From: Aquabacterium sp.
GTDB lineage: Bacteria; Pseudomonadota; Gammaproteobacteria; Burkholderiales; Burkholderiaceae_C
Direction of reading: 5' to 3'
Length of the DNA stretch: 59,017 nt
Assembly (NCBI RefSeq): GCF_021768455.1
Contig: NZ_JAIZVX010000004.1
Span: 1-59,017 of the forward strand
Both the position numbers and the translations under genes were made by a program. How positions within the stretch are numbered: the stretch's first letter is position 1; each line of letters begins with the position of its first letter. The notes below the pieces were generated by a model, which did not search any database, was not told the DNA's origin, and saw nothing but the letters and a program-made list of their open reading frames with translations. This document shows positions 1 through 59,017 of this stretch, piece after piece.

Positions 1-138
1 TGATACGCAACAGCCTGGGGCCACCGAACTGGGCAGACCCTCGATGCACCGCAGATGGGGTGATGTCATCCGACCGACACGCGAGCGTGGGGTGCCAGCC
101 ACTACACTCGAGGCTTCCTGCTCACCCCTGTTGTCTGA

Positions 139-765
139 ATGATGCTTGCCAGCCTTGACCCCATCGTGCTGTGTGCCCTCGGGGCTGTGATCGCCTACCT
201 GATCGGGTCGCTCTCCTTTGCCGTCATCGTCAGCCGCCTGTTCGGCCTGGCCGACCCGCGCAGCTACGGCTCCGGCAACCCCGGCGCCACCAACGTGCTG
301 CGCTCGGGCAACAAGGCCGCCGCCATCCTCACCCTGGTGTTCGATGCCTTGAAGGGCTACGTGCCTGTGGCCCTGGCTGTGCACGCGGGCCTGCCGCTCA
401 CGGTGGTCACGGCCATCGGCCTGGGCGCCTTCCTGGGACACCTCTGGCCCATCTTCTTCAAGTTCGAAGGCGGCAAGGGCGTGGCCACAGCCGCCGGTGT
501 CCTGCTGGGTTTTTCGGGCGCGCTGGGTGGCCTGGTGCTACTCGTGTGGCTGGCCATGGCCGTGCTGTTCCGCTACTCTTCCCTGGCCGCGCTCACGGCC
601 TCGCTCGCCGCGCCAGTGATCCAGTATCTGGGCTGGGGCGCCAGCGTCATGACGGCGGGCGTGGTCGTGATGAGCGCACTGCTGATCTGGCGCCATGAGG
701 CCAACATCCGCAAGCTGCTGGCCGGCAAGGAAAGCAAGCTCGGACAGAAGGCCGCGCCGAAATGA
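139..765 (+). CDS. plsY: Glycerol-3-phosphate acyltransferase PlsY
   Basis: Inner-membrane enzyme that moves the acyl group from acyl-phosphate to glycerol-3-phosphate, the first step of phospholipid synthesis in the PlsX/PlsY route. The 208-residue length is normal. The three conserved cytoplasmic motifs are visible: SYGSGNPGATNVLR at about 42-55, HLWPIFFKFEGGKG at about 101-114 and RHEANIRKLLAGKESKLG at about 185-202. Several hydrophobic segments lie between them. Two ATG codons stand in tandem at the start; no strong Shine-Dalgarno is seen. The TGA stop overlaps the ATG of the next gene (ATGA), so the glutaredoxin-like gene is probably translationally coupled. Confidence 0.95.
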   Translation: MMLASLDPIVLCALGAVIAYLIGSLSFAVIVSRLFGLADPRSYGSGNPGATNVLRSGNKAAAILTLVFDALKGYVPVALAVHAGLPLTVVTAIGLGAFLGHLWPIFFKFEGGKGVATAAGVLLGFSGALGGLVLLVWLAMAVLFRYSSLAALTASLAAPVIQYLGWGASVMTAGVVVMSALLIWRHEANIRKLLAGKESKLGQKAAPK

Positions 766-1154
766 AGGATGCCCCCGGCCGTGCGAGCTGGCTCAGCCTG
801 GTGCTGCTGATCGCGCTGGTGCTGGGGGCTTCCAAAGGCTGGGCATGGTGGCAAGACCGCCAGATCGGCACTGCCCTGCGAACGCTGGCGCGCCCCGGTG
901 ACATCCGGATCTTCACGACCGACACCTGCTTCTACTGCGCTCAGGCCCGAGCCTGGCTGGCCTTGCAGGCCGTGCCCTGGCAGGAGTGCAATGTCGACCG
1001 CGACAGCCGCTGCCTGCAGGCCTTCCAGGCCCAGGGTGCGCCGGGCGTGCCTTTGGTTCAGGCCCGCGGCCAATGGCAACTGGGATTCGACAAGAACTGG
1101 CTGCTGGCGACGCTTCAGTCCAGCCCCAACCGGCCCAGCTCTCCCCTGCCCTGA
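762..1154 (+). CDS. Membrane-anchored glutaredoxin-like protein
   Basis: A 130-residue protein with one N-terminal membrane segment (about residues 9-28) followed by a short thioredoxin-fold domain. The redox motif is C56-F-Y-C59 inside FTTDTCFYCAQARAWL, and a GVP cis-proline motif (about 95-97) sits where glutaredoxins bind substrate. It most likely faces the periplasm as a small thiol-disulfide protein, but the partner is unknown. It overlaps plsY by four bases, and its 3' end overlaps the convergent yciO gene by 40 bases. Family assignment is clear, function is inferred. Confidence 0.8.
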   Translation: MKDAPGRASWLSLVLLIALVLGASKGWAWWQDRQIGTALRTLARPGDIRIFTTDTCFYCAQARAWLALQAVPWQECNVDRDSRCLQAFQAQGAPGVPLVQARGQWQLGFDKNWLLATLQSSPNRPSSPLP

Positions 1155-1741
1155 CGCAACACCGCGGCGCCCCCCTGGCTCATGTCGATCACGGTCGTGG
1201 GCGACATCGGGCAGGCACCTGCATCGACGATGGCATCGAGCCGCGCCCCCAGGGCATCCTGGATGTCCTGCGCGTCGTTCAGGGGGTCTTGCTCACCGGG
1301 CAGGATCAGGGTGGTCGCCAGCAAAGGCTGCCCCAACACAGACAGCAGCGCCTGGGTCACGGCGTGTTCTGGCACGCGCAGACCGATGGTGCGCCGCGAA
1401 GGGTGAGACAGTCGGCGCGGGACCTCTTTGGTGGCGTCGAGGATGAAGGTGTAGGGACCTGGGGTGCCCAGCTTCAGCAGCCGGTATTGCGCGTTGTCGA
1501 CCCGCGCATAGCTGGCCAACTCGGACAGATCCCGGCACAGCAGCGTGAGGTGATGGCGCTCGTCGACCTCCCGCAGCCGGCGCAACCTGTCGGCCGCGGC
1601 CTTGTCGTCAAGGCGGCACACCAGGGCATAACTGGAATCGGTCGGCAGGGCCACGACCCCGCCTTGCTGAAGGATGCCCGCAGCCTGCTTCAAGAGGCGG
1701 GGCTGGGGGTCTTGCGGGTGGACTTCGTAGATCAGGGCCAT
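1115..1741 (-). CDS. yciO: YciO-type Sua5/YrdC family protein
   Basis: A 208-residue YrdC-like domain protein. The sequence follows the E. coli YciO branch rather than TsaC: the loop reads PTDSSYAL, then LTLLCRDLSEL, TPGPYTFIL and KEVPRRL. The KxR motif typical of TsaC enzymes is replaced by ERHH, so it is probably not the main threonylcarbamoyl-AMP synthase for tRNA t6A. It lies 47 bases downstream of the PHP-domain gene, the same pairing as yciV(rnm)-yciO in E. coli. The biochemical role of YciO is uncertain; its genomic partnership suggests RNA metabolism. Confidence 0.85.
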   Translation of the reverse strand: MALIYEVHPQDPQPRLLKQAAGILQQGGVVALPTDSSYALVCRLDDKAAADRLRRLREVDERHHLTLLCRDLSELASYARVDNAQYRLLKLGTPGPYTFILDATKEVPRRLSHPSRRTIGLRVPEHAVTQALLSVLGQPLLATTLILPGEQDPLNDAQDIQDALGARLDAIVDAGACPMSPTTVIDMSQGGAAVLRQGRGELGRLGLD

Positions 1742-1788
1742 AGCCCGCTAGCCTAGCGCGGATTCACCGCTGCCACACACAACACCCG

Positions 1789-2637
1789 TCAAGCACGAAC
1801 GATGCGCTCGCTCAAGGCTTCCCAGACGGGCGTGAGCTTGCCAGGCAGATCGGGCAAAGTGCCCAGATCGGTGTGGCTCTCGGACGGGTCGTGGAAATCG
1901 GAGCCACGGGACGCGAGCAGGTCGAACTCGATGGCGAGGTCGGCGTACTTGGCGTACTCGGCCACGGTGTGGCTGCCAGTCACGACTTCGACGCCACGGC
2001 CACCATGACCCTTGAATTCCGTGAAGAGCGCGTATTCCTCGTTGGGCGTGAAGTCGTAGCGGCCTGGGTGGGCCACGACGGCGATGCCACCGGCCTCGGT
2101 GATCCAGCGCACGGCATCGGCCAATTTGGCCCAGCGGTGCTCGACAAAACCCGGCTTGCCTTCGGTGAGGTAACGGCGGAAGACCTCGTGCGGCTCGGCG
2201 CAGACGCCGATTTCCACCATGTAGCGCGCAAAGTGGGTGCGTGAGATCAGGTCGGGGTTGCCCACGTACTTGAGCGCTCCCTCAAAGGCGTTGGGGATGC
2301 CGACACGGGCCAGGTCGGCGGCCATGTCGCGCGCACGCCGTTCGCGGCCACCCCGTGTATCGGCCAGGCCTTGCATCAGCGCGGCGTCGGTGGCATCGAA
2401 GCCCAGGCCCACGATGTGCACCGTCTTGCCCGCAAAGGTGACCGAGATTTCGGACCCCGTCAGATAGCCCATGCCCAGCGCTTGGGCCGCCGCCTGGGCG
2501 CGCGCCTGGCCACCGATCTCGTCGTGATCGGTGAGCGACCAGAGTTCGACGCCATTGCGGTGCGCCCGCGCCGCCACCTCTTCCGGGCTCAAGGTGCCAT
2601 CGGAGACGTTGGAGTGGCAGTGCAGGTCGGCGTTCAT
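1789..2637 (-). CDS. rnm: PHP-domain 5'-3' exoribonuclease / nucleotide phosphatase (Rnm/YciV family)
   Basis: A PHP (polymerase and histidinol phosphatase) metal-dependent phosphoesterase of about 282 residues. Metal-binding motifs are plain: DLHCHSNVSDG at the N-terminus, SLTDHDEIGG, VEHRWAK, VAHPGRYD and GSDFHDP near the C-terminus. In E. coli the homologue (YciV/RnnA/Rnm) removes nucleotides from RNA 5' ends, including 5S rRNA maturation, and hydrolyses 3',5'-bisphosphonucleotides. The start chosen is the ATG at 2637 that begins MNADLHCHS; another ATG three codons upstream (2646) is possible and neither has a strong ribosome-binding site. It forms a pair with yciO. Confidence 0.88.
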   Translation of the reverse strand: MNADLHCHSNVSDGTLSPEEVAARAHRNGVELWSLTDHDEIGGQARAQAAAQALGMGYLTGSEISVTFAGKTVHIVGLGFDATDAALMQGLADTRGGRERRARDMAADLARVGIPNAFEGALKYVGNPDLISRTHFARYMVEIGVCAEPHEVFRRYLTEGKPGFVEHRWAKLADAVRWITEAGGIAVVAHPGRYDFTPNEEYALFTEFKGHGGRGVEVVTGSHTVAEYAKYADLAIEFDLLASRGSDFHDPSESHTDLGTLPDLPGKLTPVWEALSERIVRA

Positions 2638-2714
2638 CAGGTGCATGGTAAGGGCGAAAACCAAGGTGATCCCATGCTATCGGAGCACGGATGGCCCTGG
2701 CCGCCGCGTTGTCA

Positions 2715-3146
2715 TCAGGCCCAGCGCGGGGTGGGACGGTTCCAGGCCTGCAGGCAGCCCAGGGTCAGTTCACGCACCAGCTGCTCGTTGACGGGCTGGC
2801 GGTAGCGGGTCTTGATGTGGCGCATGCCCTTGCCGGCGCCTTCGAGTTCAGGGAACTCCTTGACCAGCATGACGCCGTTGAAGATCTGCAGGTGCGCGTG
2901 CATCTTGTAGAGCACGATGGCCATCACGTTGTCGTTGTCGTTCATGAAGCAGAGGTTGCCCCATTTGACTTCGGGCCGCAGGTGAGGCGCGACCGACAAA
3001 ATGGCCTTGTGGATCACCTGGGCGGTGTCACGTTGCTCGGGTCGGACGCTGTCGTAAAACGCATTGACCAGGGCGGGAGACTGAAGCGGACGGCGCATGG
3101 GGGAAAAGCCTGGCAAAAAATCGTGGAAAAACGCTGTGGTGTGCAT
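2715..3146 (-). CDS. DUF1801 domain protein
   Basis: A 143-residue soluble protein of the YdhG/DUF1801 type: a small alpha-beta domain with the motif PEVKWGNLCF and a C-terminal RHIKTRY segment. No enzymatic function is known for the family. The upstream ATG at 3146 is preferred because a very strong purine-rich site (GGGAGGGGGTGG) stands immediately in front of it; an internal ATG at 3098 would remove 16 residues. It is transcribed alone, with 239 bases between it and the end of dcd. Confidence 0.7.
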   Translation of the reverse strand: MHTTAFFHDFLPGFSPMRRPLQSPALVNAFYDSVRPEQRDTAQVIHKAILSVAPHLRPEVKWGNLCFMNDNDNVMAIVLYKMHAHLQIFNGVMLVKEFPELEGAGKGMRHIKTRYRQPVNEQLVRELTLGCLQAWNRPTPRWA

Positions 3147-3302
3147 CCACCCCCTCCCTGAAGCGCTGGGCGCTCCAGGGCGAACACACAGCCCGACTGG
3201 CCGCCGTCACATCCCTTGTTTCATTCTTGTCGCGGCGCGACCTGCTGGATCACAGGCCGGCAAGGGTTTGTCGGCAACCCGCCGCCCAGATGGGTACCGG
3301 AG

Positions 3303-3321
3303 GTTACACGGCAATTGTAAC
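3303..3321. promoter_or_regulatory. Inverted repeat upstream of the DUF1801 gene
   Basis: GTTACA, seven bases, TGTAAC: a perfect 6+6 inverted repeat about 155 bases in front of the DUF1801 start. On the minus strand the right arm overlaps TACAAT, a good -10-like hexamer, so it could be an operator over a promoter. The regulator is unknown. Confidence 0.35.
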
Positions 3322-3385
3322 GTTGCGTAATCGCTCGACTCATCCTCGATATGGGTGGATCACCCACCTTATCGACGGGATCGCT

Positions 3386-3955
3386 TCAGGTTTTAGGCAG
3401 GGTCACACCCGTCTGCCCCTGGTATTTGCCACCTCGGTCACGGTAACTCGTTTCGCAGACCTCGTCGCTCTCGAAGAACAGCACCTGGGCGCAGCCCTCA
3501 CCCGCGTAGATCTTGGCGGGCAGCGGCGTGGTGTTGCTGAACTCCAGCGTGACGTAGCCCTCCCACTCGGGCTCGAACGGCGTCACGTTGACGATGATGC
3601 CGCAGCGGGCATAGGTGCTCTTGCCCAGGCAGATGGTCAGCACATTGCGCGGGATGCGGAAATACTCGACGGTGCGGGCCAGCGCAAAGCTGTTGGGCGG
3701 GATGATGCAGACGTCGCTGTTGATGTCGACGAAGCTCTTTTCGTCGAAGTTCTTCGGGTCGACCACCGAGCTGTAGACGTTGGTGAAGACCTTGAATTCG
3801 GGGGCGCAACGGATGTCGTAGCCGTAGCTCGACGTGCCGTAGCTGACGATTTTCTGACCGGACGCCGACTGGCGGATCTGACCGGGCTCGAAAGGCTCGA
3901 TCATGCCGTGCTCTTCGGCCATGCGGCGGATCCAACGGTCTGACTTGATGCTCAT
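3386..3955 (-). CDS. dcd: dCTP deaminase
   Basis: Deaminates dCTP to dUTP, feeding thymidylate synthesis. The 189-residue product has the family's usual length. The signature GKSTYARCG lies at about 111-119 and the catalytic glutamate is E138 in VTLEFSNT, the same number as in E. coli Dcd. The open frame continues upstream to 5062, but the true start is the ATG at 3955, preceded by AGGAG at good spacing and beginning MSIKSDRW. It is divergent from ybiB across 153 bases. Confidence 0.95.
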
Positions 3956-4108
3956 GGGGACTCCTGTGCTTGCAGGCGTGATTGTCTCCGATCGGAGGCG
4001 CTCGCTGCGGGCCGCAGCGTGAAGCCGATGCAAAGCGCAGTGCCCGACCCAGGTACCTGGCGGCGCAAGCCTGCGCCCCGATAATGGGCCGACACGCAAA
4101 GAGACACC

Positions 4109-5059
4109 ATGAGCATCGCTGCCTACATCAAAGAAATCGGCCGGGGCAAGGACGGCGCCCGCGCCCTGAGCACGCCACAGGCCCACGATCTGCTGAGTCA
4201 GGTCTTGGCTGGCCAGGTGACCGACTTGGAACTGGGTGCCTTTTGCCTGGCCATGCGCATCAAGGGCGAAACGCCCGAAGAACTCGACGGCTTCGTGCAG
4301 GCCACCCTGGCCCACTGCCTGACGCTGGCCGACGCCGCGGCGGCAGCGCCGGGTGGCATCGTGGTGCTGCCCAGCTACAACGGGGCGCGCAAGCTGCCCA
4401 ACCTGACGGCCCTGCTGGCCGAACTGCTCGCCCGGCGCGGTGTGGCCGTGCTGGTGCATGGCCCGGCGACCGACCCGACCCGCGTGACCACGGCGCAAGT
4501 GAGCCAGGCAATGGGCTGGACGCCCGTGAGCGACGCCCCCTCTCTGCGCGCCACCTGGGCGGCAGGCCGCCCCGCCTTCATCGACATCGCCACGCTGAGC
4601 CCTGCCCTGGCCCGGCTGCTGGCCGTGCGCTGGACCATCGGCCTGCGCAACCCGGGGCACACGGTGGCCAAGCTGCTGGACCCGTTTGCCGCCCTGCCCG
4701 TGCCCAGCGTGCGCGTGGTCAACCACACCCACCCGGAATACGCCCACTCGCTGACCGGCTACCTGAGCCTGGTCGAGGCCGATGCGCTGCTGATGCGCGG
4801 CACCGAGGGCGAGCCCGTGGCGGACGCACGGCGTCAGCCCCGTTTCGAGGTGTTCATCAGGGGGCAACGCGAAGCCGACCTGAGCCGTGCCCCGGAAGAA
4901 GGCGTGCTGACCGCGCTGCCCGAGTTGCCCGGCGGATTCGATGCCGAGACCACGGCTGACTGGATTCGCGCGATACTGGCAGGACAACAGCCGGTGCCTC
5001 CGGCCATCACGGCCCAGGTGGATTGCCTGGTCGCGGCACTGGCGCGCGTGCAAGGCTGA
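4109..5059 (+). CDS. ybiB: DNA-binding protein YbiB (TrpD2, anthranilate phosphoribosyltransferase-like)
   Basis: A 316-residue protein of the TrpD2/YbiB family. It shares the phosphoribosyltransferase class III fold with TrpD but lacks the anthranilate pathway context. The N-terminal helical domain ([15 protein letters not shown], about 7-21) and the later fold with [11 protein letters not shown] are typical. E. coli YbiB binds nucleic acid without sequence preference and is LexA-linked. The gene stands alone between the divergent dcd and the convergent oxidoreductase gene. It was called from overall similarity; no catalytic role is claimed. Confidence 0.85.
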
Positions 5060-5092
5060 CACGGCCTGCGGCCAGGCGCGCAGGCCGGGGCG

Positions 5093-8000
5093 TCAGCATC
5101 CGGTCTCGGTCTCGGTCTCGGTCTCGGCGGGCTGCATACCTTTGCTGGCGGCCCGGGCGGCCAGTTCGCCTTGCGTGAGGAGCCTGGCCCACTCGGCCTG
5201 GGCCTCCTGCACCTTGGCGCGCCGCACCGGGCCATAACCTTTGATCCGTTCGGGCACGGCGGCCACCTGGCAGGCCCATTCCAGCCTGCTTGCCGTGAGA
5301 CCCTGACACAGCCGTCTGACCAGATCCGTGTACTGCGCCAGCAGGGCGCGGTCTTCCCGGCGGTCGGCCGTCCAGCCCAGGGGGTCGTACCAGTGGCCGC
5401 GCAGGCGCTTGCCGAGAGGCAGCAGTCGCAGCAGGACCTGCCACCAGGGTCCAAAAGCATGTTTGCGGGGACGTGGCTGGCCGCGCACATCGTGGCCCGC
5501 ACCCAGGCTGCCCAGCCAGGGCGGGGCAAGATGGAAGCTCATCTGCCAGTCTCCCTCGAACTGCGACTGGATCTGCTCGCGGAAAGCCGGCGCGGTGAGC
5601 AGGCGGGCCACCTCGTACTCGTCCTTGTAGGCCATGAGGCGGAAGAGCTCACGGGCAACCGTCAGGCTCAGGCGATGACCACCCAAGGGGGCCTCGGCGG
5701 CGGTGACCTGCGCCACGAGCTGACGGTAACGCTCGGCCCAGGCTTCGTCCTGGTATGCAGTGAGGAAAGCGGCGCGGTGGGAGACGGTGGCCAGCAGGGC
5801 ATCGGCCGAGTCCGCCGCTCCTGGCGCACCGGATTTTGAACGCCCCAACCATGCGACCTTTTGTGGCGGCACCATCAGGCGGGCCAGGCCAAGCGGGTCT
5901 TGTGCGGCGCGCCGCCCCCAGTCGAACGCGGCCAGGTTCTTCTCGACCTGCACGCCATTGAGTTCGATGGCGCGGGTGAGCGAGGCCAGGCTCAGGGGCA
6001 GCCAGCCCAGCTGCCAGGCGCAGCCCAGCATCAGCGGGTTCGCGTAAATGGCGTCGCCCAGAAAATGCTCGGCCACGGCCACGGCATCCAGCCGACGCAG
6101 GGCCTCCTGGCCCACGGCGTGGGCCAGGGCCTCGTCGCAGCTCGCGGCGGGGAACTGCCAGCCCGGGTTCTGCACCAGGGCCGCCGTGGGCGTGTGGTGG
6201 GTGTTGAGCACGACGTGGGTGCGCCCGGACTGCATCACCGACAGCGTGGGGCCCTGGGCGGCCACGATGGGATCGCAGGCCATGACCAGATCGGCCTCGG
6301 CCACACCCACCTTGGTGGTGAAGATGGCCTCTCGGGTGTGCGCGATCTGGACGTGGCTCCAGGTGGCTCCCCCCTTTTGCGCCAGCCCGGCCGACTCCTG
6401 CGTGACCACGCCTTTGCCCTCGAGGTGGGCCGCCATGCCCAGCAACTGGCCGATGGTGATGACACCCGTGCCGCCGATGCCGGCCACCACGATGCCGTAG
6501 GCCCGGGTGGCGTCGGGCAAGGTCGGCTCGCTCAAAGGCGGCAGCTGTTCGTGCCCGACCACGCCCTTGCGAGGCTGCGGTGCCTTGAGCCGCCCACCTT
6601 CGATGGTGACCAGGCTGGGACAGAAGCCCTTGATGCAGGAGAGGTCCTGGTTGCAGCTGCTCTGGTTGATGCGGCGCTTGCGACCCAGTTCGGTCTCGAC
6701 CGTTTCGACGCTCAGGCAGTTGGACTGCACGGCGCAATCCCCGCAGCCCTCGCAGGCCAACTCGTTGATGACAACGCGGCGTGCCTCCGGGGCCAGGGTG
6801 CCGCGCTTGCGACGGCGGCGCTTTTCGGTGGCGCAGGTCTGCTCGTAAATGAGGGCGGTGCAGCCGGGTGTGGCCCGCAGGCTGCGCTGCACGGCGTCGA
6901 GCTCGTCGCGGTGGTGCACGCTCACCCCTGACGCAAGCCCTTCGTGGAAACGCCAACGCTCGGGCTGGTCGCTGACCACGGCGATGCGGCGCACACCTTC
7001 TGCGTCGAGCTCTCGGGTCATGGCCGGCACAGGGAGGTTGCCGTCCACTGGTTGGCCGCCGGTCATGGCCACGGCGTCGTTGTAGAGGATCTTGTAGGTG
7101 ATGTTGACGCCGGCGGCGATGGCCTGGCGGATCGCGAGCAGGCCCGAATGGAAGTAGGTGCCGTCTCCCAGGTTGACAAAAACGTGCTGCTCGTCGGTGA
7201 ACGGTGCCTGCCCCACCCAGGCCACGCCCTCGCCGCCCATCTGGGTGACGTTGGCGGTCTGCCGGTCCATCCACTGCGCCATGTAATGGCAACCGATGCC
7301 GGCCAGAGCCCGTGAGCCCTCGGGCACCCGAGTGGAGGTGTTGTGGGGGCAGCCGCTGCAGAACCAGGGTGGGCGCTCCGGGCCCGCGCCCTGCCCTGCC
7401 AGTTCGCGCTCCTTGGCTTCGATGACGCGCAGGCGCTGGGCCACGCGTTCGCGCAAGGCGGGCTCCACCTTGGTCAAGAGGCCCAGCTTGTCCAGCCGCT
7501 GGGCCACGGCCTTGGCGATCAGGGCAGGATTGAGATCGGCCTTGGCGCGCAGCAACCAGCCTTCGGCCGGGTTGGGCATGGACCACTCGCCACCGGTGAA
7601 GTCACCTTCTGGCTCGCTGAACTTGCCCAGCACGTTCGGGCGGACGTCTTCGCGCCAGTTGTAGAGCTCCTCCTTGAGCTGGTATTCGATCATCTGGCGC
7701 TTTTCTTCCACCACCAGGATCTCCTGCAGGCCGGTGGCAAAGGCGCGGGTGATGCTGGCCTCCAGCGGCCAGACCACGGCCACCTTGTGCACGCGCAGGC
7801 CGATGCGGGCACAGGCTTCGTCGTCCAGGCCCAGGTCATGCAGTGCCTGACGCAGGTCGTTGTAGGCCTTGCCGCTGGCGATCAGCCCCAGTCGGGCATG
7901 GGGGCTGTCGATCACCGTGCGGTTGAGCCGGTTGGCGCGCACATAGGCCAGGGCGGCGTACCACTTGTGGTCCATCAGCCTGGCTTCCTGCGCCAAAGGC

Positions 8001-8755
8001 GAATCGGGCCAACGGATGTGCAGACCGCCTTCGGGCATGACCACGTCATCGGGCAGGACGATGCGCACCCGTTCAGGGTCGACACAGACCGAACTGGCGG
8101 ACTCCACCACCTCCTGGATGGTCTTGAGTCCCGCCCACAGACCGGCGTAGCGACTGAGTGCGAAGGCATGCAGGCCCAGATCGAGGATCTCCTGCACATT
8201 GCTCGGGAAGAACACCGGCAGGCCACAGGCCTTGAAGATGTGGTCGCTCTGGTGGGCCACCGATGAGCTTTTGGCCACATGGTCGTCACCCGCCACGGCC
8301 ACCACGCCACCGTGGCGCGAGGTGCCGGCCATGTTCGCGTGCTTGAAGACGTCGCTGCAGCGGTCGACACCAGGGCCCTTGCCATACCAGAGCCCGAAGA
8401 CGCCATCGAAGCGATGTGGCCCAGGGGTGAGTGCCAGTTGCTGCGTGCCCCACACGGCGGTGGCGCCCAGCTCTTCGTTCACGCCGGGCTGGAAGACGAT
8501 GTCGTGCTGCTTCAGGTGGGCCTTGGCCTGCCACAGAGCCTGGTCGTAGCCCCCCAGGGGCGAGCCCCGGTAGCCGCTGATGAACCCGGCCGTGTGCAGA
8601 CCGGCCATCGCATCGCGGGTTTGCTGCAGCATGGGCAGGCGCACCAGGGCCTGCACCCCGCTCATGAAAGCGTGGCCGCGCTCGAGCGCGTATTTGTCGT
8701 CCAGTGTCAGGCTGGACAGGGCCTTCAGCACATCGGCAGGCAGGGGCGCGTTCAT
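5093..8755 (-). CDS. Indolepyruvate:ferredoxin oxidoreductase, fused subunits
   Basis: A 1220-residue enzyme of the 2-oxoacid:acceptor oxidoreductase family, expected to convert aryl pyruvates to acyl-CoA with reduction of ferredoxin in aromatic amino-acid breakdown. Domains in order: N-terminal alpha region with GYRGSPLGGYDQ (about 60-75), thiamine-diphosphate region with NLGDGTYFHSGL (about 520), a cysteine-rich iron-sulfur segment CEGCGDCAVQSNC ... CNQDLSCIKGFC (about 667-715), then the gamma-type domain with GIGGTGVITIGQLLG. ATG at 8755 is chosen because AAGGAGG lies six bases upstream; a GTG directly before it is too close. The C-terminus ends in a glutamate-threonine repeat encoded by a hexanucleotide repeat. 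Confidence 0.93.
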   Translation of the reverse strand: MNAPLPADVLKALSSLTLDDKYALERGHAFMSGVQALVRLPMLQQTRDAMAGLHTAGFISGYRGSPLGGYDQALWQAKAHLKQHDIVFQPGVNEELGATAVWGTQQLALTPGPHRFDGVFGLWYGKGPGVDRCSDVFKHANMAGTSRHGGVVAVAGDDHVAKSSSVAHQSDHIFKACGLPVFFPSNVQEILDLGLHAFALSRYAGLWAGLKTIQEVVESASSVCVDPERVRIVLPDDVVMPEGGLHIRWPDSPLAQEARLMDHKWYAALAYVRANRLNRTVIDSPHARLGLIASGKAYNDLRQALHDLGLDDEACARIGLRVHKVAVVWPLEASITRAFATGLQEILVVEEKRQMIEYQLKEELYNWREDVRPNVLGKFSEPEGDFTGGEWSMPNPAEGWLLRAKADLNPALIAKAVAQRLDKLGLLTKVEPALRERVAQRLRVIEAKERELAGQGAGPERPPWFCSGCPHNTSTRVPEGSRALAGIGCHYMAQWMDRQTANVTQMGGEGVAWVGQAPFTDEQHVFVNLGDGTYFHSGLLAIRQAIAAGVNITYKILYNDAVAMTGGQPVDGNLPVPAMTRELDAEGVRRIAVVSDQPERWRFHEGLASGVSVHHRDELDAVQRSLRATPGCTALIYEQTCATEKRRRRKRGTLAPEARRVVINELACEGCGDCAVQSNCLSVETVETELGRKRRINQSSCNQDLSCIKGFCPSLVTIEGGRLKAPQPRKGVVGHEQLPPLSEPTLPDATRAYGIVVAGIGGTGVITIGQLLGMAAHLEGKGVVTQESAGLAQKGGATWSHVQIAHTREAIFTTKVGVAEADLVMACDPIVAAQGPTLSVMQSGRTHVVLNTHHTPTAALVQNPGWQFPAASCDEALAHAVGQEALRRLDAVAVAEHFLGDAIYANPLMLGCAWQLGWLPLSLASLTRAIELNGVQVEKNLAAFDWGRRAAQDPLGLARLMVPPQKVAWLGRSKSGAPGAADSADALLATVSHRAAFLTAYQDEAWAERYRQLVAQVTAAEAPLGGHRLSLTVARELFRLMAYKDEYEVARLLTAPAFREQIQSQFEGDWQMSFHLAPPWLGSLGAGHDVRGQPRPRKHAFGPWWQVLLRLLPLGKRLRGHWYDPLGWTADRREDRALLAQYTDLVRRLCQGLTASRLEWACQVAAVPERIKGYGPVRRAKVQEAQAEWARLLTQGELAARAASKGMQPAETETETETGC
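5101..5127. repeat. Hexanucleotide repeat (CGGTCT, about 4.5 copies)
   Basis: Four perfect tandem copies of CGGTCT plus CGG lie just before the stop codon of the oxidoreductase gene. They encode alternating Glu-Thr at the extreme C-terminus. Because the unit is six bases, slippage would change only the tail length and keep the frame. Confidence 0.9.
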
Positions 8756-8926
8756 CACTGGCCTCCTTCGGTCTGCTGCGCCGCGTCAAGCCCGGCAGGC
8801 TCACCGCACAACAGGAACCCGAGACAGGCTCAGTCTAGGCCGATGCCCGCCGTTCGGGTTCCGTGGTTTCACGGAGGCCCGAGCGTGCAATCTTCACGCC
8901 CCACTTCACGCCCCACGCGGGGCACT

Positions 8927-10240
8927 TCAGGTCGGCTGCCCCATCTTGCCCAGCCGCTGGCGCACCAGTTCGATGTGGCTGCGCAGGTTGTAGAGGTTCT
9001 CGGAGAAGGCCAGCGGCGTGCGGATGTGGCTCACGCCTTTTTCGATGTCGTCGAGCCGCTCGCGAGCCGCGGCCAGGTCCAGCTTGCCGCCTTCGAGGTC
9101 GAGGTCGTACTCCAGCTCCTTGAGCTTGCCGTACCAGCGGTACAGGCGAGACTTGATGCGCCAGGCGTAGACGGTCGGGGCCAGGCGCATCACCGGCAGC
9201 ATCACGGCCACCAGGGGAATGAGCAGGACGATGAGGCGATCCACCCACACCGCCAGCCAGAAAGGCAAGTGGCTGTGCAGGAAAGACGGGCCCTTGCTCA
9301 TGTAGCGTTCGGCGTCCACGCTCAGGGGGATGTCGACACCCTTGGGCGAAGGGAACTGGCCTTCGCGACGCAGCATGCCGGCGTCACCCGTGATGTCGGT
9401 GGCGGCCTCGAGGATGAGGTTGATGAGCGCGGGGTGGATGTCGTCGCGCACCACCAGGTTCGCCGTGGGCGCGATCAGGGGCAGATCGCGCTCAGGCAGG
9501 TTGCGCGCCAGGTCGTAGGCCCCCATGGGCAGCTCGATGCGGCTCAGGAATGGGAAGCGCCGCGTGTAGGCCTCAGCCTGGTCGAAACCCATGATGCGCA
9601 GCGTGGGCACGCGCATCAGCGAAGCGATCAGCTCGGACTCGGGCGCGCCGACCACCATGATCGCGTCGACCTTGCCGAAGATGAGCTGGCGAGCGGCTTC
9701 GTCGGACGCAAAGTCATCGAGCGAGGTGTTCTGGGCATCGAGGCCATTGGCCGCCAGCAGCTGTTCGCTCAGGGCTCGCACGCCGCTGCCCACAGGCCCG
9801 ATGGAGAGCTTGCGGCCCTTGAGATCGGCCAGGCGTTGCGCTTTCACGCCCTTGCGCACAAACACCCAGACGGGCTCGTGATACAGCGCCGCGAGGCTCA
9901 TCAGCGATTCGGCATCTTCATCCGTCGCCACGCCGCCCTGCACCACCGCCAGGGTCACGCCCGAGCTTTCGTCCTTCAGAAGGTCGAGGTCCTCACGGGC
10001 ACCACGGGTGGTGCGCAGTTTCACCTTGATGCCGTTTTGCGCCAGGGCCAGCTGAAACTCCTGGGCGAAGCGCTCGTAAGCGCCGCCCTCGGGGCCCACC
10101 GTCATGGTGATCTCGCTGGGCGGCGCGGGCTGGATGTAGCGAGCAGCGAGCCAGAAGGCGCCCCCGATCAGGGCCAGAGCCCCCAGGGTGGTGATCCAGA
10201 AGTCCAGGGAAGTCCAGCGTTGCCAGATGAAACGGGCCAT
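8927..10240 (-). CDS. TAXI-family TRAP transporter solute receptor with C-terminal membrane domain
   Basis: About 437 residues. One N-terminal membrane segment (DFWITTLGALALIGGAFWLA) is followed by the periplasmic TAXI binding domain, which starts ITMTVGPEGGAYERFAQEF. A second hydrophobic segment (WVDRLIVLLIPLVAVMLPVM) leads into a cytosolic helical tail. TAXI receptors normally hand substrate to a fused TRAP membrane protein, but no such permease gene is next to it. ATG at 10240 is preferred; the frame also opens at a TTG (10303) that would add 21 residues. The substrate is unknown. Confidence 0.82.
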   Translation of the reverse strand: MARFIWQRWTSLDFWITTLGALALIGGAFWLAARYIQPAPPSEITMTVGPEGGAYERFAQEFQLALAQNGIKVKLRTTRGAREDLDLLKDESSGVTLAVVQGGVATDEDAESLMSLAALYHEPVWVFVRKGVKAQRLADLKGRKLSIGPVGSGVRALSEQLLAANGLDAQNTSLDDFASDEAARQLIFGKVDAIMVVGAPESELIASLMRVPTLRIMGFDQAEAYTRRFPFLSRIELPMGAYDLARNLPERDLPLIAPTANLVVRDDIHPALINLILEAATDITGDAGMLRREGQFPSPKGVDIPLSVDAERYMSKGPSFLHSHLPFWLAVWVDRLIVLLIPLVAVMLPVMRLAPTVYAWRIKSRLYRWYGKLKELEYDLDLEGGKLDLAAARERLDDIEKGVSHIRTPLAFSENLYNLRSHIELVRQRLGKMGQPT

Positions 10241-10385
10241 GGGGTGACGCGCCGACGGGGCACGCGCAAAGGGCGGATTATCGGCGAGCAGCACCGCGGA
10301 CAAGACCGGATGCCCGCGATGGTTTAGGCTCCAAGCGCAGCATCAAGACCCTCCAACCCTGATCCAGCACTCACAAGGCACACAC

Positions 10386-11435
10386 ATGGACATGAGACCC
10401 CTGGGCCGCACCGGCCTGAACGTCAGCGTGATCGCACTGGGCACCATGACCTGGGGCGAACAGAACACCGAGGCCGAGGCGCACGCCCAGCTGAACCTCG
10501 CTCTGGACGCCGGCATCAACTTCGTCGACACGGCCGAGATGTACCCCGTTCCGCCCATGGCGCCAACCCAGGGGCGCACCGAGACCTACATCGGCACCTG
10601 GCTGAAACAAACCGGTCGACGCAACGACATCGTGCTGGCCACCAAGGCCACCGGCCCTTCGCGCACTGCGGCGCGGCCCTCGCACGTGCGGGGTGGGCAG
10701 TTGAGCTTCACGAAAGAGAACCTCACCGAAGCCGTGAACCAGAGCCTGCGCCGTTTGCAGACCGACCACATCGACCTCTACCAGTTGCACTGGCCCGACC
10801 GCAGCCTCAACATCTTCGGCCAGCGCAGCTATGTGCACCCGCAGGGCGAGGACACGGTCGAGATCGAGGTCACGCTGCGCGCGCTGGAGGAGCTGATCAA
10901 GGCGGGCAAGGTGCGCCACATCGGGGTCTCCAACGAATCGCCATGGGGTCTGAGCCGCTTCCTGTGCCTGGCCGAGCAGCATGGCCTGCCACGCGTGGCC
11001 AGCATCCAGAATGCCTACAGCCTGGTCAACCGCCACTTTGAAAACGGTCTCTCGGAGTTCGCCCTGCACGACGACGTGGGCCTGCTGGCCTACTCGCCAC
11101 TGGCCTTCGGCGTGCTGAGCGGCAAGTACCTGAACGGGCAGAAGCCCGCGGGTGCCCGCCTGACCCTGTTCGAGCGCTTCTCGCGCTACAACAGCCCGGC
11201 CGTGACCGAGGCCGCAGAGGCCTATGTGGCGCTCTTCCGCGCACACGGCCTGGACCCGGCCGAAGCCAGCCTCGCGTTTGTGAACAGCCGGGACTTCGTC
11301 ACGGCGAACATCATCGGCGCGACCACGCTCGACCAGCTGCGAAGCAACATCGCCAGCGCCAGCCTCGTGCTGCCGCCAGAGGTGCTGGAAGGCATCGAAG
11401 CCATCCAGGCCCGGCACCCGAACCCGGCCTGCTGA
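10386..11435 (+). CDS. Aldo/keto reductase, Tas-like
   Basis: A 349-residue NADPH-dependent oxidoreductase with the (beta/alpha)8 fold. The catalytic tetrad is visible: D48 and Y53 (NFVDTAEMY), K87 (VLATKATGP) and H135 (LYQLHWPDR). The length and the insert around VHPQGEDTVEIEVTL match the E. coli Tas branch. The physiological substrate cannot be told from sequence. It is monocistronic, 82 bases from the divergent TAXI gene (145 bases from that gene's alternative ATG start). Confidence 0.9.
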   Translation: MDMRPLGRTGLNVSVIALGTMTWGEQNTEAEAHAQLNLALDAGINFVDTAEMYPVPPMAPTQGRTETYIGTWLKQTGRRNDIVLATKATGPSRTAARPSHVRGGQLSFTKENLTEAVNQSLRRLQTDHIDLYQLHWPDRSLNIFGQRSYVHPQGEDTVEIEVTLRALEELIKAGKVRHIGVSNESPWGLSRFLCLAEQHGLPRVASIQNAYSLVNRHFENGLSEFALHDDVGLLAYSPLAFGVLSGKYLNGQKPAGARLTLFERFSRYNSPAVTEAAEAYVALFRAHGLDPAEASLAFVNSRDFVTANIIGATTLDQLRSNIASASLVLPPEVLEGIEAIQARHPNPAC

Positions 11436-11446
11436 ACGATCTGCAG

Positions 11447-11485
11447 AAAAAAAGAGCCCGGCCACCACATGTGGCACGGGCTCTT
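11447..11485 (-). terminator. Rho-independent terminator, minus strand
   Basis: AAGAGCCCG pairs with CGGGCTCTT, with a nested GCCAC/GTGGC pair. On the minus strand seven T residues follow. It lies after a second terminator that already serves gshA, so it may end a separate transcript. Confidence 0.75.
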
Positions 11486-11610
11486 GCAAACCGCGCCGGC
11501 CTTGTCCCCACGACGTTGCCGGCGCACCCCACTTCGATTGCCCCCTCGCTGCGCCGTGGGCGTCCACACGGTGCTGAGAGCATTGGTGTGACGACCTGAA
11601 GCCACCACGC
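11447..11610 (-). ncRNA. Candidate sigma-54-dependent small RNA
   Basis: In the 325-base gap between the convergent aldo/keto reductase and gshA, the minus strand shows a self-contained unit. First comes a gshA terminator, then a -24/-12-like promoter (11622-11636), then about 160 bases without a convincing reading frame, then a strong terminator with seven T. The transcription start near 11610 is estimated from the usual 12-base distance. No match to a known RNA family is recognised. This is inference from signals only. Confidence 0.35.
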
Positions 11611-11621
11611 CCTTCTCTTTC

Positions 11622-11636
11622 GCAGGAGCCGTGCCA
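11622..11636 (-). promoter_or_regulatory. Sigma-54 -24/-12 promoter candidate
   Basis: On the minus strand the sequence is TGGCACGGCTCCTGC, matching the consensus TGGCACG-N4-TTGC at all but one position with the invariant GG and GC ten bases apart. It points away from gshA into the candidate small RNA. Confidence 0.45.
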
Positions 11637-11650
11637 GGCCAAAACAAGGC

Positions 11651-11675
11651 AAAAAGCCCGCAGGAAGCGGGCTTT
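11651..11675 (-). terminator. Terminator of gshA
   Basis: AAAGCCCGC and GCGGGCTTT form a 9-bp stem with a five-base loop. On the minus strand the stem is followed by a short T run. It lies 86 bases past the gshA stop. Confidence 0.8.
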
Positions 11676-11760
11676 GAGGCAGAACCAGGGCCCGAGGGTG
11701 CTGCGTCTGCAACAAGCGCGGGAGCCGGGGTGCGGGCTTTTCAGCACCGCAACAGGAAGC

Positions 11761-13299
11761 TCAGGGCAGATCGATGCCCAGGCGCTCAGGCGAAAGGTAG
11801 GCCTGGCGATAGGCTTCGAACAGCAGGCTGTCGGAGGCTTCGATTCGGGCTTGCTCGACCACGGACGCCTCGGCCATGGCGCGCAGCTGGGCCAGGCGAG
11901 CGGGATCCTGCGGCATGGCCAGCAGATCGGCCTGAGCTTGCTGCGAACGGGCCAGGGCAAAGGCCGTGTGGCTGCCACCGTGGTCGGCGGCCATGGCTTG
12001 CAATACGCGTGCGGAAGGCAGGGTCTCGGGAGATTCGAACTGCGCCTGCGCCTGCGCCAGCGCTTCGGCAAACGCACGCCCCCCTTCGGCCGCATCCATG
12101 GCCTGGGCAATGGGCTCGCAGGCCTGAAGGATCTCACGGCCCCACTCCTGCAGGGCCACCATGCGCCCTGCCCGCTCGAGCATCAGACCGGGCTCACGGC
12201 CGCGCGAAGCGGTGCGCTGCTGGTTGCGAGCCAGCTCGGCGATCTCCACTGGGCTGTCTGGCGGGCTGTCGGCCAGCAGGCAATGCATCAGGAACACATC
12301 GATCACCCGCATGGTGTGGGCGTCGATGCCCACGGGCAGGAACGGGTTCAGGTCCATGCAGCGCACCTCCACGTATTCCACGCCGCGCTCACGCAAGGCA
12401 TGGAGCGGGCGCTCACCCGGGAAGATCACCCGCTTGGGCCGGATGGTGCTGTAGAACTCGTTTTCGATCTGCAGGAGCGACGTCGAGAGCTGCTTGTAGC
12501 GGCCCGCGGCATCCTGGATGCCGATGGCTTCGTAGGCAGGATAAGGTCGCGTCAGCGCCCCCTGCAGCGAACGGGCGTAACCCTCGAGGCTGTTGTAGCT
12601 CACGCACAGGGCAGATTGCGCGTCGCTCTGGTAGCCCAGGCGCCCCATGCGCAGCGAGGTGGCATGCGGCAGGAAGCAGGTGTGGGCCTCGCGCGAGTCC
12701 AACTCGTGGGGCAGACCGGCCACGAAACTGGCCGGCACCGCAGGCGAGGCGCCGAACAGCATCAGCAGCAAAAAAGAATGGCGGCGGAAGTTGCGAATGA
12801 GGCTGAAGTAATCGTCACTGCCCAGCCCCGGGATCGACCAGTTGTAGTGGATGCCTGAAATCGTCTGCATGCGCGGGCCATAGCGGTGCGACAGCCCATG
12901 CCGGTAAACCGTTTTGGCCTGGCCCACGTTGGAAGAGCCATACTGACCAATGGGGATGTCTTGATCCGCCGGCAGCTCGCAGGGCATGGAGCCCGACCAC
13001 ATCAGTTCGCCCAGGTCTTCGTGCAAGGTGTGTTGCACCACCTGGTGCACGGCGACGAGTTCCTCCACACAGGCCTCGGCACTGGCGTGCACGCCCGTCA
13101 CGAGTTCGAGCTGGGACTCGCTGAAATCGGTCGTCACATGGGGGTGCGTGAGCGCCGAGCCCAGGCGTGCCGGATGCGGGGTGTGCACCAGTTGCCCCTG
13201 GGCGTTGGTGCGCAGGCCCTCCTTCTCCACCCCACGGCGGATGCCCCTCAGGCGCTCGGGGCCCAGTTCTTGCAAACGGTCTATCAAGCTGGTCAACAC
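11761..13299 (-). CDS. gshA: Glutamate-cysteine ligase
   Basis: ATP-dependent ligase that joins glutamate and cysteine, the first step of glutathione synthesis. About 512 residues, the length of the E. coli-type (class 1) enzyme. Typical segments are RGVEKEGLRT near the N-terminus, TDFSESQLELVTG, the LPADQDIPIGQYGSSNVG loop, and EVRCMDLNPFLPVGI. The frame opens at a TTG (13311), but AGGAG lies just inside it, so initiation at the GTG at 13299 or the next TTG (13296) is more likely. The upstream region shares a GCATAAGCACTG sequence with the sigma-54 regulator promoter further on. Confidence 0.93.
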   Translation of the reverse strand: MLTSLIDRLQELGPERLRGIRRGVEKEGLRTNAQGQLVHTPHPARLGSALTHPHVTTDFSESQLELVTGVHASAEACVEELVAVHQVVQHTLHEDLGELMWSGSMPCELPADQDIPIGQYGSSNVGQAKTVYRHGLSHRYGPRMQTISGIHYNWSIPGLGSDDYFSLIRNFRRHSFLLLMLFGASPAVPASFVAGLPHELDSREAHTCFLPHATSLRMGRLGYQSDAQSALCVSYNSLEGYARSLQGALTRPYPAYEAIGIQDAAGRYKQLSTSLLQIENEFYSTIRPKRVIFPGERPLHALRERGVEYVEVRCMDLNPFLPVGIDAHTMRVIDVFLMHCLLADSPPDSPVEIAELARNQQRTASRGREPGLMLERAGRMVALQEWGREILQACEPIAQAMDAAEGGRAFAEALAQAQAQFESPETLPSARVLQAMAADHGGSHTAFALARSQQAQADLLAMPQDPARLAQLRAMAEASVVEQARIEASDSLLFEAYRQAYLSPERLGIDLP

Positions 13300-13370
13300 C
13301 AGTCTCCTCAATTCAACGTGGCCCGCGAAGGTAACAGATCATCAAGAAACCTGCTTGGCATGCGTCAGGC

Positions 13371-13382
13371 GCATAAGCACTG
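13371..13382 (+). promoter_or_regulatory. GCATAAGCACTG box between gshA and the amidotransferase gene
   Basis: This 12-mer occurs identically on the minus strand at 53140-53151 in front of the SfnR-like regulator. It lies 72 bases upstream of the gshA start. It may be an operator for a sulfur regulator; this is inference. Confidence 0.3.
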
Positions 13383-13508
13383 GATGGAAGATTCTGAGCA
13401 AAGGCCTCCACAGGGCTTGGCCTGGCCGCAAGATCTGCCGATACCCCTTGCATTGCGCCGTTGGCCTTCGTCGGCGGCAACGTCAGCTCCCCGTCACCAC
13501 CGCTCCGC

Positions 13509-14159
13509 ATGTGCCTGATCATCAAAAAGCCCGCCGGCCGGGCCATTTCTGAGGACTTCCTGACCCATGCCTGGCAGCGCAATGCCGATGGCTGGGGGGG
13601 ATTCTTCCTCTTCGACGACGAGGTCGTCTGGCAACGTGGCTTGCGCTTCGAAGAACTGCTGCGATACAACGCCGCCCTGCCCGCCCACACCGAGGTCTAC
13701 CTCCACCTGCGCAAGGCCACATACGGCGCCATCTGCCGCGACATGGCCCACCCCTACCGGGTGCGCGACGGCCTGATGCTGATGCACAACGGCAGCATCG
13801 CCCACCTGGCCCCTCAGGACCCAAGCCTGAGCGACACGGCCGAGTTGGCCCGCCATCTGCGAGACATGCTGGAAGGCCTGAGCGACGCCCAGGCCAGCAC
13901 GGTGGTGCGTTCTGCCGGCTTCGCGCGCCTCACCGCACCGCTCATCGAAGGCTCGATGGTGGTGCTGATGGACGCCCAGGGCCCGGTGCGACTGGGCCGC
14001 GAATGGCACACCGTGCGCCATGGCGACTGGGAGGCCGACATGGTCGGCATCGAGGTGTCGAACAGCCACACCTGGGGCCGAGCGCTCAAGCCTGCGGCAG
14101 AAGCAACGCGTCCAAGGCGTTCAGCAAGGCCGACACCTGCTCCGGCGTGCCCACCGTGA
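13509..14159 (+). CDS. Class II glutamine amidotransferase-like (Ntn hydrolase) protein
   Basis: A 216-residue protein starting Met-Cys-Leu-Ile, so Cys2 would become the N-terminal nucleophile after methionine removal. Further Ntn motifs are [19 protein letters not shown] and [12 protein letters not shown], as in glutaminase domains of the GATase type 2 family. No synthase domain is attached, so the ammonia acceptor is unknown and it may act as a simple amidohydrolase. The start at 13509 is fixed by the Cys2 rule. Its last 74 bases overlap the 3' end of convergent hisC, and the C-terminal 24 residues look unstructured. Confidence 0.78.
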
Positions 14160-15159
14160 TGCGCAGGAAGTCGCTGATGCGCGGCTTGTCGAACTGACGC
14201 ACCAGGATGCGCCGTTCGCGCAGTGCGGCCAGCAAGGTCGCACCTCGCCAGCCCGGATGGCGCGCGAAAACGAAATTGGCCGCAGAGGGCAGCACCTCGA
14301 ACCCACGGGCTTGCAGCCCCTCGCTCAGCACGGCCCGCGAGGCCACCACCTGCTGGCGGGTGCGCTCAAACCAGTCGACATCGGCCAGCGCGGCCAGGGC
14401 ACCGGCCTGGGCCAGGCGGTCCAGCGGATAGGAGTTGAAGCAGCCCTTGACCCGCTCCAGTGCCTCGATCAGGCTGGGGTGCCCCATGGCAAAGCCAACG
14501 CGCAGGCCAGCCAGGGCCCGTGACTTCGACAGCGTGTGCACCACCAGCAGGTTGGGAAATTCGGCGATCAGGGGCACGGCGGACTCTGCACCGAAATCGA
14601 CATAGGCCTCATCGATCACCACGACCGATGCCCTGTTGCCCTGAAGCAGCGCACGGATCTGGGCACGCGACAGGGCCCTCCCGGTGGGCGCGTTCGGGTT
14701 GGCCAGCACGATGCCGCCATTGGGGCGCGCATAAGCGGCCAGGTCGATGCTGAAGTCTTCGGCGAGCGGCACGCGCTCGACCTCGATGCCAAACAGCTCG
14801 GCGTACACCGGGTAGAAGCTGTAGCTGACATCCGGAAAAAGGATGGGCCGCGGGTGCTTGAGCAGGGCCCGAAAAGCATGGGCCAGCACCTCGTCGGAGC
14901 CATTGCCCACGAACACCTGTGCAACGCTCAGGCCGTGCTGGCGGGCCACCTCGGCCTTGAGGGCGCGGGCGTCAGGGTCAGGATAGAGGCGCAGGGCGTC
15001 ATCGGTGGCCGCGCGGATCGCCGCGAGCGCAGCGGGCGATGGGCCATGAGGATGCTCGTTGGTGTTGAGCTTGATCAGGCCCTCGATGGCGGGTTGCTCA
15101 CCGGGGGTGTAAGGACTCAGGCCGGCGATGCCGGTGCTCCACAAGGGGTTGGCGGACAT
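14086..15159 (-). CDS. hisC: Histidinol-phosphate aminotransferase
   Basis: PLP-dependent class I/II aminotransferase of 357 residues, converting imidazole-acetol phosphate to histidinol phosphate. N-terminal [29 protein letters not shown] and the Schiff-base lysine K212 in [13 protein letters not shown] are all present. The frame extends upstream to 15360 but the homologous start is the ATG at 15159 (MSANPLWS). It is not in a his operon here; a paralogue with a related role (for example aromatic amino-acid transamination) cannot be excluded. Confidence 0.9.
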
Positions 15160-15473
15160 GGTGAAGAGAATCGGGTGGGAAGCCGACAGGCTCAAGCAAC
15201 CATCATAGGGTGCCCCGCATGCCAGGCCGCCGCGGTCACGGCGCCACGCCACATCCGTGATGGCGGATTGAATATCTCTTATACAAGAGATACCCCCTTC
15301 CAATTCAATACAGCGCCGGGCAAGCGAATACCGGCTGATATATTGAATGCAGATATGCATATTTGATATTCAGATAAGCGCAACCGGACTCAGAACAAGT
15401 CACTTGGGTATTTGGCATGGCCTCGCCAAAGTGTTGGTTTCTGAACACCTGCGGCCCTGACAGGCCACGTCTC
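15160..15473. promoter_or_regulatory. Divergent regulatory region hisC / encapsulin operon
   Basis: A 314-base non-coding stretch whose second half is unusually AT-rich for this genome. It holds a perfect 8+8 inverted repeat (15273-15292), a 10-bp palindrome ATATGCATAT (15353-15362), a GATATTCAGATAAGC segment (15365-15379) similar to sequences before the sulfate-binding-protein and porin genes, and a TTTGGC-N8-GCCAAA repeat (15411-15430). An ATG at 15417 is in frame with the acetyltransferase but has no homologous sequence behind it. Confidence 0.6.
15273..15292. promoter_or_regulatory. Perfect inverted repeat, likely operator
   Basis: TATCTCTT, ATAC, AAGAGATA: arms of eight bases with a four-base spacer, about 180 bases before the acetyltransferase start and 114 before hisC. 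Its form fits a dimeric repressor or activator site. The regulator is not known. Confidence 0.5.
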
Positions 15474-16397
15474 ATGAGCAGCCAGCCATCACGCTACACC
15501 GACCCGGGCGCCACCGATTGGCGACTCCACGACATCGTGGCGGCCCTGCGCCAGTCGCGCGAAACCACCCACAACGTGCGACACAAAGGGCGCATCCGTG
15601 AAATGCCGTCGCGCGACGCGCTGGCCGGTATCGTCAAAGGCCTGCAAGCGGCCCTCTTCCCCACCCATTACGGCCGCCCGGACCTGTCCGACGAAAGCAT
15701 CGACTACTTTGTCGGAGACACACTGAACAGCACGCTGATCGTCCTGGCCGAGCAGGTTCGCCGCGGTCTGCTTTTCGTGTCGGATGCCGATGCCTCGGGC
15801 GACGCGGACCTCAGCGCACAGGCGATCCAGATCACCCGCCACTTTGCTGCCAGCCTGCCCGCCATCCGCGCCCTGCTGGTCAGCGATCTGCAGGCGGCGT
15901 ACCAGGGCGACCCGGCCGCCACCAGCGTCTCGGAAATCCTGCTGTGTTACCCGGGGATGACGGCGATCATCCACTACCGCCTGGCGCACAAACTCTACGA
16001 ACTCGGGGCCCCGGTGCTGGCCCGGCTGATCTCCGACCTGGCCCATGAGGCCACGGGCATCGACATCCACCCCGGCGCGGCCATCGGTCCGGCCTTCTTC
16101 ATCGACCATGGCACCGGCGTCGTCATTGGCGAGACCACCGTGATCGGTGAAGGCGTGCGCTTGTACCAGGCCGTGACCCTGGGCGCCAAGCGCTTCCCCA
16201 CCGATGAGAGCGGCCAACTGCTCAAGGGCCACGCCCGGCATCCCATCGTCGAAGACGACGTGGTCATCTACGCGGGCGCCACCGTGCTGGGTCGCATCAC
16301 GATCGGCAAGGGTTCGACCATCGGCGGCAACGTCTGGCTGACCCACAGCGTGCCACCCGGCAGCAACGTGAGCCAGGCCCTGAACCGCAACGACTGA
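15474..16397 (+). CDS. epsC: Serine O-acetyltransferase (EpsC type), encapsulin operon
   Basis: Makes O-acetylserine from serine and acetyl-CoA, the carbon skeleton for cysteine. The 307-residue protein has a helical N-terminal half and a left-handed beta-helix of hexapeptide repeats. The catalytic region DIHPGAAIGPAFFIDHGTG carries H199 and H212, and ends with ITIGKGSTIGGNVWLTHSVP. The start at 15474 is the ATG beginning MSSQPSRY. It is the first gene of a three-gene operon with an encapsulin shell and a cysteine desulfurase, as in cyanobacterial srp and other family 2A encapsulin loci, linking cysteine supply to sulfur release and storage. Confidence 0.9.
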   Translation: MSSQPSRYTDPGATDWRLHDIVAALRQSRETTHNVRHKGRIREMPSRDALAGIVKGLQAALFPTHYGRPDLSDESIDYFVGDTLNSTLIVLAEQVRRGLLFVSDADASGDADLSAQAIQITRHFAASLPAIRALLVSDLQAAYQGDPAATSVSEILLCYPGMTAIIHYRLAHKLYELGAPVLARLISDLAHEATGIDIHPGAAIGPAFFIDHGTGVVIGETTVIGEGVRLYQAVTLGAKRFPTDESGQLLKGHARHPIVEDDVVIYAGATVLGRITIGKGSTIGGNVWLTHSVPPGSNVSQALNRND

Positions 16398-16444
16398 CAT
16401 CCCCTTTTCAACACCACCCACCCCTGTAGACCGGAGAGCGCCAC

Positions 16445-17362
16445 ATGGCCAACAACCACGAACAAAGCACCGCACTGGGCGACATCGCCGCCCGGCAACT
16501 TGCCATCGCCACGCGCACCGTGCCCCAAATGGGCACGATCACACCGCGCTGGCTGACCCACCTGCTGCAATGGGTGCCGGTTGAGGCCGGTATCTACCGA
16601 GTCAACAAGGTCAAGGACGCCTCCAGCGTGACCGTGGACTGCTCTGGCCGAGACGAGCGCGAACTGCCACAGACCTTCGTGGACTACATCGAAGACCCGC
16701 GCGAGTACCTGCTGTCCGCCGTCAACACGGTGCTGGACGTGCACACCCGCGTCTCGGACCTGTACTCCAAGCCCTACAACCAGATCGCCGAACAGCTGCG
16801 CCTGACCATCGAAACGATCAAGGAGCGCCAGGAAGCCGAGCTGATCAACAACAAGGAATATGGCCTGCTCCACAGCATCGCGCCGCATCAGCACATCAAG
16901 ACCCGCACCGGTGCCCCCACGCCCGATGACCTCGACGAGCTGCTGAGCAAGGTGTGGAAGGAACCTGGCTTCTTCCTGGCCCACCCGCTGGCCATCACCG
17001 CCTTCGGCCGCGAATGCACCCGCCGCGGTGTACCTCCGCCCACGGTGTCCCTGTTCGGCTCCCAGTTCATCACCTGGCGCGGCATCCCGCTGATCCCTTG
17101 CGACAAGATCCAGATCGAGGACAACAAGACCAAGATCCTCTTGATCCGCACCGGAGAAAGTCGCCAGGGCGTCGTGGGCCTGTACCAGCCCGACCTACCG
17201 GGCGCGCAAAGCCCCGGTCTGGCCGTGCGCTTCATGGGCATCAACCACAAGGCCATCGCGTCCTACCTGGTGTCGCTGTACTGCTCGCTGGCCGTGCTGA
17301 CCGACGACGCCATCGCGGTGCTCGAAGACGTCGAAATCAACAAGTACCATGAGTACAAGTGA
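16445..17362 (+). CDS. srpI: Family 2A encapsulin shell protein (SrpI-like)
   Basis: A 305-residue protein with the HK97-type capsid fold expected for family 2A encapsulins. Recognisable segments are MGTITPRWLTHLLQWVPVEAG after an extended N-arm, YIEDPREYLLSAVNTVLDVH, YNQIAEQLRLTIETIKERQE, and the C-terminal SYLVSLYCSLAVLTDDAI. Such proteins self-assemble into shells of about 25 nm that enclose a cysteine desulfurase and in studied bacteria store elemental sulfur. GGAGAG lies seven bases before the ATG. The last 14 bases overlap the start of the desulfurase gene, fixing expression of shell and cargo together. Confidence 0.93.
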   Translation: MANNHEQSTALGDIAARQLAIATRTVPQMGTITPRWLTHLLQWVPVEAGIYRVNKVKDASSVTVDCSGRDERELPQTFVDYIEDPREYLLSAVNTVLDVHTRVSDLYSKPYNQIAEQLRLTIETIKERQEAELINNKEYGLLHSIAPHQHIKTRTGAPTPDDLDELLSKVWKEPGFFLAHPLAITAFGRECTRRGVPPPTVSLFGSQFITWRGIPLIPCDKIQIEDNKTKILLIRTGESRQGVVGLYQPDLPGAQSPGLAVRFMGINHKAIASYLVSLYCSLAVLTDDAIAVLEDVEINKYHEYK

Positions 17363-19268
17363 CCTCAACGGCCTGGGGCTGCCCGATGTGGCGACCCTGG
17401 CGCAACTGGCGAACCAGTTCTTCTCGGCCCTGCCTGGACAGGCACCCGCGCAGAACAAGGAGCCCGCCGGCCTGCCGCCTGGTCTGTCGCACCTGAGCTC
17501 GCCCTCCGCCGCTCACCCATTTGCCGTGCAGAACGTGCCCGCCAGCACGGCTGTCACGCCCCACAACCACCCAGCATCCGACGGCGGCTTCTCACCGAGC
17601 CTGGTGCCGGCGGCATCGCCCGCGGGCACAGCCTCGGCCAGCTCGCTGTTTGGGCAGAGCCTGCCTGGCATCGCCTCGGGTGTGCCCGGTGCGCCGGCCT
17701 ACGAAGGCCTGCCGCCCGTCCCGGCCGTGGCCGCGCCCGGCCAAGTCCCGCCGTCTTTCGGTGGCGACCTGCCGCTGAGCACCAACCCGGTGTCAAACAC
17801 CTCGGGGGTGCAGCCCATCCTGACGCTCAACCCGCTGGACTGGGGCTTGCCCAGCGACACCGAGTTGCGCGACCTGCTGGCCTTGCGCTCACCGAACCGC
17901 ACGCACGAGACCGGTCACGCCCTGGCCTCAGGCACGCCCAGCTACTATTTCCTGGGCCAAGGCCTGGAACGTGGGCAAAGCGGCATCCAGGTGCCGGGGC
18001 AGCAGCATCACGCCCTGTCACCACAGGCGCAGGGCTTCAAGCCCCCGTTTGACGTCAACCTCGTTCGGCGCGACTTCCCCGTGCTGCGCGAACGCGTCAA
18101 CGGCAAGCCCCTGGTCTGGCTCGACAACGCCGCCACAACCCACAAGCCCCAGTCGGTGATCGATCGCATCGCCTACTTCTACGCACACGAAAACTCGAAC
18201 ATCCACCGCGCGGCGCACGAGCTCGCGGCCCGCGCCACGGATGCTTACGAGGGTGCGCGCGAGAAGTGCCGCGGCTTCCTGAACGCACGCTCGGTCAACG
18301 AGATCATCTATGTGCGCGGCACAACGGAGGCCATCAACCTGGTCGCCAAGACCTGGGGCAAGGCGAACATCAAGTCGGGCGACGAGATCATCGTCAGCCA
18401 CCTGGAGCACCACGCCAACATCGTGCCCTGGCAGCAGCTGTGTGCCGAAACCGGGGCCAAGCTGCGTGTGATCCCGGTGGACGACGACGGCCAGGTGCTG
18501 CTGGACGAGTATGCCAAGTTGCTGAACCCACGCACCAGGCTGGTGTCGTTCACGCAGGTGTCGAACGCGCTGGGGACGGTCACGCCAGCCAGGCAGATGG
18601 TGGCCATGGCCCACAGTGCAGGCGCCAAGGTGCTGGTGGATGGAGCACAGTCGGTTTCGCACATGCGTGCCGACGTGATCGCACTGGACTGTGACTGGTT
18701 CGTCTTCTCTGGCCACAAGGTGTTCGGGCCCACCGGCATTGGTGTGCTGTATGGCAAGGAAGAGATCCTGAATGCCACCCCGCCCTGGCAAGGCGGCGGC
18801 AACATGATCAAGGACGTCACCTTCGAGCACACCGAGTACCACGACGCGCCCACACGCTTTGAGGCCGGTACCGGCAACATCGCGGACGCTGTGGGCCTGG
18901 GTGCGGCCATCGACTACGTGAACCGGTTTGGCATCGACAACATCGGCGCCTACGAACACCAGCTGCTGGTCTACGCCACACGCCTGTTGAAGGACGTGCC
19001 AGGGCTCAAGCTCATCGGCACGGCCCCCGACAAGGCCGCGGTGCTGTCCTTCACGCTCGCCGGGTACAAGACCGAGGAAGTGGGCGCAGCCCTCAACAAG
19101 GAAGGCGTGGCCGTGCGCTCTGGCCACCATTGCGCACAGCCCATCCTGCGGCGCTTCGGGCTGGAAGCCACCGTGCGCCCCTCGCTGGCCTTCTACAACA
19201 ACTGCGCAGACATCGACACCCTGGTGGCGACGCTGCACAGGCTGGCAGGCGGTCGCGGACGGGTTTGA
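17349..19268 (+). CDS. Encapsulin cargo cysteine desulfurase (SufS type) with disordered N-terminal extension
   Basis: A 639-residue protein in two parts. Residues 1 to about 230 are rich in Pro, Ala, Ser and Gly with few predicted folded parts. It contains short conserved-looking islands (LDWGLPSDTELRDLL, PSYYFLGQGLERG), the layout known for the domain that targets this enzyme into family 2A shells. From about 233 it is a complete group II cysteine desulfurase starting FDVNLVRRDFPVL. PLP lysine is K457 (FVFSGHKVFGPTG) and the persulfide-carrying cysteine is C595 (RSGHHCAQP). It liberates sulfane sulfur from cysteine inside the compartment. The start overlaps the shell gene by 14 bases. Confidence 0.93.
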   Translation: MSTSDLNGLGLPDVATLAQLANQFFSALPGQAPAQNKEPAGLPPGLSHLSSPSAAHPFAVQNVPASTAVTPHNHPASDGGFSPSLVPAASPAGTASASSLFGQSLPGIASGVPGAPAYEGLPPVPAVAAPGQVPPSFGGDLPLSTNPVSNTSGVQPILTLNPLDWGLPSDTELRDLLALRSPNRTHETGHALASGTPSYYFLGQGLERGQSGIQVPGQQHHALSPQAQGFKPPFDVNLVRRDFPVLRERVNGKPLVWLDNAATTHKPQSVIDRIAYFYAHENSNIHRAAHELAARATDAYEGAREKCRGFLNARSVNEIIYVRGTTEAINLVAKTWGKANIKSGDEIIVSHLEHHANIVPWQQLCAETGAKLRVIPVDDDGQVLLDEYAKLLNPRTRLVSFTQVSNALGTVTPARQMVAMAHSAGAKVLVDGAQSVSHMRADVIALDCDWFVFSGHKVFGPTGIGVLYGKEEILNATPPWQGGGNMIKDVTFEHTEYHDAPTRFEAGTGNIADAVGLGAAIDYVNRFGIDNIGAYEHQLLVYATRLLKDVPGLKLIGTAPDKAAVLSFTLAGYKTEEVGAALNKEGVAVRSGHHCAQPILRRFGLEATVRPSLAFYNNCADIDTLVATLHRLAGGRGRV

Positions 19269-19301
19269 GCACGCGGGCTCCGCGCCCGCATGCAGCCAGA
19301 T

Positions 19302-19327
19302 ACAGGGCTCCCGCTTGGGAGCCCTGT
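19302..19327 (+). terminator. Hairpin between convergent transcripts
   Basis: ACAGGGCTCCC and GGGAGCCCTGT form a perfect 11-bp stem with a four-base loop, 34 bases after the desulfurase stop. Only a weak T tract follows; it probably serves both the encapsulin operon and the minus-strand operon end. Confidence 0.7.
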
Positions 19328-19343
19328 TCCTTGGTGGGCGCCA

Positions 19344-19895
19344 TCAGACCTGCGGACGGTAGCTCAGCCTGGGCATCCACAACAGAGCGCCGACCGAACC
19401 CAAGGTGACCAGGCCCGTGAGCCACACAGCCGGAGAGTCGAGCTGGGCCTGAAGGGGGTAGATGCGCAGGAGCGCCCCCACCGCCACCGCATTGCTGGTG
19501 GCAACCAGGATGGCCGCGGTGTAGTCGTGGAAGCGCCGCGCACGGTTGGCGCCGTCCGACCACTGTGGATCGGTGTTGTAGCTGGGCAGTGCGTTGTGGG
19601 CGTTGTCGAGTCGCTCCAGCGTCGAGAGGAAGCTGCGCAGATTGGTCAGCGCACGCTCGATCTTGTAGTTCAGGAACACCAGGCACAAGGACGACACCGG
19701 AAAGCCCAGGACCAGCCACTCCACCGGCACACGCTGAGCGGGATTGTCTGGACGGAACGCGACCAAGGCGGCCAGCAAGCCCAGCACCAGCGTGATGTAA
19801 AGCGACAGCGCCTGCTGCCGCTGGGCAATGCGCGCATTGAGTTCGTTGGACGCGGCGATGAAGCGGTAATTGGCGTCGACCTTGGTGGCGCTCAT
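19344..19895 (-). CDS. Membrane protein of unknown function, coupled to the sulfatase gene
   Basis: A 183-residue protein with four predicted membrane segments in two hairpins (about 27-46, 57-77, 128-150 and 158-177), separated by a charged loop of about 50 residues (ERALTNLRSFLSTLERLDN). The two-hairpin layout faintly resembles 2TM SLATT-type proteins but no family is recognised with confidence. Its ATG overlaps the sulfatase stop (ATGA), making it the last gene of the ccm-FGE-sulfatase operon. It could be a partner or a retained neighbour; no function is claimed. Confidence 0.6.
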   Translation of the reverse strand: MSATKVDANYRFIAASNELNARIAQRQQALSLYITLVLGLLAALVAFRPDNPAQRVPVEWLVLGFPVSSLCLVFLNYKIERALTNLRSFLSTLERLDNAHNALPSYNTDPQWSDGANRARRFHDYTAAILVATSNAVAVGALLRIYPLQAQLDSPAVWLTGLVTLGSVGALLWMPRLSYRPQV

Positions 19896-21613
19896 GGCTG
19901 ATCGGCCTTGATGAGCTGCTCAAAGTAGGACTGGCTGCCATAGCTGCGTGCAATGCGCTCGGACAAGCCCGGGATCTCTTGCACCCCGTTTTCTTGCACA
20001 TAGGCACCGTAGCCCTTCAACAGTTCGGCCAGCTTTTCCGGATGCTGGGCGGCGAGGTCCTGCTGCTCGGCACGATCGTTCTTCAGATTGAAGAGCTGCC
20101 ACTGCCCTGTGCCAAAAGGCTGGACGCCGTAAACGATTTTCCAATCACCCTGGCGATAGGCCTTGCGACCGAAGAGCTCCCATCCTTTGTCGAAGCGCTC
20201 ACCACGGGCATCCTGTTGGCCGCTGAGCAATGGCAGCAACGATCGGCCTTGCAGCGCAGGGGCAGGCACATCGCCCACACGTTCTGGATAGCGCACACCG
20301 GCGAGTTGGAGGATGGTGGGTGCCAGATCGGTCACATGACCGGGAACGGCGCTGATCTGACCACCAGCCGGCTTCGAGGGAAAGCGCACGATGGCAGGGA
20401 CCGTCGTGCCGCCTTCCTGGCTGTAGCCCTTGAAGGCACTGAAGGGCAGCGCGCTGATCTGAGCCCAGTTGGGGCCATAGCCCGCGTAGGAACTGGCTGC
20501 GCCCAGGTTGGCCAGGCTGTTGTCACGAGGGATCACAGATGGCCGCCCTTCGACGTTGGCGCCCTCCGCGCCGTTGTCGGAGATGAAGACGATCAGCGTG
20601 TTGTCGTACTGGCCAGAGGCCTTGAGTTGCGCAATCACCTTGCCGACGTTCTGGTCAAGCAGGTCAACCATGGCGGCATAGATCGCCATGCGCCGTGCCT
20701 CCTGCTTCTGCTGCGCGGGGCTGAGGCGATTCCAGCGAGGGAAATTGGGCGAAGGCGGCGCAGGCTGGAAGTCTTTGGGCAGGATGCCCAGTGCTTTCTG
20801 GCGTGCGATGCGCTCGGCGCGCAGGGCGTCATAACCCGCTTCGTAGCGGTGTTCGTACTTGGCGATGACGTCGGCTGGTGCCTGCAGGGGCCAGTGCGGG
20901 GCCGTGAAGGTCAGGTAGGCGAAAAAGGGCTTCTCATCGCCCTGCCCTGCCTTCAGGTACGAGACCAACTTGTCAGCGTAAAAGTTGCTGGAATAAAAAT
21001 CCGCCGGCACGGTGGTCAGCTTGCCGTCTTCTCGGTACCAGGGGTTGGCCGGGTCGATCTTCGTGTTCCAGGGTTGGGCCACGTGATCGTCGGCACCACG
21101 CAGCAAGGCAAAGGACTTCTCAAAGCCCCTGGCGGCCGGGCTCAGGGCTTCGGTCAAGCCCAGGTGCCACTTGCCAGCCATGTAGGTGCGATAGCCCGCC
21201 TGGCGCAAAAGTTGAGGAAATGGCAGCACCCGCTCATTGAGGTAGCCCTCGTAGCCTGGCTTGCCGCGCTGCTCTTCCACGGTGAGCTCGGCCATGCTGC
21301 CCAAGCCGGCAAGGTGGTTGTCGACACCGGACAGCAGCATGGACCGGGTGGGCGAGCAGGTCGCTGCGGTGTGAAAGTCCGTCAGGCGCAGACCTTCGCG
21401 TGCCAGGGCATCGAGGTTGGGCGTGCTGATCTCTCCACCAAAGGCGCCGAGGTCGGAGAAGCCGAGGTCGTCGGCGACGATGAGCAGCACGTTGGGCCGT
21501 GCAGCAGGCTTGCTGGCAGGCAGGTCTGCCGCCGAGGCCTGGATGCCCAACATGGCAACCGTCAGGCCGACCAAAGAAGAAATGAACGAGCGACGCAGGA
21601 TCGGTGTGCGCAT
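19892..21613 (-). CDS. atsA: Exported type I arylsulfatase (AtsA-like)
   Basis: Hydrolyses sulfate esters to release sulfate. The mature part closely follows the Pseudomonas AtsA pattern: metal ligands D48-D49 in LLIVADDLGFSDLGAFGG, the maturation motif C86-S-P-T-R90 whose cysteine is converted to formylglycine, MAGKWHLGL, APHWPLQAP and FISDNGAEG. Unlike cytosolic AtsA it begins with a signal peptide of about 28 residues (MRTPILRRSFISS...IQASA). The twin arginine followed by SF makes a Tat route possible. ATG at 21613 is chosen for the signal peptide. It lies 55 bases after the FGE gene, so modifier and target are co-transcribed. Confidence 0.93.
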   Translation of the reverse strand: MRTPILRRSFISSLVGLTVAMLGIQASAADLPASKPAARPNVLLIVADDLGFSDLGAFGGEISTPNLDALAREGLRLTDFHTAATCSPTRSMLLSGVDNHLAGLGSMAELTVEEQRGKPGYEGYLNERVLPFPQLLRQAGYRTYMAGKWHLGLTEALSPAARGFEKSFALLRGADDHVAQPWNTKIDPANPWYREDGKLTTVPADFYSSNFYADKLVSYLKAGQGDEKPFFAYLTFTAPHWPLQAPADVIAKYEHRYEAGYDALRAERIARQKALGILPKDFQPAPPSPNFPRWNRLSPAQQKQEARRMAIYAAMVDLLDQNVGKVIAQLKASGQYDNTLIVFISDNGAEGANVEGRPSVIPRDNSLANLGAASSYAGYGPNWAQISALPFSAFKGYSQEGGTTVPAIVRFPSKPAGGQISAVPGHVTDLAPTILQLAGVRYPERVGDVPAPALQGRSLLPLLSGQQDARGERFDKGWELFGRKAYRQGDWKIVYGVQPFGTGQWQLFNLKNDRAEQQDLAAQHPEKLAELLKGYGAYVQENGVQEIPGLSERIARSYGSQSYFEQLIKADQP

Positions 21614-21668
21614 GGGTGTTCCTGACTCAGGCAGGCTGAAAGAGTGGTTGAACAGAAAGTGGAGCGCC

Positions 21669-22661
21669 TCATCGGCGCGATACGGTGCGAAAGCCAACGT
21701 GAGCGGTCGGCAGATCGGGTTCCTGCGCCTCGCGCGCCGATGCGCGGTAGCGCACGCAGTAGTCGGGAGAACAAAGAAAGGAGCCGCCTTTGATGACGGC
21801 CTTTGCGGACAGATCGCCCCGGGGGCCATGAGCCTGTCCCCAACCGCTCACCAGGGCCACATCCCCGTTGGCATGGGGCTGGCGAGCCCCACTGTGGTTG
21901 TCCCGCGTCCACTCCCAGACGTTGCCGATCATGTCGTAGAGCCCCAGCGCGTTGGGCGCATAGCAGCCCACCGCAGCCAGTCCGGCATGGCCGTCTTCGC
22001 CCGTATCGAGCAAGGGGAAGTTGCCCTGCCAGTAGTTGGCGGTGGGGCGACCTCGTGCGTCACGTGGACCGGCCTCGATTCGCCGGGTGGCGCTGCGGGC
22101 CTTGGCCGCGTGCTCCCATTCCGCCTCCGTCGGCAGGTCTCGGCCCAGCCAGCGGGCATAAGCCAAGGCGTCTGCGCGCGTCACCAGGACCACTGGCTCG
22201 GTTTCGTGCCCCTGGATGCTGCTGCCAGGCCCACGGGGCTGACGCCAGTTGGCGCCGCGGGCGAAGCGCCACCAGGCCACGGGGCGTGAACGCAGCGTCT
22301 CTTCATCGGGTACCTCGAAGATGGCTGCGCCACCCTGCAGCTCTGCATCGGTGACGTGGCCCGTCGCGCGCACGAAGGCCGCAAACTGGCCATTGGTGAC
22401 CTCGGTGCGGTCCATCCAGAATCCCTGAACCTGCACACTCAGACGTGGACCTTCATCGGCATAGCCGTCGTCAGAGCCCAGGACCGAGAGCCCCCCCGGC
22501 ACCCAGACTTGACCCGCGTGGCTGTGAGGGACCAGGGCCATGGGTTTGAGTGCGGCGGCACCACAGGTGGCACCGTGTGCCGATGTACTCAAGCTCAGAG
22601 CCACGAGTCCGCCGGCAAGGAACAAGGCAATGCAGGGCCGCCAGGCAAACATGAAGCTCAT
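21669..22661 (-). CDS. Formylglycine-generating enzyme (SUMF1/FGE), exported form
   Basis: Oxidises the CxPxR cysteine of sulfatases to formylglycine using oxygen and copper. The 330-residue protein has the whole FGE-sulfatase fold: GGLSVLGSDDGYADEGPR, FWMDRTEVTNGQFAAFV, DLPTEAEWEHAAK, GNVWEWTRDN and KGGSFLCSPDYCVRYR. Both active-site cysteines are present (about C297 and C302), as in human and actinobacterial FGE, so it should be active. It begins with an apparent Sec signal peptide (residues 1-30, ending STSAHG), unusual for bacterial FGE, which is normally cytosolic. The start overlaps the ccmI stop by ATGA, tying it to the cytochrome c maturation operon. Confidence 0.9.
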   Translation of the reverse strand: MSFMFAWRPCIALFLAGGLVALSLSTSAHGATCGAAALKPMALVPHSHAGQVWVPGGLSVLGSDDGYADEGPRLSVQVQGFWMDRTEVTNGQFAAFVRATGHVTDAELQGGAAIFEVPDEETLRSRPVAWWRFARGANWRQPRGPGSSIQGHETEPVVLVTRADALAYARWLGRDLPTEAEWEHAAKARSATRRIEAGPRDARGRPTANYWQGNFPLLDTGEDGHAGLAAVGCYAPNALGLYDMIGNVWEWTRDNHSGARQPHANGDVALVSGWGQAHGPRGDLSAKAVIKGGSFLCSPDYCVRYRASAREAQEPDLPTAHVGFRTVSRR

Positions 22662-23422
22662 GGCTGACTGCCCTTGGGCTGCGTCGACGACAGCAGACTG
22701 CGGGCCTTGGCCACATTCGCCTGGATGGAGGCCCGCATGTCGGCATCGGGCGGCACCAGGGTCAGCAGCTTTTCCCATTGCGCGATGGCGGTCTTGTAAT
22801 CATGCTTCTCGTAAGCCACGCTGCCCGACAAGGCCAAGGCCTGCGGGTGTTCGGGCGAGAGCTTCAAGGCCTGGGCGATCACCACCTCAGGCTTGCCAAC
22901 CAGGGTGCGGCCTTCTGCCATGCCCAGGGCCACGGCGTAGTCCATCAACAGGTCGGCGTCCACAGGCACCAGCTTCAGGATTTGCTCATAGGCCGCCACG
23001 GCATCCGGAAAGCGACCCAATGTTTCGTAGGACCTGGCCAGCATGCGCCAGCCTTGTTCGTCTTGCGGCGCTTTTTCCAGCTTGGCGGCCAGACGGGCCA
23101 CCATGCCTTCGATCTGTGCCTGGGTCATGCCCCCCCCGGCTGCCACCGGTGGAGCGCCGCCGGGCGACGACTGTGCCGGCGCCTGCACCTCGGTTTCAGG
23201 TGGGTGCGCCCCCGGAGACACCAAGAGACCCTGAGGCTGCCCCACCGCGGCATACAGGAGAGCAGACAAGGCCAGCAGCGACACAGACAGCCCCACGGCC
23301 AGGCCTTTGCGCGGCGGCATCACCACCTCCGTCACCCCTGAGGGGTTGCGCCACAGAGGCACCGAGACAACCACCGTCGCCAGGGCCCACAAGGCCAGGC
23401 AGGCAAAGACAAAACCGATCAT
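22658..23422 (-). CDS. ccmI: Cytochrome c maturation protein CcmI (TPR domain)
   Basis: Chaperones apocytochrome c for heme ligation. The 254-residue protein has two N-terminal membrane segments (about 2-22 and 42-62) and a periplasmic TPR domain (LARSYETLGRFPDAVAAYEQIL, LSGSVAYEKHDYKTAIAQWEKLL). A glycine/proline-rich linker (about 70-105) joins them. Both ends overlap neighbours by four bases, ccmH upstream and the FGE gene downstream. Confidence 0.92.
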   Translation of the reverse strand: MIGFVFACLALWALATVVVSVPLWRNPSGVTEVVMPPRKGLAVGLSVSLLALSALLYAAVGQPQGLLVSPGAHPPETEVQAPAQSSPGGAPPVAAGGGMTQAQIEGMVARLAAKLEKAPQDEQGWRMLARSYETLGRFPDAVAAYEQILKLVPVDADLLMDYAVALGMAEGRTLVGKPEVVIAQALKLSPEHPQALALSGSVAYEKHDYKTAIAQWEKLLTLVPPDADMRASIQANVAKARSLLSSTQPKGSQP

Positions 23423-23913
23423 GAGCGGAGGCTTTCTGGTTTGGGAGAGGTCGAGGGCAGGCCGTCGTCATCCAGCACGCTGTCACCCTCCTCGTCGAGG
23501 TTGTGTGCGCCGCCCAGACGCCTCGCACGCCAGTGCAGCGCAAGGAGGCCCGCTCCCAGGGCAAACAAGAGGACCGGTCCCATCCACAGCAGGGCCGTGA
23601 CCCCGCTGACCGGTGGCCGATAGAGGACGAAGTCGCCATAGCGCTCGACCATGAAGTCGCGCACCTGCTGGTCGCTCGCACCCTGAGCCAATTGTTCGCG
23701 CACGATCTGCTTGAGTTGCATGGCCAGCGGCGCCTGCGAATCCGCCACCGTCTGGTTTTGGCAGACGAGGCAGCGCAGTTCGGATGCCAGCCGGTTCACG
23801 TGTTCGTCCAGGGCTGGATCGATGGTCTTCTGGGCCTGCGCTGTGCTTGCCAGCACGGTGAGGCAGGCCAGCAAGACACCCAGCCACAAGGCCTTCAAGG
23901 TCCTCAAGGCCAT
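23419..23913 (-). CDS. ccmH: Cytochrome c maturation protein CcmH (thiol-oxidoreductase subunit)
   Basis: Keeps apocytochrome CxxCH thiols reduced for heme attachment. The 164-residue product has a signal peptide, the LRCLVCQNQ motif with C48 and C51, the three-helix domain ending RYGDFVLYRPP, and one C-terminal membrane segment. The ATG at 23913 is chosen because it gives a clean signal peptide (MALRTLKALWLGVLLACL). A GTG at 23985 overlapping the ccmG stop would add 24 residues and is possible. Confidence 0.9.
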   Translation of the reverse strand: MALRTLKALWLGVLLACLTVLASTAQAQKTIDPALDEHVNRLASELRCLVCQNQTVADSQAPLAMQLKQIVREQLAQGASDQQVRDFMVERYGDFVLYRPPVSGVTALLWMGPVLLFALGAGLLALHWRARRLGGAHNLDEEGDSVLDDDGLPSTSPKPESLRS

Positions 23914-23977
23914 CCAGGCGGAGGAAGCAGAGATCCCGCGAAGGTGCAGGGACTGCGCCGCCAACACGTTGAGCCGC

Positions 23978-24520
23978 TCAGCCACGTTGCAACGCCTTCA
24001 CCAGAGGCAGGATCTCCCGCTCCAGCACCTCTTGGGTCAGCGGGCCGGCATGGCGCAGTCGCACGCGCCCCTGCTTGTCGATCAGGAAGGTTTCTGGCAC
24101 GCCATAGACGCCCAGATCGATGCCGGTGCGGCCGTCTGCGTCCACCGCGGTGAAGGCATATGGGTCGCCATGGTCGCTCAGCCAGCGAAGGCCCGGCTCG
24201 CGCTGGTCCTGGTAATTGAGGCCGATCAGCGGCACGCTCTTTTGCTGGGCCAAGCCCAACAAGACCGGATGCTCTTCGCGGCAAGCCTGGCACCACGACG
24301 CCCACACATTCAGCAGCCAGACCTGCCCTTTGAGTTCAACCGGGCTGAAGCGCGCCTCGGCATCGGACAGACGCGGGAGGGAAAAGGCAGGCACGGGCTT
24401 GCCCACGCGCGCCGAAGGCAAGGCCTCGCTGGGATCGTGACGCAGCCCCAGCCACAAGGTGAGCGCCAAGCCGGCGAACAGTGCCAGCGGCAGGATGGAT
24501 TTCAGGTGAGAGGTTTTCAT
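23978..24520 (-). CDS. ccmG: Thiol:disulfide interchange protein CcmG/DsbE
   Basis: Membrane-anchored periplasmic thioredoxin that reduces apocytochrome c or CcmH. 180 residues: one N-terminal anchor (about 8-26), a thioredoxin domain with the WCxxC motif (WASWCQAC, C77 and C80) and the GVPETFLID cis-proline region. The start is the ATG at 24520 (MKTSHLKS), six bases beyond the end of ccmF. Confidence 0.93.
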   Translation of the reverse strand: MKTSHLKSILPLALFAGLALTLWLGLRHDPSEALPSARVGKPVPAFSLPRLSDAEARFSPVELKGQVWLLNVWASWCQACREEHPVLLGLAQQKSVPLIGLNYQDQREPGLRWLSDHGDPYAFTAVDADGRTGIDLGVYGVPETFLIDKQGRVRLRHAGPLTQEVLEREILPLVKALQRG

Positions 24521-24525
24521 GCGGC

Positions 24526-26547
24526 TCAGATCCGGGTGCGGGCGGCCAGTGCCACGTCGTCGGCGTGCCATGTGGCACTGTCAGCGCCAGAGGCCGGCAC
24601 GCGAGAAGCCTGGGCCTTGCGCTGCCGATAGCGGCGGTCGCTGGCGGCCAGGACACCACCGAGCGCCATCAAAAGGCAGCCGCTCCAGACACCCGCCATG
24701 AAGGGCTTGACCTGCACACGCACGCCCCAACGCCCATCGGGTGCGGCCTCGCCCAGAGACACATAGAGGTCGCGGCTGAAGCGACGGTCGATGGCGGCCT
24801 CGGTCATGGGCATGCGCTGCACGGTGTAGATGCGTTTCTCGGGATGCAAGGTCGCCACCTTTTGACCGTCGCGTTGAACCTCGAAGGTGGCTCGCGCTGC
24901 AATGAAGTTCGGGCCATTGCGGCGTGTCAGCTCCGTGAACGTGAAACGGTGGCCACCGACCTGCACCGTGTCGCCCAGCTGCAGGCTGGCGTCCTGGGCG
25001 TGATCCAGACCCCTGACCAGGGTCGCGCCCAGCACAAACACCGCAATGCCGGCATGGGCCACCACCATGCCCCAAAAGGACAGAGGCACCGAGCGCGCGC
25101 GCTGCAGGAAACCCGCGAGCGCTGCCCCGCCCGCCAGCCGCTGGCCCACGTGGTGACCGGTGCCCAGCAGGATCCACAAGGCCAGCAGGCTGCCCAGCGC
25201 CACACCCACAGAGGCTTGCAGGGCCACGGAAACGCCCAGCGCAGCCAGCACGGAAACCGCCAGGACAAGCCGCAGTTCACGCCAGACCCGAGGGGCATCG
25301 GCCTGCTTCCAGGCGGCATAGGGGCCCACCACGATCAGGATGAGCACCGGCACCATCAGGGGCACGAAAACGGCCTCGAAATACGGTGGCCCCACCGAGA
25401 TCTTGCCAAGCCCCAGTGCGTCAATCGCCAGCGGATACAGCGTGCCGAGCAACACGGTGCCCGCGCTCACCAGCAGGAACACGTTGTTGAGCAGGAGCAG
25501 AGACTCACGGGAAAACAGGGCAAATCGGCCACCCAGGCCCACCTTGGGCGCGCGCCAGGCGTAAAGAGACAAAGAGCCCCCGATGACACAGACCAGGAAG
25601 GCCAGGATGTAGAGGCCCCGGCGCGGATCCGAAGCAAAGGCATGCACCGAGGTCAGCACCCCGGAGCGGACCAGGAAGGTGCCCAGCAAGGACAGCGAAA
25701 ACGCGAGGATGGCCAGCAGCACGGTCCAGTTCTTGAAGCTGCCGCGCTTTTCGGTCACCGCCAGCGAGTGAAGCAGCGCGGTGCCGACCAGCCACGGCAT
25801 GAAGGACGCGTTCTCGACCGCATCCCAGAACCACCAGCCGCCCCAACCCAGCTCGTAGTAGGCCCAAAAGCTGCCCAGCAGGATGCCCAGAGTCAGAAAG
25901 ACCCAGGCCCAGAGTGTCCAGGGCCGGGACCATTTGGCCCAGGCCGCGTCCAGTTGCCCGCCCAGCAAGGCGGCGATGGCAAAGGCGAAGGCGACCGAAA
26001 AGCCCACATAGCCCATGTACAGCAAGGGCGGGTGGAAGATCATGCCGGCGTCCTGCAGCAGCGGGTTCAGGTCCTTGCCATCGGGCGCAGCGGGCAAAAG
26101 GCGATCAAAAGGATTGGACGTGAGCAAAGTGAAGCTCAGGAACCCCACGCTGATGAGGCCCAGCACCGCCAACACACGGGCGACGGCCACGTCGGGCAGT
26201 TGCCGACTGAAGGTCGCCACGGCCACCGTCCAGGACACCAGCATCAGTTGCCACAGCAACAACGACCCCTCATGCCCACCCCACACAGCCGCAATGCGGA
26301 AGTGCAAAGGCAGGGCCGAGTTCGCGTTGCCCGCCACATAGGCCACCGAATAGTCGTTGCGCACGAAGGCCGAGACCAGCAGGCCAAAAGCCAACACCAC
26401 AAAGACCGCCTGCCCCCATGCCAGCGGACGGGCCAGGGCGGTCAGCCGGGTGTCGCCTTTCCAGGCGCCCCAAAGCGGAAAGACCCCCAGGATCAAGGCC
26501 AGCCCCAAGGCCAGGCTCAAGGCCACATGGCCCAATTCTGGAATCAT
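24526..26547 (-). CDS. ccmF: Cytochrome c heme lyase subunit CcmF
   Basis: Polytopic inner-membrane protein of 673 residues that, with CcmH, ligates heme to the apocytochrome. The tryptophan-rich WWD-type heme site [18 protein letters not shown] lies near residue 232, and many hydrophobic segments surround it. A large periplasmic loop stands near the C-terminus, as in the family. The start overlaps ccmE by ATGA. Confidence 0.95.
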
Positions 26548-26999
26548 CGTTTGTCCTCTGATGCCACGACAGGCTGTTGGGCACCCTGCTTCAGCGCATA
26601 GGCCGCTTCGGGCGGCATGTAGTTTTCATCGTGTTTGGCGAGCACCTCTTCGGCAAGGAACACGCGCCCCTCTTCCAAGCGCCCCTGTGCCACCACGCCT
26701 TTGCCCTCTTTGAAGAGATCGGGCACGAGACCGCTGTAGCGCACGGTCACGCGCTGCTTCGTGTCGGTGACAACGAAGCTCATGCCCAGGCCATCGCCTT
26801 CGCGCTTGAGGCTGCCGACCTCAACCATGCCGCCGACCCTGAAGCTGCGCCCTGCTGGCGCCTCGCCCGACACGATCTGGCTGGGAGTGAAGAAGAAGAC
26901 CAGGTTCTTCTGAAAGGCCGAGAGCACGAACCAGGCCCCGAGGCCCAGCACAGACAAGCCCAGCAGCACCAAGGACAGACGTTTGTGCCTTGCCTTCAT
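26544..26999 (-). CDS. ccmE: Cytochrome c heme chaperone CcmE
   Basis: Periplasmic membrane-anchored heme carrier of 151 residues. It has an N-terminal anchor (about 9-27), an OB-fold domain ([11 protein letters not shown]...) and the heme-binding HxxxY motif with H123 and Y127 in [12 protein letters not shown]. Its start overlaps the ccmD stop (ATGA) and its stop overlaps the ccmF start. Confidence 0.95.
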
Positions 27000-27163
27000 G
27001 CCAGCCCCTTCGAGCGTCGCAGTTCACGCAGCAAGGCCCTCCTGGCCAGCCACAGTTCCCCAAGCTCCAGCGCCATGGCACCCAGCACCACGCCCACCGC
27101 CCCCCACACATAAAGACCGTAGCCACCCATGGTGAGCAGGTCAGCCCAGTTGTTCCCGTTCAT
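26996..27163 (-). CDS. ccmD: Heme exporter protein CcmD
   Basis: A 55-residue protein that is easily missed. It has one membrane segment (about 14-33, [20 protein letters not shown]) followed by a basic tail ([16 protein letters not shown]), the form of CcmD, which helps release holo-CcmE from CcmABC. ATG at 27163 overlaps the ccmC stop and its TGA overlaps the ccmE ATG. Position in the operon makes the call firm. Confidence 0.9.
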
Positions 27164-27939
27164 GCTTTCAACTCCGGCAAGCGCGACACCCAGTCGGCAT
27201 CGGCTTCGCGTTCAAGAATGAGGTGACGAAGGCGCAGCAAGGCCACCCCGATGCCATAAGCCCAGAAACCCAGCGAGACGAGCAACATGCTGTAGAGCAT
27301 GATCGGCGCCATGGTGGCGCCACCGCTGAGGGACGAGCCCTGGTGCAGCGTGTTCCACCACTTCACCGAGAAATAGATGATGGGCACGTTGACCACGCCC
27401 ACGATGGCCAGCAAAGCGCCCGCCTTGTCACCCTTGCGCGGGTCGTCGATGGCAGCCTGGAGTGCCATGAAGCCGATGTAAAGGAAGAGCAGGATCAACA
27501 TGGATGTGAGCCGTGCATCCCACACCCACCAGGTGCCCCAGGTGGGCTTGCCCCACAATGCGCCGGTCCACAACGCCAGGAAGGTGAAGATGGCGCCGGT
27601 CGGGGCCAGGGCTCGCGCCATGAGGGACGACAGTCGGGTGTTCAGCACCCAACCCAGAGCGGCCCAGAAAGCCATCGCCACGTACACCACCATGCCCAGC
27701 CAGGCGGCCGGCACGTGCACGTAGATGATGCGATAGGCATCTCGCTGTTGGTGGTCGGTCGGGGCCACGAACAGGCCCAGGTACAAGCCTACAGCCGACA
27801 GCAGCAAGGCCACCGTCAGGCACCAGGGCGCCAGCCGCTCGGCGAGCGGATAAGCCCTCTGTGGCGAGGCCCATTGCAGCAGACGCTGGCACCAGGTCTG
27901 GCCGGTCTGCCGGTGAATGGTTGATGCCTTGGCACCCAT
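27160..27939 (-). CDS. ccmC: Heme exporter protein CcmC
   Basis: Inner-membrane protein of 259 residues that loads heme onto CcmE. Six membrane segments, the WWD motif GTWWVWDARLTSMLIL and the YIYVHVPAAW-like segment (IIYVHVPAAWLGMVVY) are present. ATG at 27939 is preceded by AGGAGA at good spacing; the frame stays open upstream without homologous sequence. Confidence 0.95.
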   Translation of the reverse strand: MGAKASTIHRQTGQTWCQRLLQWASPQRAYPLAERLAPWCLTVALLLSAVGLYLGLFVAPTDHQQRDAYRIIYVHVPAAWLGMVVYVAMAFWAALGWVLNTRLSSLMARALAPTGAIFTFLALWTGALWGKPTWGTWWVWDARLTSMLILLFLYIGFMALQAAIDDPRKGDKAGALLAIVGVVNVPIIYFSVKWWNTLHQGSSLSGGATMAPIMLYSMLLVSLGFWAYGIGVALLRLRHLILEREADADWVSRLPELKA

Positions 27940-27976
27940 GGACAGATCTCCTGTGTTCACAATGCGCACCTGTTGT

Positions 27977-28648
27977 TCAATCAATGGCCACACGCAGCGC
28001 GGCAGCGGCCGCCCAAGGGGACAGCGCCAGCGATGCCGCCAGCAAGCCCCCCAGCAACTGGAGGTGAGCCGCGCTGCCCAGGCCGCTGGCCTGCGCACCC
28101 ACTGCGCCAGCACCAAAGATGAGAACGGGGATGTAGAGCGGCAGCACCAACAGCGACACCAGCACACCGCCGCCACGCAGGCCCAACGTCAGCGCAGCGC
28201 CAATGGCGCCGATGAGGCTGAGCACCGGCGTGCCGATGAGCAGGCTGGCGACCAGCACCTCGATGGCATCGGTGGGCAGATCGAACTGCAGCGCCAACAC
28301 GGGCGCCAGGAGCACCAGGGGCAGACCAGACACCAGCCAATGGGCCCACACCTTGCCCAGCACGATCAGGCTCAGGGGCTCGGGGGAAAGGAGCAACTGC
28401 TCCAGCGTGCCATCGGCAAAATCGTTGGCGAAAAGTCGCCCCAGGGACAACATGGCCGCCAGCAAGGCCGCGACCCAGAGGATGCCAGGCGCCATGGTGC
28501 GCAAGGTGTCGCGCTCGGGGCCCACGCCCAGGGGAAACAGCGCCGTCACCATGATGAAAAAAAACAGCGTGGTGAACACATCAGCCCGGCGCCGAAACGC
28601 CAGCAGCAGATCGCGCCGCACCACCGCGCACCACACGGCCACCATCAA
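27977..28648 (-). CDS. ccmB: Heme exporter permease CcmB
   Basis: Membrane subunit of the CcmAB ABC complex, 223 residues with six predicted segments. The cytosolic motif FADGTLEQLLLSPEPLSLIV is characteristic of CcmB. Its start overlaps the ccmA stop by ATGA. Confidence 0.94.
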   Translation of the reverse strand: MMVAVWCAVVRRDLLLAFRRRADVFTTLFFFIMVTALFPLGVGPERDTLRTMAPGILWVAALLAAMLSLGRLFANDFADGTLEQLLLSPEPLSLIVLGKVWAHWLVSGLPLVLLAPVLALQFDLPTDAIEVLVASLLIGTPVLSLIGAIGAALTLGLRGGGVLVSLLVLPLYIPVLIFGAGAVGAQASGLGSAAHLQLLGGLLAASLALSPWAAAAALRVAID

Positions 28649-29271
28649 TGGACCTCGCCCAGTTGCAGGGTGTGGTGGCGGGTGGCACTCAGCGTTTGCC
28701 CCTGGTGGGTGGTGTAAACCACCACCGCGCCCTGGGCCAGTTGGCGGTCCAGCAGCTGCCTCAAGACCTCCACCGACTCCTGGTCCAGGGCGTTGAAGGG
28801 CTCGTCCAGGATGGCCAGGCGTGCAGGCTGCAGGGCCAGGCGAGCCAGCGCCACACGCCGACGCTGACCTTGCGAGAGCACCCGCACCGGCAGGTGGGCA
28901 CGCGATGTCAAACCAAGGCTGGCGAGGGCTGCCTCGGCCTCACCGTGAGTACAGGGCGAGCCAGCCAGAGCAGCGTGGGTGCGAAGGTTTTCTGTGGCGG
29001 TGAGCTCGTCCTTCACCGCCGCGTGGTGCCCGAGGTACACCAAACCACGATTGAAATCGCTGCCCCAGTGGCTCAAGCTGTGAGCCTGCCATCGCACTTC
29101 GCCGCGCAGCGGCTCAGACAGCCCCGCCAACACACGCAGCAGGCTGGTCTTGCCACTGCCATTGCGGCCAAGCACCTGCAGGGCTTCACCGGGCCCCACT
29201 TCAAAATCCACCGCATCAAACAGGGTGCGCTTGCCACGCGCACAGGCGAGCTGGCTTGCCTGCAAAGTCAT
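28645..29271 (-). CDS. ccmA: Heme exporter ATP-binding protein CcmA
   Basis: ABC ATPase of 208 residues powering heme transfer from CcmE. Walker A is GRNGSGKTSLLRVL, the signature is LSQGQRRRVALARL and Walker B is LAILDEPFNALDQE. ATG at 29271 is preferred to an upstream GTG (29289). It is the first gene of the ccmABCDEFGHI-FGE-sulfatase run. Confidence 0.93.
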   Translation of the reverse strand: MTLQASQLACARGKRTLFDAVDFEVGPGEALQVLGRNGSGKTSLLRVLAGLSEPLRGEVRWQAHSLSHWGSDFNRGLVYLGHHAAVKDELTATENLRTHAALAGSPCTHGEAEAALASLGLTSRAHLPVRVLSQGQRRRVALARLALQPARLAILDEPFNALDQESVEVLRQLLDRQLAQGAVVVYTTHQGQTLSATRHHTLQLGEVH

Positions 29272-29379
29272 CTCGTCCACCTCGACCACTCACATCCGTG
29301 CTGGCCGAAGGCAGACCATCTGCCAAGCCGTTCAACACAAGGGCGGACTCTATCGACCGGCCCCTATGCGAAGAACGAA

Positions 29380-29407
29380 TGAAAGCGCAGATTGATATGC
29401 GCTTTCA
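29380..29407 (-). terminator. Hairpin after the metallo-beta-lactamase-fold gene
   Basis: TGAAAGCGCA and TGCGCTTTCA form a perfect 10-bp stem with an eight-base loop directly after the stop at 29413. Only two T residues follow on the minus strand, so it may act as a partial terminator or a stabilising hairpin before ccmA. Confidence 0.55.
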
Positions 29408-29412
29408 TCACC

Positions 29413-30873
29413 TCACTGCGCTGCGACCTTGCGCCCCACAAAGGTCTTGAGGTCGGCCAGCTTGACCACGCCCGGGCCATGCAGGGCGGCGATCTGGTCA
29501 ACGTCCAGCTTCAGCTCTTCCACGTTTTCCAGCAAGTTGAGTGCATAGGGGTTCACCGAAGCAGGCGGCGCAGCATTGGGTGCCAACGGTGTGTAGGCAT
29601 CGGCCTCGATCAGGATCTTTTCGGCCGGCAGATAAACCAGGGCGAATGCATCGTTGTGACCACTGCCTGCAATGTTGTGAACCTCGATGCGACGCTGGCC
29701 ATCGCTCAGCACATGCTTCTGGGTGAACGTGGCAAAGCGCGCAGCCTTGCCCGAAGTGGCCAGACGGTCGGGATTGATCTTGCGGGGGGCCTGCCAGGCA
29801 TGCTGGTAATAGGCCACGTTGTCCTTGTGGGTGACGATGGTGGCGCCTTCGTCAACCAGGGTGCGCAAGCCGCCAGAGTGGTCAAAGTGCACATGGGTAT
29901 TGACCAGGAAGCGGATGGGTTTGCCGGGAATCAGCTCTTTCACCTTGGCGATCACGGCGTTGGAACGGGCCTCGTTCAGCGGCGCCTCCACCAGCACCAC
30001 GTGGTCCCTCTGGTCGATGGCCACGCTGTGGTGGGTGCCACCGGTCAGGTAGTAAACGCCTTCCGCCAGCTTGCTCGAGGACACGGCCACCTGGGGAGCC
30101 GGGGTCGCCGCCAGACCATCTGGCACGGTCAGCGGCGCCGTCGCATTGGCTTTGACCGAACTGATGGTGATGTCCAGCACACGGAAGCCGCCCTGCGAGC
30201 GGACGATGTGCGAGGGGAAACGCAAACCACCCTGGTCACGGTAGGCCGCGAAGGCTGTCTCGACCTCTGTGTCGCCGGTGACCGGATTGTCGATCCAGGT
30301 GCGCACGCGGACCACCTCGTTCGCTTCGTTGACTTCGCCCACGTAGCGGTACTTTCCGGCCAGCGTGAAGCTGAGCTCGATCCCACCTGGAATGGGACGA
30401 GAGACCGCCTGGTTGGCCTTGGCCGCCTTCAAGAAGCCCTGTGGTGTGGACCAGACTTCGGCTGCCCGCTCCTCCACCGCAGCAGGCTGCCACGTGGCCG
30501 TGCTTGCGGCGGGGGCTACACCCACGTTCCAGGCCTTGTCGCCGTTCACGTACTGGTCGACCTTCTGCAACACCGATGCCGGGCGCCAGCGCCCTTCCTC
30601 GATGGTCTGCAGGCGGCTGATCTGCACGCGTGCACTCGGCGCAGCGAAATGGATGTCGGCGCTGTAGTTGCTCACGTCGAACTGAGGCCAGGGCAGCCCC
30701 GGCGCGGGTGCCTGCCCGAATTGAAACCACCGGCCGGCCCCCTGGAGGCTGAGCGATTCAACCCGGTCCGCGCCCAAGGCATCACTGGCCGATGCCAGCG
30801 TGACCGCCTGGGCGGCAAGTGCGGTGGCGGTCAAGGCCGTGGCCAGACCGAGGTGACGAATCCATGTCTGCAT
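29413..30873 (-). CDS. Exported metallo-beta-lactamase-fold hydrolase
   Basis: A 486-residue exported protein. After the signal peptide (MQTWIRHLGLATALTATALA...) comes a beta-rich N-terminal half of about 240 residues. The MBL domain follows, with the zinc motif THVHFDHSGG near residue 327 and a later GSGHNDAFALVYLP. The exact reaction is unknown; relatives include periplasmic lactonases and quinoprotein-associated hydrolases. It does not carry the alkylsulfatase SdsA-type motif. ATG at 30873 has CAGGAG in front; an upstream ATG (30894) encodes that site itself. It follows the adaptor gene closely (overlap or 17-base gap depending on start). Confidence 0.8.
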   Translation of the reverse strand: MQTWIRHLGLATALTATALAAQAVTLASASDALGADRVESLSLQGAGRWFQFGQAPAPGLPWPQFDVSNYSADIHFAAPSARVQISRLQTIEEGRWRPASVLQKVDQYVNGDKAWNVGVAPAASTATWQPAAVEERAAEVWSTPQGFLKAAKANQAVSRPIPGGIELSFTLAGKYRYVGEVNEANEVVRVRTWIDNPVTGDTEVETAFAAYRDQGGLRFPSHIVRSQGGFRVLDITISSVKANATAPLTVPDGLAATPAPQVAVSSSKLAEGVYYLTGGTHHSVAIDQRDHVVLVEAPLNEARSNAVIAKVKELIPGKPIRFLVNTHVHFDHSGGLRTLVDEGATIVTHKDNVAYYQHAWQAPRKINPDRLATSGKAARFATFTQKHVLSDGQRRIEVHNIAGSGHNDAFALVYLPAEKILIEADAYTPLAPNAAPPASVNPYALNLLENVEELKLDVDQIAALHGPGVVKLADLKTFVGRKVAAQ

Positions 30874-30890
30874 GCAGTGCTCCTGTCGCT

Positions 30891-32126
30891 TCATTGAGAT
30901 TTGGTTTTGCCCGCTGGCGAAGGCTCGGGAGGCGCGGCTCGCGCAGCCACCTTTTCGCCATCAAGGATGGTGTCGTAAGGGTTGAGCACCACCACGTCCT
31001 TGGGGCCAATGCCGGAAAGCACCTCCACGGCACGCCCCATGTCGCGCCCCAGCTTCACGGGCTTCAGGACGACCGTGCCGCCCTCCTCCACCACGGCCAC
31101 ACGAGGTCCGTCCTGACGGAACTGCAGGGTGTTGGGCGGCAGCGTCAGCACACGGTTTGCGCCGCTCAAAGGCAGGCTCACCTCCACATAGGCACCGGGA
31201 ATGAGCTTGCCGTCCTGGTTGGGCAAGGCCACCTCCACCAGCACCGACCGTGTCGAGACGTCGATGCCCCCTGCCACACGGGTCACTTCGCCCTTCAAAG
31301 GCAGATTGGGTTTCTCCAGCAACCTGACACCCACCTCCTTGCCCACCGACACATCGGCGGCATAAGCCTGGGGCACGGCCACGGTCAGGCGCAAGGCGTC
31401 CGTCTGCGCCAGGTAAAAGAGCTCTTTGGTGGTGCTGGCGCTGCCCGAGGCAACCAGGGCCCCCACTTCCACGTTGCGGCGCACGACCACACCGTCAAAA
31501 GGGGCCGTGATGCGGCCAAAGTCGTGCAACTGCTGCAGGCGACGCACATTGGCCTGGGCAGCCGCGAGATCGGCCTGCGCCTGCTGTCGGGCCGCGCGGC
31601 GCTCCTCCAGTTCCTGGGCCGAGACGGCATCGCGCTCGCGCAGGTTTTCCCAGCGGGCCAGCGACGACGTGGTCAGCGCCAGGCGGGCCTTCACCTGCTC
31701 GAGCGTGGCCTGTGCCTGGGCCAGTTCCTGGTCGATCTCGGGCGTGTCAATCAAGGCCAGCACGTCGCCACGCTTGACCTTGTCCCCAATGTCCTTCTTC
31801 CACGCCCTGACATAGCCGTTGGTGCGCGCGTGGATGGCCGCCTCGTTTTCCCCTCGCAGCGTGGCGGGCAAGGCCACCGTGCGCAGCCCCTGGCCAGACT
31901 TGGCCTGTGTGGTGAGCACCGTGCGCACCGCTTGTTGCTCGGTGGCGCGGGCCACCGAAGCCGCGTGCACAGCGTTCACATAAGCCCGCGCCCCCGCACC
32001 GCCCAGAAGGAGCAACACGGTCAGCACGCCAATCTGGCGGGCCCGTCGCACGGATGGCCGACCGGTGGGCAAGGCTGCCGCATGCGGCGCCGTATCGGGG
32101 TGTTCTGGCGGAGAGAAAGACGACAT
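30891..32126 (-). CDS. RND efflux periplasmic adaptor (membrane fusion protein)
   Basis: A 411-residue HlyD/AcrA-family protein linking an RND pump to an outer-membrane channel. It has an N-terminal anchor (RQIGVLTVLLLLGGAGARAY), a lipoyl-like half (NGYVRAWKKDIGDKVKRGDV), a long coiled-coil hairpin (about 125-200, rich in AQATLEQVKARL-type heptads) and the beta-barrel region ITAPFDGVVVRR. No outer-membrane factor gene is adjacent. Start ATG 32126; a TTG at 32141 is the alternative. Confidence 0.9.
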   Translation of the reverse strand: MSSFSPPEHPDTAPHAAALPTGRPSVRRARQIGVLTVLLLLGGAGARAYVNAVHAASVARATEQQAVRTVLTTQAKSGQGLRTVALPATLRGENEAAIHARTNGYVRAWKKDIGDKVKRGDVLALIDTPEIDQELAQAQATLEQVKARLALTTSSLARWENLRERDAVSAQELEERRAARQQAQADLAAAQANVRRLQQLHDFGRITAPFDGVVVRRNVEVGALVASGSASTTKELFYLAQTDALRLTVAVPQAYAADVSVGKEVGVRLLEKPNLPLKGEVTRVAGGIDVSTRSVLVEVALPNQDGKLIPGAYVEVSLPLSGANRVLTLPPNTLQFRQDGPRVAVVEEGGTVVLKPVKLGRDMGRAVEVLSGIGPKDVVVLNPYDTILDGEKVAARAAPPEPSPAGKTKSQ

Positions 32127-32147
32127 GGTGGGGTACGACAAAAGGAA

Positions 32148-35100
32148 TCAGGCCTGCGAAGGCAACAAGTGGGAGGCGCCTGCAACGGGACCGGTGTGGT
32201 CTGGCGCCGTCGGCAGGGAATGACCGCCTCTCGCACGGCGGTGGGCTGCGGCAAACACCAATGGCACGAACACCAGGGTGGACACGGTGGCGAACAACAA
32301 GCCGCCGATCACGGCTCGGCCCAGCGGCGCGTTCTGTTCGCCGCCCTCCCCCAGCCCCAGGGCCATGGGCACCATGCCGATGACCATGGCCAAGGCCGTC
32401 ATCAGCACCGGTCGCAGACGGGTGGAGCCAGCCTCAAGCGCCGCCGTGATCGCGGGCACGCCCTGGGCCAGTCGCTGCCGGGCAAACGACACCACGAGGA
32501 TGCTGTTGGCCGTCGCCACGCCCACGGTCATGATCGCGCCCGTGAGTGCGGGCACGGAAAGCGGCGTGCCGCTGAGGTAGAGCATCCACGCGATGCCGGC
32601 CAATGCAGCAGGCAGTGCCGTCACGATCACCAAGGCGTCCAGCCAGGACTGGAAATTCACCACGATGAGCAGGTACACCAGCACCACAGCCAGAAGCAGC
32701 CCCCAACTGAGCGAGACGAACGAGGTACGCAGGGTCTCGATCTGGCCTCTCACCGTGATCTCGGAGCCACGCGGCAGCTTGGCGCGCACCTGCTCGATGT
32801 GCCGCTCGATGTCGGCGTAGGTGCTGGCCAGATCACGTCCATCCACATTGGTCAGGATGTCGATGACAGGCGCGATGTTGTAGTGCGACACGACGCCTGC
32901 CTGGCTGGTCGACTTCACCTGCACCACATTGCCCAACAACTGAGGCTCGCGCCCCTGCCCCGCGCCACCGCTGGCATTGACGGGGATGCTGAGCATGGCG
33001 CCCAGCGAGTCGATCTCGTACTGGGGTGTCTGCACCGCCACGTTGTAGACGTTGCCGTTGGCTGGATTCAACCAGTAGGTGGGCGCCGTCTGGAAGCTGG
33101 AGCTGAGGGACACCATCATGTTCTGCGCCACGTCGCGCGCCACGAGCCCAGTCTGCAGGAGGCTGGAGCGGTCCATCTCCAGCTGCAGGGTGCGACGGTT
33201 GAAGCGCTGGTAAACGGTGGCATCGGCCACACCCGGGACCTGCCGCACCAATCCGATCAGTTCGCTGGCCACGGCCAGGTTCTCCTCGGTCTTGGGACCC
33301 TGGATCTGGATGTCGATGGGCGCGCTCAGACCAAAGTTCAGTGTCTGGCTGACCATGTCGGCCGGCTGGAAGTAGAACTCGTTGCCGGGAAACGCTCGCG
33401 GCAGATCGGCCCGCAAGGCACGGATGTGCTGGGCGGTGGGTCGATGCCCTTCGGACAGCGACACGAGGATCTCCACGTCGCTGCTGTCGGTCGTGCCGTT
33501 GTTGTTGTAGAGGGTGTTGTAAGGCGTGTAAGGCCCGCCCACGATGTCGACGATGCTGGCCACCTCGTTGCGCCCCACCACCTCACGAATGCGGGCTTCG
33601 ACCTTGTCGACGAAGGCAGGCATTTCGTCAAGACGGGTGCCCAATGGGGCACGCACGTGCAGGCGCATCTGACCTGCGTCCACCGTGGGGAAGAAGTCCT
33701 GCCCCAGCAGCGGGAACAGCCCGAGGGACAGCAAGCAAAAGCCCAGGATGCATCCACCCGCGGCACGCTTGCGTTGCAGGAGCGCCGCCAGCACGCCGGT
33801 GTAGCCGTGTCGCACACGCTCAAACCACGCGTCGAACGCGAGGTGAATGCGGCGCAGGCGCCCCGGCGCACGGGCCGCGGCCTCCCGCTGGCTGTGATGT
33901 CGCATCAGGTACATCACGAGGGTCGGCACCAGCGTGCGAGACAGCGCATAGGACGCCAGCATCGCAAACACCACGGCCATCGCCAGCGGCTTGAACAGCT
34001 GTCCCGCCACGCCGGTGAGGAAAAACATGGGCACGAAGGCAATGCAGATGCACAAGGTGGCCACCAGGGCCGGTGTGGCGATTTCGGCTGCGCCATCGAG
34101 GATGGCCTGGTGGGCGTTCTTGCCCATGTGCAGGTGACGCTCGACGTTTTCGATCTCCACCGTGGCGTCGTCCACCAGGATGCCGACGGCCAGGGCGAGC
34201 CCACCCAGCGTCATGATGTTGATCGTCTGCCCCAACAGGTGGAGGATGATCAGCGATGACAGGATCGAGAGCGGGATGGACACCACAACGATGGCCGTGC
34301 TGCGCCAGTTGCCCAGAAAGAGCAACAGCAGGGCGGCCGTGAGCCCCGCCGCGATCAGGGCCTCGTGCACCACCGACTTGATCGCTGCCGACACGAACAC
34401 AGACTGATCGGCCAATTGCGAGACCGTGATGTCCTCAGGAAGGGCCAGCACGGCCTTGGGCAGTTCTTTGCGGATGGTGTCGATGATGTCCATGGTGGAA
34501 GCGCCACCGTTCTTCAACACCGTCATCAGGAGCCCGCGCTCGCCATCTCGGCGCACGATGTTGGTCTGGGGCTGGTAGCCATCGCGCACCTGAGCGACGT
34601 CGCGCACATAGACGGTCGCGCCATTGACCGTGGTGATGGGAATGTCGCCCAGCCCGGCCATCGTGGCGGGTGAGCCATTGAGGGCCACGCTGACCTCCTG
34701 CCCACCAATGCGGGCGCTCCCCGTGGGGAGCGTCAGGTTCTGCGCACTCAGGGCATTGACCACATCGACCGCAGTGAGCCCTCTGGCGGCCAGGGCAGGC
34801 CCATTGATGTCCACCGAGACCTGCCGGAAGCGCCCGCCGTAGGGCGCCGTCACAGCCACGCCAGGGATGGTGACAAGCTTGGTGCGCAAGACGTTGAAGG
34901 CCTGCTCGTTGATCTCTTGCTCGCTGCGGACCGGGCTGCTGAAACCCAGTTGCAGGATGGGCAGGTTGGTGGCGCTGTACTTGACAATGGTCGGCGGGGT
35001 GGCGCCCGCAGGCAGAGACCGCAGTGACGCCTGGGTGCTGGCCACGACCTGCGCGATGGCTGCAGCCTGGTCCACCTGCGGCTGAAAGAACACCTTGATC

Positions 35101-35372
35101 ACACCCAGACCGCTCATGGTCTGGGACTCGGTGTGTTCCATGTCGCTCACCGAGTTGGCCAGGTTTCGCTCGATGGGCGTGATGATCCGGTCGGTCATCT
35201 CCTTGGCGGTGAGCCCGTTGTAACTCATCAGGATGGCCACAACGGGGATGTCGACTTCCGGAAAGACGTCAACCGGCGTCTTGCGCAGCACAAAGGGTGT
35301 CGCCAGCAGGATCAGCAGCGCCGCGACGATGAAGGTATACGGTCGTCGCAAAGCGACTTGAACAATCCACAT
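32148..35372 (-). CDS. RND family efflux pump, inner-membrane transporter
   Basis: A 1074-residue proton-driven exporter of the HAE/AcrB superfamily: VQVALRRPYTFIVAALLILL at the N-terminus, the TM4 aspartate pair in AVGILVDDATVEIENVERHL, and the second half repeating the layout (TGAIMTVGVATANSILVV). It is of the simpler multidrug/unknown-substrate branch, not a heavy-metal CusA. It lies between the lectin-like gene (30-base gap) and its adaptor. Confidence 0.93.
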   Translation of the reverse strand: MWIVQVALRRPYTFIVAALLILLATPFVLRKTPVDVFPEVDIPVVAILMSYNGLTAKEMTDRIITPIERNLANSVSDMEHTESQTMSGLGVIKVFFQPQVDQAAAIAQVVASTQASLRSLPAGATPPTIVKYSATNLPILQLGFSSPVRSEQEINEQAFNVLRTKLVTIPGVAVTAPYGGRFRQVSVDINGPALAARGLTAVDVVNALSAQNLTLPTGSARIGGQEVSVALNGSPATMAGLGDIPITTVNGATVYVRDVAQVRDGYQPQTNIVRRDGERGLLMTVLKNGGASTMDIIDTIRKELPKAVLALPEDITVSQLADQSVFVSAAIKSVVHEALIAAGLTAALLLLFLGNWRSTAIVVVSIPLSILSSLIILHLLGQTINIMTLGGLALAVGILVDDATVEIENVERHLHMGKNAHQAILDGAAEIATPALVATLCICIAFVPMFFLTGVAGQLFKPLAMAVVFAMLASYALSRTLVPTLVMYLMRHHSQREAAARAPGRLRRIHLAFDAWFERVRHGYTGVLAALLQRKRAAGGCILGFCLLSLGLFPLLGQDFFPTVDAGQMRLHVRAPLGTRLDEMPAFVDKVEARIREVVGRNEVASIVDIVGGPYTPYNTLYNNNGTTDSSDVEILVSLSEGHRPTAQHIRALRADLPRAFPGNEFYFQPADMVSQTLNFGLSAPIDIQIQGPKTEENLAVASELIGLVRQVPGVADATVYQRFNRRTLQLEMDRSSLLQTGLVARDVAQNMMVSLSSSFQTAPTYWLNPANGNVYNVAVQTPQYEIDSLGAMLSIPVNASGGAGQGREPQLLGNVVQVKSTSQAGVVSHYNIAPVIDILTNVDGRDLASTYADIERHIEQVRAKLPRGSEITVRGQIETLRTSFVSLSWGLLLAVVLVYLLIVVNFQSWLDALVIVTALPAALAGIAWMLYLSGTPLSVPALTGAIMTVGVATANSILVVSFARQRLAQGVPAITAALEAGSTRLRPVLMTALAMVIGMVPMALGLGEGGEQNAPLGRAVIGGLLFATVSTLVFVPLVFAAAHRRARGGHSLPTAPDHTGPVAGASHLLPSQA

Positions 35373-35402
35373 GCGAGAGAAACCCTTTGGCCGTGCAACG
35401 GC

Positions 35403-36104
35403 TCAGTTGATGGCGAAGCAGTACAGCAGGCCCGCACCACCGGTGGCCACGAGGTTGGCCTGGCCACACCCACGGCTGCCATGGGTAGAGTTCCAGGAGG
35501 TGTTGCCGCCGCCGGTCCTGTCGAAGTGACCGACCTGGGCCGAGCCCTCGGCGGCGCTGCTCGTGTAGTTCTGGCAGGTGTGATCCGCCGCGTCGGTGTA
35601 GGCCCGGCCATCGGGCGTGGAGCCGGTGAGGATGTCGTGCTCGTTGGGCTGATCGCCTGCGCGCTTGATGGGCTCGTTCTTTTCGGTGAAGGCGGTTGCC
35701 CAGCTCAGGTTGTTGCCCAGACGAGCCAGTTCCAGCGTGTCACCATGCAGGTGAGCCAGGTCGCGTGCCACCACGGCGCCACGGGTGTTGTACCAGGGGC
35801 CCTGGCCGATGCGATCACGCGCGTTGACCGCCGGCTGGCCATCCTTGGCCTGGGTGCTCAAGTAGGCACGCCAGGTCTTGGCGCCACCGCCGGCCGCGGC
35901 AGCCAGGGTTTGGCAGTGCTGGTCTGCGCCGGCCAGACCACCATAGTCGGCACCCTTGCCTCCGCCTACGCTGGTCACGAAAAAGCTGAAGGGCTGCTTG
36001 GGGGCCTGGGCGGCCGGTGCGGTTTGCGCCTGTGCGGCCGAAGCCGCCCACAGCATCGCCGCAGCCAACCAGCTCAGCTGGCCTTGGAAACGGTATGGGC
36101 GCAT
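35403..36104 (-). CDS. Exported lectin-like (C-type lectin/endostatin-fold type) protein
   Basis: A 233-residue protein with a signal peptide (about 1-27, ending SAAQAQ). The mature part starts FSFFVTSVGGGKGADYGGL, then GADQHCQTLAAAAGG...WRAYLST, the pattern of bacterial endostatin/C-type-lectin-fold proteins. Four cysteines (two pairs) could form disulfides, one pair near the C-terminus (HGSRGCGQ...LLYCFAI). It might bind a carbohydrate or surface ligand; this is inference. It starts three bases after the cytochrome c' stop and precedes the RND pump. Confidence 0.65.
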   Translation of the reverse strand: MRPYRFQGQLSWLAAAMLWAASAAQAQTAPAAQAPKQPFSFFVTSVGGGKGADYGGLAGADQHCQTLAAAAGGGAKTWRAYLSTQAKDGQPAVNARDRIGQGPWYNTRGAVVARDLAHLHGDTLELARLGNNLSWATAFTEKNEPIKRAGDQPNEHDILTGSTPDGRAYTDAADHTCQNYTSSAAEGSAQVGHFDRTGGGNTSWNSTHGSRGCGQANLVATGGAGLLYCFAIN

Positions 36105-36107
36105 GGC

Positions 36108-36587
36108 TCAGTCCTTGGCCTTGTAGTCGTCGTGGCAGGCCTTGCAGGTGCGCTGCAGCTTGCCCAGTTGGGCCTTCACCGCAGCCACGTCGCCGCCCTG
36201 CGCCAGCTTGGCCAGCTCGGTGGCTTCCTTGCTGAAGTTGCCAGCCAACTCACCCACCTTGGCTCCATCCTTGAACAGTTCGGGCTTGGCCGCGGTGTCG
36301 TGCCAGCCTTTGCCGGTTTCCGTGCCCGCGGCGAACAGCGCACCCAGCCCCGAATTGGCGATGGCAGCAATGGCGTTGGCCGCCTTGATCACGTCGTCCT
36401 TGTTGTAGGTACCGTCGACGTTGGCCTTGACGCGACCGGTGTTCCAGGCGACCAGCTGGTACGCCGATTGACGCCACTTGATCAGTTGCTCAGGCTTGGG
36501 CGCCTGTTGGGCCATGGCGGTGGCTGCAGCCGCGAGCGCGCCAATGGCGAGCACCGTGGCGGCGATGGGTTTCAGACGCTTGTTCAT
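36108..36587 (-). CDS. Cytochrome c' / c-556 type protein
   Basis: A 159-residue periplasmic four-helix-bundle cytochrome. It has a signal peptide (MNKRLKPIAATVLAIGALAAAATAMA), helical body with LIKWRQSAYQLVAWNTGRVK, and a heme site at the extreme C-terminus: C148-K-A-C151-H152. Cytochromes c' bind small gases or transfer single electrons. It begins a short operon with the lectin-like protein and RND pump and depends on the Ccm system encoded downstream. Confidence 0.9.
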   Translation of the reverse strand: MNKRLKPIAATVLAIGALAAAATAMAQQAPKPEQLIKWRQSAYQLVAWNTGRVKANVDGTYNKDDVIKAANAIAAIANSGLGALFAAGTETGKGWHDTAAKPELFKDGAKVGELAGNFSKEATELAKLAQGGDVAAVKAQLGKLQRTCKACHDDYKAKD

Positions 36588-36614
36588 CTGCGTTCCTTCC
36601 GTTTGCTGGGGATG

Positions 36615-36638
36615 AAAAACCCGGGCAAAAAGCCCGGG
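36615..36638 (-). terminator. Rho-independent terminator
   Basis: CCCGGGC and GCCCGGG with a five-base loop, followed by five T on the minus strand. It ends the transcript that includes the dienelactone hydrolase gene and separates it from the cytochrome c' operon. Confidence 0.85.
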
Positions 36639-36664
36639 CGTGAGTGGGAAATCGAAAATCGTGC

Positions 36665-37555
36665 TCAGGCGCTCAGGTTCTGGCGGAAGAACGCCACCGT
36701 GCGTTCCCAGGCCAGCTTGGCCGCCGCCGCGTCGTACCGCGGGGTGGTGTCGTTGTGGAAGCCGTGCTGCACCCCGGGGTAGACATGGGCCTCGTATCGC
36801 ACGCCAGCCTTTTTGAGTGCCGCTTCATACTTGGGCCAGCCTGCATTGATGCGTTCGTCCACGCCGGCGTACTGCAACAGCAGCGGGGCCTTGATGCGGG
36901 CCGCCTCTTCCTCACTGGGCTGACCGCCATAAAACGGAACGGCCGCAGCAAGGTCGGGCAACCGTGTGGCCAAATGATTGGCAATCCCGCCGCCATAACA
37001 AAAGCCCACCACGCCCACGCGCCCATTGCCCTCAGGCGCGACTTTCAAAAACTCGGCCGCTGCGACGAAGTCGGCGCGGGCCTTGGTCTGATCGAGCTTG
37101 GGGAAGAGTTCGCGGGCCTTGTCTTCATCGCCTGGGTAGCCACCCAGCGGGTACAAGGCATCGGGCGCAAAGGCCACGAAGCCATCCAGGGCCAGACGGC
37201 GAGCGACGTCTTCGATGTGCGGGTTGAGGCCCCGGTTCTCGTGCACCACCAGCACGGTGGGCAACTTACCCTTGGCACCTGCAGGCGATACCAGGTAGCC
37301 ACGCACCTTGCCGTAACCCTGAGGCGAGGCGATCTCGATGTAGCGGGCGTTCAGGCGGCCATCGTCAGGCTTGACCTGCTGAGCCTGCGCAAAATTCGGG
37401 CTGAGTTCGGCCAGCAAGGCTTCCGCGGTCACTGCGCCCACGGTGTACTTCGATGCCGCGCTCAAAAAGCCGCGACGGCCCAGCAGGCCATGCACATACT
37501 GGTCGAAGAGCTTCAGCACTTCGGGCGAAAAATCTTGGGCGGTCTTGCGTGTCAT
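36665..37555 (-). CDS. Exported dienelactone hydrolase family protein
   Basis: A 296-residue alpha/beta hydrolase. The catalytic triad can be placed at C186 (GVVGFCYGGG), D233 (GVDERINAG) and H264 (GVQHGFHND). The N-terminus is longer than cytosolic DLHs: a helical stretch, then GRRGFLSAASKYTVGAVTAEA, a probable twin-arginine signal with the RR pair at 27-28. Activity on a lactone or ester in the periplasm is likely, substrate unknown. ATG at 37555 has AAAGGAG ahead. It is embedded among cytochrome genes, 20 bases after cytochrome c4. Confidence 0.85.
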   Translation of the reverse strand: MTRKTAQDFSPEVLKLFDQYVHGLLGRRGFLSAASKYTVGAVTAEALLAELSPNFAQAQQVKPDDGRLNARYIEIASPQGYGKVRGYLVSPAGAKGKLPTVLVVHENRGLNPHIEDVARRLALDGFVAFAPDALYPLGGYPGDEDKARELFPKLDQTKARADFVAAAEFLKVAPEGNGRVGVVGFCYGGGIANHLATRLPDLAAAVPFYGGQPSEEEAARIKAPLLLQYAGVDERINAGWPKYEAALKKAGVRYEAHVYPGVQHGFHNDTTPRYDAAAAKLAWERTVAFFRQNLSA

Positions 37556-37575
37556 GTCGTGCTCCTTTGGATGGC

Positions 37576-38268
37576 TCACAGGCCAGATACATAGTCGGCC
37601 AGCGCCTGCAACTCGTCGTCGGTGAGGTTTTTCATCACCTGGTTCATCACGCCGCCTGGGCTGTTGCGCCGGTCACCACTGCGCCAATCGCGCAACTGTT
37701 TGTCGAGGTAGCGCCACTCCTGCCCGCCAATCACCGGACTGATCACGCCGCCTTGCAGCCCCCCCTGACCTTTGTCGCCATGGCAAGAGGCACATGCCAT
37801 CACCCCGCGCGCGGGGTCGCCCTGCTGGTACAGCTGCCGCCCTACGGGCTTGTCGCCCGTGCCATCGCCTTGCATCGGGCGCTGGCTGGCGAAGTACGCC
37901 ACGATGTCGACCAGGTCCGCATCCTCCAGATGCCGGGCCACGACGGTCATCACATCGTGCTTGCGTTCACCGCTCTGGAAGTTGCGAATCTGCTTGATCA
38001 GGTATTCGGGGTGCTGCCCGCCCAGCTTGGCAAACTTGCCTTCGGGGCCGTTGCTGTGGCCCGCGCCATGCCCATCGACGCCATGGCATTCCTGGCAGCG
38101 TTCGTCGTTGGACTTGGCCATCCCCAGCACCGGGTCTCCCTTGGGCAAAACGGCGGGTGCCTGCGAAACCACCTTGCCCTGCCCCTTGCTCTTGGCGGTT
38201 GGCGGTGCAGCGATGGCAGGCGCCACGATCAAGCCCCATGCCAGCAGACCACACAACCCGCTTTTCAT
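37576..38268 (-). CDS. Diheme cytochrome c4
   Basis: A 230-residue periplasmic electron carrier with two cytochrome c domains. Heme sites are C58-Q-E-C61-H62 and C159-A-S-C162-H163. The two halves share the IVAYFASQRP / LADYVSGL pattern of class I cytochromes. Signal peptide MKSGLCGLLAWGLIVAPAIA; ATG at 38268 gives this start. It probably hands electrons from the periplasmic enzymes of this cluster to a terminal oxidase. Confidence 0.92.
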   Translation of the reverse strand: MKSGLCGLLAWGLIVAPAIAAPPTAKSKGQGKVVSQAPAVLPKGDPVLGMAKSNDERCQECHGVDGHGAGHSNGPEGKFAKLGGQHPEYLIKQIRNFQSGERKHDVMTVVARHLEDADLVDIVAYFASQRPMQGDGTGDKPVGRQLYQQGDPARGVMACASCHGDKGQGGLQGGVISPVIGGQEWRYLDKQLRDWRSGDRRNSPGGVMNQVMKNLTDDELQALADYVSGL

Positions 38269-38332
38269 ACCCTGCACAGACACAGAGCGCGGCCCGCGCG
38301 CCCAGGTTTCAAACTGCATGCGCCACCCTGGT

Positions 38333-38926
38333 TCAGCGACGCGACGACGCCAGTTTCTGCACGGCTTTCAGCGCCTTCTCCACGTTCGCTGCCGGCGTCA
38401 GCCCACCAACCGTGGCGGCCACCTTGCCATCGGGCGTCACGACAAAGGTCGTGCGCTCGGCGAAGCCATGGTCGATGTCTGCACCACGGGTGTCCTTGCG
38501 GCCGGCCACCGCGTCCCGGATGGCCAGGTCGTAGGCCTTGGCGATCTTGCCGTCGGCATCGGAGGCAACGGCGATCTTGCCTGCGCAGAACTGCGGATCG
38601 GCCGAGAACTCGTTGAGGCGGGCAATGTTGTCCAACGAGACGCCCACAATGCTGGCACCTGCGCTCTTGAACTTGTCGACATCTTCGGCAAACGTGTGGG
38701 CCTGCACATTGCAGCCGTTGGTGAACGCAGATGGGTAGAAATAGACCACCACCGGGCCCTTCTTGAGGGCGTCCTTCAGGCTGTACTGGAAGGCCTTGCC
38801 TGCCAGCGAGGCCTGGGTGCTGAAGTCAGGGGCTTTGTCGCCATCCTTGAGGGCGGCCAAGGCCGGCGCGGCCACCAGGCCCAGGGCGAGGGCCGCAGTG
38901 GCCAGCTGAGTCGCGGAGAAGGTCAT
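38333..38926 (-). CDS. Exported peroxiredoxin (AhpC/TSA, BCP-like)
   Basis: A 197-residue thioredoxin-fold peroxidase with a signal peptide (MTFSATQLATAALALGLVAAPALA). The active-site segment VVYFYPSAFTNGCNVQAHTF places the peroxidatic cysteine at C72; a second cysteine (DPQFCAGKIAVASD, about 107) could resolve it. A typical second-position motif is TPGC, here TNGC. It could detoxify peroxide made by periplasmic redox enzymes. It is nine bases from the adjacent cytochrome gene. Confidence 0.88.
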   Translation of the reverse strand: MTFSATQLATAALALGLVAAPALAALKDGDKAPDFSTQASLAGKAFQYSLKDALKKGPVVVYFYPSAFTNGCNVQAHTFAEDVDKFKSAGASIVGVSLDNIARLNEFSADPQFCAGKIAVASDADGKIAKAYDLAIRDAVAGRKDTRGADIDHGFAERTTFVVTPDGKVAATVGGLTPAANVEKALKAVQKLASSRR

Positions 38927-38935
38927 CGTGTGCTT

Positions 38936-39331
38936 TCAGGATTTCTTATAGAAGTTGTGGCAGGTCTTGCATGCGCGAGACAGGTCGGTCGCGGTGTTGG
39001 TTGCCTTGTCGAAGGCCTTGGCGTCGACCTGCCTGATGATCTCGGCGGACAGGTTCTTGCTCTTGCGGGCCAGTTCCACCGCGTCGACCGCATCGGACTT
39101 GTGCACGTAGAAGGTCTCGACCTGGCTGAACATCTCGTTCAGCTCTTTCGCGTCCGAGGTCGCACCCATGGCGTTCTGGGTCGCGATGTTGGAAGCCAGG
39201 CTCTTGTTGGTGTCCTCGATGGACTGCATGAGGTCGGTGCTGAGTTCCTCTTCGTCAGCCGAATGCACCACCCCGATCAAAAATGTGCCCAACGCCACCG
39301 CAGCGGCCAAGGTCGTCAATGTCCTGCGCAT
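38936..39331 (-). CDS. Small monoheme cytochrome c (C-terminal CxxCH)
   Basis: A 131-residue exported helical protein with signal peptide (MRRTLTTLAAAVALGTFLIGVVHS) and a C-terminal heme site C121-K-T-C124-H125. The layout matches the cytochrome c'/c-556 group, like the protein at 36108-36587. ATG at 39331 is preceded by a purine-rich GAGAGAG. It follows the DUF1501 gene by 78 bases. Confidence 0.85.
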   Translation of the reverse strand: MRRTLTTLAAAVALGTFLIGVVHSADEEELSTDLMQSIEDTNKSLASNIATQNAMGATSDAKELNEMFSQVETFYVHKSDAVDAVELARKSKNLSAEIIRQVDAKAFDKATNTATDLSRACKTCHNFYKKS

Positions 39332-39409
39332 CTCTCTCTCATCTCTTGCTTGGCTGGGGTGCCACCTGGCCGGGACCATGGCCCGACCAGGTGATCACCA
39401 GGGGCCGTG

Positions 39410-40864
39410 TCAGGCCAGGATGTCCTTGATGACCTTGCCGTACACCACGGTCGGACGCTCCGAGCGGCCGTTGTGGATGAAGGTCGTCTTCAGGTGGTCC
39501 AGTCCCATCAGGTGCAGCACGGTGGCGTGCAGGTCGTAGGTGTCCACGGCCTTGTCCTTGTCGGCCACCTGCAGGCCGATGTCGTCGGTCTCTCCATAGG
39601 TGAAGCCGGCCTTCAGGCCGCCGCCAGCCAGCCACTGGGTGTAGCCCCAGGGGTTGTGGTCTCGGCCACTGCCGCTTTCGCCCCAGGATGTACGCGAGAA
39701 CTCCGAGGTCCAGACCACCAGGGTCGTATCGAGCAGGCCGCGCTCTTTCAGGTCGTGCAGCAGGCCGGCAATCGGTTTGTCCACCATGCGGGCCATGACG
39801 GCGTGGTTCTGGTCCAGCTCGCTGTGAGCGTCCCAGCTCTGACGGTCGATGTCGGCCCCCTCAGGGAAGCCCGAGACCACCTGCACGAATCGCACACCGC
39901 GCTCCACCAGGCGGCGGGCGCGCAGCAGCACCTCGCCATAGCTCTGGCTGGTCTTGTCGTTCAGACCATAAAGCTCCTTGGTGGCAGCGCTTTCCTTGGT
40001 GATGTCCACGGCAGCCGGCGCCGCGGTCTGCATGCGATCGGCCAGTTCGTAGGACTGCAGGCGGGCGCGCAGTTCGGTGTCGGCAGGGTACTGCTCGGCG
40101 CCGAGCAGGTTCAGGCGCTTGAGCAGGTCGAGCGACTTGCGCTGTTGCTGGGCGTCACGCACCTCGGGACGGGTCAGGTAGAGGATGGGGTTGTCGCCAG
40201 GACGGAAGGCCGTGCCCTGGTAGACCGCAGGCAGGAAGCCCGACGCCCAGTTGACCGATCCCGCAGAAGGCTCACGGTCACCGTTGTAGAGCACCACATA
40301 AGGCGGCAGATCGGGGTTGGCCGAACCCAAGGCATAGGTGATCCAGGCACCCAACGAAGGACGACCCGGGTTCAGGTCACCCGTGTTGAGCTTCAGAATC
40401 GAGATGTCGTGGGTGGCGCCCACGGTGGTGCTCGACTTGATGAAGGTCAGCTTGTCGGCCTGCTTGGCCAGGTTGGGCAGCAGGTTGGAGAACCAGGCAC
40501 CGCTCTCGCCGTACTGCTTCCAGGTGCGCTGGTTGGAGGCGAACAGCTTGCCGACACCACCCTGCGTGCTGGTTTTGATGCCCTTGAGGAAAGAGGCCGG
40601 CACCGTCTGGCCTGCCAGCTTTTCCAGCGTGGGCTTGTAGTCGTAGAGGTCCAGCGTCGAGGGCGCGCCGTTCTGGTGCAACCAGATCACCGACTTGATC
40701 TTGCCGGGGAACTGAGAGGCCTTGGGGGCCAGCGGATCGGCCAGTTCGGCCGCGGTGGCGGCACTGACATGGCCGATGCCGGGAATGAAGCCACCCAGGG
40801 TGGCACCGCCCAGGCCCAGGCCGGCGTTGCGAAGGAAAGCACGGCGTTGATCGTTGCTCATCAT
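39410..40864 (-). CDS. DUF1501 protein, Tat-exported
   Basis: A 484-residue protein of the DUF1501 family, remotely related to the alkaline phosphatase/sulfatase superfamily. The N-terminus has a twin-arginine signal (QRRAFLRNAGLGLGGATLGG). Recognisable parts are VIWLHQNGAPSTLDLYDYKP, RGVRFVQVVSGF, TLVVWTSEFSRTSWG and DHNPWGYTQWLAGGG, the last two holding the likely metal ligands. The family is abundant in planctomycetes, where it sits beside DUF1549/DUF1553 genes, as here. The reaction is unknown. Confidence 0.85.
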   Translation of the reverse strand: MMSNDQRRAFLRNAGLGLGGATLGGFIPGIGHVSAATAAELADPLAPKASQFPGKIKSVIWLHQNGAPSTLDLYDYKPTLEKLAGQTVPASFLKGIKTSTQGGVGKLFASNQRTWKQYGESGAWFSNLLPNLAKQADKLTFIKSSTTVGATHDISILKLNTGDLNPGRPSLGAWITYALGSANPDLPPYVVLYNGDREPSAGSVNWASGFLPAVYQGTAFRPGDNPILYLTRPEVRDAQQQRKSLDLLKRLNLLGAEQYPADTELRARLQSYELADRMQTAAPAAVDITKESAATKELYGLNDKTSQSYGEVLLRARRLVERGVRFVQVVSGFPEGADIDRQSWDAHSELDQNHAVMARMVDKPIAGLLHDLKERGLLDTTLVVWTSEFSRTSWGESGSGRDHNPWGYTQWLAGGGLKAGFTYGETDDIGLQVADKDKAVDTYDLHATVLHLMGLDHLKTTFIHNGRSERPTVVYGKVIKDILA

Positions 40865-40901
40865 GTGTCCTTGTCTTGTTTGTGAGAGGGAATGGAGGGA
40901 C

Positions 40902-43247
40902 TCAGAAGCGGTAGGCAAAGCTGTTGGAGTTCGCGACGGTGTGGACCAGGTCCACAAAGGCAGCGGACTTCACCGGGTCGTAGGACTTGGTGTCTTTCAG
41001 ACCAGCAGGCACGGCCACCTCGAACTTGCCGCCGGCAGCCTTCTGGCGGATGGCGATCTGCTCATCGGCGAGGAACTGCTTGAGGGCTGTGCGCTCTGCC
41101 TTGCTAGGCTGGCGGGCAAACAGGATCTCGTAGACGCGGTTGAGTTGGGCGTCTTCGCTCGGGCCGGCTTCGTTGATCACGCGACCAGCCAGGGCCTGGC
41201 TCCAATCGAACACGATCTCGCTGTTGAACAGGGTCAGCGCCTGCAGCGGCGTGGTGGTCACGTCACGCTTGTGGTGCGGGTTGTTCGGGTTGGCGGGGTC
41301 GAAGTTCTGTGTGATCGGATACGGGAAGCTGCGGCGGGTGAACACGTAGAGGCTGCGGCGGTACCAGTCTTCCTTCTCCTCAGAGACCGTCCAGGCGCGG
41401 TTGCCGGCAAAATCCTGCGACTTGCCCACGTCACCGCTCTTCAACACAGGCGGGAAGACCGAAGGCCCCCCCACCTTGTCAACCAGCAGGCCCGATGCGT
41501 ACAACAGCGAGTCGCGGATCACCTCGGCTTCCAGGCGCTTGCGCGGGTAGACCGCCAGCAGCTTGTTTTCCGGGTCCACCTTGACCGCATCCGGGCGCTC
41601 GTCCGAGGACTGGCGGTAGGTCGCAGACAGCAGGATGTCGCGGTGCAGCTTCTTGACACTCCAGCCGTTGCCGACAAAGTCGGATGCCAGGTGATCCAGC
41701 AGTTCAGGATGGGTCGGCTTCTGCCCGGCACGGCCGAAGTCGGCAACGGTGGCGATGATGCCCTTGTCGAAGTACTGCGCCCAGACGCGGTTCACGTAGA
41801 CGCGGGCGGTCAGCGGGTTGTCATTGCTGCTCAGCCATTGGGCCAGGGCTGAACGGCGGCCGGACGACTTCTCGGTCGGCGTGATCGCCACCTCACCCTT
41901 GCCACCCCACAACGCCGGGATGGCAGGCTTGACGGCCTCCAGCGGACGCTCGTGGATGCCACCAAAGCGCACATGGGTGGGCGGCACATCGGTGGAGGTC
42001 AGCTCCAGCGCGGTGGTGGCCCAGTTGCTGCCCTTGGCCGGCTTGAGCTTGTCGAACTGCTTGATCTCTTCCTGCAGGGCCTTGTACTGCTTCCAAAGGT
42101 CGACATGGGCCTCGTTGTAGTCGGGGCGTGTCTTTTCCTCGGCGGTGTCACGCAGGTAGCTGACGATCTCGTTGTCGGTGGCCACCGCCTGCTTGCGCCA
42201 GTTCACCCATTTGTCAAGCGCGTTCCATTCCGACTCTGGCTTGAAGATGGCGGCACGGCTGTCATCGAGGTAACGCTCGTTGTAGTACTTGCGGCCGGCC
42301 TCACGAACCTTGTCCAGGATGGCCTTCTGCTTGGCCCGGATCTCTTTCGTGGCCTCGTTGTAGACGGCTTGTTGCTTCTGGTAGGCCTTGTCGAAATCGG
42401 TCTCGCTGCCCTTGTCCAAAGGCGCCTTCTCGTTGAAAGCCGTGTTCGCAAAGAAGGACTGCAGCTGGAAGTATTCCTTCTGACTGACCTTGTCGGCCTT
42501 GTGGTTGTGGCAACGTGCGCAACCGACGGTGGCCGCCAGGAAGGTCTCCCCCACCAGGTCGGTCATGTCGGTCTCGATCTGGTACTTGCGCTGCACCAGG
42601 TCACGCGAGTTGAAGTTGTCGGGGTAGCCCGCCAGGAAGCCCGTCGCAATGCGGGCGTTCTGGTCGGCCGGCCAGAGTTCGTCACCAGCGACCTGCTCCT
42701 GGATGAAACGGCTGAACGGCTTGTCGCTGTTGAAGGCGTTGATCACGTAGTCGCGATAGCGCCAGTTGTTGGGGCGGGTGTTGTCGTTCTGGAAGCCCGT
42801 GCTGTCGGCATAGCGAGCCAGGTCCAGCCAGCGGCGCGCCTGACGCTCGCCAAAGTGATGAGAGGCCAGCAGGCGGTCAACCAGCTTCTCGTAGGCCTGC
42901 GGCGATTTGTCGTTGACGAAGGCCTTGATCTCTTCCGGCGTCGGCAGCAAGCCCCAGGCATCCAGCGTGGCGCGGCGGATGAACGTGGCGCGATCGGCCT
43001 CGGCCGAAGGCTTCAGACCGTTGGCCTCCAGCTGCGCCAGCACGAAGGCGTCGATCGGTGAGCGCACCCAGCCCTTTTGCTTGACGGCAGGCACCGCCGG
43101 ATCCTTCACGGGCTGGTAGGGAGACCAGGCCTTGGTCGATGCCGTCTGAGCGGCTTTGGCCACCTGGGCCACGGCCACGGTTTCAGCCGTCACACCCTGC
43201 AGGGCGAAAGAGCCAAGAAGAATCGAGATATAGATGGACTTTTTCAT
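40902..43247 (-). CDS. DUF1549/DUF1553 protein with embedded CxxCH (planctomycete type)
   Basis: A 781-residue exported protein. Signal peptide at 1-22 (MKKSIYISILLGSFALQG), DUF1549 with DAWGLLPTPEEIKAFVND and ARYADSTGFQND, then VGCARCHNHKADKVSQ giving C243-A-R-C246-H247, a probable heme c site. The C-terminal DUF1553 part has SSNDNPLTARVYVNRVWAQYF, RDILLSATYRQSS and RRSFPYPITQNFDP. In planctomycetes such proteins may be large cytochromes. It is the first gene of the minus-strand run; ATG at 43247 gives the signal peptide. Confidence 0.88.
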   Translation of the reverse strand: MKKSIYISILLGSFALQGVTAETVAVAQVAKAAQTASTKAWSPYQPVKDPAVPAVKQKGWVRSPIDAFVLAQLEANGLKPSAEADRATFIRRATLDAWGLLPTPEEIKAFVNDKSPQAYEKLVDRLLASHHFGERQARRWLDLARYADSTGFQNDNTRPNNWRYRDYVINAFNSDKPFSRFIQEQVAGDELWPADQNARIATGFLAGYPDNFNSRDLVQRKYQIETDMTDLVGETFLAATVGCARCHNHKADKVSQKEYFQLQSFFANTAFNEKAPLDKGSETDFDKAYQKQQAVYNEATKEIRAKQKAILDKVREAGRKYYNERYLDDSRAAIFKPESEWNALDKWVNWRKQAVATDNEIVSYLRDTAEEKTRPDYNEAHVDLWKQYKALQEEIKQFDKLKPAKGSNWATTALELTSTDVPPTHVRFGGIHERPLEAVKPAIPALWGGKGEVAITPTEKSSGRRSALAQWLSSNDNPLTARVYVNRVWAQYFDKGIIATVADFGRAGQKPTHPELLDHLASDFVGNGWSVKKLHRDILLSATYRQSSDERPDAVKVDPENKLLAVYPRKRLEAEVIRDSLLYASGLLVDKVGGPSVFPPVLKSGDVGKSQDFAGNRAWTVSEEKEDWYRRSLYVFTRRSFPYPITQNFDPANPNNPHHKRDVTTTPLQALTLFNSEIVFDWSQALAGRVINEAGPSEDAQLNRVYEILFARQPSKAERTALKQFLADEQIAIRQKAAGGKFEVAVPAGLKDTKSYDPVKSAAFVDLVHTVANSNSFAYRF

Positions 43248-43412
43248 TTCATTATCCCAGTACATAAGGCGCTCAGCGCATTTGCTCACTCTGTTTCCGA
43301 GAATGCAGGCCAATCTCAAAATGACCCCACCCAACACCACTTGAATCAAAGCAAACCGTCAAGCAGGCAAGACACACAGGCCCCTCCAGCTCAAGCAAGT
43401 GCCTCTATTAGC

Positions 43413-43444
43413 AATTGGCGCGCCACACAAGACAAGCGCCAATT
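43413..43444. promoter_or_regulatory. Inverted repeat, candidate enhancer site
   Basis: AATTGGCGC and GCGCCAATT, nine bases each, 14 bases apart, about 195 bases upstream of the -24/-12 promoter. The distance suits a bacterial enhancer-binding protein; the binding protein is not identified. Confidence 0.45.
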
Positions 43445-43474
43445 CCGCACATCAAAATACGCAAATCATTGATT

Positions 43475-43529
43475 TCAATGCATCTTTTCAAATTGAATAT
43501 GCTTATCTGGAATTTGCATCAATGCATCT
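43475..43529 (+). repeat. Direct repeat TCAATGCATCT (two copies)
   Basis: Perfect 11-bp copies at 43475-43485 and 43519-43529, start-to-start 44 bases, about four helical turns. They flank the GCTTATC box and may be paired regulator sites. Confidence 0.5.
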
Positions 43530-43636
43530 GCAGCAAAACAAGAGCGCATTGCTCAGATCTCAACAGCAAGGTGTTTGATTCTCAACACCCGCAGATCAAA
43601 ACGCCCTGAATCAATCCAATAAACCAGCAATAACTC

Positions 43637-43652
43637 AGGCACGGTAACTGCT
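43637..43652 (+). promoter_or_regulatory. Sigma-54 promoter of the porin-importer operon
   Basis: AGGCACGGTAACTGCT matches TGGCACG-N4-TTGC closely, with GG and GC ten bases apart. A start near 43663 leaves a 42-base leader before the GTG at 43705. The presence of an SfnR-like sigma-54 activator in the same cluster supports it. Confidence 0.65.
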
Positions 43653-43704
43653 ATGAATGGAGCCACGTGAAAACAAAACGTCCTCTTCATCAGGAGTATT
43701 GATA

Positions 43705-45312
43705 GTGCACCCGTTCAAAATAACAACGCTGACCGCCGCCGCGCTGATCTCCCTCGGTTCCGGCCACGTCCTGGCGGCACAACCGAGCAGCAAGGAAGTC
43801 CAGAGCCTCAAGGGCACGGTGGAAGATCTGCGCAAGCAGTTGCAGTCCCTCCGCAGCCAACAAAGCAGCAACACCTCGGCGCTGGAAAAGGCCCAGGTCG
43901 ACGAACTGCGCAAGCAACTGGAAGAGCTGCGCGCTTTCGTGAAGAAGCAGCCGGCTGAACAGCCCACCGCCTCGGTGACCACCACCGAGGGCGCCGAGGG
44001 TGAAAGCCAGGAGTCCATCGACGCCCGCACCGCGGCCTCCAAGGCCGACATCCAGGGCCTGCGCACCGACCTCGAGAACTACAAGTACGACCAATCGCGC
44101 CTGCAGGAACGCACCATTCCCAGCGTGACCCGCAACACCAAGATCGGCGGCACCGTCACGGTGGGCTATGAGACCCGCAATCCAGCCTTCAAGGCCGGTG
44201 ATTCCCAGACCACCGCAGCCACCAACTCGGCCCCTGCCGAGCCCCGCAGCAGCGGCTTCCGGGCTCCCACAGCCACACTGAACCTCGCTGGCAACCTCTA
44301 TCGCGACTACGGCGAAGGCCGCAACCTGACTTACCGTCTGGCGCTGAACGTGGGCACCACCGGTACCAACGCCACGGCCAACTCGCAGGTCAACCTGACC
44401 GATGCCTGGGTGCGCTACAGCTACGAGCCCTCCACCGGCAACCTGGAAGACCGCCAAGGCACCATCACCCTGGGTCAGCAGGCCGTGCCTTTCGGCCTCG
44501 ATGCCCCTGCGCTGGACCCCGAAGTGCGAGCCGTGATCAACAGCGCCTTGTTCGTTTCAGGACTGGACGTTGGCACACGCCAAGTGGGTGTGCTGGTTCA
44601 GGGCGACTACGACCCTTACGTCGACTTCACGAACAACTACCGAGCCCCCCTGTTGGGCTACTCGCTGGGCTTCTTCAACGGCAATGGTCCGAACAAGAAC
44701 GACAACAACAACGCACGCGACTGGATCGCCCGCCTCGCACTGACGCTGCCCGTGGACTACACCAGCTGGCTGCGCCAACTCCAGATCGGTGCCACCTACT
44801 ACAAGCGCAGCCCGACGATCGCGCCGAATGGTGCAACGACCACGACCACTGGCTACAAGGGTGAGAACAACATCACCGGCTTCGACGTGAACTGGACGCA
44901 CCTGCCCTACTCCATCTCTTACGAATGGGCACGTGGCAAGCAAGAACTCTCACCGACCACAGCCAACCTGGCGACCAATACCGATGGCTTTAAACGCGGC
45001 CTGGGCCAATACATCAACTTTGGCTACACCTTCGGCGAGCAGTTCCTCAACAGCTCGAAGCAACAAGGCAAGTTCGACGACTACTGGCCCACGTCCTTCC
45101 AGGCCTTCGTGCGCATCGACACCTTCGACCCCAACCTGTCCAGCAAGGTCGTCAACGACAAGCAATACCGCAACACCTTTGGCCTGAACGTGTTCTTCGC
45201 TGAGACCACCCGCTTCCAGATCAACTATTTCAAAGACCGCAACCAGGCCAACACCGCCGACCTGCCCAAGCGCGCCAATGGCCTGCAGGCCCAGTTCGTC
45301 GCTGGCTTCTGA
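43705..45312 (+). CDS. Outer-membrane porin with N-terminal coiled coil
   Basis: A 535-residue outer-membrane protein. After the signal peptide (residues 1-24) comes a coiled coil of about 70 residues (EVQSLKGTVEDLRKQLQSLR..., DELRKQLEELRAFVKK). The beta-barrel runs from about residue 130 with many aromatic-ending strands, and the C-terminus ends in phenylalanine (QAQFVAGF). It resembles OprO/OprP-like and SphX-like porins used for anionic solutes. GTG at 43705 is chosen: AGGAG lies eight bases before it, and the sigma-54 start maps between it and an earlier ATG (43657). First gene of the operon. Confidence 0.85.
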   Translation: MHPFKITTLTAAALISLGSGHVLAAQPSSKEVQSLKGTVEDLRKQLQSLRSQQSSNTSALEKAQVDELRKQLEELRAFVKKQPAEQPTASVTTTEGAEGESQESIDARTAASKADIQGLRTDLENYKYDQSRLQERTIPSVTRNTKIGGTVTVGYETRNPAFKAGDSQTTAATNSAPAEPRSSGFRAPTATLNLAGNLYRDYGEGRNLTYRLALNVGTTGTNATANSQVNLTDAWVRYSYEPSTGNLEDRQGTITLGQQAVPFGLDAPALDPEVRAVINSALFVSGLDVGTRQVGVLVQGDYDPYVDFTNNYRAPLLGYSLGFFNGNGPNKNDNNNARDWIARLALTLPVDYTSWLRQLQIGATYYKRSPTIAPNGATTTTTGYKGENNITGFDVNWTHLPYSISYEWARGKQELSPTTANLATNTDGFKRGLGQYINFGYTFGEQFLNSSKQQGKFDDYWPTSFQAFVRIDTFDPNLSSKVVNDKQYRNTFGLNVFFAETTRFQINYFKDRNQANTADLPKRANGLQAQFVAGF

Positions 45313-45351
45313 TTCGCGCCCGATCCGATCCTCTTCAAGGAGCACCAAAAC

Positions 45352-46449
45352 ATGAAACGCCGCTCATTCAACTCCGCCCTCCTCGCTGGCCTGGGCACCC
45401 CCGCCCTGATTGGCCTGTCCTCGGGTACCGCCCGAGCCGCTGACGCTGCCAAGCCCACCACCATCCGCATCGGCTTCCCCGGTGCCGGCACCGGTGGTCG
45501 CCCCCTGCCCACTTCAGGATTCACCGCCAACACCGTGTTCCTGGGTGAGCTGGAAAAGGAGTTCAAGGCCGACAACATCAAGATCGAGTGGAAGTACTAC
45601 GTGGGCGCGGGTCCGGCTCTGAACGAGGCCTTCGCCAACGGCCTGCTGGACTTCTGCTTTGGCCACGGCGACCTGCCCCTGATCGTGGGCCGCTCCACCG
45701 GCCTCAAGCACAAGATCTTGCTGTCGTCGGGTCGCGGTGGCGACGTCTACCTGCTGACCCCCGCCGCTTCCGCCGCCAAGGAAGTCGCCGATCTGAAGGG
45801 CAAGACCCTGTCGGTGCAAAAGGGCACGGCGGGTCAGCTCACCTTGTACCGCTTCCTGGCCAAGCACGGTTTCAACGAGCCGGAGAAGGAATTCCGCATC
45901 ATCAGCCAGATTACTGACGACCGCCGCGCCTCGCTGGCCACTGGCGACATCGCTGGCGCCATCGACACCCCCTGGGGCCTGGAAGCCCGTGGCGTGACCA
46001 AGCGGATCGCCGAAGTGCACGACGACCCGAACATCAACACCCCGGGCACGGTCTGGGTGGGTGAAGCCTTCGAACAGCAGTACCCCGACATCGTTCAGCG
46101 CATCGTCACGCGCGTGGTGAAGGTGGCGCACTGGAGCACGCAGGAAGCCAACCGCGAGACCCAGTACCAGTACTGGACCCGCTCGGGCTCCAACGCCTAC
46201 ATCGACAACAAGAAGGAATGGGACCGCGTCAAGGACCTGCGCGTTCGCCACAACCCCTTGCTGGACGACTTCTACAAGGCGCAGATCAAGAAGGCCATTG
46301 CCGAGACCAAGAAGTACCGCCTCACCCGCCGTGACTTCGACTTCGACAGCTGGATCGAGCCCAAGTACCTGAACAAGGCCCTGGCCGATCTGAAGCTGGA
46401 GACCTACTGGCCGACCCAGGGCGCCGACGGCAAGTTCACGCGCACCTGA
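45352..46449 (+). CDS. ABC transporter substrate-binding protein, SsuA/NitT/TauT-like
   Basis: A 365-residue periplasmic receptor. The signal (MKRRSFNSALLAGLGTPALIG) has a twin-arginine look. The mature part follows the SsuA-type pattern: EWKYYVGAGPALNEAFANG, DFCFGHGDLPLIVGRSTG, LKGKTLSVQKGTAGQL and LATGDIAGAIDTPWGLE. It would bind an aliphatic sulfonate or similar anion. AAGGAG stands before the ATG. The exact ligand cannot be read. Confidence 0.88.
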   Translation: MKRRSFNSALLAGLGTPALIGLSSGTARAADAAKPTTIRIGFPGAGTGGRPLPTSGFTANTVFLGELEKEFKADNIKIEWKYYVGAGPALNEAFANGLLDFCFGHGDLPLIVGRSTGLKHKILLSSGRGGDVYLLTPAASAAKEVADLKGKTLSVQKGTAGQLTLYRFLAKHGFNEPEKEFRIISQITDDRRASLATGDIAGAIDTPWGLEARGVTKRIAEVHDDPNINTPGTVWVGEAFEQQYPDIVQRIVTRVVKVAHWSTQEANRETQYQYWTRSGSNAYIDNKKEWDRVKDLRVRHNPLLDDFYKAQIKKAIAETKKYRLTRRDFDFDSWIEPKYLNKALADLKLETYWPTQGADGKFTRT

Positions 46450-46519
46450 TCGCGGCCTGACGCGACATGGCCACTGGCACCCGCCAGTGGCCTTCCCCAC
46501 CGCCTGCGGAGCAAGCCCC

Positions 46520-47386
46520 ATGAGTGCCTCGACCGACGATCCCCACGTGTTTCCATCCCTGAATCCAACAACATCGCTGCCCGCCACCTGGCGCCAGCAA
46601 GCCCATGACGCCGCCATCGCAACGGTCCGGACACTGGGCACCATTTTGCTCGGCAGCCTGCTGCCAGCCTTCATCTTCGGCCTGTGGTGGCTGGCAGCAG
46701 ACCGCCACTGGATCGCAGAGCAGATCCTGCCTTCGCCTGCTTTTGTGTGGGAGTCCCTCAACATCGTGCTCGACAGCGGTGAACTCCAAGGCCATGTGCT
46801 GGTCAGTGCCAAGCGCGTCGCCTGGAGCCTGCTGATCGGTGGCGGTGCGGGCCTGGCACTCGGCTTCGGCATGGGCCTCTCGCGCCGCTTCAAGGCTTAT
46901 GTGTTCCCCACCTTCGACGTCCTGGCCCAGCTGCCGGTTCTGGGCTGGATCCCGCTGCTCATCATCTTCGTCGGCATCGAAGAGGGCCTGAAGGTCACCG
47001 CCGTCTCCATCGCCGTGACCGTGCCCATGGCACTCAACACGCTCAGCGGCATCGCCAACATTCCCAAAGCGCTGCTGGAAGTCGGCCGCGTCTACCAGTT
47101 CAGCGCTTTCCAGACCCTGAGCCGCATCGTCTTGCCCGCCACCGTGCCCAGCCTCTTCACGGGCTTGCGCCAGGGCGTGATGCAAGCGTGGCTTTCGGTC
47201 ATCTTCGTCGAGCTTTTGTCCTCCAGTGAGGGGCTGGGCTTCTTCATGGCCTACAGCCGCTCGCTCAGCCAGATCGACATGGTGATCGTTGCCATGCTCG
47301 CCATCGGCGTGGTGGGCATCGCCATCGAGCTCACCCTGCGCCTCATCGAATCCCGCCTGCAAGGCTGGCGCCGTTCGGCCTTCTGA
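46520..47386 (+). CDS. ABC transporter permease, SsuC-like (first)
   Basis: A 288-residue inner-membrane subunit with the usual binding-protein-dependent motif region PKALLEVGRVYQFSAFQTLSRI, which contacts the ATPase. A hydrophilic N-terminal extension of about 40 residues precedes the first membrane segment. The next gene encodes a second, different permease, so the importer is probably a heterodimer. Confidence 0.9.
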   Translation: MSASTDDPHVFPSLNPTTSLPATWRQQAHDAAIATVRTLGTILLGSLLPAFIFGLWWLAADRHWIAEQILPSPAFVWESLNIVLDSGELQGHVLVSAKRVAWSLLIGGGAGLALGFGMGLSRRFKAYVFPTFDVLAQLPVLGWIPLLIIFVGIEEGLKVTAVSIAVTVPMALNTLSGIANIPKALLEVGRVYQFSAFQTLSRIVLPATVPSLFTGLRQGVMQAWLSVIFVELLSSSEGLGFFMAYSRSLSQIDMVIVAMLAIGVVGIAIELTLRLIESRLQGWRRSAF

Positions 47387-47406
47387 CCCACGCGGAGCAC
47401 CTCCTC

Positions 47407-48195
47407 ATGTCCGACACCTCCCCCACCACTCAAGCCAGTCGCTTCGATTGGCGCGGCCTCGTCCTGCCCATCGGCTTTGTGCTGGTCTGGTATGCCGTCA
47501 CGGCCTTGAACCTGGTCAACACCAGGCTGATCGTGCCTCCTCAGGGCGTGCTCACCACAGCGGCTCGTGAACTGGCCGAACCCAGCTACTACCTGGGCAT
47601 CGCCCTGAGCCTGTGGCGCGATCTGTCTGGCTTCGCCATTGGCGCGCTGATCGGCGTGGCCGTGGGCGCGCTGATCGGCACCTCCCGCCTTGCCGACAAG
47701 CTGCTGGGCCCGACCTTCCACACCGCACGCCAGATCTCGCTGTTTGCCTGGCTGCCGCTGCTCTCGGCCATCGTGGGCACGGGTGACCTGTCCAAGGTCA
47801 TCTTCATCGCCTTCTCGGCCTTCTACCCCGTCGTGCTGGGCACGCTGGAAGGCGTGCGCGGCGTGAGCCTGGCCCATGCCGAAGTGGCGCGGGTCTATGG
47901 CTTCACCCGCTCCCAGCTGTTCTTCAAGCTGGTCTTGCCTGCGGCCTCGCCGCAGATCATCGGCGGCCTGCGCCTGGGCCTGATTTACGCATGGCTGGCC
48001 ACCATCGGCGCCGAATACCTGCTGGTCAACGATGGCCACGGCATCGGCAACATCGTGTTCAAGGGCCGCATGGCTTTCAACATCGAGCTGATCCTGTTCG
48101 GACTGATCTCGATCGGCCTGGTCGGCAACGTCTTCAATCGCCTGGCCGACAAGGCAGAGCGTCGCCTGCTGCGCTGGCGCCCTGCCCCGACCTGA
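47407..48195 (+). CDS. ABC transporter permease, SsuC-like (second)
   Basis: A 262-residue permease with six membrane segments and the coupling motif SLAHAEVARVYGFTRSQLFFKLVLP. It follows the first permease by 20 bases. Two permeases in one SsuABC-type unit differ from the E. coli ssu operon, which has one. Confidence 0.9.
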   Translation: MSDTSPTTQASRFDWRGLVLPIGFVLVWYAVTALNLVNTRLIVPPQGVLTTAARELAEPSYYLGIALSLWRDLSGFAIGALIGVAVGALIGTSRLADKLLGPTFHTARQISLFAWLPLLSAIVGTGDLSKVIFIAFSAFYPVVLGTLEGVRGVSLAHAEVARVYGFTRSQLFFKLVLPAASPQIIGGLRLGLIYAWLATIGAEYLLVNDGHGIGNIVFKGRMAFNIELILFGLISIGLVGNVFNRLADKAERRLLRWRPAPT

Positions 48196-48276
48196 TCGGC
48201 TTTTTCACACCTTCGCCCCACCGCGCTCTCATTGCATAGAGCCTGAAGTCTTCACCAGGCCCAGAAAGGACACCCC

Positions 48277-49089
48277 ATGGCCCACGCCGGCACCATCGAC
48301 ATCCAGAACCTGCGCAAACAGTACGACGTCAAGGGCAAGCCCCTGACCGTCCTCGACAACATCTCCCTGTCCATTCGGCCAGGCGAATTCCTCAGCATCG
48401 TCGGCTCCAGCGGCTGCGGCAAGTCCACCTTGCTGCGCCTGCTGATCGGTCTGGAACAGGGCTACGAAGGCAAGCTGCTGCTCGATGGCAAACCCATCGT
48501 CGGCACCAGCCTGGAGCGCGGCATCGTCTTCCAGGAACACCGTCTCTTCCCCTGGCTGACGGTGGAACAGAACGTGGCGCTGGGCCTGCTGAACGCGCCC
48601 GGCTCGCAAGCCTCGAAAGACAAGAGCGTGCAGGAGCACATCTCGCTGGTTGGCCTCAAGGGCTTCGAGAAGGCCTATCCCTACCAGCTGTCGGGCGGCA
48701 TGTCGCAACGCGTGGCCATTGCACGCGCCCTGGTCAACCGCCCTGAAGTGCTGCTGCTGGACGAGCCGTTTGGTGCGCTGGATGCCCTCACGCGCACGCG
48801 CCTGCAGCAGGAATTGCAACGCATCTGGCAGGCCGAAGGCATCACGGCCATTCTCGTCACCCACGACGTGGAGGAGGCCGTCTACCTGGGCGACCGCGTC
48901 GTCGTGATGCAGCCACGCCCCGGTCGCATCAAGCGCATCGTGGGCGTGCCCCTCGATCGCCCCCGTGACCGCAACGACCCGGAGTTCGTGGCCGTCAAGG
49001 ACGACGTGCTCAGCGAATTCAGCCACGAGATCAACCACGCCACCGTCAGCGAGCGCCTGGAGCGCTCCAGCGATCCGCTCGCCGCCTGA
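48277..49089 (+). CDS. ABC transporter ATP-binding protein, SsuB-like
   Basis: A 270-residue ATPase. Walker A is [14 protein letters not shown] (about 43-56), signature [13 protein letters not shown], Walker [16 protein letters not shown] and the switch histidine in VTHDVEEAV. It drives the two permeases upstream. AAAGGA lies ahead of the ATG. Confidence 0.92.
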
Positions 49090-49127
49090 TTCCCGATTTT
49101 TTTCACCCACAACGAAAGCAACCGCCC

Positions 49128-49619
49128 ATGAAGCGCACTTCCCTGATCCTGGCCCTGTCCCTGGCTTTTTCCGGCATCGCCGCCCACGCCCAACAGGCTG
49201 CCAGCGCCGCCACCCCAGCTGCCTCCACGGCGTCGGCACCGGCCTACGTCGCTCCGCCCTGGACCTACAAGACCAAACAACTGAACCGCAACGAGGTCGA
49301 CAAGCTCCTGGGCAACCCCAAGAAGCTGCTGATCATCGACCTGCGCCGCCCGGACGAGTTGGTCAAGTACGGCAGCTTCGCCACCTACCTGAACCTGCAA
49401 CTGAAAGACCTGCCCGAACTGCTGGAGTACATCCCCAAGGACCGCGTGATCCTGACCGTGTCCAACCGCGCCCACCGCGCCGGTGCAGCAGGCGACATCC
49501 TGACCGCAGCCGGCTACAAGGTCGCAGGCGCCACGGGCAGCGAGGACTACCGTGAAGCGGGCGGAACCATCGTCAAGGTGTCTCCACCGGCACCCGCCGC
49601 ATCGGCCGCGTCCAAGTAA
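49128..49619 (+). CDS. Exported rhodanese-fold protein lacking the catalytic cysteine
   Basis: A 163-residue periplasmic protein: signal peptide (MKRTSLILALSLAFSGIAAHA), an alanine-rich linker (about 22-42), then one rhodanese domain with LLIIDLRRPDEL (about 67-78). The active-site loop that normally begins with cysteine reads V111-S112-N-R-A-H-R117, so serine replaces the nucleophile. It is unlikely to transfer sulfur itself; it may bind a ligand or a partner such as the cytochrome encoded next. It belongs to the importer operon. Confidence 0.8.
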   Translation: MKRTSLILALSLAFSGIAAHAQQAASAATPAASTASAPAYVAPPWTYKTKQLNRNEVDKLLGNPKKLLIIDLRRPDELVKYGSFATYLNLQLKDLPELLEYIPKDRVILTVSNRAHRAGAAGDILTAAGYKVAGATGSEDYREAGGTIVKVSPPAPAASAASK

Positions 49620-49643
49620 ACCTGGCAGACACCGAGCACCACG

Positions 49644-50495
49644 ATGAGCCTGAGCAAGCCCCTCGACACCGCGTCAACCCAGACGCCCACGCCGCACCCG
49701 ACCACCAGATCGGGCGCCCGACGCATCCTCCTGTGGGACCTGCCCTTGCGCGTGTTCCACTGGTCCTTGCTGGCCGCGGTGACCACGGCCATCGTGAGCG
49801 GGAAGATCGGTGGGGACCTCATGGGCATCCATGCCAAGGCAGGTCTGGCCATCGTCGGACTGGTGGCGTTCCGCCTGGTCTGGGGGCTGGTGGGCTCGAC
49901 CCACTCGCGGTTCAGCCACTTTCTGCCCACTCCGGCACGCATCCTCGCGTATGTGCAAGGCCGCTGGCAAGGCGTGGGGCACAACCCCCTCGGAGCCTTG
50001 TCCGTGTTTGGCCTGCTGGGGGTGCTGGCCGTTCAGGCTGGAATGGGCCTGTTCACCAACGACGACATCGCCTTCCTCGGCCCCCTGGCGAGCCTGGTGA
50101 GCGAGTCGTGGCAGCAAAAGCTCACGGGCTATCACCACCAGTTGGCCAACCTGCTGTTTGTCCTGATCGGACTGCATGTGCTGGCCATCGTGTTTTACGC
50201 CCGCGCCAAGAAGGACAACCTCGTCAAACCCATGGTGACGGGCTGGAAGGAAACACCCCTGGGTGAGTCGACCCGCGGCGGTGGCCCGGTGGTCTTTGGT
50301 GTGTCGGTCGCCCTGGCTGCTTTGGCGGTCTGCGCGGCCAACGGCGTGTTCCTGTCGCCCGACACCCCGGCGGCCAAAGACCCGGCCCCGGACACCTCCG
50401 TCACAGCGAAAACCGCAGATGCCGCAGATGCCGCCGAACCGGCCTCCGCTGCGGCGTCAGCAGGCGCCTCCCAAACCACCGCGCCGGCCTGGTGA
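49644..50495 (+). CDS. Cytochrome b561-type membrane protein
   Basis: A 283-residue four-helix di-heme cytochrome b of the Ni/Fe-hydrogenase b-type/COG3658 kind. Candidate heme ligands lie in RVFHWSLLAAVTTAIVSG, GIHAKAGLAIVG, TGYHHQLANLLFV and IGLHVLAIV. The C-terminal 60 residues are alanine-rich and follow a fifth hydrophobic segment. It could carry electrons across the inner membrane for a periplasmic redox partner. It lies 24 bases after the rhodanese gene. Confidence 0.88.
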   Translation: MSLSKPLDTASTQTPTPHPTTRSGARRILLWDLPLRVFHWSLLAAVTTAIVSGKIGGDLMGIHAKAGLAIVGLVAFRLVWGLVGSTHSRFSHFLPTPARILAYVQGRWQGVGHNPLGALSVFGLLGVLAVQAGMGLFTNDDIAFLGPLASLVSESWQQKLTGYHHQLANLLFVLIGLHVLAIVFYARAKKDNLVKPMVTGWKETPLGESTRGGGPVVFGVSVALAALAVCAANGVFLSPDTPAAKDPAPDTSVTAKTADAADAAEPASAAASAGASQTTAPAW

Positions 50496-50521
50496 GCTGG
50501 CCGCTCGAATATTCAGACGCC

Positions 50522-50530
50522 GCATAAGCA
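50522..50530 (+). promoter_or_regulatory. GCATAAGCA box before the sulfate-binding-protein gene
   Basis: GCATAAGCA follows GAATATTCAGA by six bases. The same core appears in front of the SfnR-like regulator and near gshA, and a related GATATTCAGATAAGC precedes the encapsulin operon. Shared regulation is inference. Confidence 0.3.
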
Positions 50531-50600
50531 AGGTTTTTTTCATTCGTTCCGCGTTGATGCACTGAAAACCAGAATGCCTTCATCGCTTCACAACCCCCGC

Positions 50601-51647
50601 ATGACCATGACCATTCCATCTCGCACCCGCCGCACCTTCAACGCCCTGGCCGTGGCCGCCGCCACCGTGCTGACCGCCTCGGCTGCCCTGCTGCCCGCGG
50701 TGGCCCAAGCCAAGGACATCACCCTGCTGAACGTGTCCTACGACCCCACGCGAGAGCTCTACCAGGCCATCGATGCATCGTTCGCCAAGTACTGGAAGGC
50801 CAAGACGGGCGACGACGTCTCCATCAAGGCCTCCCACGGGGGTTCGGGCAAGCAGGCCCGCTCGGTGATCGACGGCCTCGAAGCCGACGTCGTGACGCTG
50901 GCCCTGGCCTACGACATCGACGCAATCGCTGAAAAAGGTCTGATCGCGCCGAACTGGCAGAGCCGCCTCAAGTTCAACAGCACCCCCTACTCCTCGACCA
51001 TCGTCTTCATCGTTCGCAAGGGCAACCCCAAGAACATCAAGACCTGGGACGACGTCGTCAAACCCGGCAATGCCGTGATCACCGCCAACCCCAAGACGTC
51101 GGGTGGCGCACGCTGGGCCTACCTGGCCGCCTACGGCTATGCCCTGAAGAAGTTCAACAACGACGATGCCAAGGCCCGCGCCTTCATCGGCAAGCTCTAT
51201 GAGCACGTGCCTGTGCTGGACTCCGGCGCACGCGGTGCCACCGTGAGCTTTGCAGAGCGCGGCCTGGGAGACGTGCTGCTGTCGTGGGAAAGCGAAGTGG
51301 GCCTGGTGAAGAAGGAATTCGGCGAAGACAAGTTCGACGTCATCTACCCAGCCACCAGCATCCTCGCCGAGCCGCCCGTGGCCGTGGTCGACAAGGTCGT
51401 GGACAAGCGTGGTACCCGCGCCGTGGCCCAGGCTTATCTCGAGTACCTCTACTCGCCTGAAGGCCAGGACATCATCGGCAAGTACTTCTACCGCCCGACC
51501 GATCCGAAGGCTGCAGCCAAGTACGCCAAACAGTTCCAGAAGATCGACCTGTTCACCATCGACAAGGTGTTCGGCGGCTGGACCAAGGCCCAAAAGACCC
51601 ACTTCTCCGACGGCGGCGTCTTCGACCAGATCTACACCAAGAAGTAA
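50601..51647 (+). CDS. sbp: Periplasmic sulfate-binding protein
   Basis: A 348-residue receptor of the sulfate/thiosulfate ABC family (Sbp/CysP). Signal peptide ends VAQA, then [57 protein letters not shown] and [16 protein letters not shown], all family hallmarks with the sulfate-binding backbone loops. An ATG at 50574 would add nine residues; neither has a clear Shine-Dalgarno. No cysTWA genes lie beside it, so it must use a permease encoded elsewhere. A strong terminator follows. Confidence 0.92.
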
Positions 51648-51686
51648 TGCCAGACACCGGGCCCAAACGGACCTGGTTTCACAAAG

Positions 51687-51716
51687 GGGCCTGTCTTGTC
51701 AGACAGGCCCTTTTTT
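51687..51716 (+). terminator. Rho-independent terminator of sbp
   Basis: GGGCCTGTCT and AGACAGGCCC form a perfect 10-bp stem with a four-base loop, followed by six T. Confidence 0.95.
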
Positions 51717-51746
51717 CATGCGAGAGGCCTTCAGGACGCAAGACAA

Positions 51747-51776
51747 AGCCCCCAGGCCGGCGAGGCACTGGGGGCT
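51747..51776 (-). terminator. Terminator of the sigma-54 regulator gene
   Basis: AGCCCCCAG and CTGGGGGCT, nine bases each; on the minus strand TTTGTCTT follows. It lies 37 bases beyond the regulator stop. Confidence 0.7.
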
Positions 51777-51812
51777 GCCTGTTGGGGCGCGCCGCGGGAC
51801 GCCGCCGCGCGT

Positions 51813-53039
51813 TCAGGCCGGCTGAGCCAGGTTCACCGCTTCAGACTCCTCACCCTCGTCCTGTGCCCCGAGCAGGCCATGGCGCTTGAGCTGGGTCCGC
51901 AGCATGTTGCGCGTGATGCCCAGGGCCTTGGCCGTGCGCACCTGGTTCTGTTTGCTGTGGGCAAAAGCTGCGTGGATCAGCGCAGACTCCACCGTGTCGA
52001 ACAGGTCAGGCGTGCCGGCGTCCAACAAGGCCCGCCAGGCCTCGACCAGGCGATCCAGGGGCGGCACATCCACTGCGGCCACATCCAAAGGACCGGGCAG
52101 CACCGATGCGCCAGCAAGAGGCTCTGCCGGAGCCACCACAACCTCGGACGGCACCACCCGCTGGGGGGTATCGGCTTCGCGAACCCTCCCCAGCCCTCCC
52201 ACGCTCAATGGCGCACCTGGTGCCTGCGCCTGTCCCACCAGCGGCACCAGTCGGATGTCCTCCGTGCGGATCAGCTGATCTCGGCACACGATCAGGGCAA
52301 AGTGGATGACGTTTTCCAGCTCGCGGATGTTGCCCGGCCAGCTGTAGTGCAGCAGCGCCAGCTGGGCCTCTTCCGTGATCTGGACGTCCGTCTGCCCAAG
52401 GCGAGTGCGGTGCACCTCGATGAAATGCCGGGCCAGAGGCAGGATGTCGGCCGGCCGCTCGCGCAATGGGGGCAGGCGCACACTCGCCACACTCAGTCGG
52501 TAATACAGGTCAGCCCGGAAGTGCTGCGCTTCCACTGCACGCGCCAGGTCGATGTTCGTCGCCGCCACAAGGCGCACATCGAGCGGGATCGCCCGGCGAG
52601 AACCCAGGCGCACCACCTGGCGTTCCTGCAACACGCGCAGCAGCTTGACCTGCAAGGCCATGGGCAGGTCGCCGATCTCGTCCAGAAAGAGCGTGCCGCC
52701 ATTGGCGGCCTCGAACCAGCCACTGCGAGCCTGCGAAGCCCCTGTGAAGGCCCCCGACTCGTGGCCAAACAATTCGGCATCGATCAGCGACTCGCTGAAG
52801 GCGCCACAGTTGACCGGTACAAACGGCCCGCGTCGGCCACTGGTGTGGTGAATGTGGCGGGCGATCAGCTCCTTGCCCGTGCCGGTCTCACCGGTGACCA
52901 GCACCGTGGCCTCGCTGCGGGCAATGCGCTCGACGCTCTCCAACAAGGCCAGCGAGCCTGGATCGTGAAAGACCAGCGCCTTTGCCCGGATGGACAGGGG
53001 CGCAGACGGCGACTGCGGGAGGGTGAGGACTTTTTCCAC
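51813..53039 (-). CDS. sfnR: Sigma-54-dependent transcriptional activator, SfnR-like
   Basis: A 408-residue enhancer-binding protein without a receiver or GAF domain: a short N-terminus (VLTLPQSPSAPL), the AAA+ domain with Walker A GETGTGKEL, the sigma-54 contact loop ESGAFTGA, LFLDEIGDLP and the arginine-rich end LYYRLS. A linker and a Fis-type HTH (VRTAKALGITRNMLRTQLKRHG) follow. SfnR in Pseudomonas activates organosulfur (sulfone/sulfonate) genes under sulfur limitation. GTG at 53039 is preferred; the frame opens at a GTG at 53099. It probably drives the -24/-12 promoter before the porin. Confidence 0.85.
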   Translation of the reverse strand: MEKVLTLPQSPSAPLSIRAKALVFHDPGSLALLESVERIARSEATVLVTGETGTGKELIARHIHHTSGRRGPFVPVNCGAFSESLIDAELFGHESGAFTGASQARSGWFEAANGGTLFLDEIGDLPMALQVKLLRVLQERQVVRLGSRRAIPLDVRLVAATNIDLARAVEAQHFRADLYYRLSVASVRLPPLRERPADILPLARHFIEVHRTRLGQTDVQITEEAQLALLHYSWPGNIRELENVIHFALIVCRDQLIRTEDIRLVPLVGQAQAPGAPLSVGGLGRVREADTPQRVVPSEVVVAPAEPLAGASVLPGPLDVAAVDVPPLDRLVEAWRALLDAGTPDLFDTVESALIHAAFAHSKQNQVRTAKALGITRNMLRTQLKRHGLLGAQDEGEESEAVNLAQPA

Positions 53040-53139
53040 TTGAAGGCTCTTCTGATCGGCGCAGCACGGCAAGGTGCTGCATATCAAACAAGTCGACACC
53101 GTAAAGGGCGCCGAACCAGAAGAGAAGCTTGATTTTCAA

Positions 53140-53151
53140 CAGTGCTTATGC
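53140..53151 (-). promoter_or_regulatory. GCATAAGCACTG box upstream of the sigma-54 regulator
   Basis: The 12-mer is identical to the one between gshA and the amidotransferase gene (13371-13382). It lies 101 bases before the chosen regulator start and 140 before the molbindin gene. Confidence 0.3.
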
Positions 53152-53290
53152 AGCGTCACCGAAGTCACACGGCCGCCCGGTTCGTCATGAGATCCCCGAT
53201 GCGATGGATGCGAAATCGTCACTTCACGGCCTGCCAGCCATGGCGCTACCTTGTTGACTCGTCATCCATCTCTGGCCAAAAAGGAGCACC

Positions 53291-53509
53291 ATGAGCATCA
53301 CCGCCATCAACGTCCGCAACCAGTTCCGCGGCAAGGTCAAGGAGATCATCGAAGGCCCTGTCGTCTCCGAAATCGACGTGGAAACCCCCTCAGGACTGGT
53401 GGTCACGTCCGTCATCACCACGCGCTCCGTGAAGGAACTGGGCCTGGTGCCCGGCAAGGAAGTGATCGCCTTGGTGAAGTCCACCGAAGTCGCCATCGCC
53501 GCGCTCTGA
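53291..53509 (+). CDS. Molbindin (Mop/TOBE-domain protein)
   Basis: A 72-residue single Mop domain that binds molybdate or related oxyanions as an oligomer: NVRNQFRGKVKEIIEGPVVS and SVKELGLVPGKEVIALVKST. AAGGAGC precedes the ATG. Molbindins are common near sulfonate and sulfate genes in Burkholderiales; its task here is unclear. Confidence 0.92.
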   Translation: MSITAINVRNQFRGKVKEIIEGPVVSEIDVETPSGLVVTSVITTRSVKELGLVPGKEVIALVKSTEVAIAAL

Positions 53510-53523
53510 GGCACCCATGGCAA

Positions 53524-53551
53524 AAGGCCCTCTCCTTGCGGACAGGGCCTT
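53524..53551. terminator. Hairpin between convergent molbindin and regulator genes
   Basis: AAGGCCCT and AGGGCCTT with an inner TCC/GGA pair. Four T follow on the minus strand. It probably serves both directions. Confidence 0.7.
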
Positions 53552-53605
53552 GTCGGTTGGGGCGTCACCCGGCGTTCGGCCAGGCGGCGGCGCGGCCACC
53601 TTGGT

Positions 53606-54280
53606 TCAGGTCCTTGCGTTCACGTCCCGCGCGACCACGTAAGCCTGTACCTCGGTGCTGCCGGCGTTGCGCCAGGCCAGCGCCTGAACGCCTTCAAACT
53701 GAAGGGCTTCACGGGCCTCGACACGGTGCGGCACCTCATCGATCAGCACATCCAGCACACCGGCCGAAACCACCACATTCACTCGGCGCGCACGCAAGGG
53801 TGCGGGCCAGCGCAGCTGCGCAGAGGGCGAGAGCCGCAACTCCAGGAACTCGTCCCCCACACCGTCAGAAGCCTGCTGCAGCGCGCGCCACTCGCCTTGT
53901 CCTGTGGCCAGGCGGGTGAGCTGCGGAGCCTGCGGCTTGAGCAACAGCACCGACTGGTCGTGACGGGGCTCGAGGAACCAGGAGACCGAGACCGCCAGGG
54001 CCTGAGCGACCTGCCACAGGGTCTTGATGCTGGGCACGCTCTTGCCCTGCTCGATCTGACCCAGCATGGCGCGCGACACCCCGCTGTGCAGCGCCAGCTC
54101 CTCCAGAGACCAGCGGTGCTGCTTGCGCAGGCGTTTGAGGTTGACGCCCACCAGCGTCGACACCGCCACATCGCTCACCGCGGCCCGGGACGAAGATGCG
54201 GCGGGCGCATCGACCGCCACCGCTCGCCATGGCAGGCCATTGACCGGGCGTTGGGCCCATACCGTGTTCGCAGTGCTCAT
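53606..54280 (-). CDS. XRE-family regulator with C-terminal cupin
   Basis: A 224-residue repressor or activator: an N-terminal tail, an HTH domain (about 45-100: LKRLRKQHRWSLEELALHSGVS, MLGQIEQGKSVPS), then a cupin-like beta-barrel that would sense a small ligand. Such regulators often control the divergent neighbour, here the RBBP9-type hydrolase 231 bases away. A CTTATGC sequence lies in that gap (54415-54421). Confidence 0.88.
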   Translation of the reverse strand: MSTANTVWAQRPVNGLPWRAVAVDAPAASSSRAAVSDVAVSTLVGVNLKRLRKQHRWSLEELALHSGVSRAMLGQIEQGKSVPSIKTLWQVAQALAVSVSWFLEPRHDQSVLLLKPQAPQLTRLATGQGEWRALQQASDGVGDEFLELRLSPSAQLRWPAPLRARRVNVVVSAGVLDVLIDEVPHRVEAREALQFEGVQALAWRNAGSTEVQAYVVARDVNART

Positions 54281-54511
54281 GACGTGGCTCTCTTCTCTGC
54301 TGGATTGGAATGTCTGCCCGCCACGATAGCCAGCCTGCCAAACGCAGAAAACGACCGAATGCGCATGGGGATCCTCGCTTTGCGCATGAGCATCGATCAG
54401 GTTTGCCCACTCGCCTTATGCGCCATTCGAGCAAAGGCATGCACACACATTGCTTTTCCGCCAATGGGAGGCCGACCAAGATGGCGGCCTGAGCACAGCC
54501 CGTTTGCCACC

Positions 54512-55195
54512 ATGAGCACACCTCACTCGCCCTCGTCTCGTCACCCTGCCCACCCGCACGGGACCAGCCTGACCCGCAGCACGGGTGCTTATGCCGGTGA
54601 GCCCGTCAAGGTTCTGATCATCCCGGGCCTGCACGACAGCGGCGCCACGCACTGGCAAAGCTGGCTGCAAACGCAATACCGCGGCGCCGTTCGGGTCAAA
54701 CAGCACGACTGGCACCAGCCCGAACTGGATCGGTGGGCAGACCAGATCGGAGAGACGCTCGCCCGCTCGTCCGACAAGACCACCTGGGTCGCCGTGGCCC
54801 ACAGCTTCGGCTGCCTGGCCCTGGCACGCCACCTGGCCCTTCACAAACCCGAATCCGGTGCCTCCTGCGGCATCCGCGCCGCCCTGTTGGTGGCCCCGGC
54901 CGATCCCGTCAAGTTCAACGTGACAGAACGGCTGCCCACAGAGGGGCTGGGCATCCCCAGCACATTGATTGGCAGCGAGAACGACCCGTGGATGCCCCTG
55001 GAACGTGCCCGCAGTTGGGCGGGGCACTGGGGCGCCCGCTTCCACAACCTGGGGCAAGCCGGGCACATCAACGTCGAATCCGGCCACGGGCCGTGGCCCC
55101 TGGCGCGCTACCTGGTGGACCAGATGATCCGCGACCAGCAACGCCAGCGCCGGATCGACCGAGCACATCCGCTTGAGCTGCACTACGCCATCTGA
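54512..55195 (+). CDS. RBBP9/YdeN-type serine hydrolase
   Basis: A 227-residue alpha/beta hydrolase. The triad is S98 (VAHSFGCLA), D158 (SENDPWMP) and H185 (AGHINVESGHG). The first 30 residues are extra compared with the family core, which begins VKVLIIPGLHDSG. Natural substrates of the family are unknown. ATG at 54512 is chosen; the frame is open far upstream without homology. Confidence 0.88.
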   Translation: MSTPHSPSSRHPAHPHGTSLTRSTGAYAGEPVKVLIIPGLHDSGATHWQSWLQTQYRGAVRVKQHDWHQPELDRWADQIGETLARSSDKTTWVAVAHSFGCLALARHLALHKPESGASCGIRAALLVAPADPVKFNVTERLPTEGLGIPSTLIGSENDPWMPLERARSWAGHWGARFHNLGQAGHINVESGHGPWPLARYLVDQMIRDQQRQRRIDRAHPLELHYAI

Positions 55196-55307
55196 ACGGC
55201 ATCCTCACATTCACGCCGTCATCACCCGACGAGACCGGGTGCGAAAAAGGAGCGATCAGGCGAAGCTGAGACAATGCCGGATCTGTTGAGGTCCCGCGAG
55301 GTCTGGT

Positions 55308-56213
55308 TTGATCGTCCGCCCCCGTCCCAATTGGCTGCGCATGCTCGTCGTGTGGCGCGGCTCCATCATCCTGCGCATCCTGCCGCAGCTGATTTTCACC
55401 ACCGCTCTCTCAGCCCTGGTGGTGGTGTTCCACGGTGAGCTGCTGCACTGGAAGGTCACCCTGACCGCCGTGCCTTTTTCGCTGGTGGGCGTGGCCCTGG
55501 CCATCTTCCTGGGCTTTCGCAACAGTGCCAGCTACGACCGCTACTGGGAGGCCCGCAAGCTCTGGGGCAAGCTGCTGACCGACAGCCGAAACCTGACCCG
55601 CCAGCTCGTGGGCTTCAGCCCGGCCGATCCGCGTCCCCTCGCCCAGGGCGTGATCGCTTTCGTGCACGCCTGCCGTCACCAGCTGCGCCAGACCGATGCC
55701 CTGCCCGACCTGCAACGCCTGCTCCCCGCCCACGTGGTGGCCGATCTGGCCGAGCGGCGCTCGCGACCCATGCGCATCCTGGTGTGGCTGGCCGCCGAAC
55801 TGCGCCAACGCCGCGAGGCCGGTCAGCTCGACCCCATGCTGCTGGCGGAAATCGACCGCAGCCTCAGTGGCCTGAACGACGCCTGGGGTGGCTGCGAACG
55901 CATCGCCTACACGCCCCTGCCCTTCACGTACTCGGTGATCCTGCACCGCACGGTCTACCTCTACTGCTTCATGCTGCCCTTTGGCCTGCTGGACTCCATC
56001 GGCATCATGACGCCGCTGATGGTCGCCTTTGTCTCGTACACCTTTTTCGCCATCGAGGCCCTGAGCGACGAGATCGAAGAACCCTTTGGCACCATGCCCA
56101 ATGACCTGGCCCTCAACGCCATGGCCATCAACATCGAAGCTGCGGTGCTGGAGATGCTGGGAGACCGCGTGCTGCCCGCCGCCCCCCAGCCCATCGATCA
56201 CGTGTTGAGCTGA
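55308..56213 (+). CDS. Bestrophin-family chloride channel-like protein (YneE type)
   Basis: A 301-residue membrane protein of the bacterial bestrophin group, forming pentameric anion or cation channels. The start is a TTG, supported because the resulting MIVRPRPNWLRM matches the conserved N-terminus of YneE proteins. Motifs GVALAIFLGFRNSASYDRYW, RIAYTPLPFTYSVILHRTVYL and EPFGTMPNDLALNAM are typical. Its 3' end overlaps the convergent RidA gene by 16 bases. Confidence 0.9.
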   Translation: MIVRPRPNWLRMLVVWRGSIILRILPQLIFTTALSALVVVFHGELLHWKVTLTAVPFSLVGVALAIFLGFRNSASYDRYWEARKLWGKLLTDSRNLTRQLVGFSPADPRPLAQGVIAFVHACRHQLRQTDALPDLQRLLPAHVVADLAERRSRPMRILVWLAAELRQRREAGQLDPMLLAEIDRSLSGLNDAWGGCERIAYTPLPFTYSVILHRTVYLYCFMLPFGLLDSIGIMTPLMVAFVSYTFFAIEALSDEIEEPFGTMPNDLALNAMAINIEAAVLEMLGDRVLPAAPQPIDHVLS

Positions 56214-56554
56214 CGCGCCACCACGACCACCTCGATCCGCCAGCGCGGGTCGGCCAGGGCCGCCTGCACCGTGGCGCGCGGGGGCGTGTGACCCGGCACC
56301 ACCCAGGCATCCCACACCGCGTTCATGCGGCCGATGTCGGTGATGTCTTTCAGGAAGATCTGCACGCTGAGCAACTGCGTCTTGTCGCTGCCCGCCTCGG
56401 CCAGCAGGCGATCGATGTGGCCCAGCACCTCGCGCGTCTGCCCTTCGATGTCGGCCTCGGGTGCCTGGTCCGGCACCTGCCCGGCCAGGTAGACCGTGCC
56501 TCCGGCGATCGCCACTTCGCTGTACCGCGCGGCCACATGCAAACGTGTCACCAT
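56198..56554 (-). CDS. RidA family (YjgF/YER057c/UK114) protein
   Basis: A 118-residue trimer-forming protein that in classic members deaminates reactive enamines/imines. Segments GGTVYLAGQVPDQ, SVQIFLKDITDIGRMNAVW and PPRATVQAALADPRWRIEV are typical; the arginine in PPRATV is the substrate-binding one. ATG at 56554 has GAGGGA before it. It belongs to a non-canonical RidA subgroup, so the substrate is unsure. Confidence 0.9.
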   Translation of the reverse strand: MVTRLHVAARYSEVAIAGGTVYLAGQVPDQAPEADIEGQTREVLGHIDRLLAEAGSDKTQLLSVQIFLKDITDIGRMNAVWDAWVVPGHTPPRATVQAALADPRWRIEVVVVARQLNT

Positions 56555-56601
56555 GTCGTGATTCCCTCGTGCAAAAGCCGGCATCGTAATGCCGTGACAC
56601 C

Positions 56602-57819
56602 ATGCCCACCACAGAACAACCCGACTTCCGCTCGCCCGATTTCCTGCGTGCCCACATCCGGCACACGCTGAGCTTCTACGAAGGGCGTGCGCTCGACGCC
56701 AGCGGTGGCTTCTTCCACTGCTTCAAGGGTGACGGCACCGTCTACGACGTCCACACCCGCCACCTGGTCAGCAGCACGCGTTTCGTGTTCAACCACGCCA
56801 CGGCATTCCGTGCCTTTGGCCGCCCGGAAGACCAGGCCGCTGCACGCCACGGCCTGCGCTTCCTGCACACGGCGCACGCCCAGCCCCAGGGCGGCTACGC
56901 CTGGGTGATCGAATGGCGAAACGGTCAGGCCACCGTGGTCGACGGCACGAACCACTGCTATGGCCTGGCCTTTGTGCTGCTGGCCCATGCACACGCCCTG
57001 ATGGCCGGTGTGAGCGAAGCCGAAGCCGACCTGCACGCCACCTTCGAGCTGATGGAAGACCGCTTCTGGGAGCCCGAGCACGGCCTCTACGCCGATGAGG
57101 CCACGCCCGACTGGCAAGTCGGCCCCTACCGCGGACAGAACGCCAACATGCACGCCTGCGAAGCCATGCTCGCAGCCCACGAAGCCACGGCCGAGCCCCT
57201 CTTCCTGGCTCGCGCCCTGGAACTGGCCGAGTCCATCACCCAGCGCCAGGCCAGCCAGAGCAAAGGCCTGATCTGGGAGCACTACCAGGCCAACTGGCAC
57301 GCCGACTGGGACTACAACCGCCACGACCGCAGCAACATCTTCCGCCCCTGGGGCTTTCAGGTGGGGCACCTGACCGAATGGGCCAAGCTGCTGCTGCAAC
57401 TGGAGCGCCGCCTCGGCCCCGATCTGGCCCCCGCGTGGATCCTGCCCACGGCCCGTCACCTCTTCGATACGGCCATGCGCCGTGGCTGGGACATGCGCCA
57501 CGGCGGCCTGGTCTACGGCTTCGGGCTGGAGGGCGAGGTCTGCGACGACCACAAGTACTTCTGGGTGCAGGCCGAAAGCCTTGCCGCCGCCGCCTGGCTG
57601 GCCACCCGCACCGGCCTGCCCCATTACTGGGACTGGTACGAGCGCATCTGGACCTACAGCTGGGCCCATTTTGTGGACCACGAGCACGGCGCCTGGTGGC
57701 GCATCCTCACGGCCAGCAACCAGCACCTCAGCGACGAAAAAAGCCCACCCGGCAAGACCGATTACCACACCATGGGCGCCTGCCACGACGTGCTGAAGGC
57801 CCTTGCCCCGCAGGGCTGA
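56602..57819 (+). CDS. AGE-family sugar epimerase/isomerase
   Basis: A 405-residue (alpha/alpha)6-barrel protein of the N-acylglucosamine 2-epimerase family, which also contains mannose and sulfoquinovose-related isomerases (YihS). Conserved parts are FNHATAFRAFG, NANMHACEAML, NIFRPWGFQVGHLTEWAKLL and KYFWVQAESLAA with likely catalytic histidines. The sugar substrate cannot be assigned. It diverges from ridA, with 47 bases between the start codons. Confidence 0.88.
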   Translation: MPTTEQPDFRSPDFLRAHIRHTLSFYEGRALDASGGFFHCFKGDGTVYDVHTRHLVSSTRFVFNHATAFRAFGRPEDQAAARHGLRFLHTAHAQPQGGYAWVIEWRNGQATVVDGTNHCYGLAFVLLAHAHALMAGVSEAEADLHATFELMEDRFWEPEHGLYADEATPDWQVGPYRGQNANMHACEAMLAAHEATAEPLFLARALELAESITQRQASQSKGLIWEHYQANWHADWDYNRHDRSNIFRPWGFQVGHLTEWAKLLLQLERRLGPDLAPAWILPTARHLFDTAMRRGWDMRHGGLVYGFGLEGEVCDDHKYFWVQAESLAAAAWLATRTGLPHYWDWYERIWTYSWAHFVDHEHGAWWRILTASNQHLSDEKSPPGKTDYHTMGACHDVLKALAPQG

Positions 57820-57842
57820 GCCAGGTCCGTTGCCCTGGGGCC

Positions 57843-58997
57843 TCAGGCTGCTGGCAGGGCCCTGACCCGGCTGGCGCGCGCATCGGCCACCGCCCAGGCG
57901 AACACACCCAGGCCGGCCAGGGCCAGCAAGGCACCCACCCAGCCGGTCGACTCCCAGCCCAGGCCGGCTGTGATGGCCACCCCACCCAGCCAGGCCCCCA
58001 GGGCATTGGCCATGTTGAACGCAGAGTGGTTGAGGGCTGCCGCCAAGGTCTGCGCGTCACCGGCCACGTCCATCAGCCGGATCTGCAGCGCCGGGCCAAT
58101 CGCCACCACGGTGCCGATCAGGAACGCGTTCAGCGAGCCCAGCCACACGCTGTGCGACGTGAAGGTGAAGGCCGCCAGCACCAGGGCCGACCACACCAGC
58201 ATGCCACCCACCGACTTCATCAGGTAGCGATCGGCCAGCCGTGCGCCCAGCAGGTTGCCGGCGATCATGCCCAGGCCAAACAGCGAAAGCACCACGGGCA
58301 CGACCGACAGCGGCATGCCAGCCACCTCGGTCATCGTCGGCTTGATGTAGCTGAACACCGAGAACAGGCCGCCAAATCCGATGGCGCCAATGCCCAGGGT
58401 CAGCCAGACCTGCTTGCGCTTGAGCGCGCCCAGCTCTCGCATCGGACTGGCACCGGCCGCTGCGGCCATCTCGGGCACCTCGCGGTAGATCAGGCCCACC
58501 GCCAGCAAGGCAATGAGCCCCACCAGCACAAAGGCGGCACGCCAGCCGAAGTGCTGCCCCAGCCAGGCCGCCAGCGGCACCCCCAGCAAGGTCGCCACCG
58601 TGAGGCCCATCATCACCAGCCCCACCGCCCGCGCACGCTGCCCGGCCGGTGCCAGGGCCGCAGCCACCAGCGAGGCCACACCGAAATAGGTGCCGTGCGG
58701 CATGCCCGCCACGAAGCGCAGGCCGTTGAGTGAGAAGTAGCCCGGCGCCATGGCGCTGGCAAAGTTGCCCAGGGCGAACACCAGCATCAGCGCCATCAAC
58801 AGGGTCCGACGGCCCCAGGTGGCGGCCAGCACAGCCAGCACCGGTGCACCGATCACCACGCCCAGGGCGTAGCTGCTGATCACGTGGCCCGCTTCGGGGA
58901 TGCTCACCCCGATGTCTTTGGCCACCTCGGGCAGCAGCCCCATGATGACGAATTCACCGGTGCCGATGGCGAAACTGCCGGTGGCCAGGGCCAGCAT
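57843..58997 (-). CDS. MFS transporter, AraJ/YdhP-type (5' end may be cut)
   Basis: At least 384 residues with twelve membrane segments of the drug:H+ antiporter group DHA1. The N-terminus reads FAIGTGEFVIMGLLPEVA, then VISSYALGVVIGAPVL and GRRTLLMALML; the middle loop is RELGALKRKQVWLTLG. The frame stays open to the window end without a stop, so the true start may lie outside; ATG at 58997 is the last visible one. It converges with the epimerase gene, 23 bases apart. Confidence 0.9.
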   Translation of the reverse strand: MLALATGSFAIGTGEFVIMGLLPEVAKDIGVSIPEAGHVISSYALGVVIGAPVLAVLAATWGRRTLLMALMLVFALGNFASAMAPGYFSLNGLRFVAGMPHGTYFGVASLVAAALAPAGQRARAVGLVMMGLTVATLLGVPLAAWLGQHFGWRAAFVLVGLIALLAVGLIYREVPEMAAAAGASPMRELGALKRKQVWLTLGIGAIGFGGLFSVFSYIKPTMTEVAGMPLSVVPVVLSLFGLGMIAGNLLGARLADRYLMKSVGGMLVWSALVLAAFTFTSHSVWLGSLNAFLIGTVVAIGPALQIRLMDVAGDAQTLAAALNHSAFNMANALGAWLGGVAITAGLGWESTGWVGALLALAGLGVFAWAVADARASRVRALPAA

Positions 58998-59017
58998 GGC
59001 GCGGCCAGTGTGGAGGG

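Follow-up and report, generated by a model that had tools for sequence, protein, structure and literature searches.

The genes at about 19.9-53.1 kb of the window, the 59,017-nucleotide stretch analyzed here, are on balance best explained as a sulfur-scavenging island that is controlled by an SfnR-family activator with sigma-54 and has a periplasmic heme enzyme as its core. The gene set and its control signals are well supported; catalysis, substrate and the direction of electron flow are inferred. Regulation of the island by sulfur starvation is very likely. A first-pass annotation had named a train of DUF1549/DUF1553, DUF1501, small cytochrome, peroxiredoxin, cytochrome c4 and dienelactone hydrolase genes. 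All are present and were rightly named, by Pfam and, for the small cytochrome, by its CKTCH motif; they form the core of the larger conserved island. That annotation had also suggested that the system is undescribed, and a literature search found no description of either the train or the larger island.

The domains of unknown function DUF1549, DUF1553 and DUF1501 are a hallmark of planctomycetes, and the portions of the literature available reported no mutant phenotype for any of them. The DUF1549(PSCyt2)-DUF1553(PSD1) heme protein (40902..43247, minus strand, 781 aa) matches both families over the Pfam cut-offs (DUF1549, 2.4e-81, 273 bits; DUF1553, 1.4e-93, 313 bits). Its single CxxCH lies exactly at C243/C246/H247, as first annotated, and is conserved in 28/28 aligned sequences and in all 8 of a wider alignment. 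The alignment indicated that an N-terminal PSCyt1-like heme domain is absent, and a fold search with DUF1549 against the PDB gave no match. The DUF1501 protein (39410..40861, minus strand; Pfam 6.6e-130, 434 bits, over the cut-off) has a predicted alkaline-phosphatase/sulfatase-like fold, and the 50 matches listed in a fold search were sulfatases and other alkaline-phosphatase-superfamily enzymes. It has neither the CxPxR formylglycine motif nor a PF00884 match at E 0.001. It also lacks cysteine, as do 28/30 DUF1501 sequences in all, and therefore would carry no formylglycine. The AlphaFold models were poor (pLDDT 51 and 60), and the mechanism is not readable from them.

Downstream of the pair, on the same strand, lie a small cytochrome c with its CKTCH heme motif (CxxCH) near the C-terminus and no Pfam match (38936..39331), an exported peroxiredoxin with a PxxxTxxC motif (38333..38926; AhpC-TSA, 1.5e-27), a diheme cytochrome c4-like protein with two CxxCH motifs (37576..38268; Cytochrom_C, 3e-17), and an accessory dienelactone-hydrolase (DLH)/YghX-like hydrolase (36665..37579; DLH, 6.1e-52), for which the closest NCBIfam was YghX at 431 bits, below the cut-off of 460. 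Export signals were assigned by eye, as Sec-type for the DUF1549 protein, small cytochrome, peroxiredoxin and c4, and as an RRxFL Tat-type motif for DUF1501 and the DLH. The idea of an exported, heme-containing system is upheld. The train had been described as ended by a terminator, and a hairpin search located an intrinsic terminator-like hairpin of 8 pairs, 7 of them GC, at 36619..36639 on the minus strand, although, taken all together, such sites showed no excess over shuffled sequence (7 observed against 8.7). Conserved genes continue past it on the same strand: a cytochrome c' (36108..36587, Pfam) and a secreted protein weakly like DUF1554/endostatin-type domains, below both cut-offs (35403..36104). 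An RND pump, a membrane fusion protein and an MBL-fold protein (29413..35372, minus strand) are sometimes linked (9, 9 and 2 of 31 loci, respectively).

These linkages were counted in 31 related loci, whose recovery relied on patterns tailored to close relatives. All 31 contained DUF1549/1553, DUF1501, cytochrome c4 and the exported peroxiredoxin, a recurrence that places the gene set beyond chance. The small cytochrome was kept in 30, cytochrome c' in 25, the secreted protein after c' in 23, and b561 in 19 of these loci, and TonB receptors were found in 10 loci; at the Magnetospirillum locus, c4 lies upstream of the pair. The DLH was optional (14/31) and an SMP-30 lactonase-like gene occurred in 13/31, which weakens the earlier proposal of lactone opening as a core step. 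The pair was never scattered without its peroxiredoxin and c4 neighbors in this subfamily, but it was among distant members, where the stretches seen on Saccharobesus, Catenovulum (two), Haliscomenobacter and Singulisphaera plasmids had no annotated peroxiredoxin or c4. The genome of the window holds one copy of the pair, and relatives with a single copy include Aquabacterium commune DSM 11901, Derxia gummosa DSM 723 and Massilia kyonggiensis JCM 19189. The host is a freshwater bacterium.

Also on the minus strand are genes for cytochrome c maturation System I (22658..29289), encoding CcmA, CcmB, CcmE, CcmF, a CcmG-like protein, CcmH and CcmI/CycH, with CcmC named from its position. A formylglycine-generating-enzyme (FGE)-like protein (PF03781; 21669..22778) and a type I sulfatase with both PF00884 and CxPxR (19892..21829) follow. 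When 14 genomes were extended, sulfatase and FGE were found in 3; locus L017 has another sulfatase. Among 41 congeners, 18 of which carry the module, CcmB was detected in 18/18 with and 6/23 without it (Fisher 7e-7, kinship ignored), and System I genes in the module-bearing congeners were mostly near the module. ResB (System II) occurred in 16/18 and 23/23, respectively. CcmB is also common outside the genus, being over the cut-off in 78/149 genomes in all.

Divergent from the DUF1549 operon, on the plus strand, is an uptake operon. It begins with a porin-like outer membrane protein without a Pfam match (43657..45312), whose real start is probably near 43700, past the promoter. Next are an SsuA-family substrate-binding protein (45352..46449) that, at 92.8 bits, is under the 163.5-bit family cut-off by which an SsuABC importer is recognized, two sulfonate/nitrate-type ABC permeases (46487..48195; 46487-47386 and 47407-48195), an ABC ATPase of the same type (48277..49089), an exported rhodanese-like protein (49128..49619; 20.1 bits against the 22.2 that Pfam requires), cytochrome b561 (49644..50495) and the sulfate-binding protein Sbp (50574..51647). 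SsuA-like and Sbp genes are linked in 13/31 and 8/31 related loci. At a Massilia locus, DsbD adjoins rhodanese-b561. No flavin monooxygenase (SfnG, MsuC or MsuD) was found among the scanned proteins of the two operons.

The SfnR family of sigma-54 activators serves organosulfur scavenging (msu/sfn genes). Database matches and a tree place the activator at 51813..53099 (minus strand) in this family. Its best plasmid matches include a P. aeruginosa activator beside msuE-msuD (54.8% over 89%) and a B. pyrrocinia activator beside sfnG-SfnB-msuE (50.9% over 93%). In the tree, 17 module activators formed one group (100/98) with five activators taken from four msu/sfn loci for comparison; six further activators from the same genome lay outside it. 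Candidate sigma-54 -24/-12 promoters precede both the DUF1549 operon (TGGCGCGCCAATTGCT, 43410..43425, minus strand, 11 of 12) and the porin-Ssu operon (AGGCACGGTAACTGCT, 43637..43652, plus strand, 10 of 12). Between them lie two SfnR-type boxes, 22 bp apart (43550..43565 and 43572..43587, no strand assigned), each with 1 mismatch to the palindrome TGYTG-N6-CARCA and both shared by the two divergent operons. The box was derived in this analysis rather than from a published footprint; a perfect copy precedes 5/5 msuE or msuD promoters in the four msu/sfn loci, where the remaining four sigma-54-like sites lack the box.

Across related loci, a sigma-54 site was present in 27/29 (about 5.9 in mononucleotide shuffles), a perfect box in 11/28 (0.1-0.5% expected) and a box with at most 1 mismatch in 21/28 (4-7% expected). 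Eight loci outside the discovery set had the promoter in 8/8 and the box in 7/8, against 6.8% of random windows there with a box. When promoter and box were required jointly, they preceded DUF1549 in 21/32 loci (window included), the porin in 12 and the TonB receptor in 8; 25 further joint sites in 17 loci preceded no labelled gene, so that, given the 21/32 too, individual signals are noisy. The Magnetospirillum locus had no SfnR-like activator (best 238 bits) and no promoter-box site. An SfnR-like activator was found in 18/18 congeners with the module and 2/23 without it (Fisher 9e-10, again ignoring kinship), and also without the module in G691, G699, G738, G746, G004 and G032; absences may be overstated because scoring was confined to the top 11 candidates of each genome. 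Judged by sequence, the activator groups with SfnR, and the predicted sigma-54 promoter and box are shared with msu/sfn promoters. The sulfur link first proposed thus gains strong support from the activator, the promoters and boxes, the sulfonate-type ABC/Sbp genes and the sulfatase/FGE. The heme-linked oxidative attack, peroxide by-product and substrate class proposed along with it stay hypothetical, as does lactone opening.

The following scheme would accommodate these observations. Once preferred sulfur is exhausted, the SfnR-type activator would bind the tandem boxes and fire the two divergent sigma-54 operons. An organosulfur compound would enter via the porin, or via the TonB receptor in other genomes, and the formylglycine-free DUF1501 hydrolase and the DUF1549/1553 heme protein would together free its sulfur in the periplasm as sulfite or sulfate. 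Electrons from the DUF1549 heme may reach a terminal oxidase by way of the small cytochrome, c' and c4, or quinone by way of b561, and the exported peroxiredoxin may clear peroxide. The sulfur product would then be imported by Sbp or the SsuABC-type importer. From their linkage and co-occurrence, the Ccm genes presumably attach the hemes. Release of sulfur by the DUF1549-DUF1501 pair is a serious possibility that falls a little short of probable, and its coupling to heme oxidation is more tentative. Slightly more tentatively again, the pair may represent a new class of periplasmic cytochrome-coupled enzyme freeing the sulfur of organic compounds, which these bacteria would serve with linked System I genes and call up by SfnR.

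An unlikely but substantial alternative is periplasmic carbohydrate oxidation, in which the pair would use cytochromes as acceptors to oxidize or deacylate sugars or fragments of polysaccharides, SMP-30 and DLH would open the lactones, and sulfur control would reflect a sulfated polysaccharide substrate. Distant pairs lie near GH88, pectate lyase, GH43, GH115, GH98, fucP and SusCD genes. In Saccharobesus, a DUF1549-DUF1501-small c-c'-b561 core, with neither box nor sigma-54 site in front, adjoins pectate lyase and GH88 genes, and the Catenovulum and Haliscomenobacter pairs sit within polysaccharide loci, so the pair's basic chemistry may concern sugars. The available part of a Verrucomicrobia study reports PSCyt genes that have carbohydrate-binding modules or lie close to sulfatases (PMC5615132), and the SMP-30, DLH and TonB receptor genes counted above fit as well. 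The lactonase-type genes are, however, optional, no glycoside hydrolase was found among the scanned window proteins, and the SfnR-type boxes and sulfonate/sulfate uptake genes count against this alternative.

Less likely still, the module could transfer periplasmic electrons and remove peroxide, being induced in sulfur starvation against oxidative stress without freeing sulfur. The frequency of peroxiredoxin, c' and b561 and the Massilia DsbD are consistent with this, as is the accessible part of a P. aeruginosa study in which sulfur starvation raised SfnG, SfnR1/MsuCDE and a 1-Cys peroxiredoxin, and induced antioxidants (PMC12581299); the same study also favors the sulfur-scavenging reading. 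Yet outer-membrane and ABC importers bear the same promoter-box signals, and the strongly conserved DUF1501 hydrolase would have no obvious place. That DUF1501 alone cleaves sulfate esters, with the cytochromes as unrelated passengers, is improbable: its fold matches and the nearby sulfatase are suggestive, but the missing cysteine, the invariant pairing with DUF1549 and CcmB in every module-bearing congener argue against it. An energy-yielding, lithotrophic oxidation of inorganic sulfur in the manner of Sox, which the rhodanese, several cytochromes c and a hydrolase-type partner might suggest, is very improbable, as no SoxA, X, B, Y or Z model exceeded its cut-off among the scanned window proteins (SoxX, 23.4 bits against 61), the family of the regulator works in assimilation and importers fall under the same control.

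In the proposed SfnR-controlled sulfur-scavenging island the pair occurs as a single copy, also in relatives from culture collections, and under a regulator family with a known signal, which brings its function within easy reach of the laboratory. Among known systems, Sox resembles the island in having heme proteins, rhodanese and a hydrolase-type protein in the periplasm; the island differs in its assimilatory-type regulator and in that no Sox family exceeded its cut-off among the scanned proteins. Type I (S1) sulfatases with FGE share the superfamily fold of DUF1501 (from a weak model), and a true S1 sulfatase and the FGE-like protein lie in the window; DUF1501 differs in having neither CxPxR nor a PF00884 match. 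SsuEADCB/TauABCD share SsuA-type importer genes; the island's SsuA-like protein is under the family cut-off, and neither SsuD nor TauD was found among the scanned module proteins. The msu/sfn regulons of Pseudomonas and Burkholderia share the SfnR-family activator, sigma-54 promoters and palindromic box, but use the flavin monooxygenases SfnG, MsuC and MsuD (PMC8234197, as far as available), none of which was among the scanned module proteins, where the island has exported heme proteins. If true, periplasmic sulfur release by heme proteins would differ greatly from what the flavin monooxygenases of msu/sfn and ssu do. Planctomycete PSCyt2/PSD1-DUF1501 pairs share both domains, adjacent genes and the conserved CxxCH. 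The extra N-terminal CxxCH domain of all five longer relatives aligned is not in the window's DUF1549 protein, and the island has separate small cytochrome, peroxiredoxin and c4 genes instead. Rhodopirellula baltica has 41 copies each of two of the DUF1549/DUF1553/DUF1501 domains, according to the part of the report available (PMC2754498), compared to one copy in the window's genome. The same chemistry, if true, would explain why a planctomycete genome carries such domains by the dozen and why they neighbor sulfatases.

The DUF1549/DUF1501 pair and the cytochrome and hydrolase train behind it, which the first-pass annotation had placed at 36665..43247 and interpreted as a heme-linked attack on an organosulfur or ester compound, were recovered by ORF and profile searches with the same coordinates and on a single strand. 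DUF1549/1553 (40902-43247(-), CxxCH at 243) is the first gene of the train and is followed by DUF1501 (39410-40861(-), RRxFL Tat-signal motif), a small cytochrome c (38936-39331(-), CxxCH at 121), a peroxiredoxin (38333-38926(-), PxxxTxxC motif), a cytochrome c4-like protein (37576-38268(-), CxxCH at 58 and 159) and a DLH/YghX-like hydrolase (36665-37579(-), RRxFL Tat-signal motif), with each intergenic gap below 80 bases. The terminator described after the DLH gene was confirmed as a hairpin at 36639-36619; beyond it lie a cytochrome c' gene and a secreted-protein gene. The DUF1549 protein is encoded in a single copy in the Aquabacterium genome.

Loci that carry this module were identified with patterns from the DUF1549 protein in a collection of one genome per species (84,980 species), a search that favours close relatives. 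The search returned 31 loci from Beta-, Gamma- and Alphaproteobacteria (by record name) with 62-87% identity. DUF1501, the peroxiredoxin and c4 were each present in all 31, the small cytochrome in 30, c' in 25, the secreted protein in 23, rhodanese in 21, b561 in 19 and DLH in 14, in counts where several loci end early at contig edges. A porin was found in 14 of the 31, SsuA with ABC partners in 13, an SMP-30 lactonase-like protein in 13, the TonB receptor family in 10 and Sbp in 8, and the activator gene was linked in 16 in addition to the window. Chance clustering of the module genes was considered and set aside.

The distribution of the module is patchy. PSCyt2 was found in 4 of 300 genomes of the same order and a true DUF1501 orthologue in 2 of 398 genomes of the same phylum (Aquabacterium sp. 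counted in both; 18 others gave weak partial matches only). The DUF1549 protein was found in 18 of 41 same-genus genomes and in 24 of 149 genomes, the latter count including genome G769 on a fragment alone. Two scans of viral contigs for alignment-deepening relatives of the DUF pair found none.

Several features adjoin the module. The secreted protein (35403-36104) bears a weak likeness to DUF1554/endostatin-type domains. An exported MBL-fold protein (29413-30894) has a long N-terminal half without family assignment, and homologues lie close to the module in loci L017, L019, L028, L089 and L091. A tannase/feruloyl esterase gene (L016, 20755-22236) adjoins the cytochrome c' end of one module. 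TonB-ExbB-ExbD-type genes adjoin the TonB receptor that lies close to the module in L024 (3866-5878; TonB and ExbB profile-scanned), L015 and L017, which suggests dedicated energised uptake in genomes without a linked porin-Ssu operon.

Of 29 loci, 27 had a sigma-54 -24/-12 site in the 600 bp preceding DUF1549, 26 of them on the operon strand, compared to about 5.9 of 29 expected in mononucleotide shuffles. This count leaves out L019, L022 and L032, since two contigs stop just upstream and L032 has DUF1549 over two frames. Loci L023 and L025, which lack such a site before DUF1549, start with rhodanese, and a site precedes that gene. Upstream of the sigma-54 site lies a palindrome, TGYTG-N6-CARCA (the box), mostly in tandem, with at least two copies in 17 of 28 loci (L016, L019, L022 and L032 excluded). 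It was perfect in 11 of the 28 and had at most one mismatch in 21; the corresponding backgrounds were 0.1% and 4% in Markov shuffles and 0.5% and 7% in random windows.

Because these 28 loci were also used to find the box, fair tests are provided by four loci of the organosulfur-scavenging msu/sfn genes and by eight module loci outside the discovery set (L089, L091, L092, L098, L099, L100, L104 and L105; L093-L097, L101-L103 and L090 were excluded because their contigs, judged by length, had already been used). A perfect box was found at all five sigma-54 sites preceding msuE or msuD in the msu/sfn loci, and at none of the four remaining sigma-54-like sites there. All eight module loci had the promoter, and seven had a box carrying no more than one mismatch, which was seen in 108 of 1600 random windows of the same loci. 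The box was derived here from sequence and is a putative SfnR site.

In the window, boxes at 43550-43565 and 43572-43587, with one mismatch each, lie between divergent sigma-54 promoters located by motif scan, one for the DUF1549 operon (43410-43425(-)) and one for the porin operon (43637-43652(+)). Downstream of the latter are closely spaced genes on the same strand for the porin, an SsuA-like protein, two permeases, an ATPase, rhodanese, b561 and Sbp. Across the 31 loci and the window, a promoter-box pair preceded DUF1549 in 21 of 32; it preceded the porin in 12 loci, and rhodanese and the TonB receptor in 8 loci each; a further 25 pairs in 17 loci had no labelled gene downstream and are noise or unlabelled targets. 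No exact copy of the strict palindrome was present in the whole Aquabacterium genome, since both window boxes hold a mismatch, and the genome-wide search therefore did not recover the rest of the regulon. Loose promoter patterns gave 25 and 59 matches genome-wide versus 3 and 4 in read-backwards controls and were uninformative.

The activator (51813-53099(-)) was assigned to the SfnR family of sigma-54 activators by profile search, plasmid relatives and a tree. Its best plasmid matches included a neighbour of msuE-msuD in P. aeruginosa (54.8% over 89%) and a neighbour of sfnG-SfnB-msuE in B. pyrrocinia (50.9% over 93%). Two further, unannotated plasmid relatives from Variovorax and B. arboris have MsuE/SfnG encoded nearby, and MsuD too in Variovorax. 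A tree of 28 activators grouped 17 module activators with five from the four msu/sfn loci (support 100/98) and placed six other activators of the Aquabacterium genome outside this group; these six are long-branched, so only the large split was used. A T6SS role was considered for the second activator of L069 and rejected: by gene order it is taken to be the SfnR2 encoded in the msu locus, in accord with the tree. An ORF at 51696-53132(+) was rejected as an opposite-strand shadow of the activator. A small ORF adjoining the activator (53291-53509(+)) presumably resembles a molybdate-binding Mop/TOBE domain.

Co-occurrence was scored among the best 11 candidates per genome, with SfnR-like activators called at E <=1e-80. 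Such an activator was present in 18 of 18 same-genus genomes with the module versus 2 of 23 without (Fisher 9e-10, kinship ignored), and in 16 of the 18 it was less than 9 kb from DUF1549. Outside the genus, genomes G738, G746, G004 and G032 had the activator among their best 11 candidates and lacked the module. Of 20 genomes searched behind the 31 loci, 19 had the activator at 332 bits or more, the next class reaching at most 251 bits. The exception, a Magnetospirillum MAG (L032), was without the activator, the promoter and the promoter-box pair, and its DUF1549 gene (9932-12287) lies in two frames, possibly through decay or sequencing error.

Profile search located System I cytochrome c maturation genes at 22658-29289 of the window. 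CcmB exceeded the cut-off in 18 of 18 same-genus genomes with the module and 6 of 23 without (Fisher 7e-7, kinship ignored), and ResB of System II was found in 16 of 18 and 23 of 23, respectively. These results indicated that System II is the genus default and that System I accompanies the module. In the Aquabacterium genome and 14 of the 18, one contig carried CcmB and DUF1549 less than 16 kb apart; CcmB is common outside the genus (78 of 149 genomes overall). After the ccm genes come an FGE-like gene (21669-22778) and a type I sulfatase gene (19892-21829; CxPxR, Tat-type motif), arranged end to end with them. The pair recurred in 3 of 14 genomes with extended flanks, one stretch (G713) being from the wrong side. 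The FGE-like protein has its own signal-like N-terminus, and its export together with a likely client sulfatase is of interest.

The models predicted from alignments of 28 and 30 rows were weak and were not used for mechanism. All 50 listed fold matches of the DUF1501 model were to the alkaline-phosphatase superfamily (sulfatases, LtaS and kin), and its fold looks to be of that type; the DUF1549 model had no fold match at E 0.001. Across ten DUF1501 sequences, drawn from these bacteria through to planctomycetes, the invariant residues include S143, H151, D344, H346, E387, R400, H402 and D443, as expected for a metal hydrolase with putative metal ligands among them.

A minimal version of the locus occurs amid pectin genes in Saccharobesus litoralis, with DUF1549 (55% identity), DUF1501 (67%), small c (37%), c' (25%) and b561 (38%). 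The peroxiredoxin, c4 and rhodanese had no counterpart among the 14 of 23 annotated features compared (these five core matches included), and a scan of the locus for the box found none. This minimal version and the conserved parts therefore make conversion of a substrate by the DUF pair, wired to the cytochromes and b561, the likeliest core activity, and in these bacteria the conversion would serve sulfur supply. The step may be an oxidation with electrons exiting via c4, the reading we favour over a hydrolytic or oxygenative step. DUF1501 as a formylglycine sulfatase was set aside because it is without cysteine in 28 of 30 sequences, which makes formylglycine use impossible. Sox-type lithotrophy was also considered and set aside.

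No description of the module was found among the matches listed in the literature searched, which covers subscription journals thinly and in which DUF1549, DUF1553 or PSCyt2 are mentioned in 2 papers and DUF1501 in 10. In Rhodopirellula, DUF1549 and DUF1553 occur 41 times each and a redox function was suggested (PMC2754498). PSCyt genes of Verrucomicrobia lie near sulfatases and carry carbohydrate-binding modules, and their function is described there as unknown (PMC5615132). SfnG, SfnR1, MsuCDE and a 1-Cys peroxiredoxin are induced in P. aeruginosa under sulfur starvation (PMC12581299); the msu/sfn genes and flavin monooxygenases are treated in PMC8234197 and DMS assimilation in PMC13352529. 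A single heme motif is invariant in the module's DUF1549 protein, which does without the additional N-terminal CxxCH domain carried by the five longer relatives aligned with it, whereas the module encodes small cytochromes as separate genes. We infer that the small cytochromes take over the role of the extra domain.
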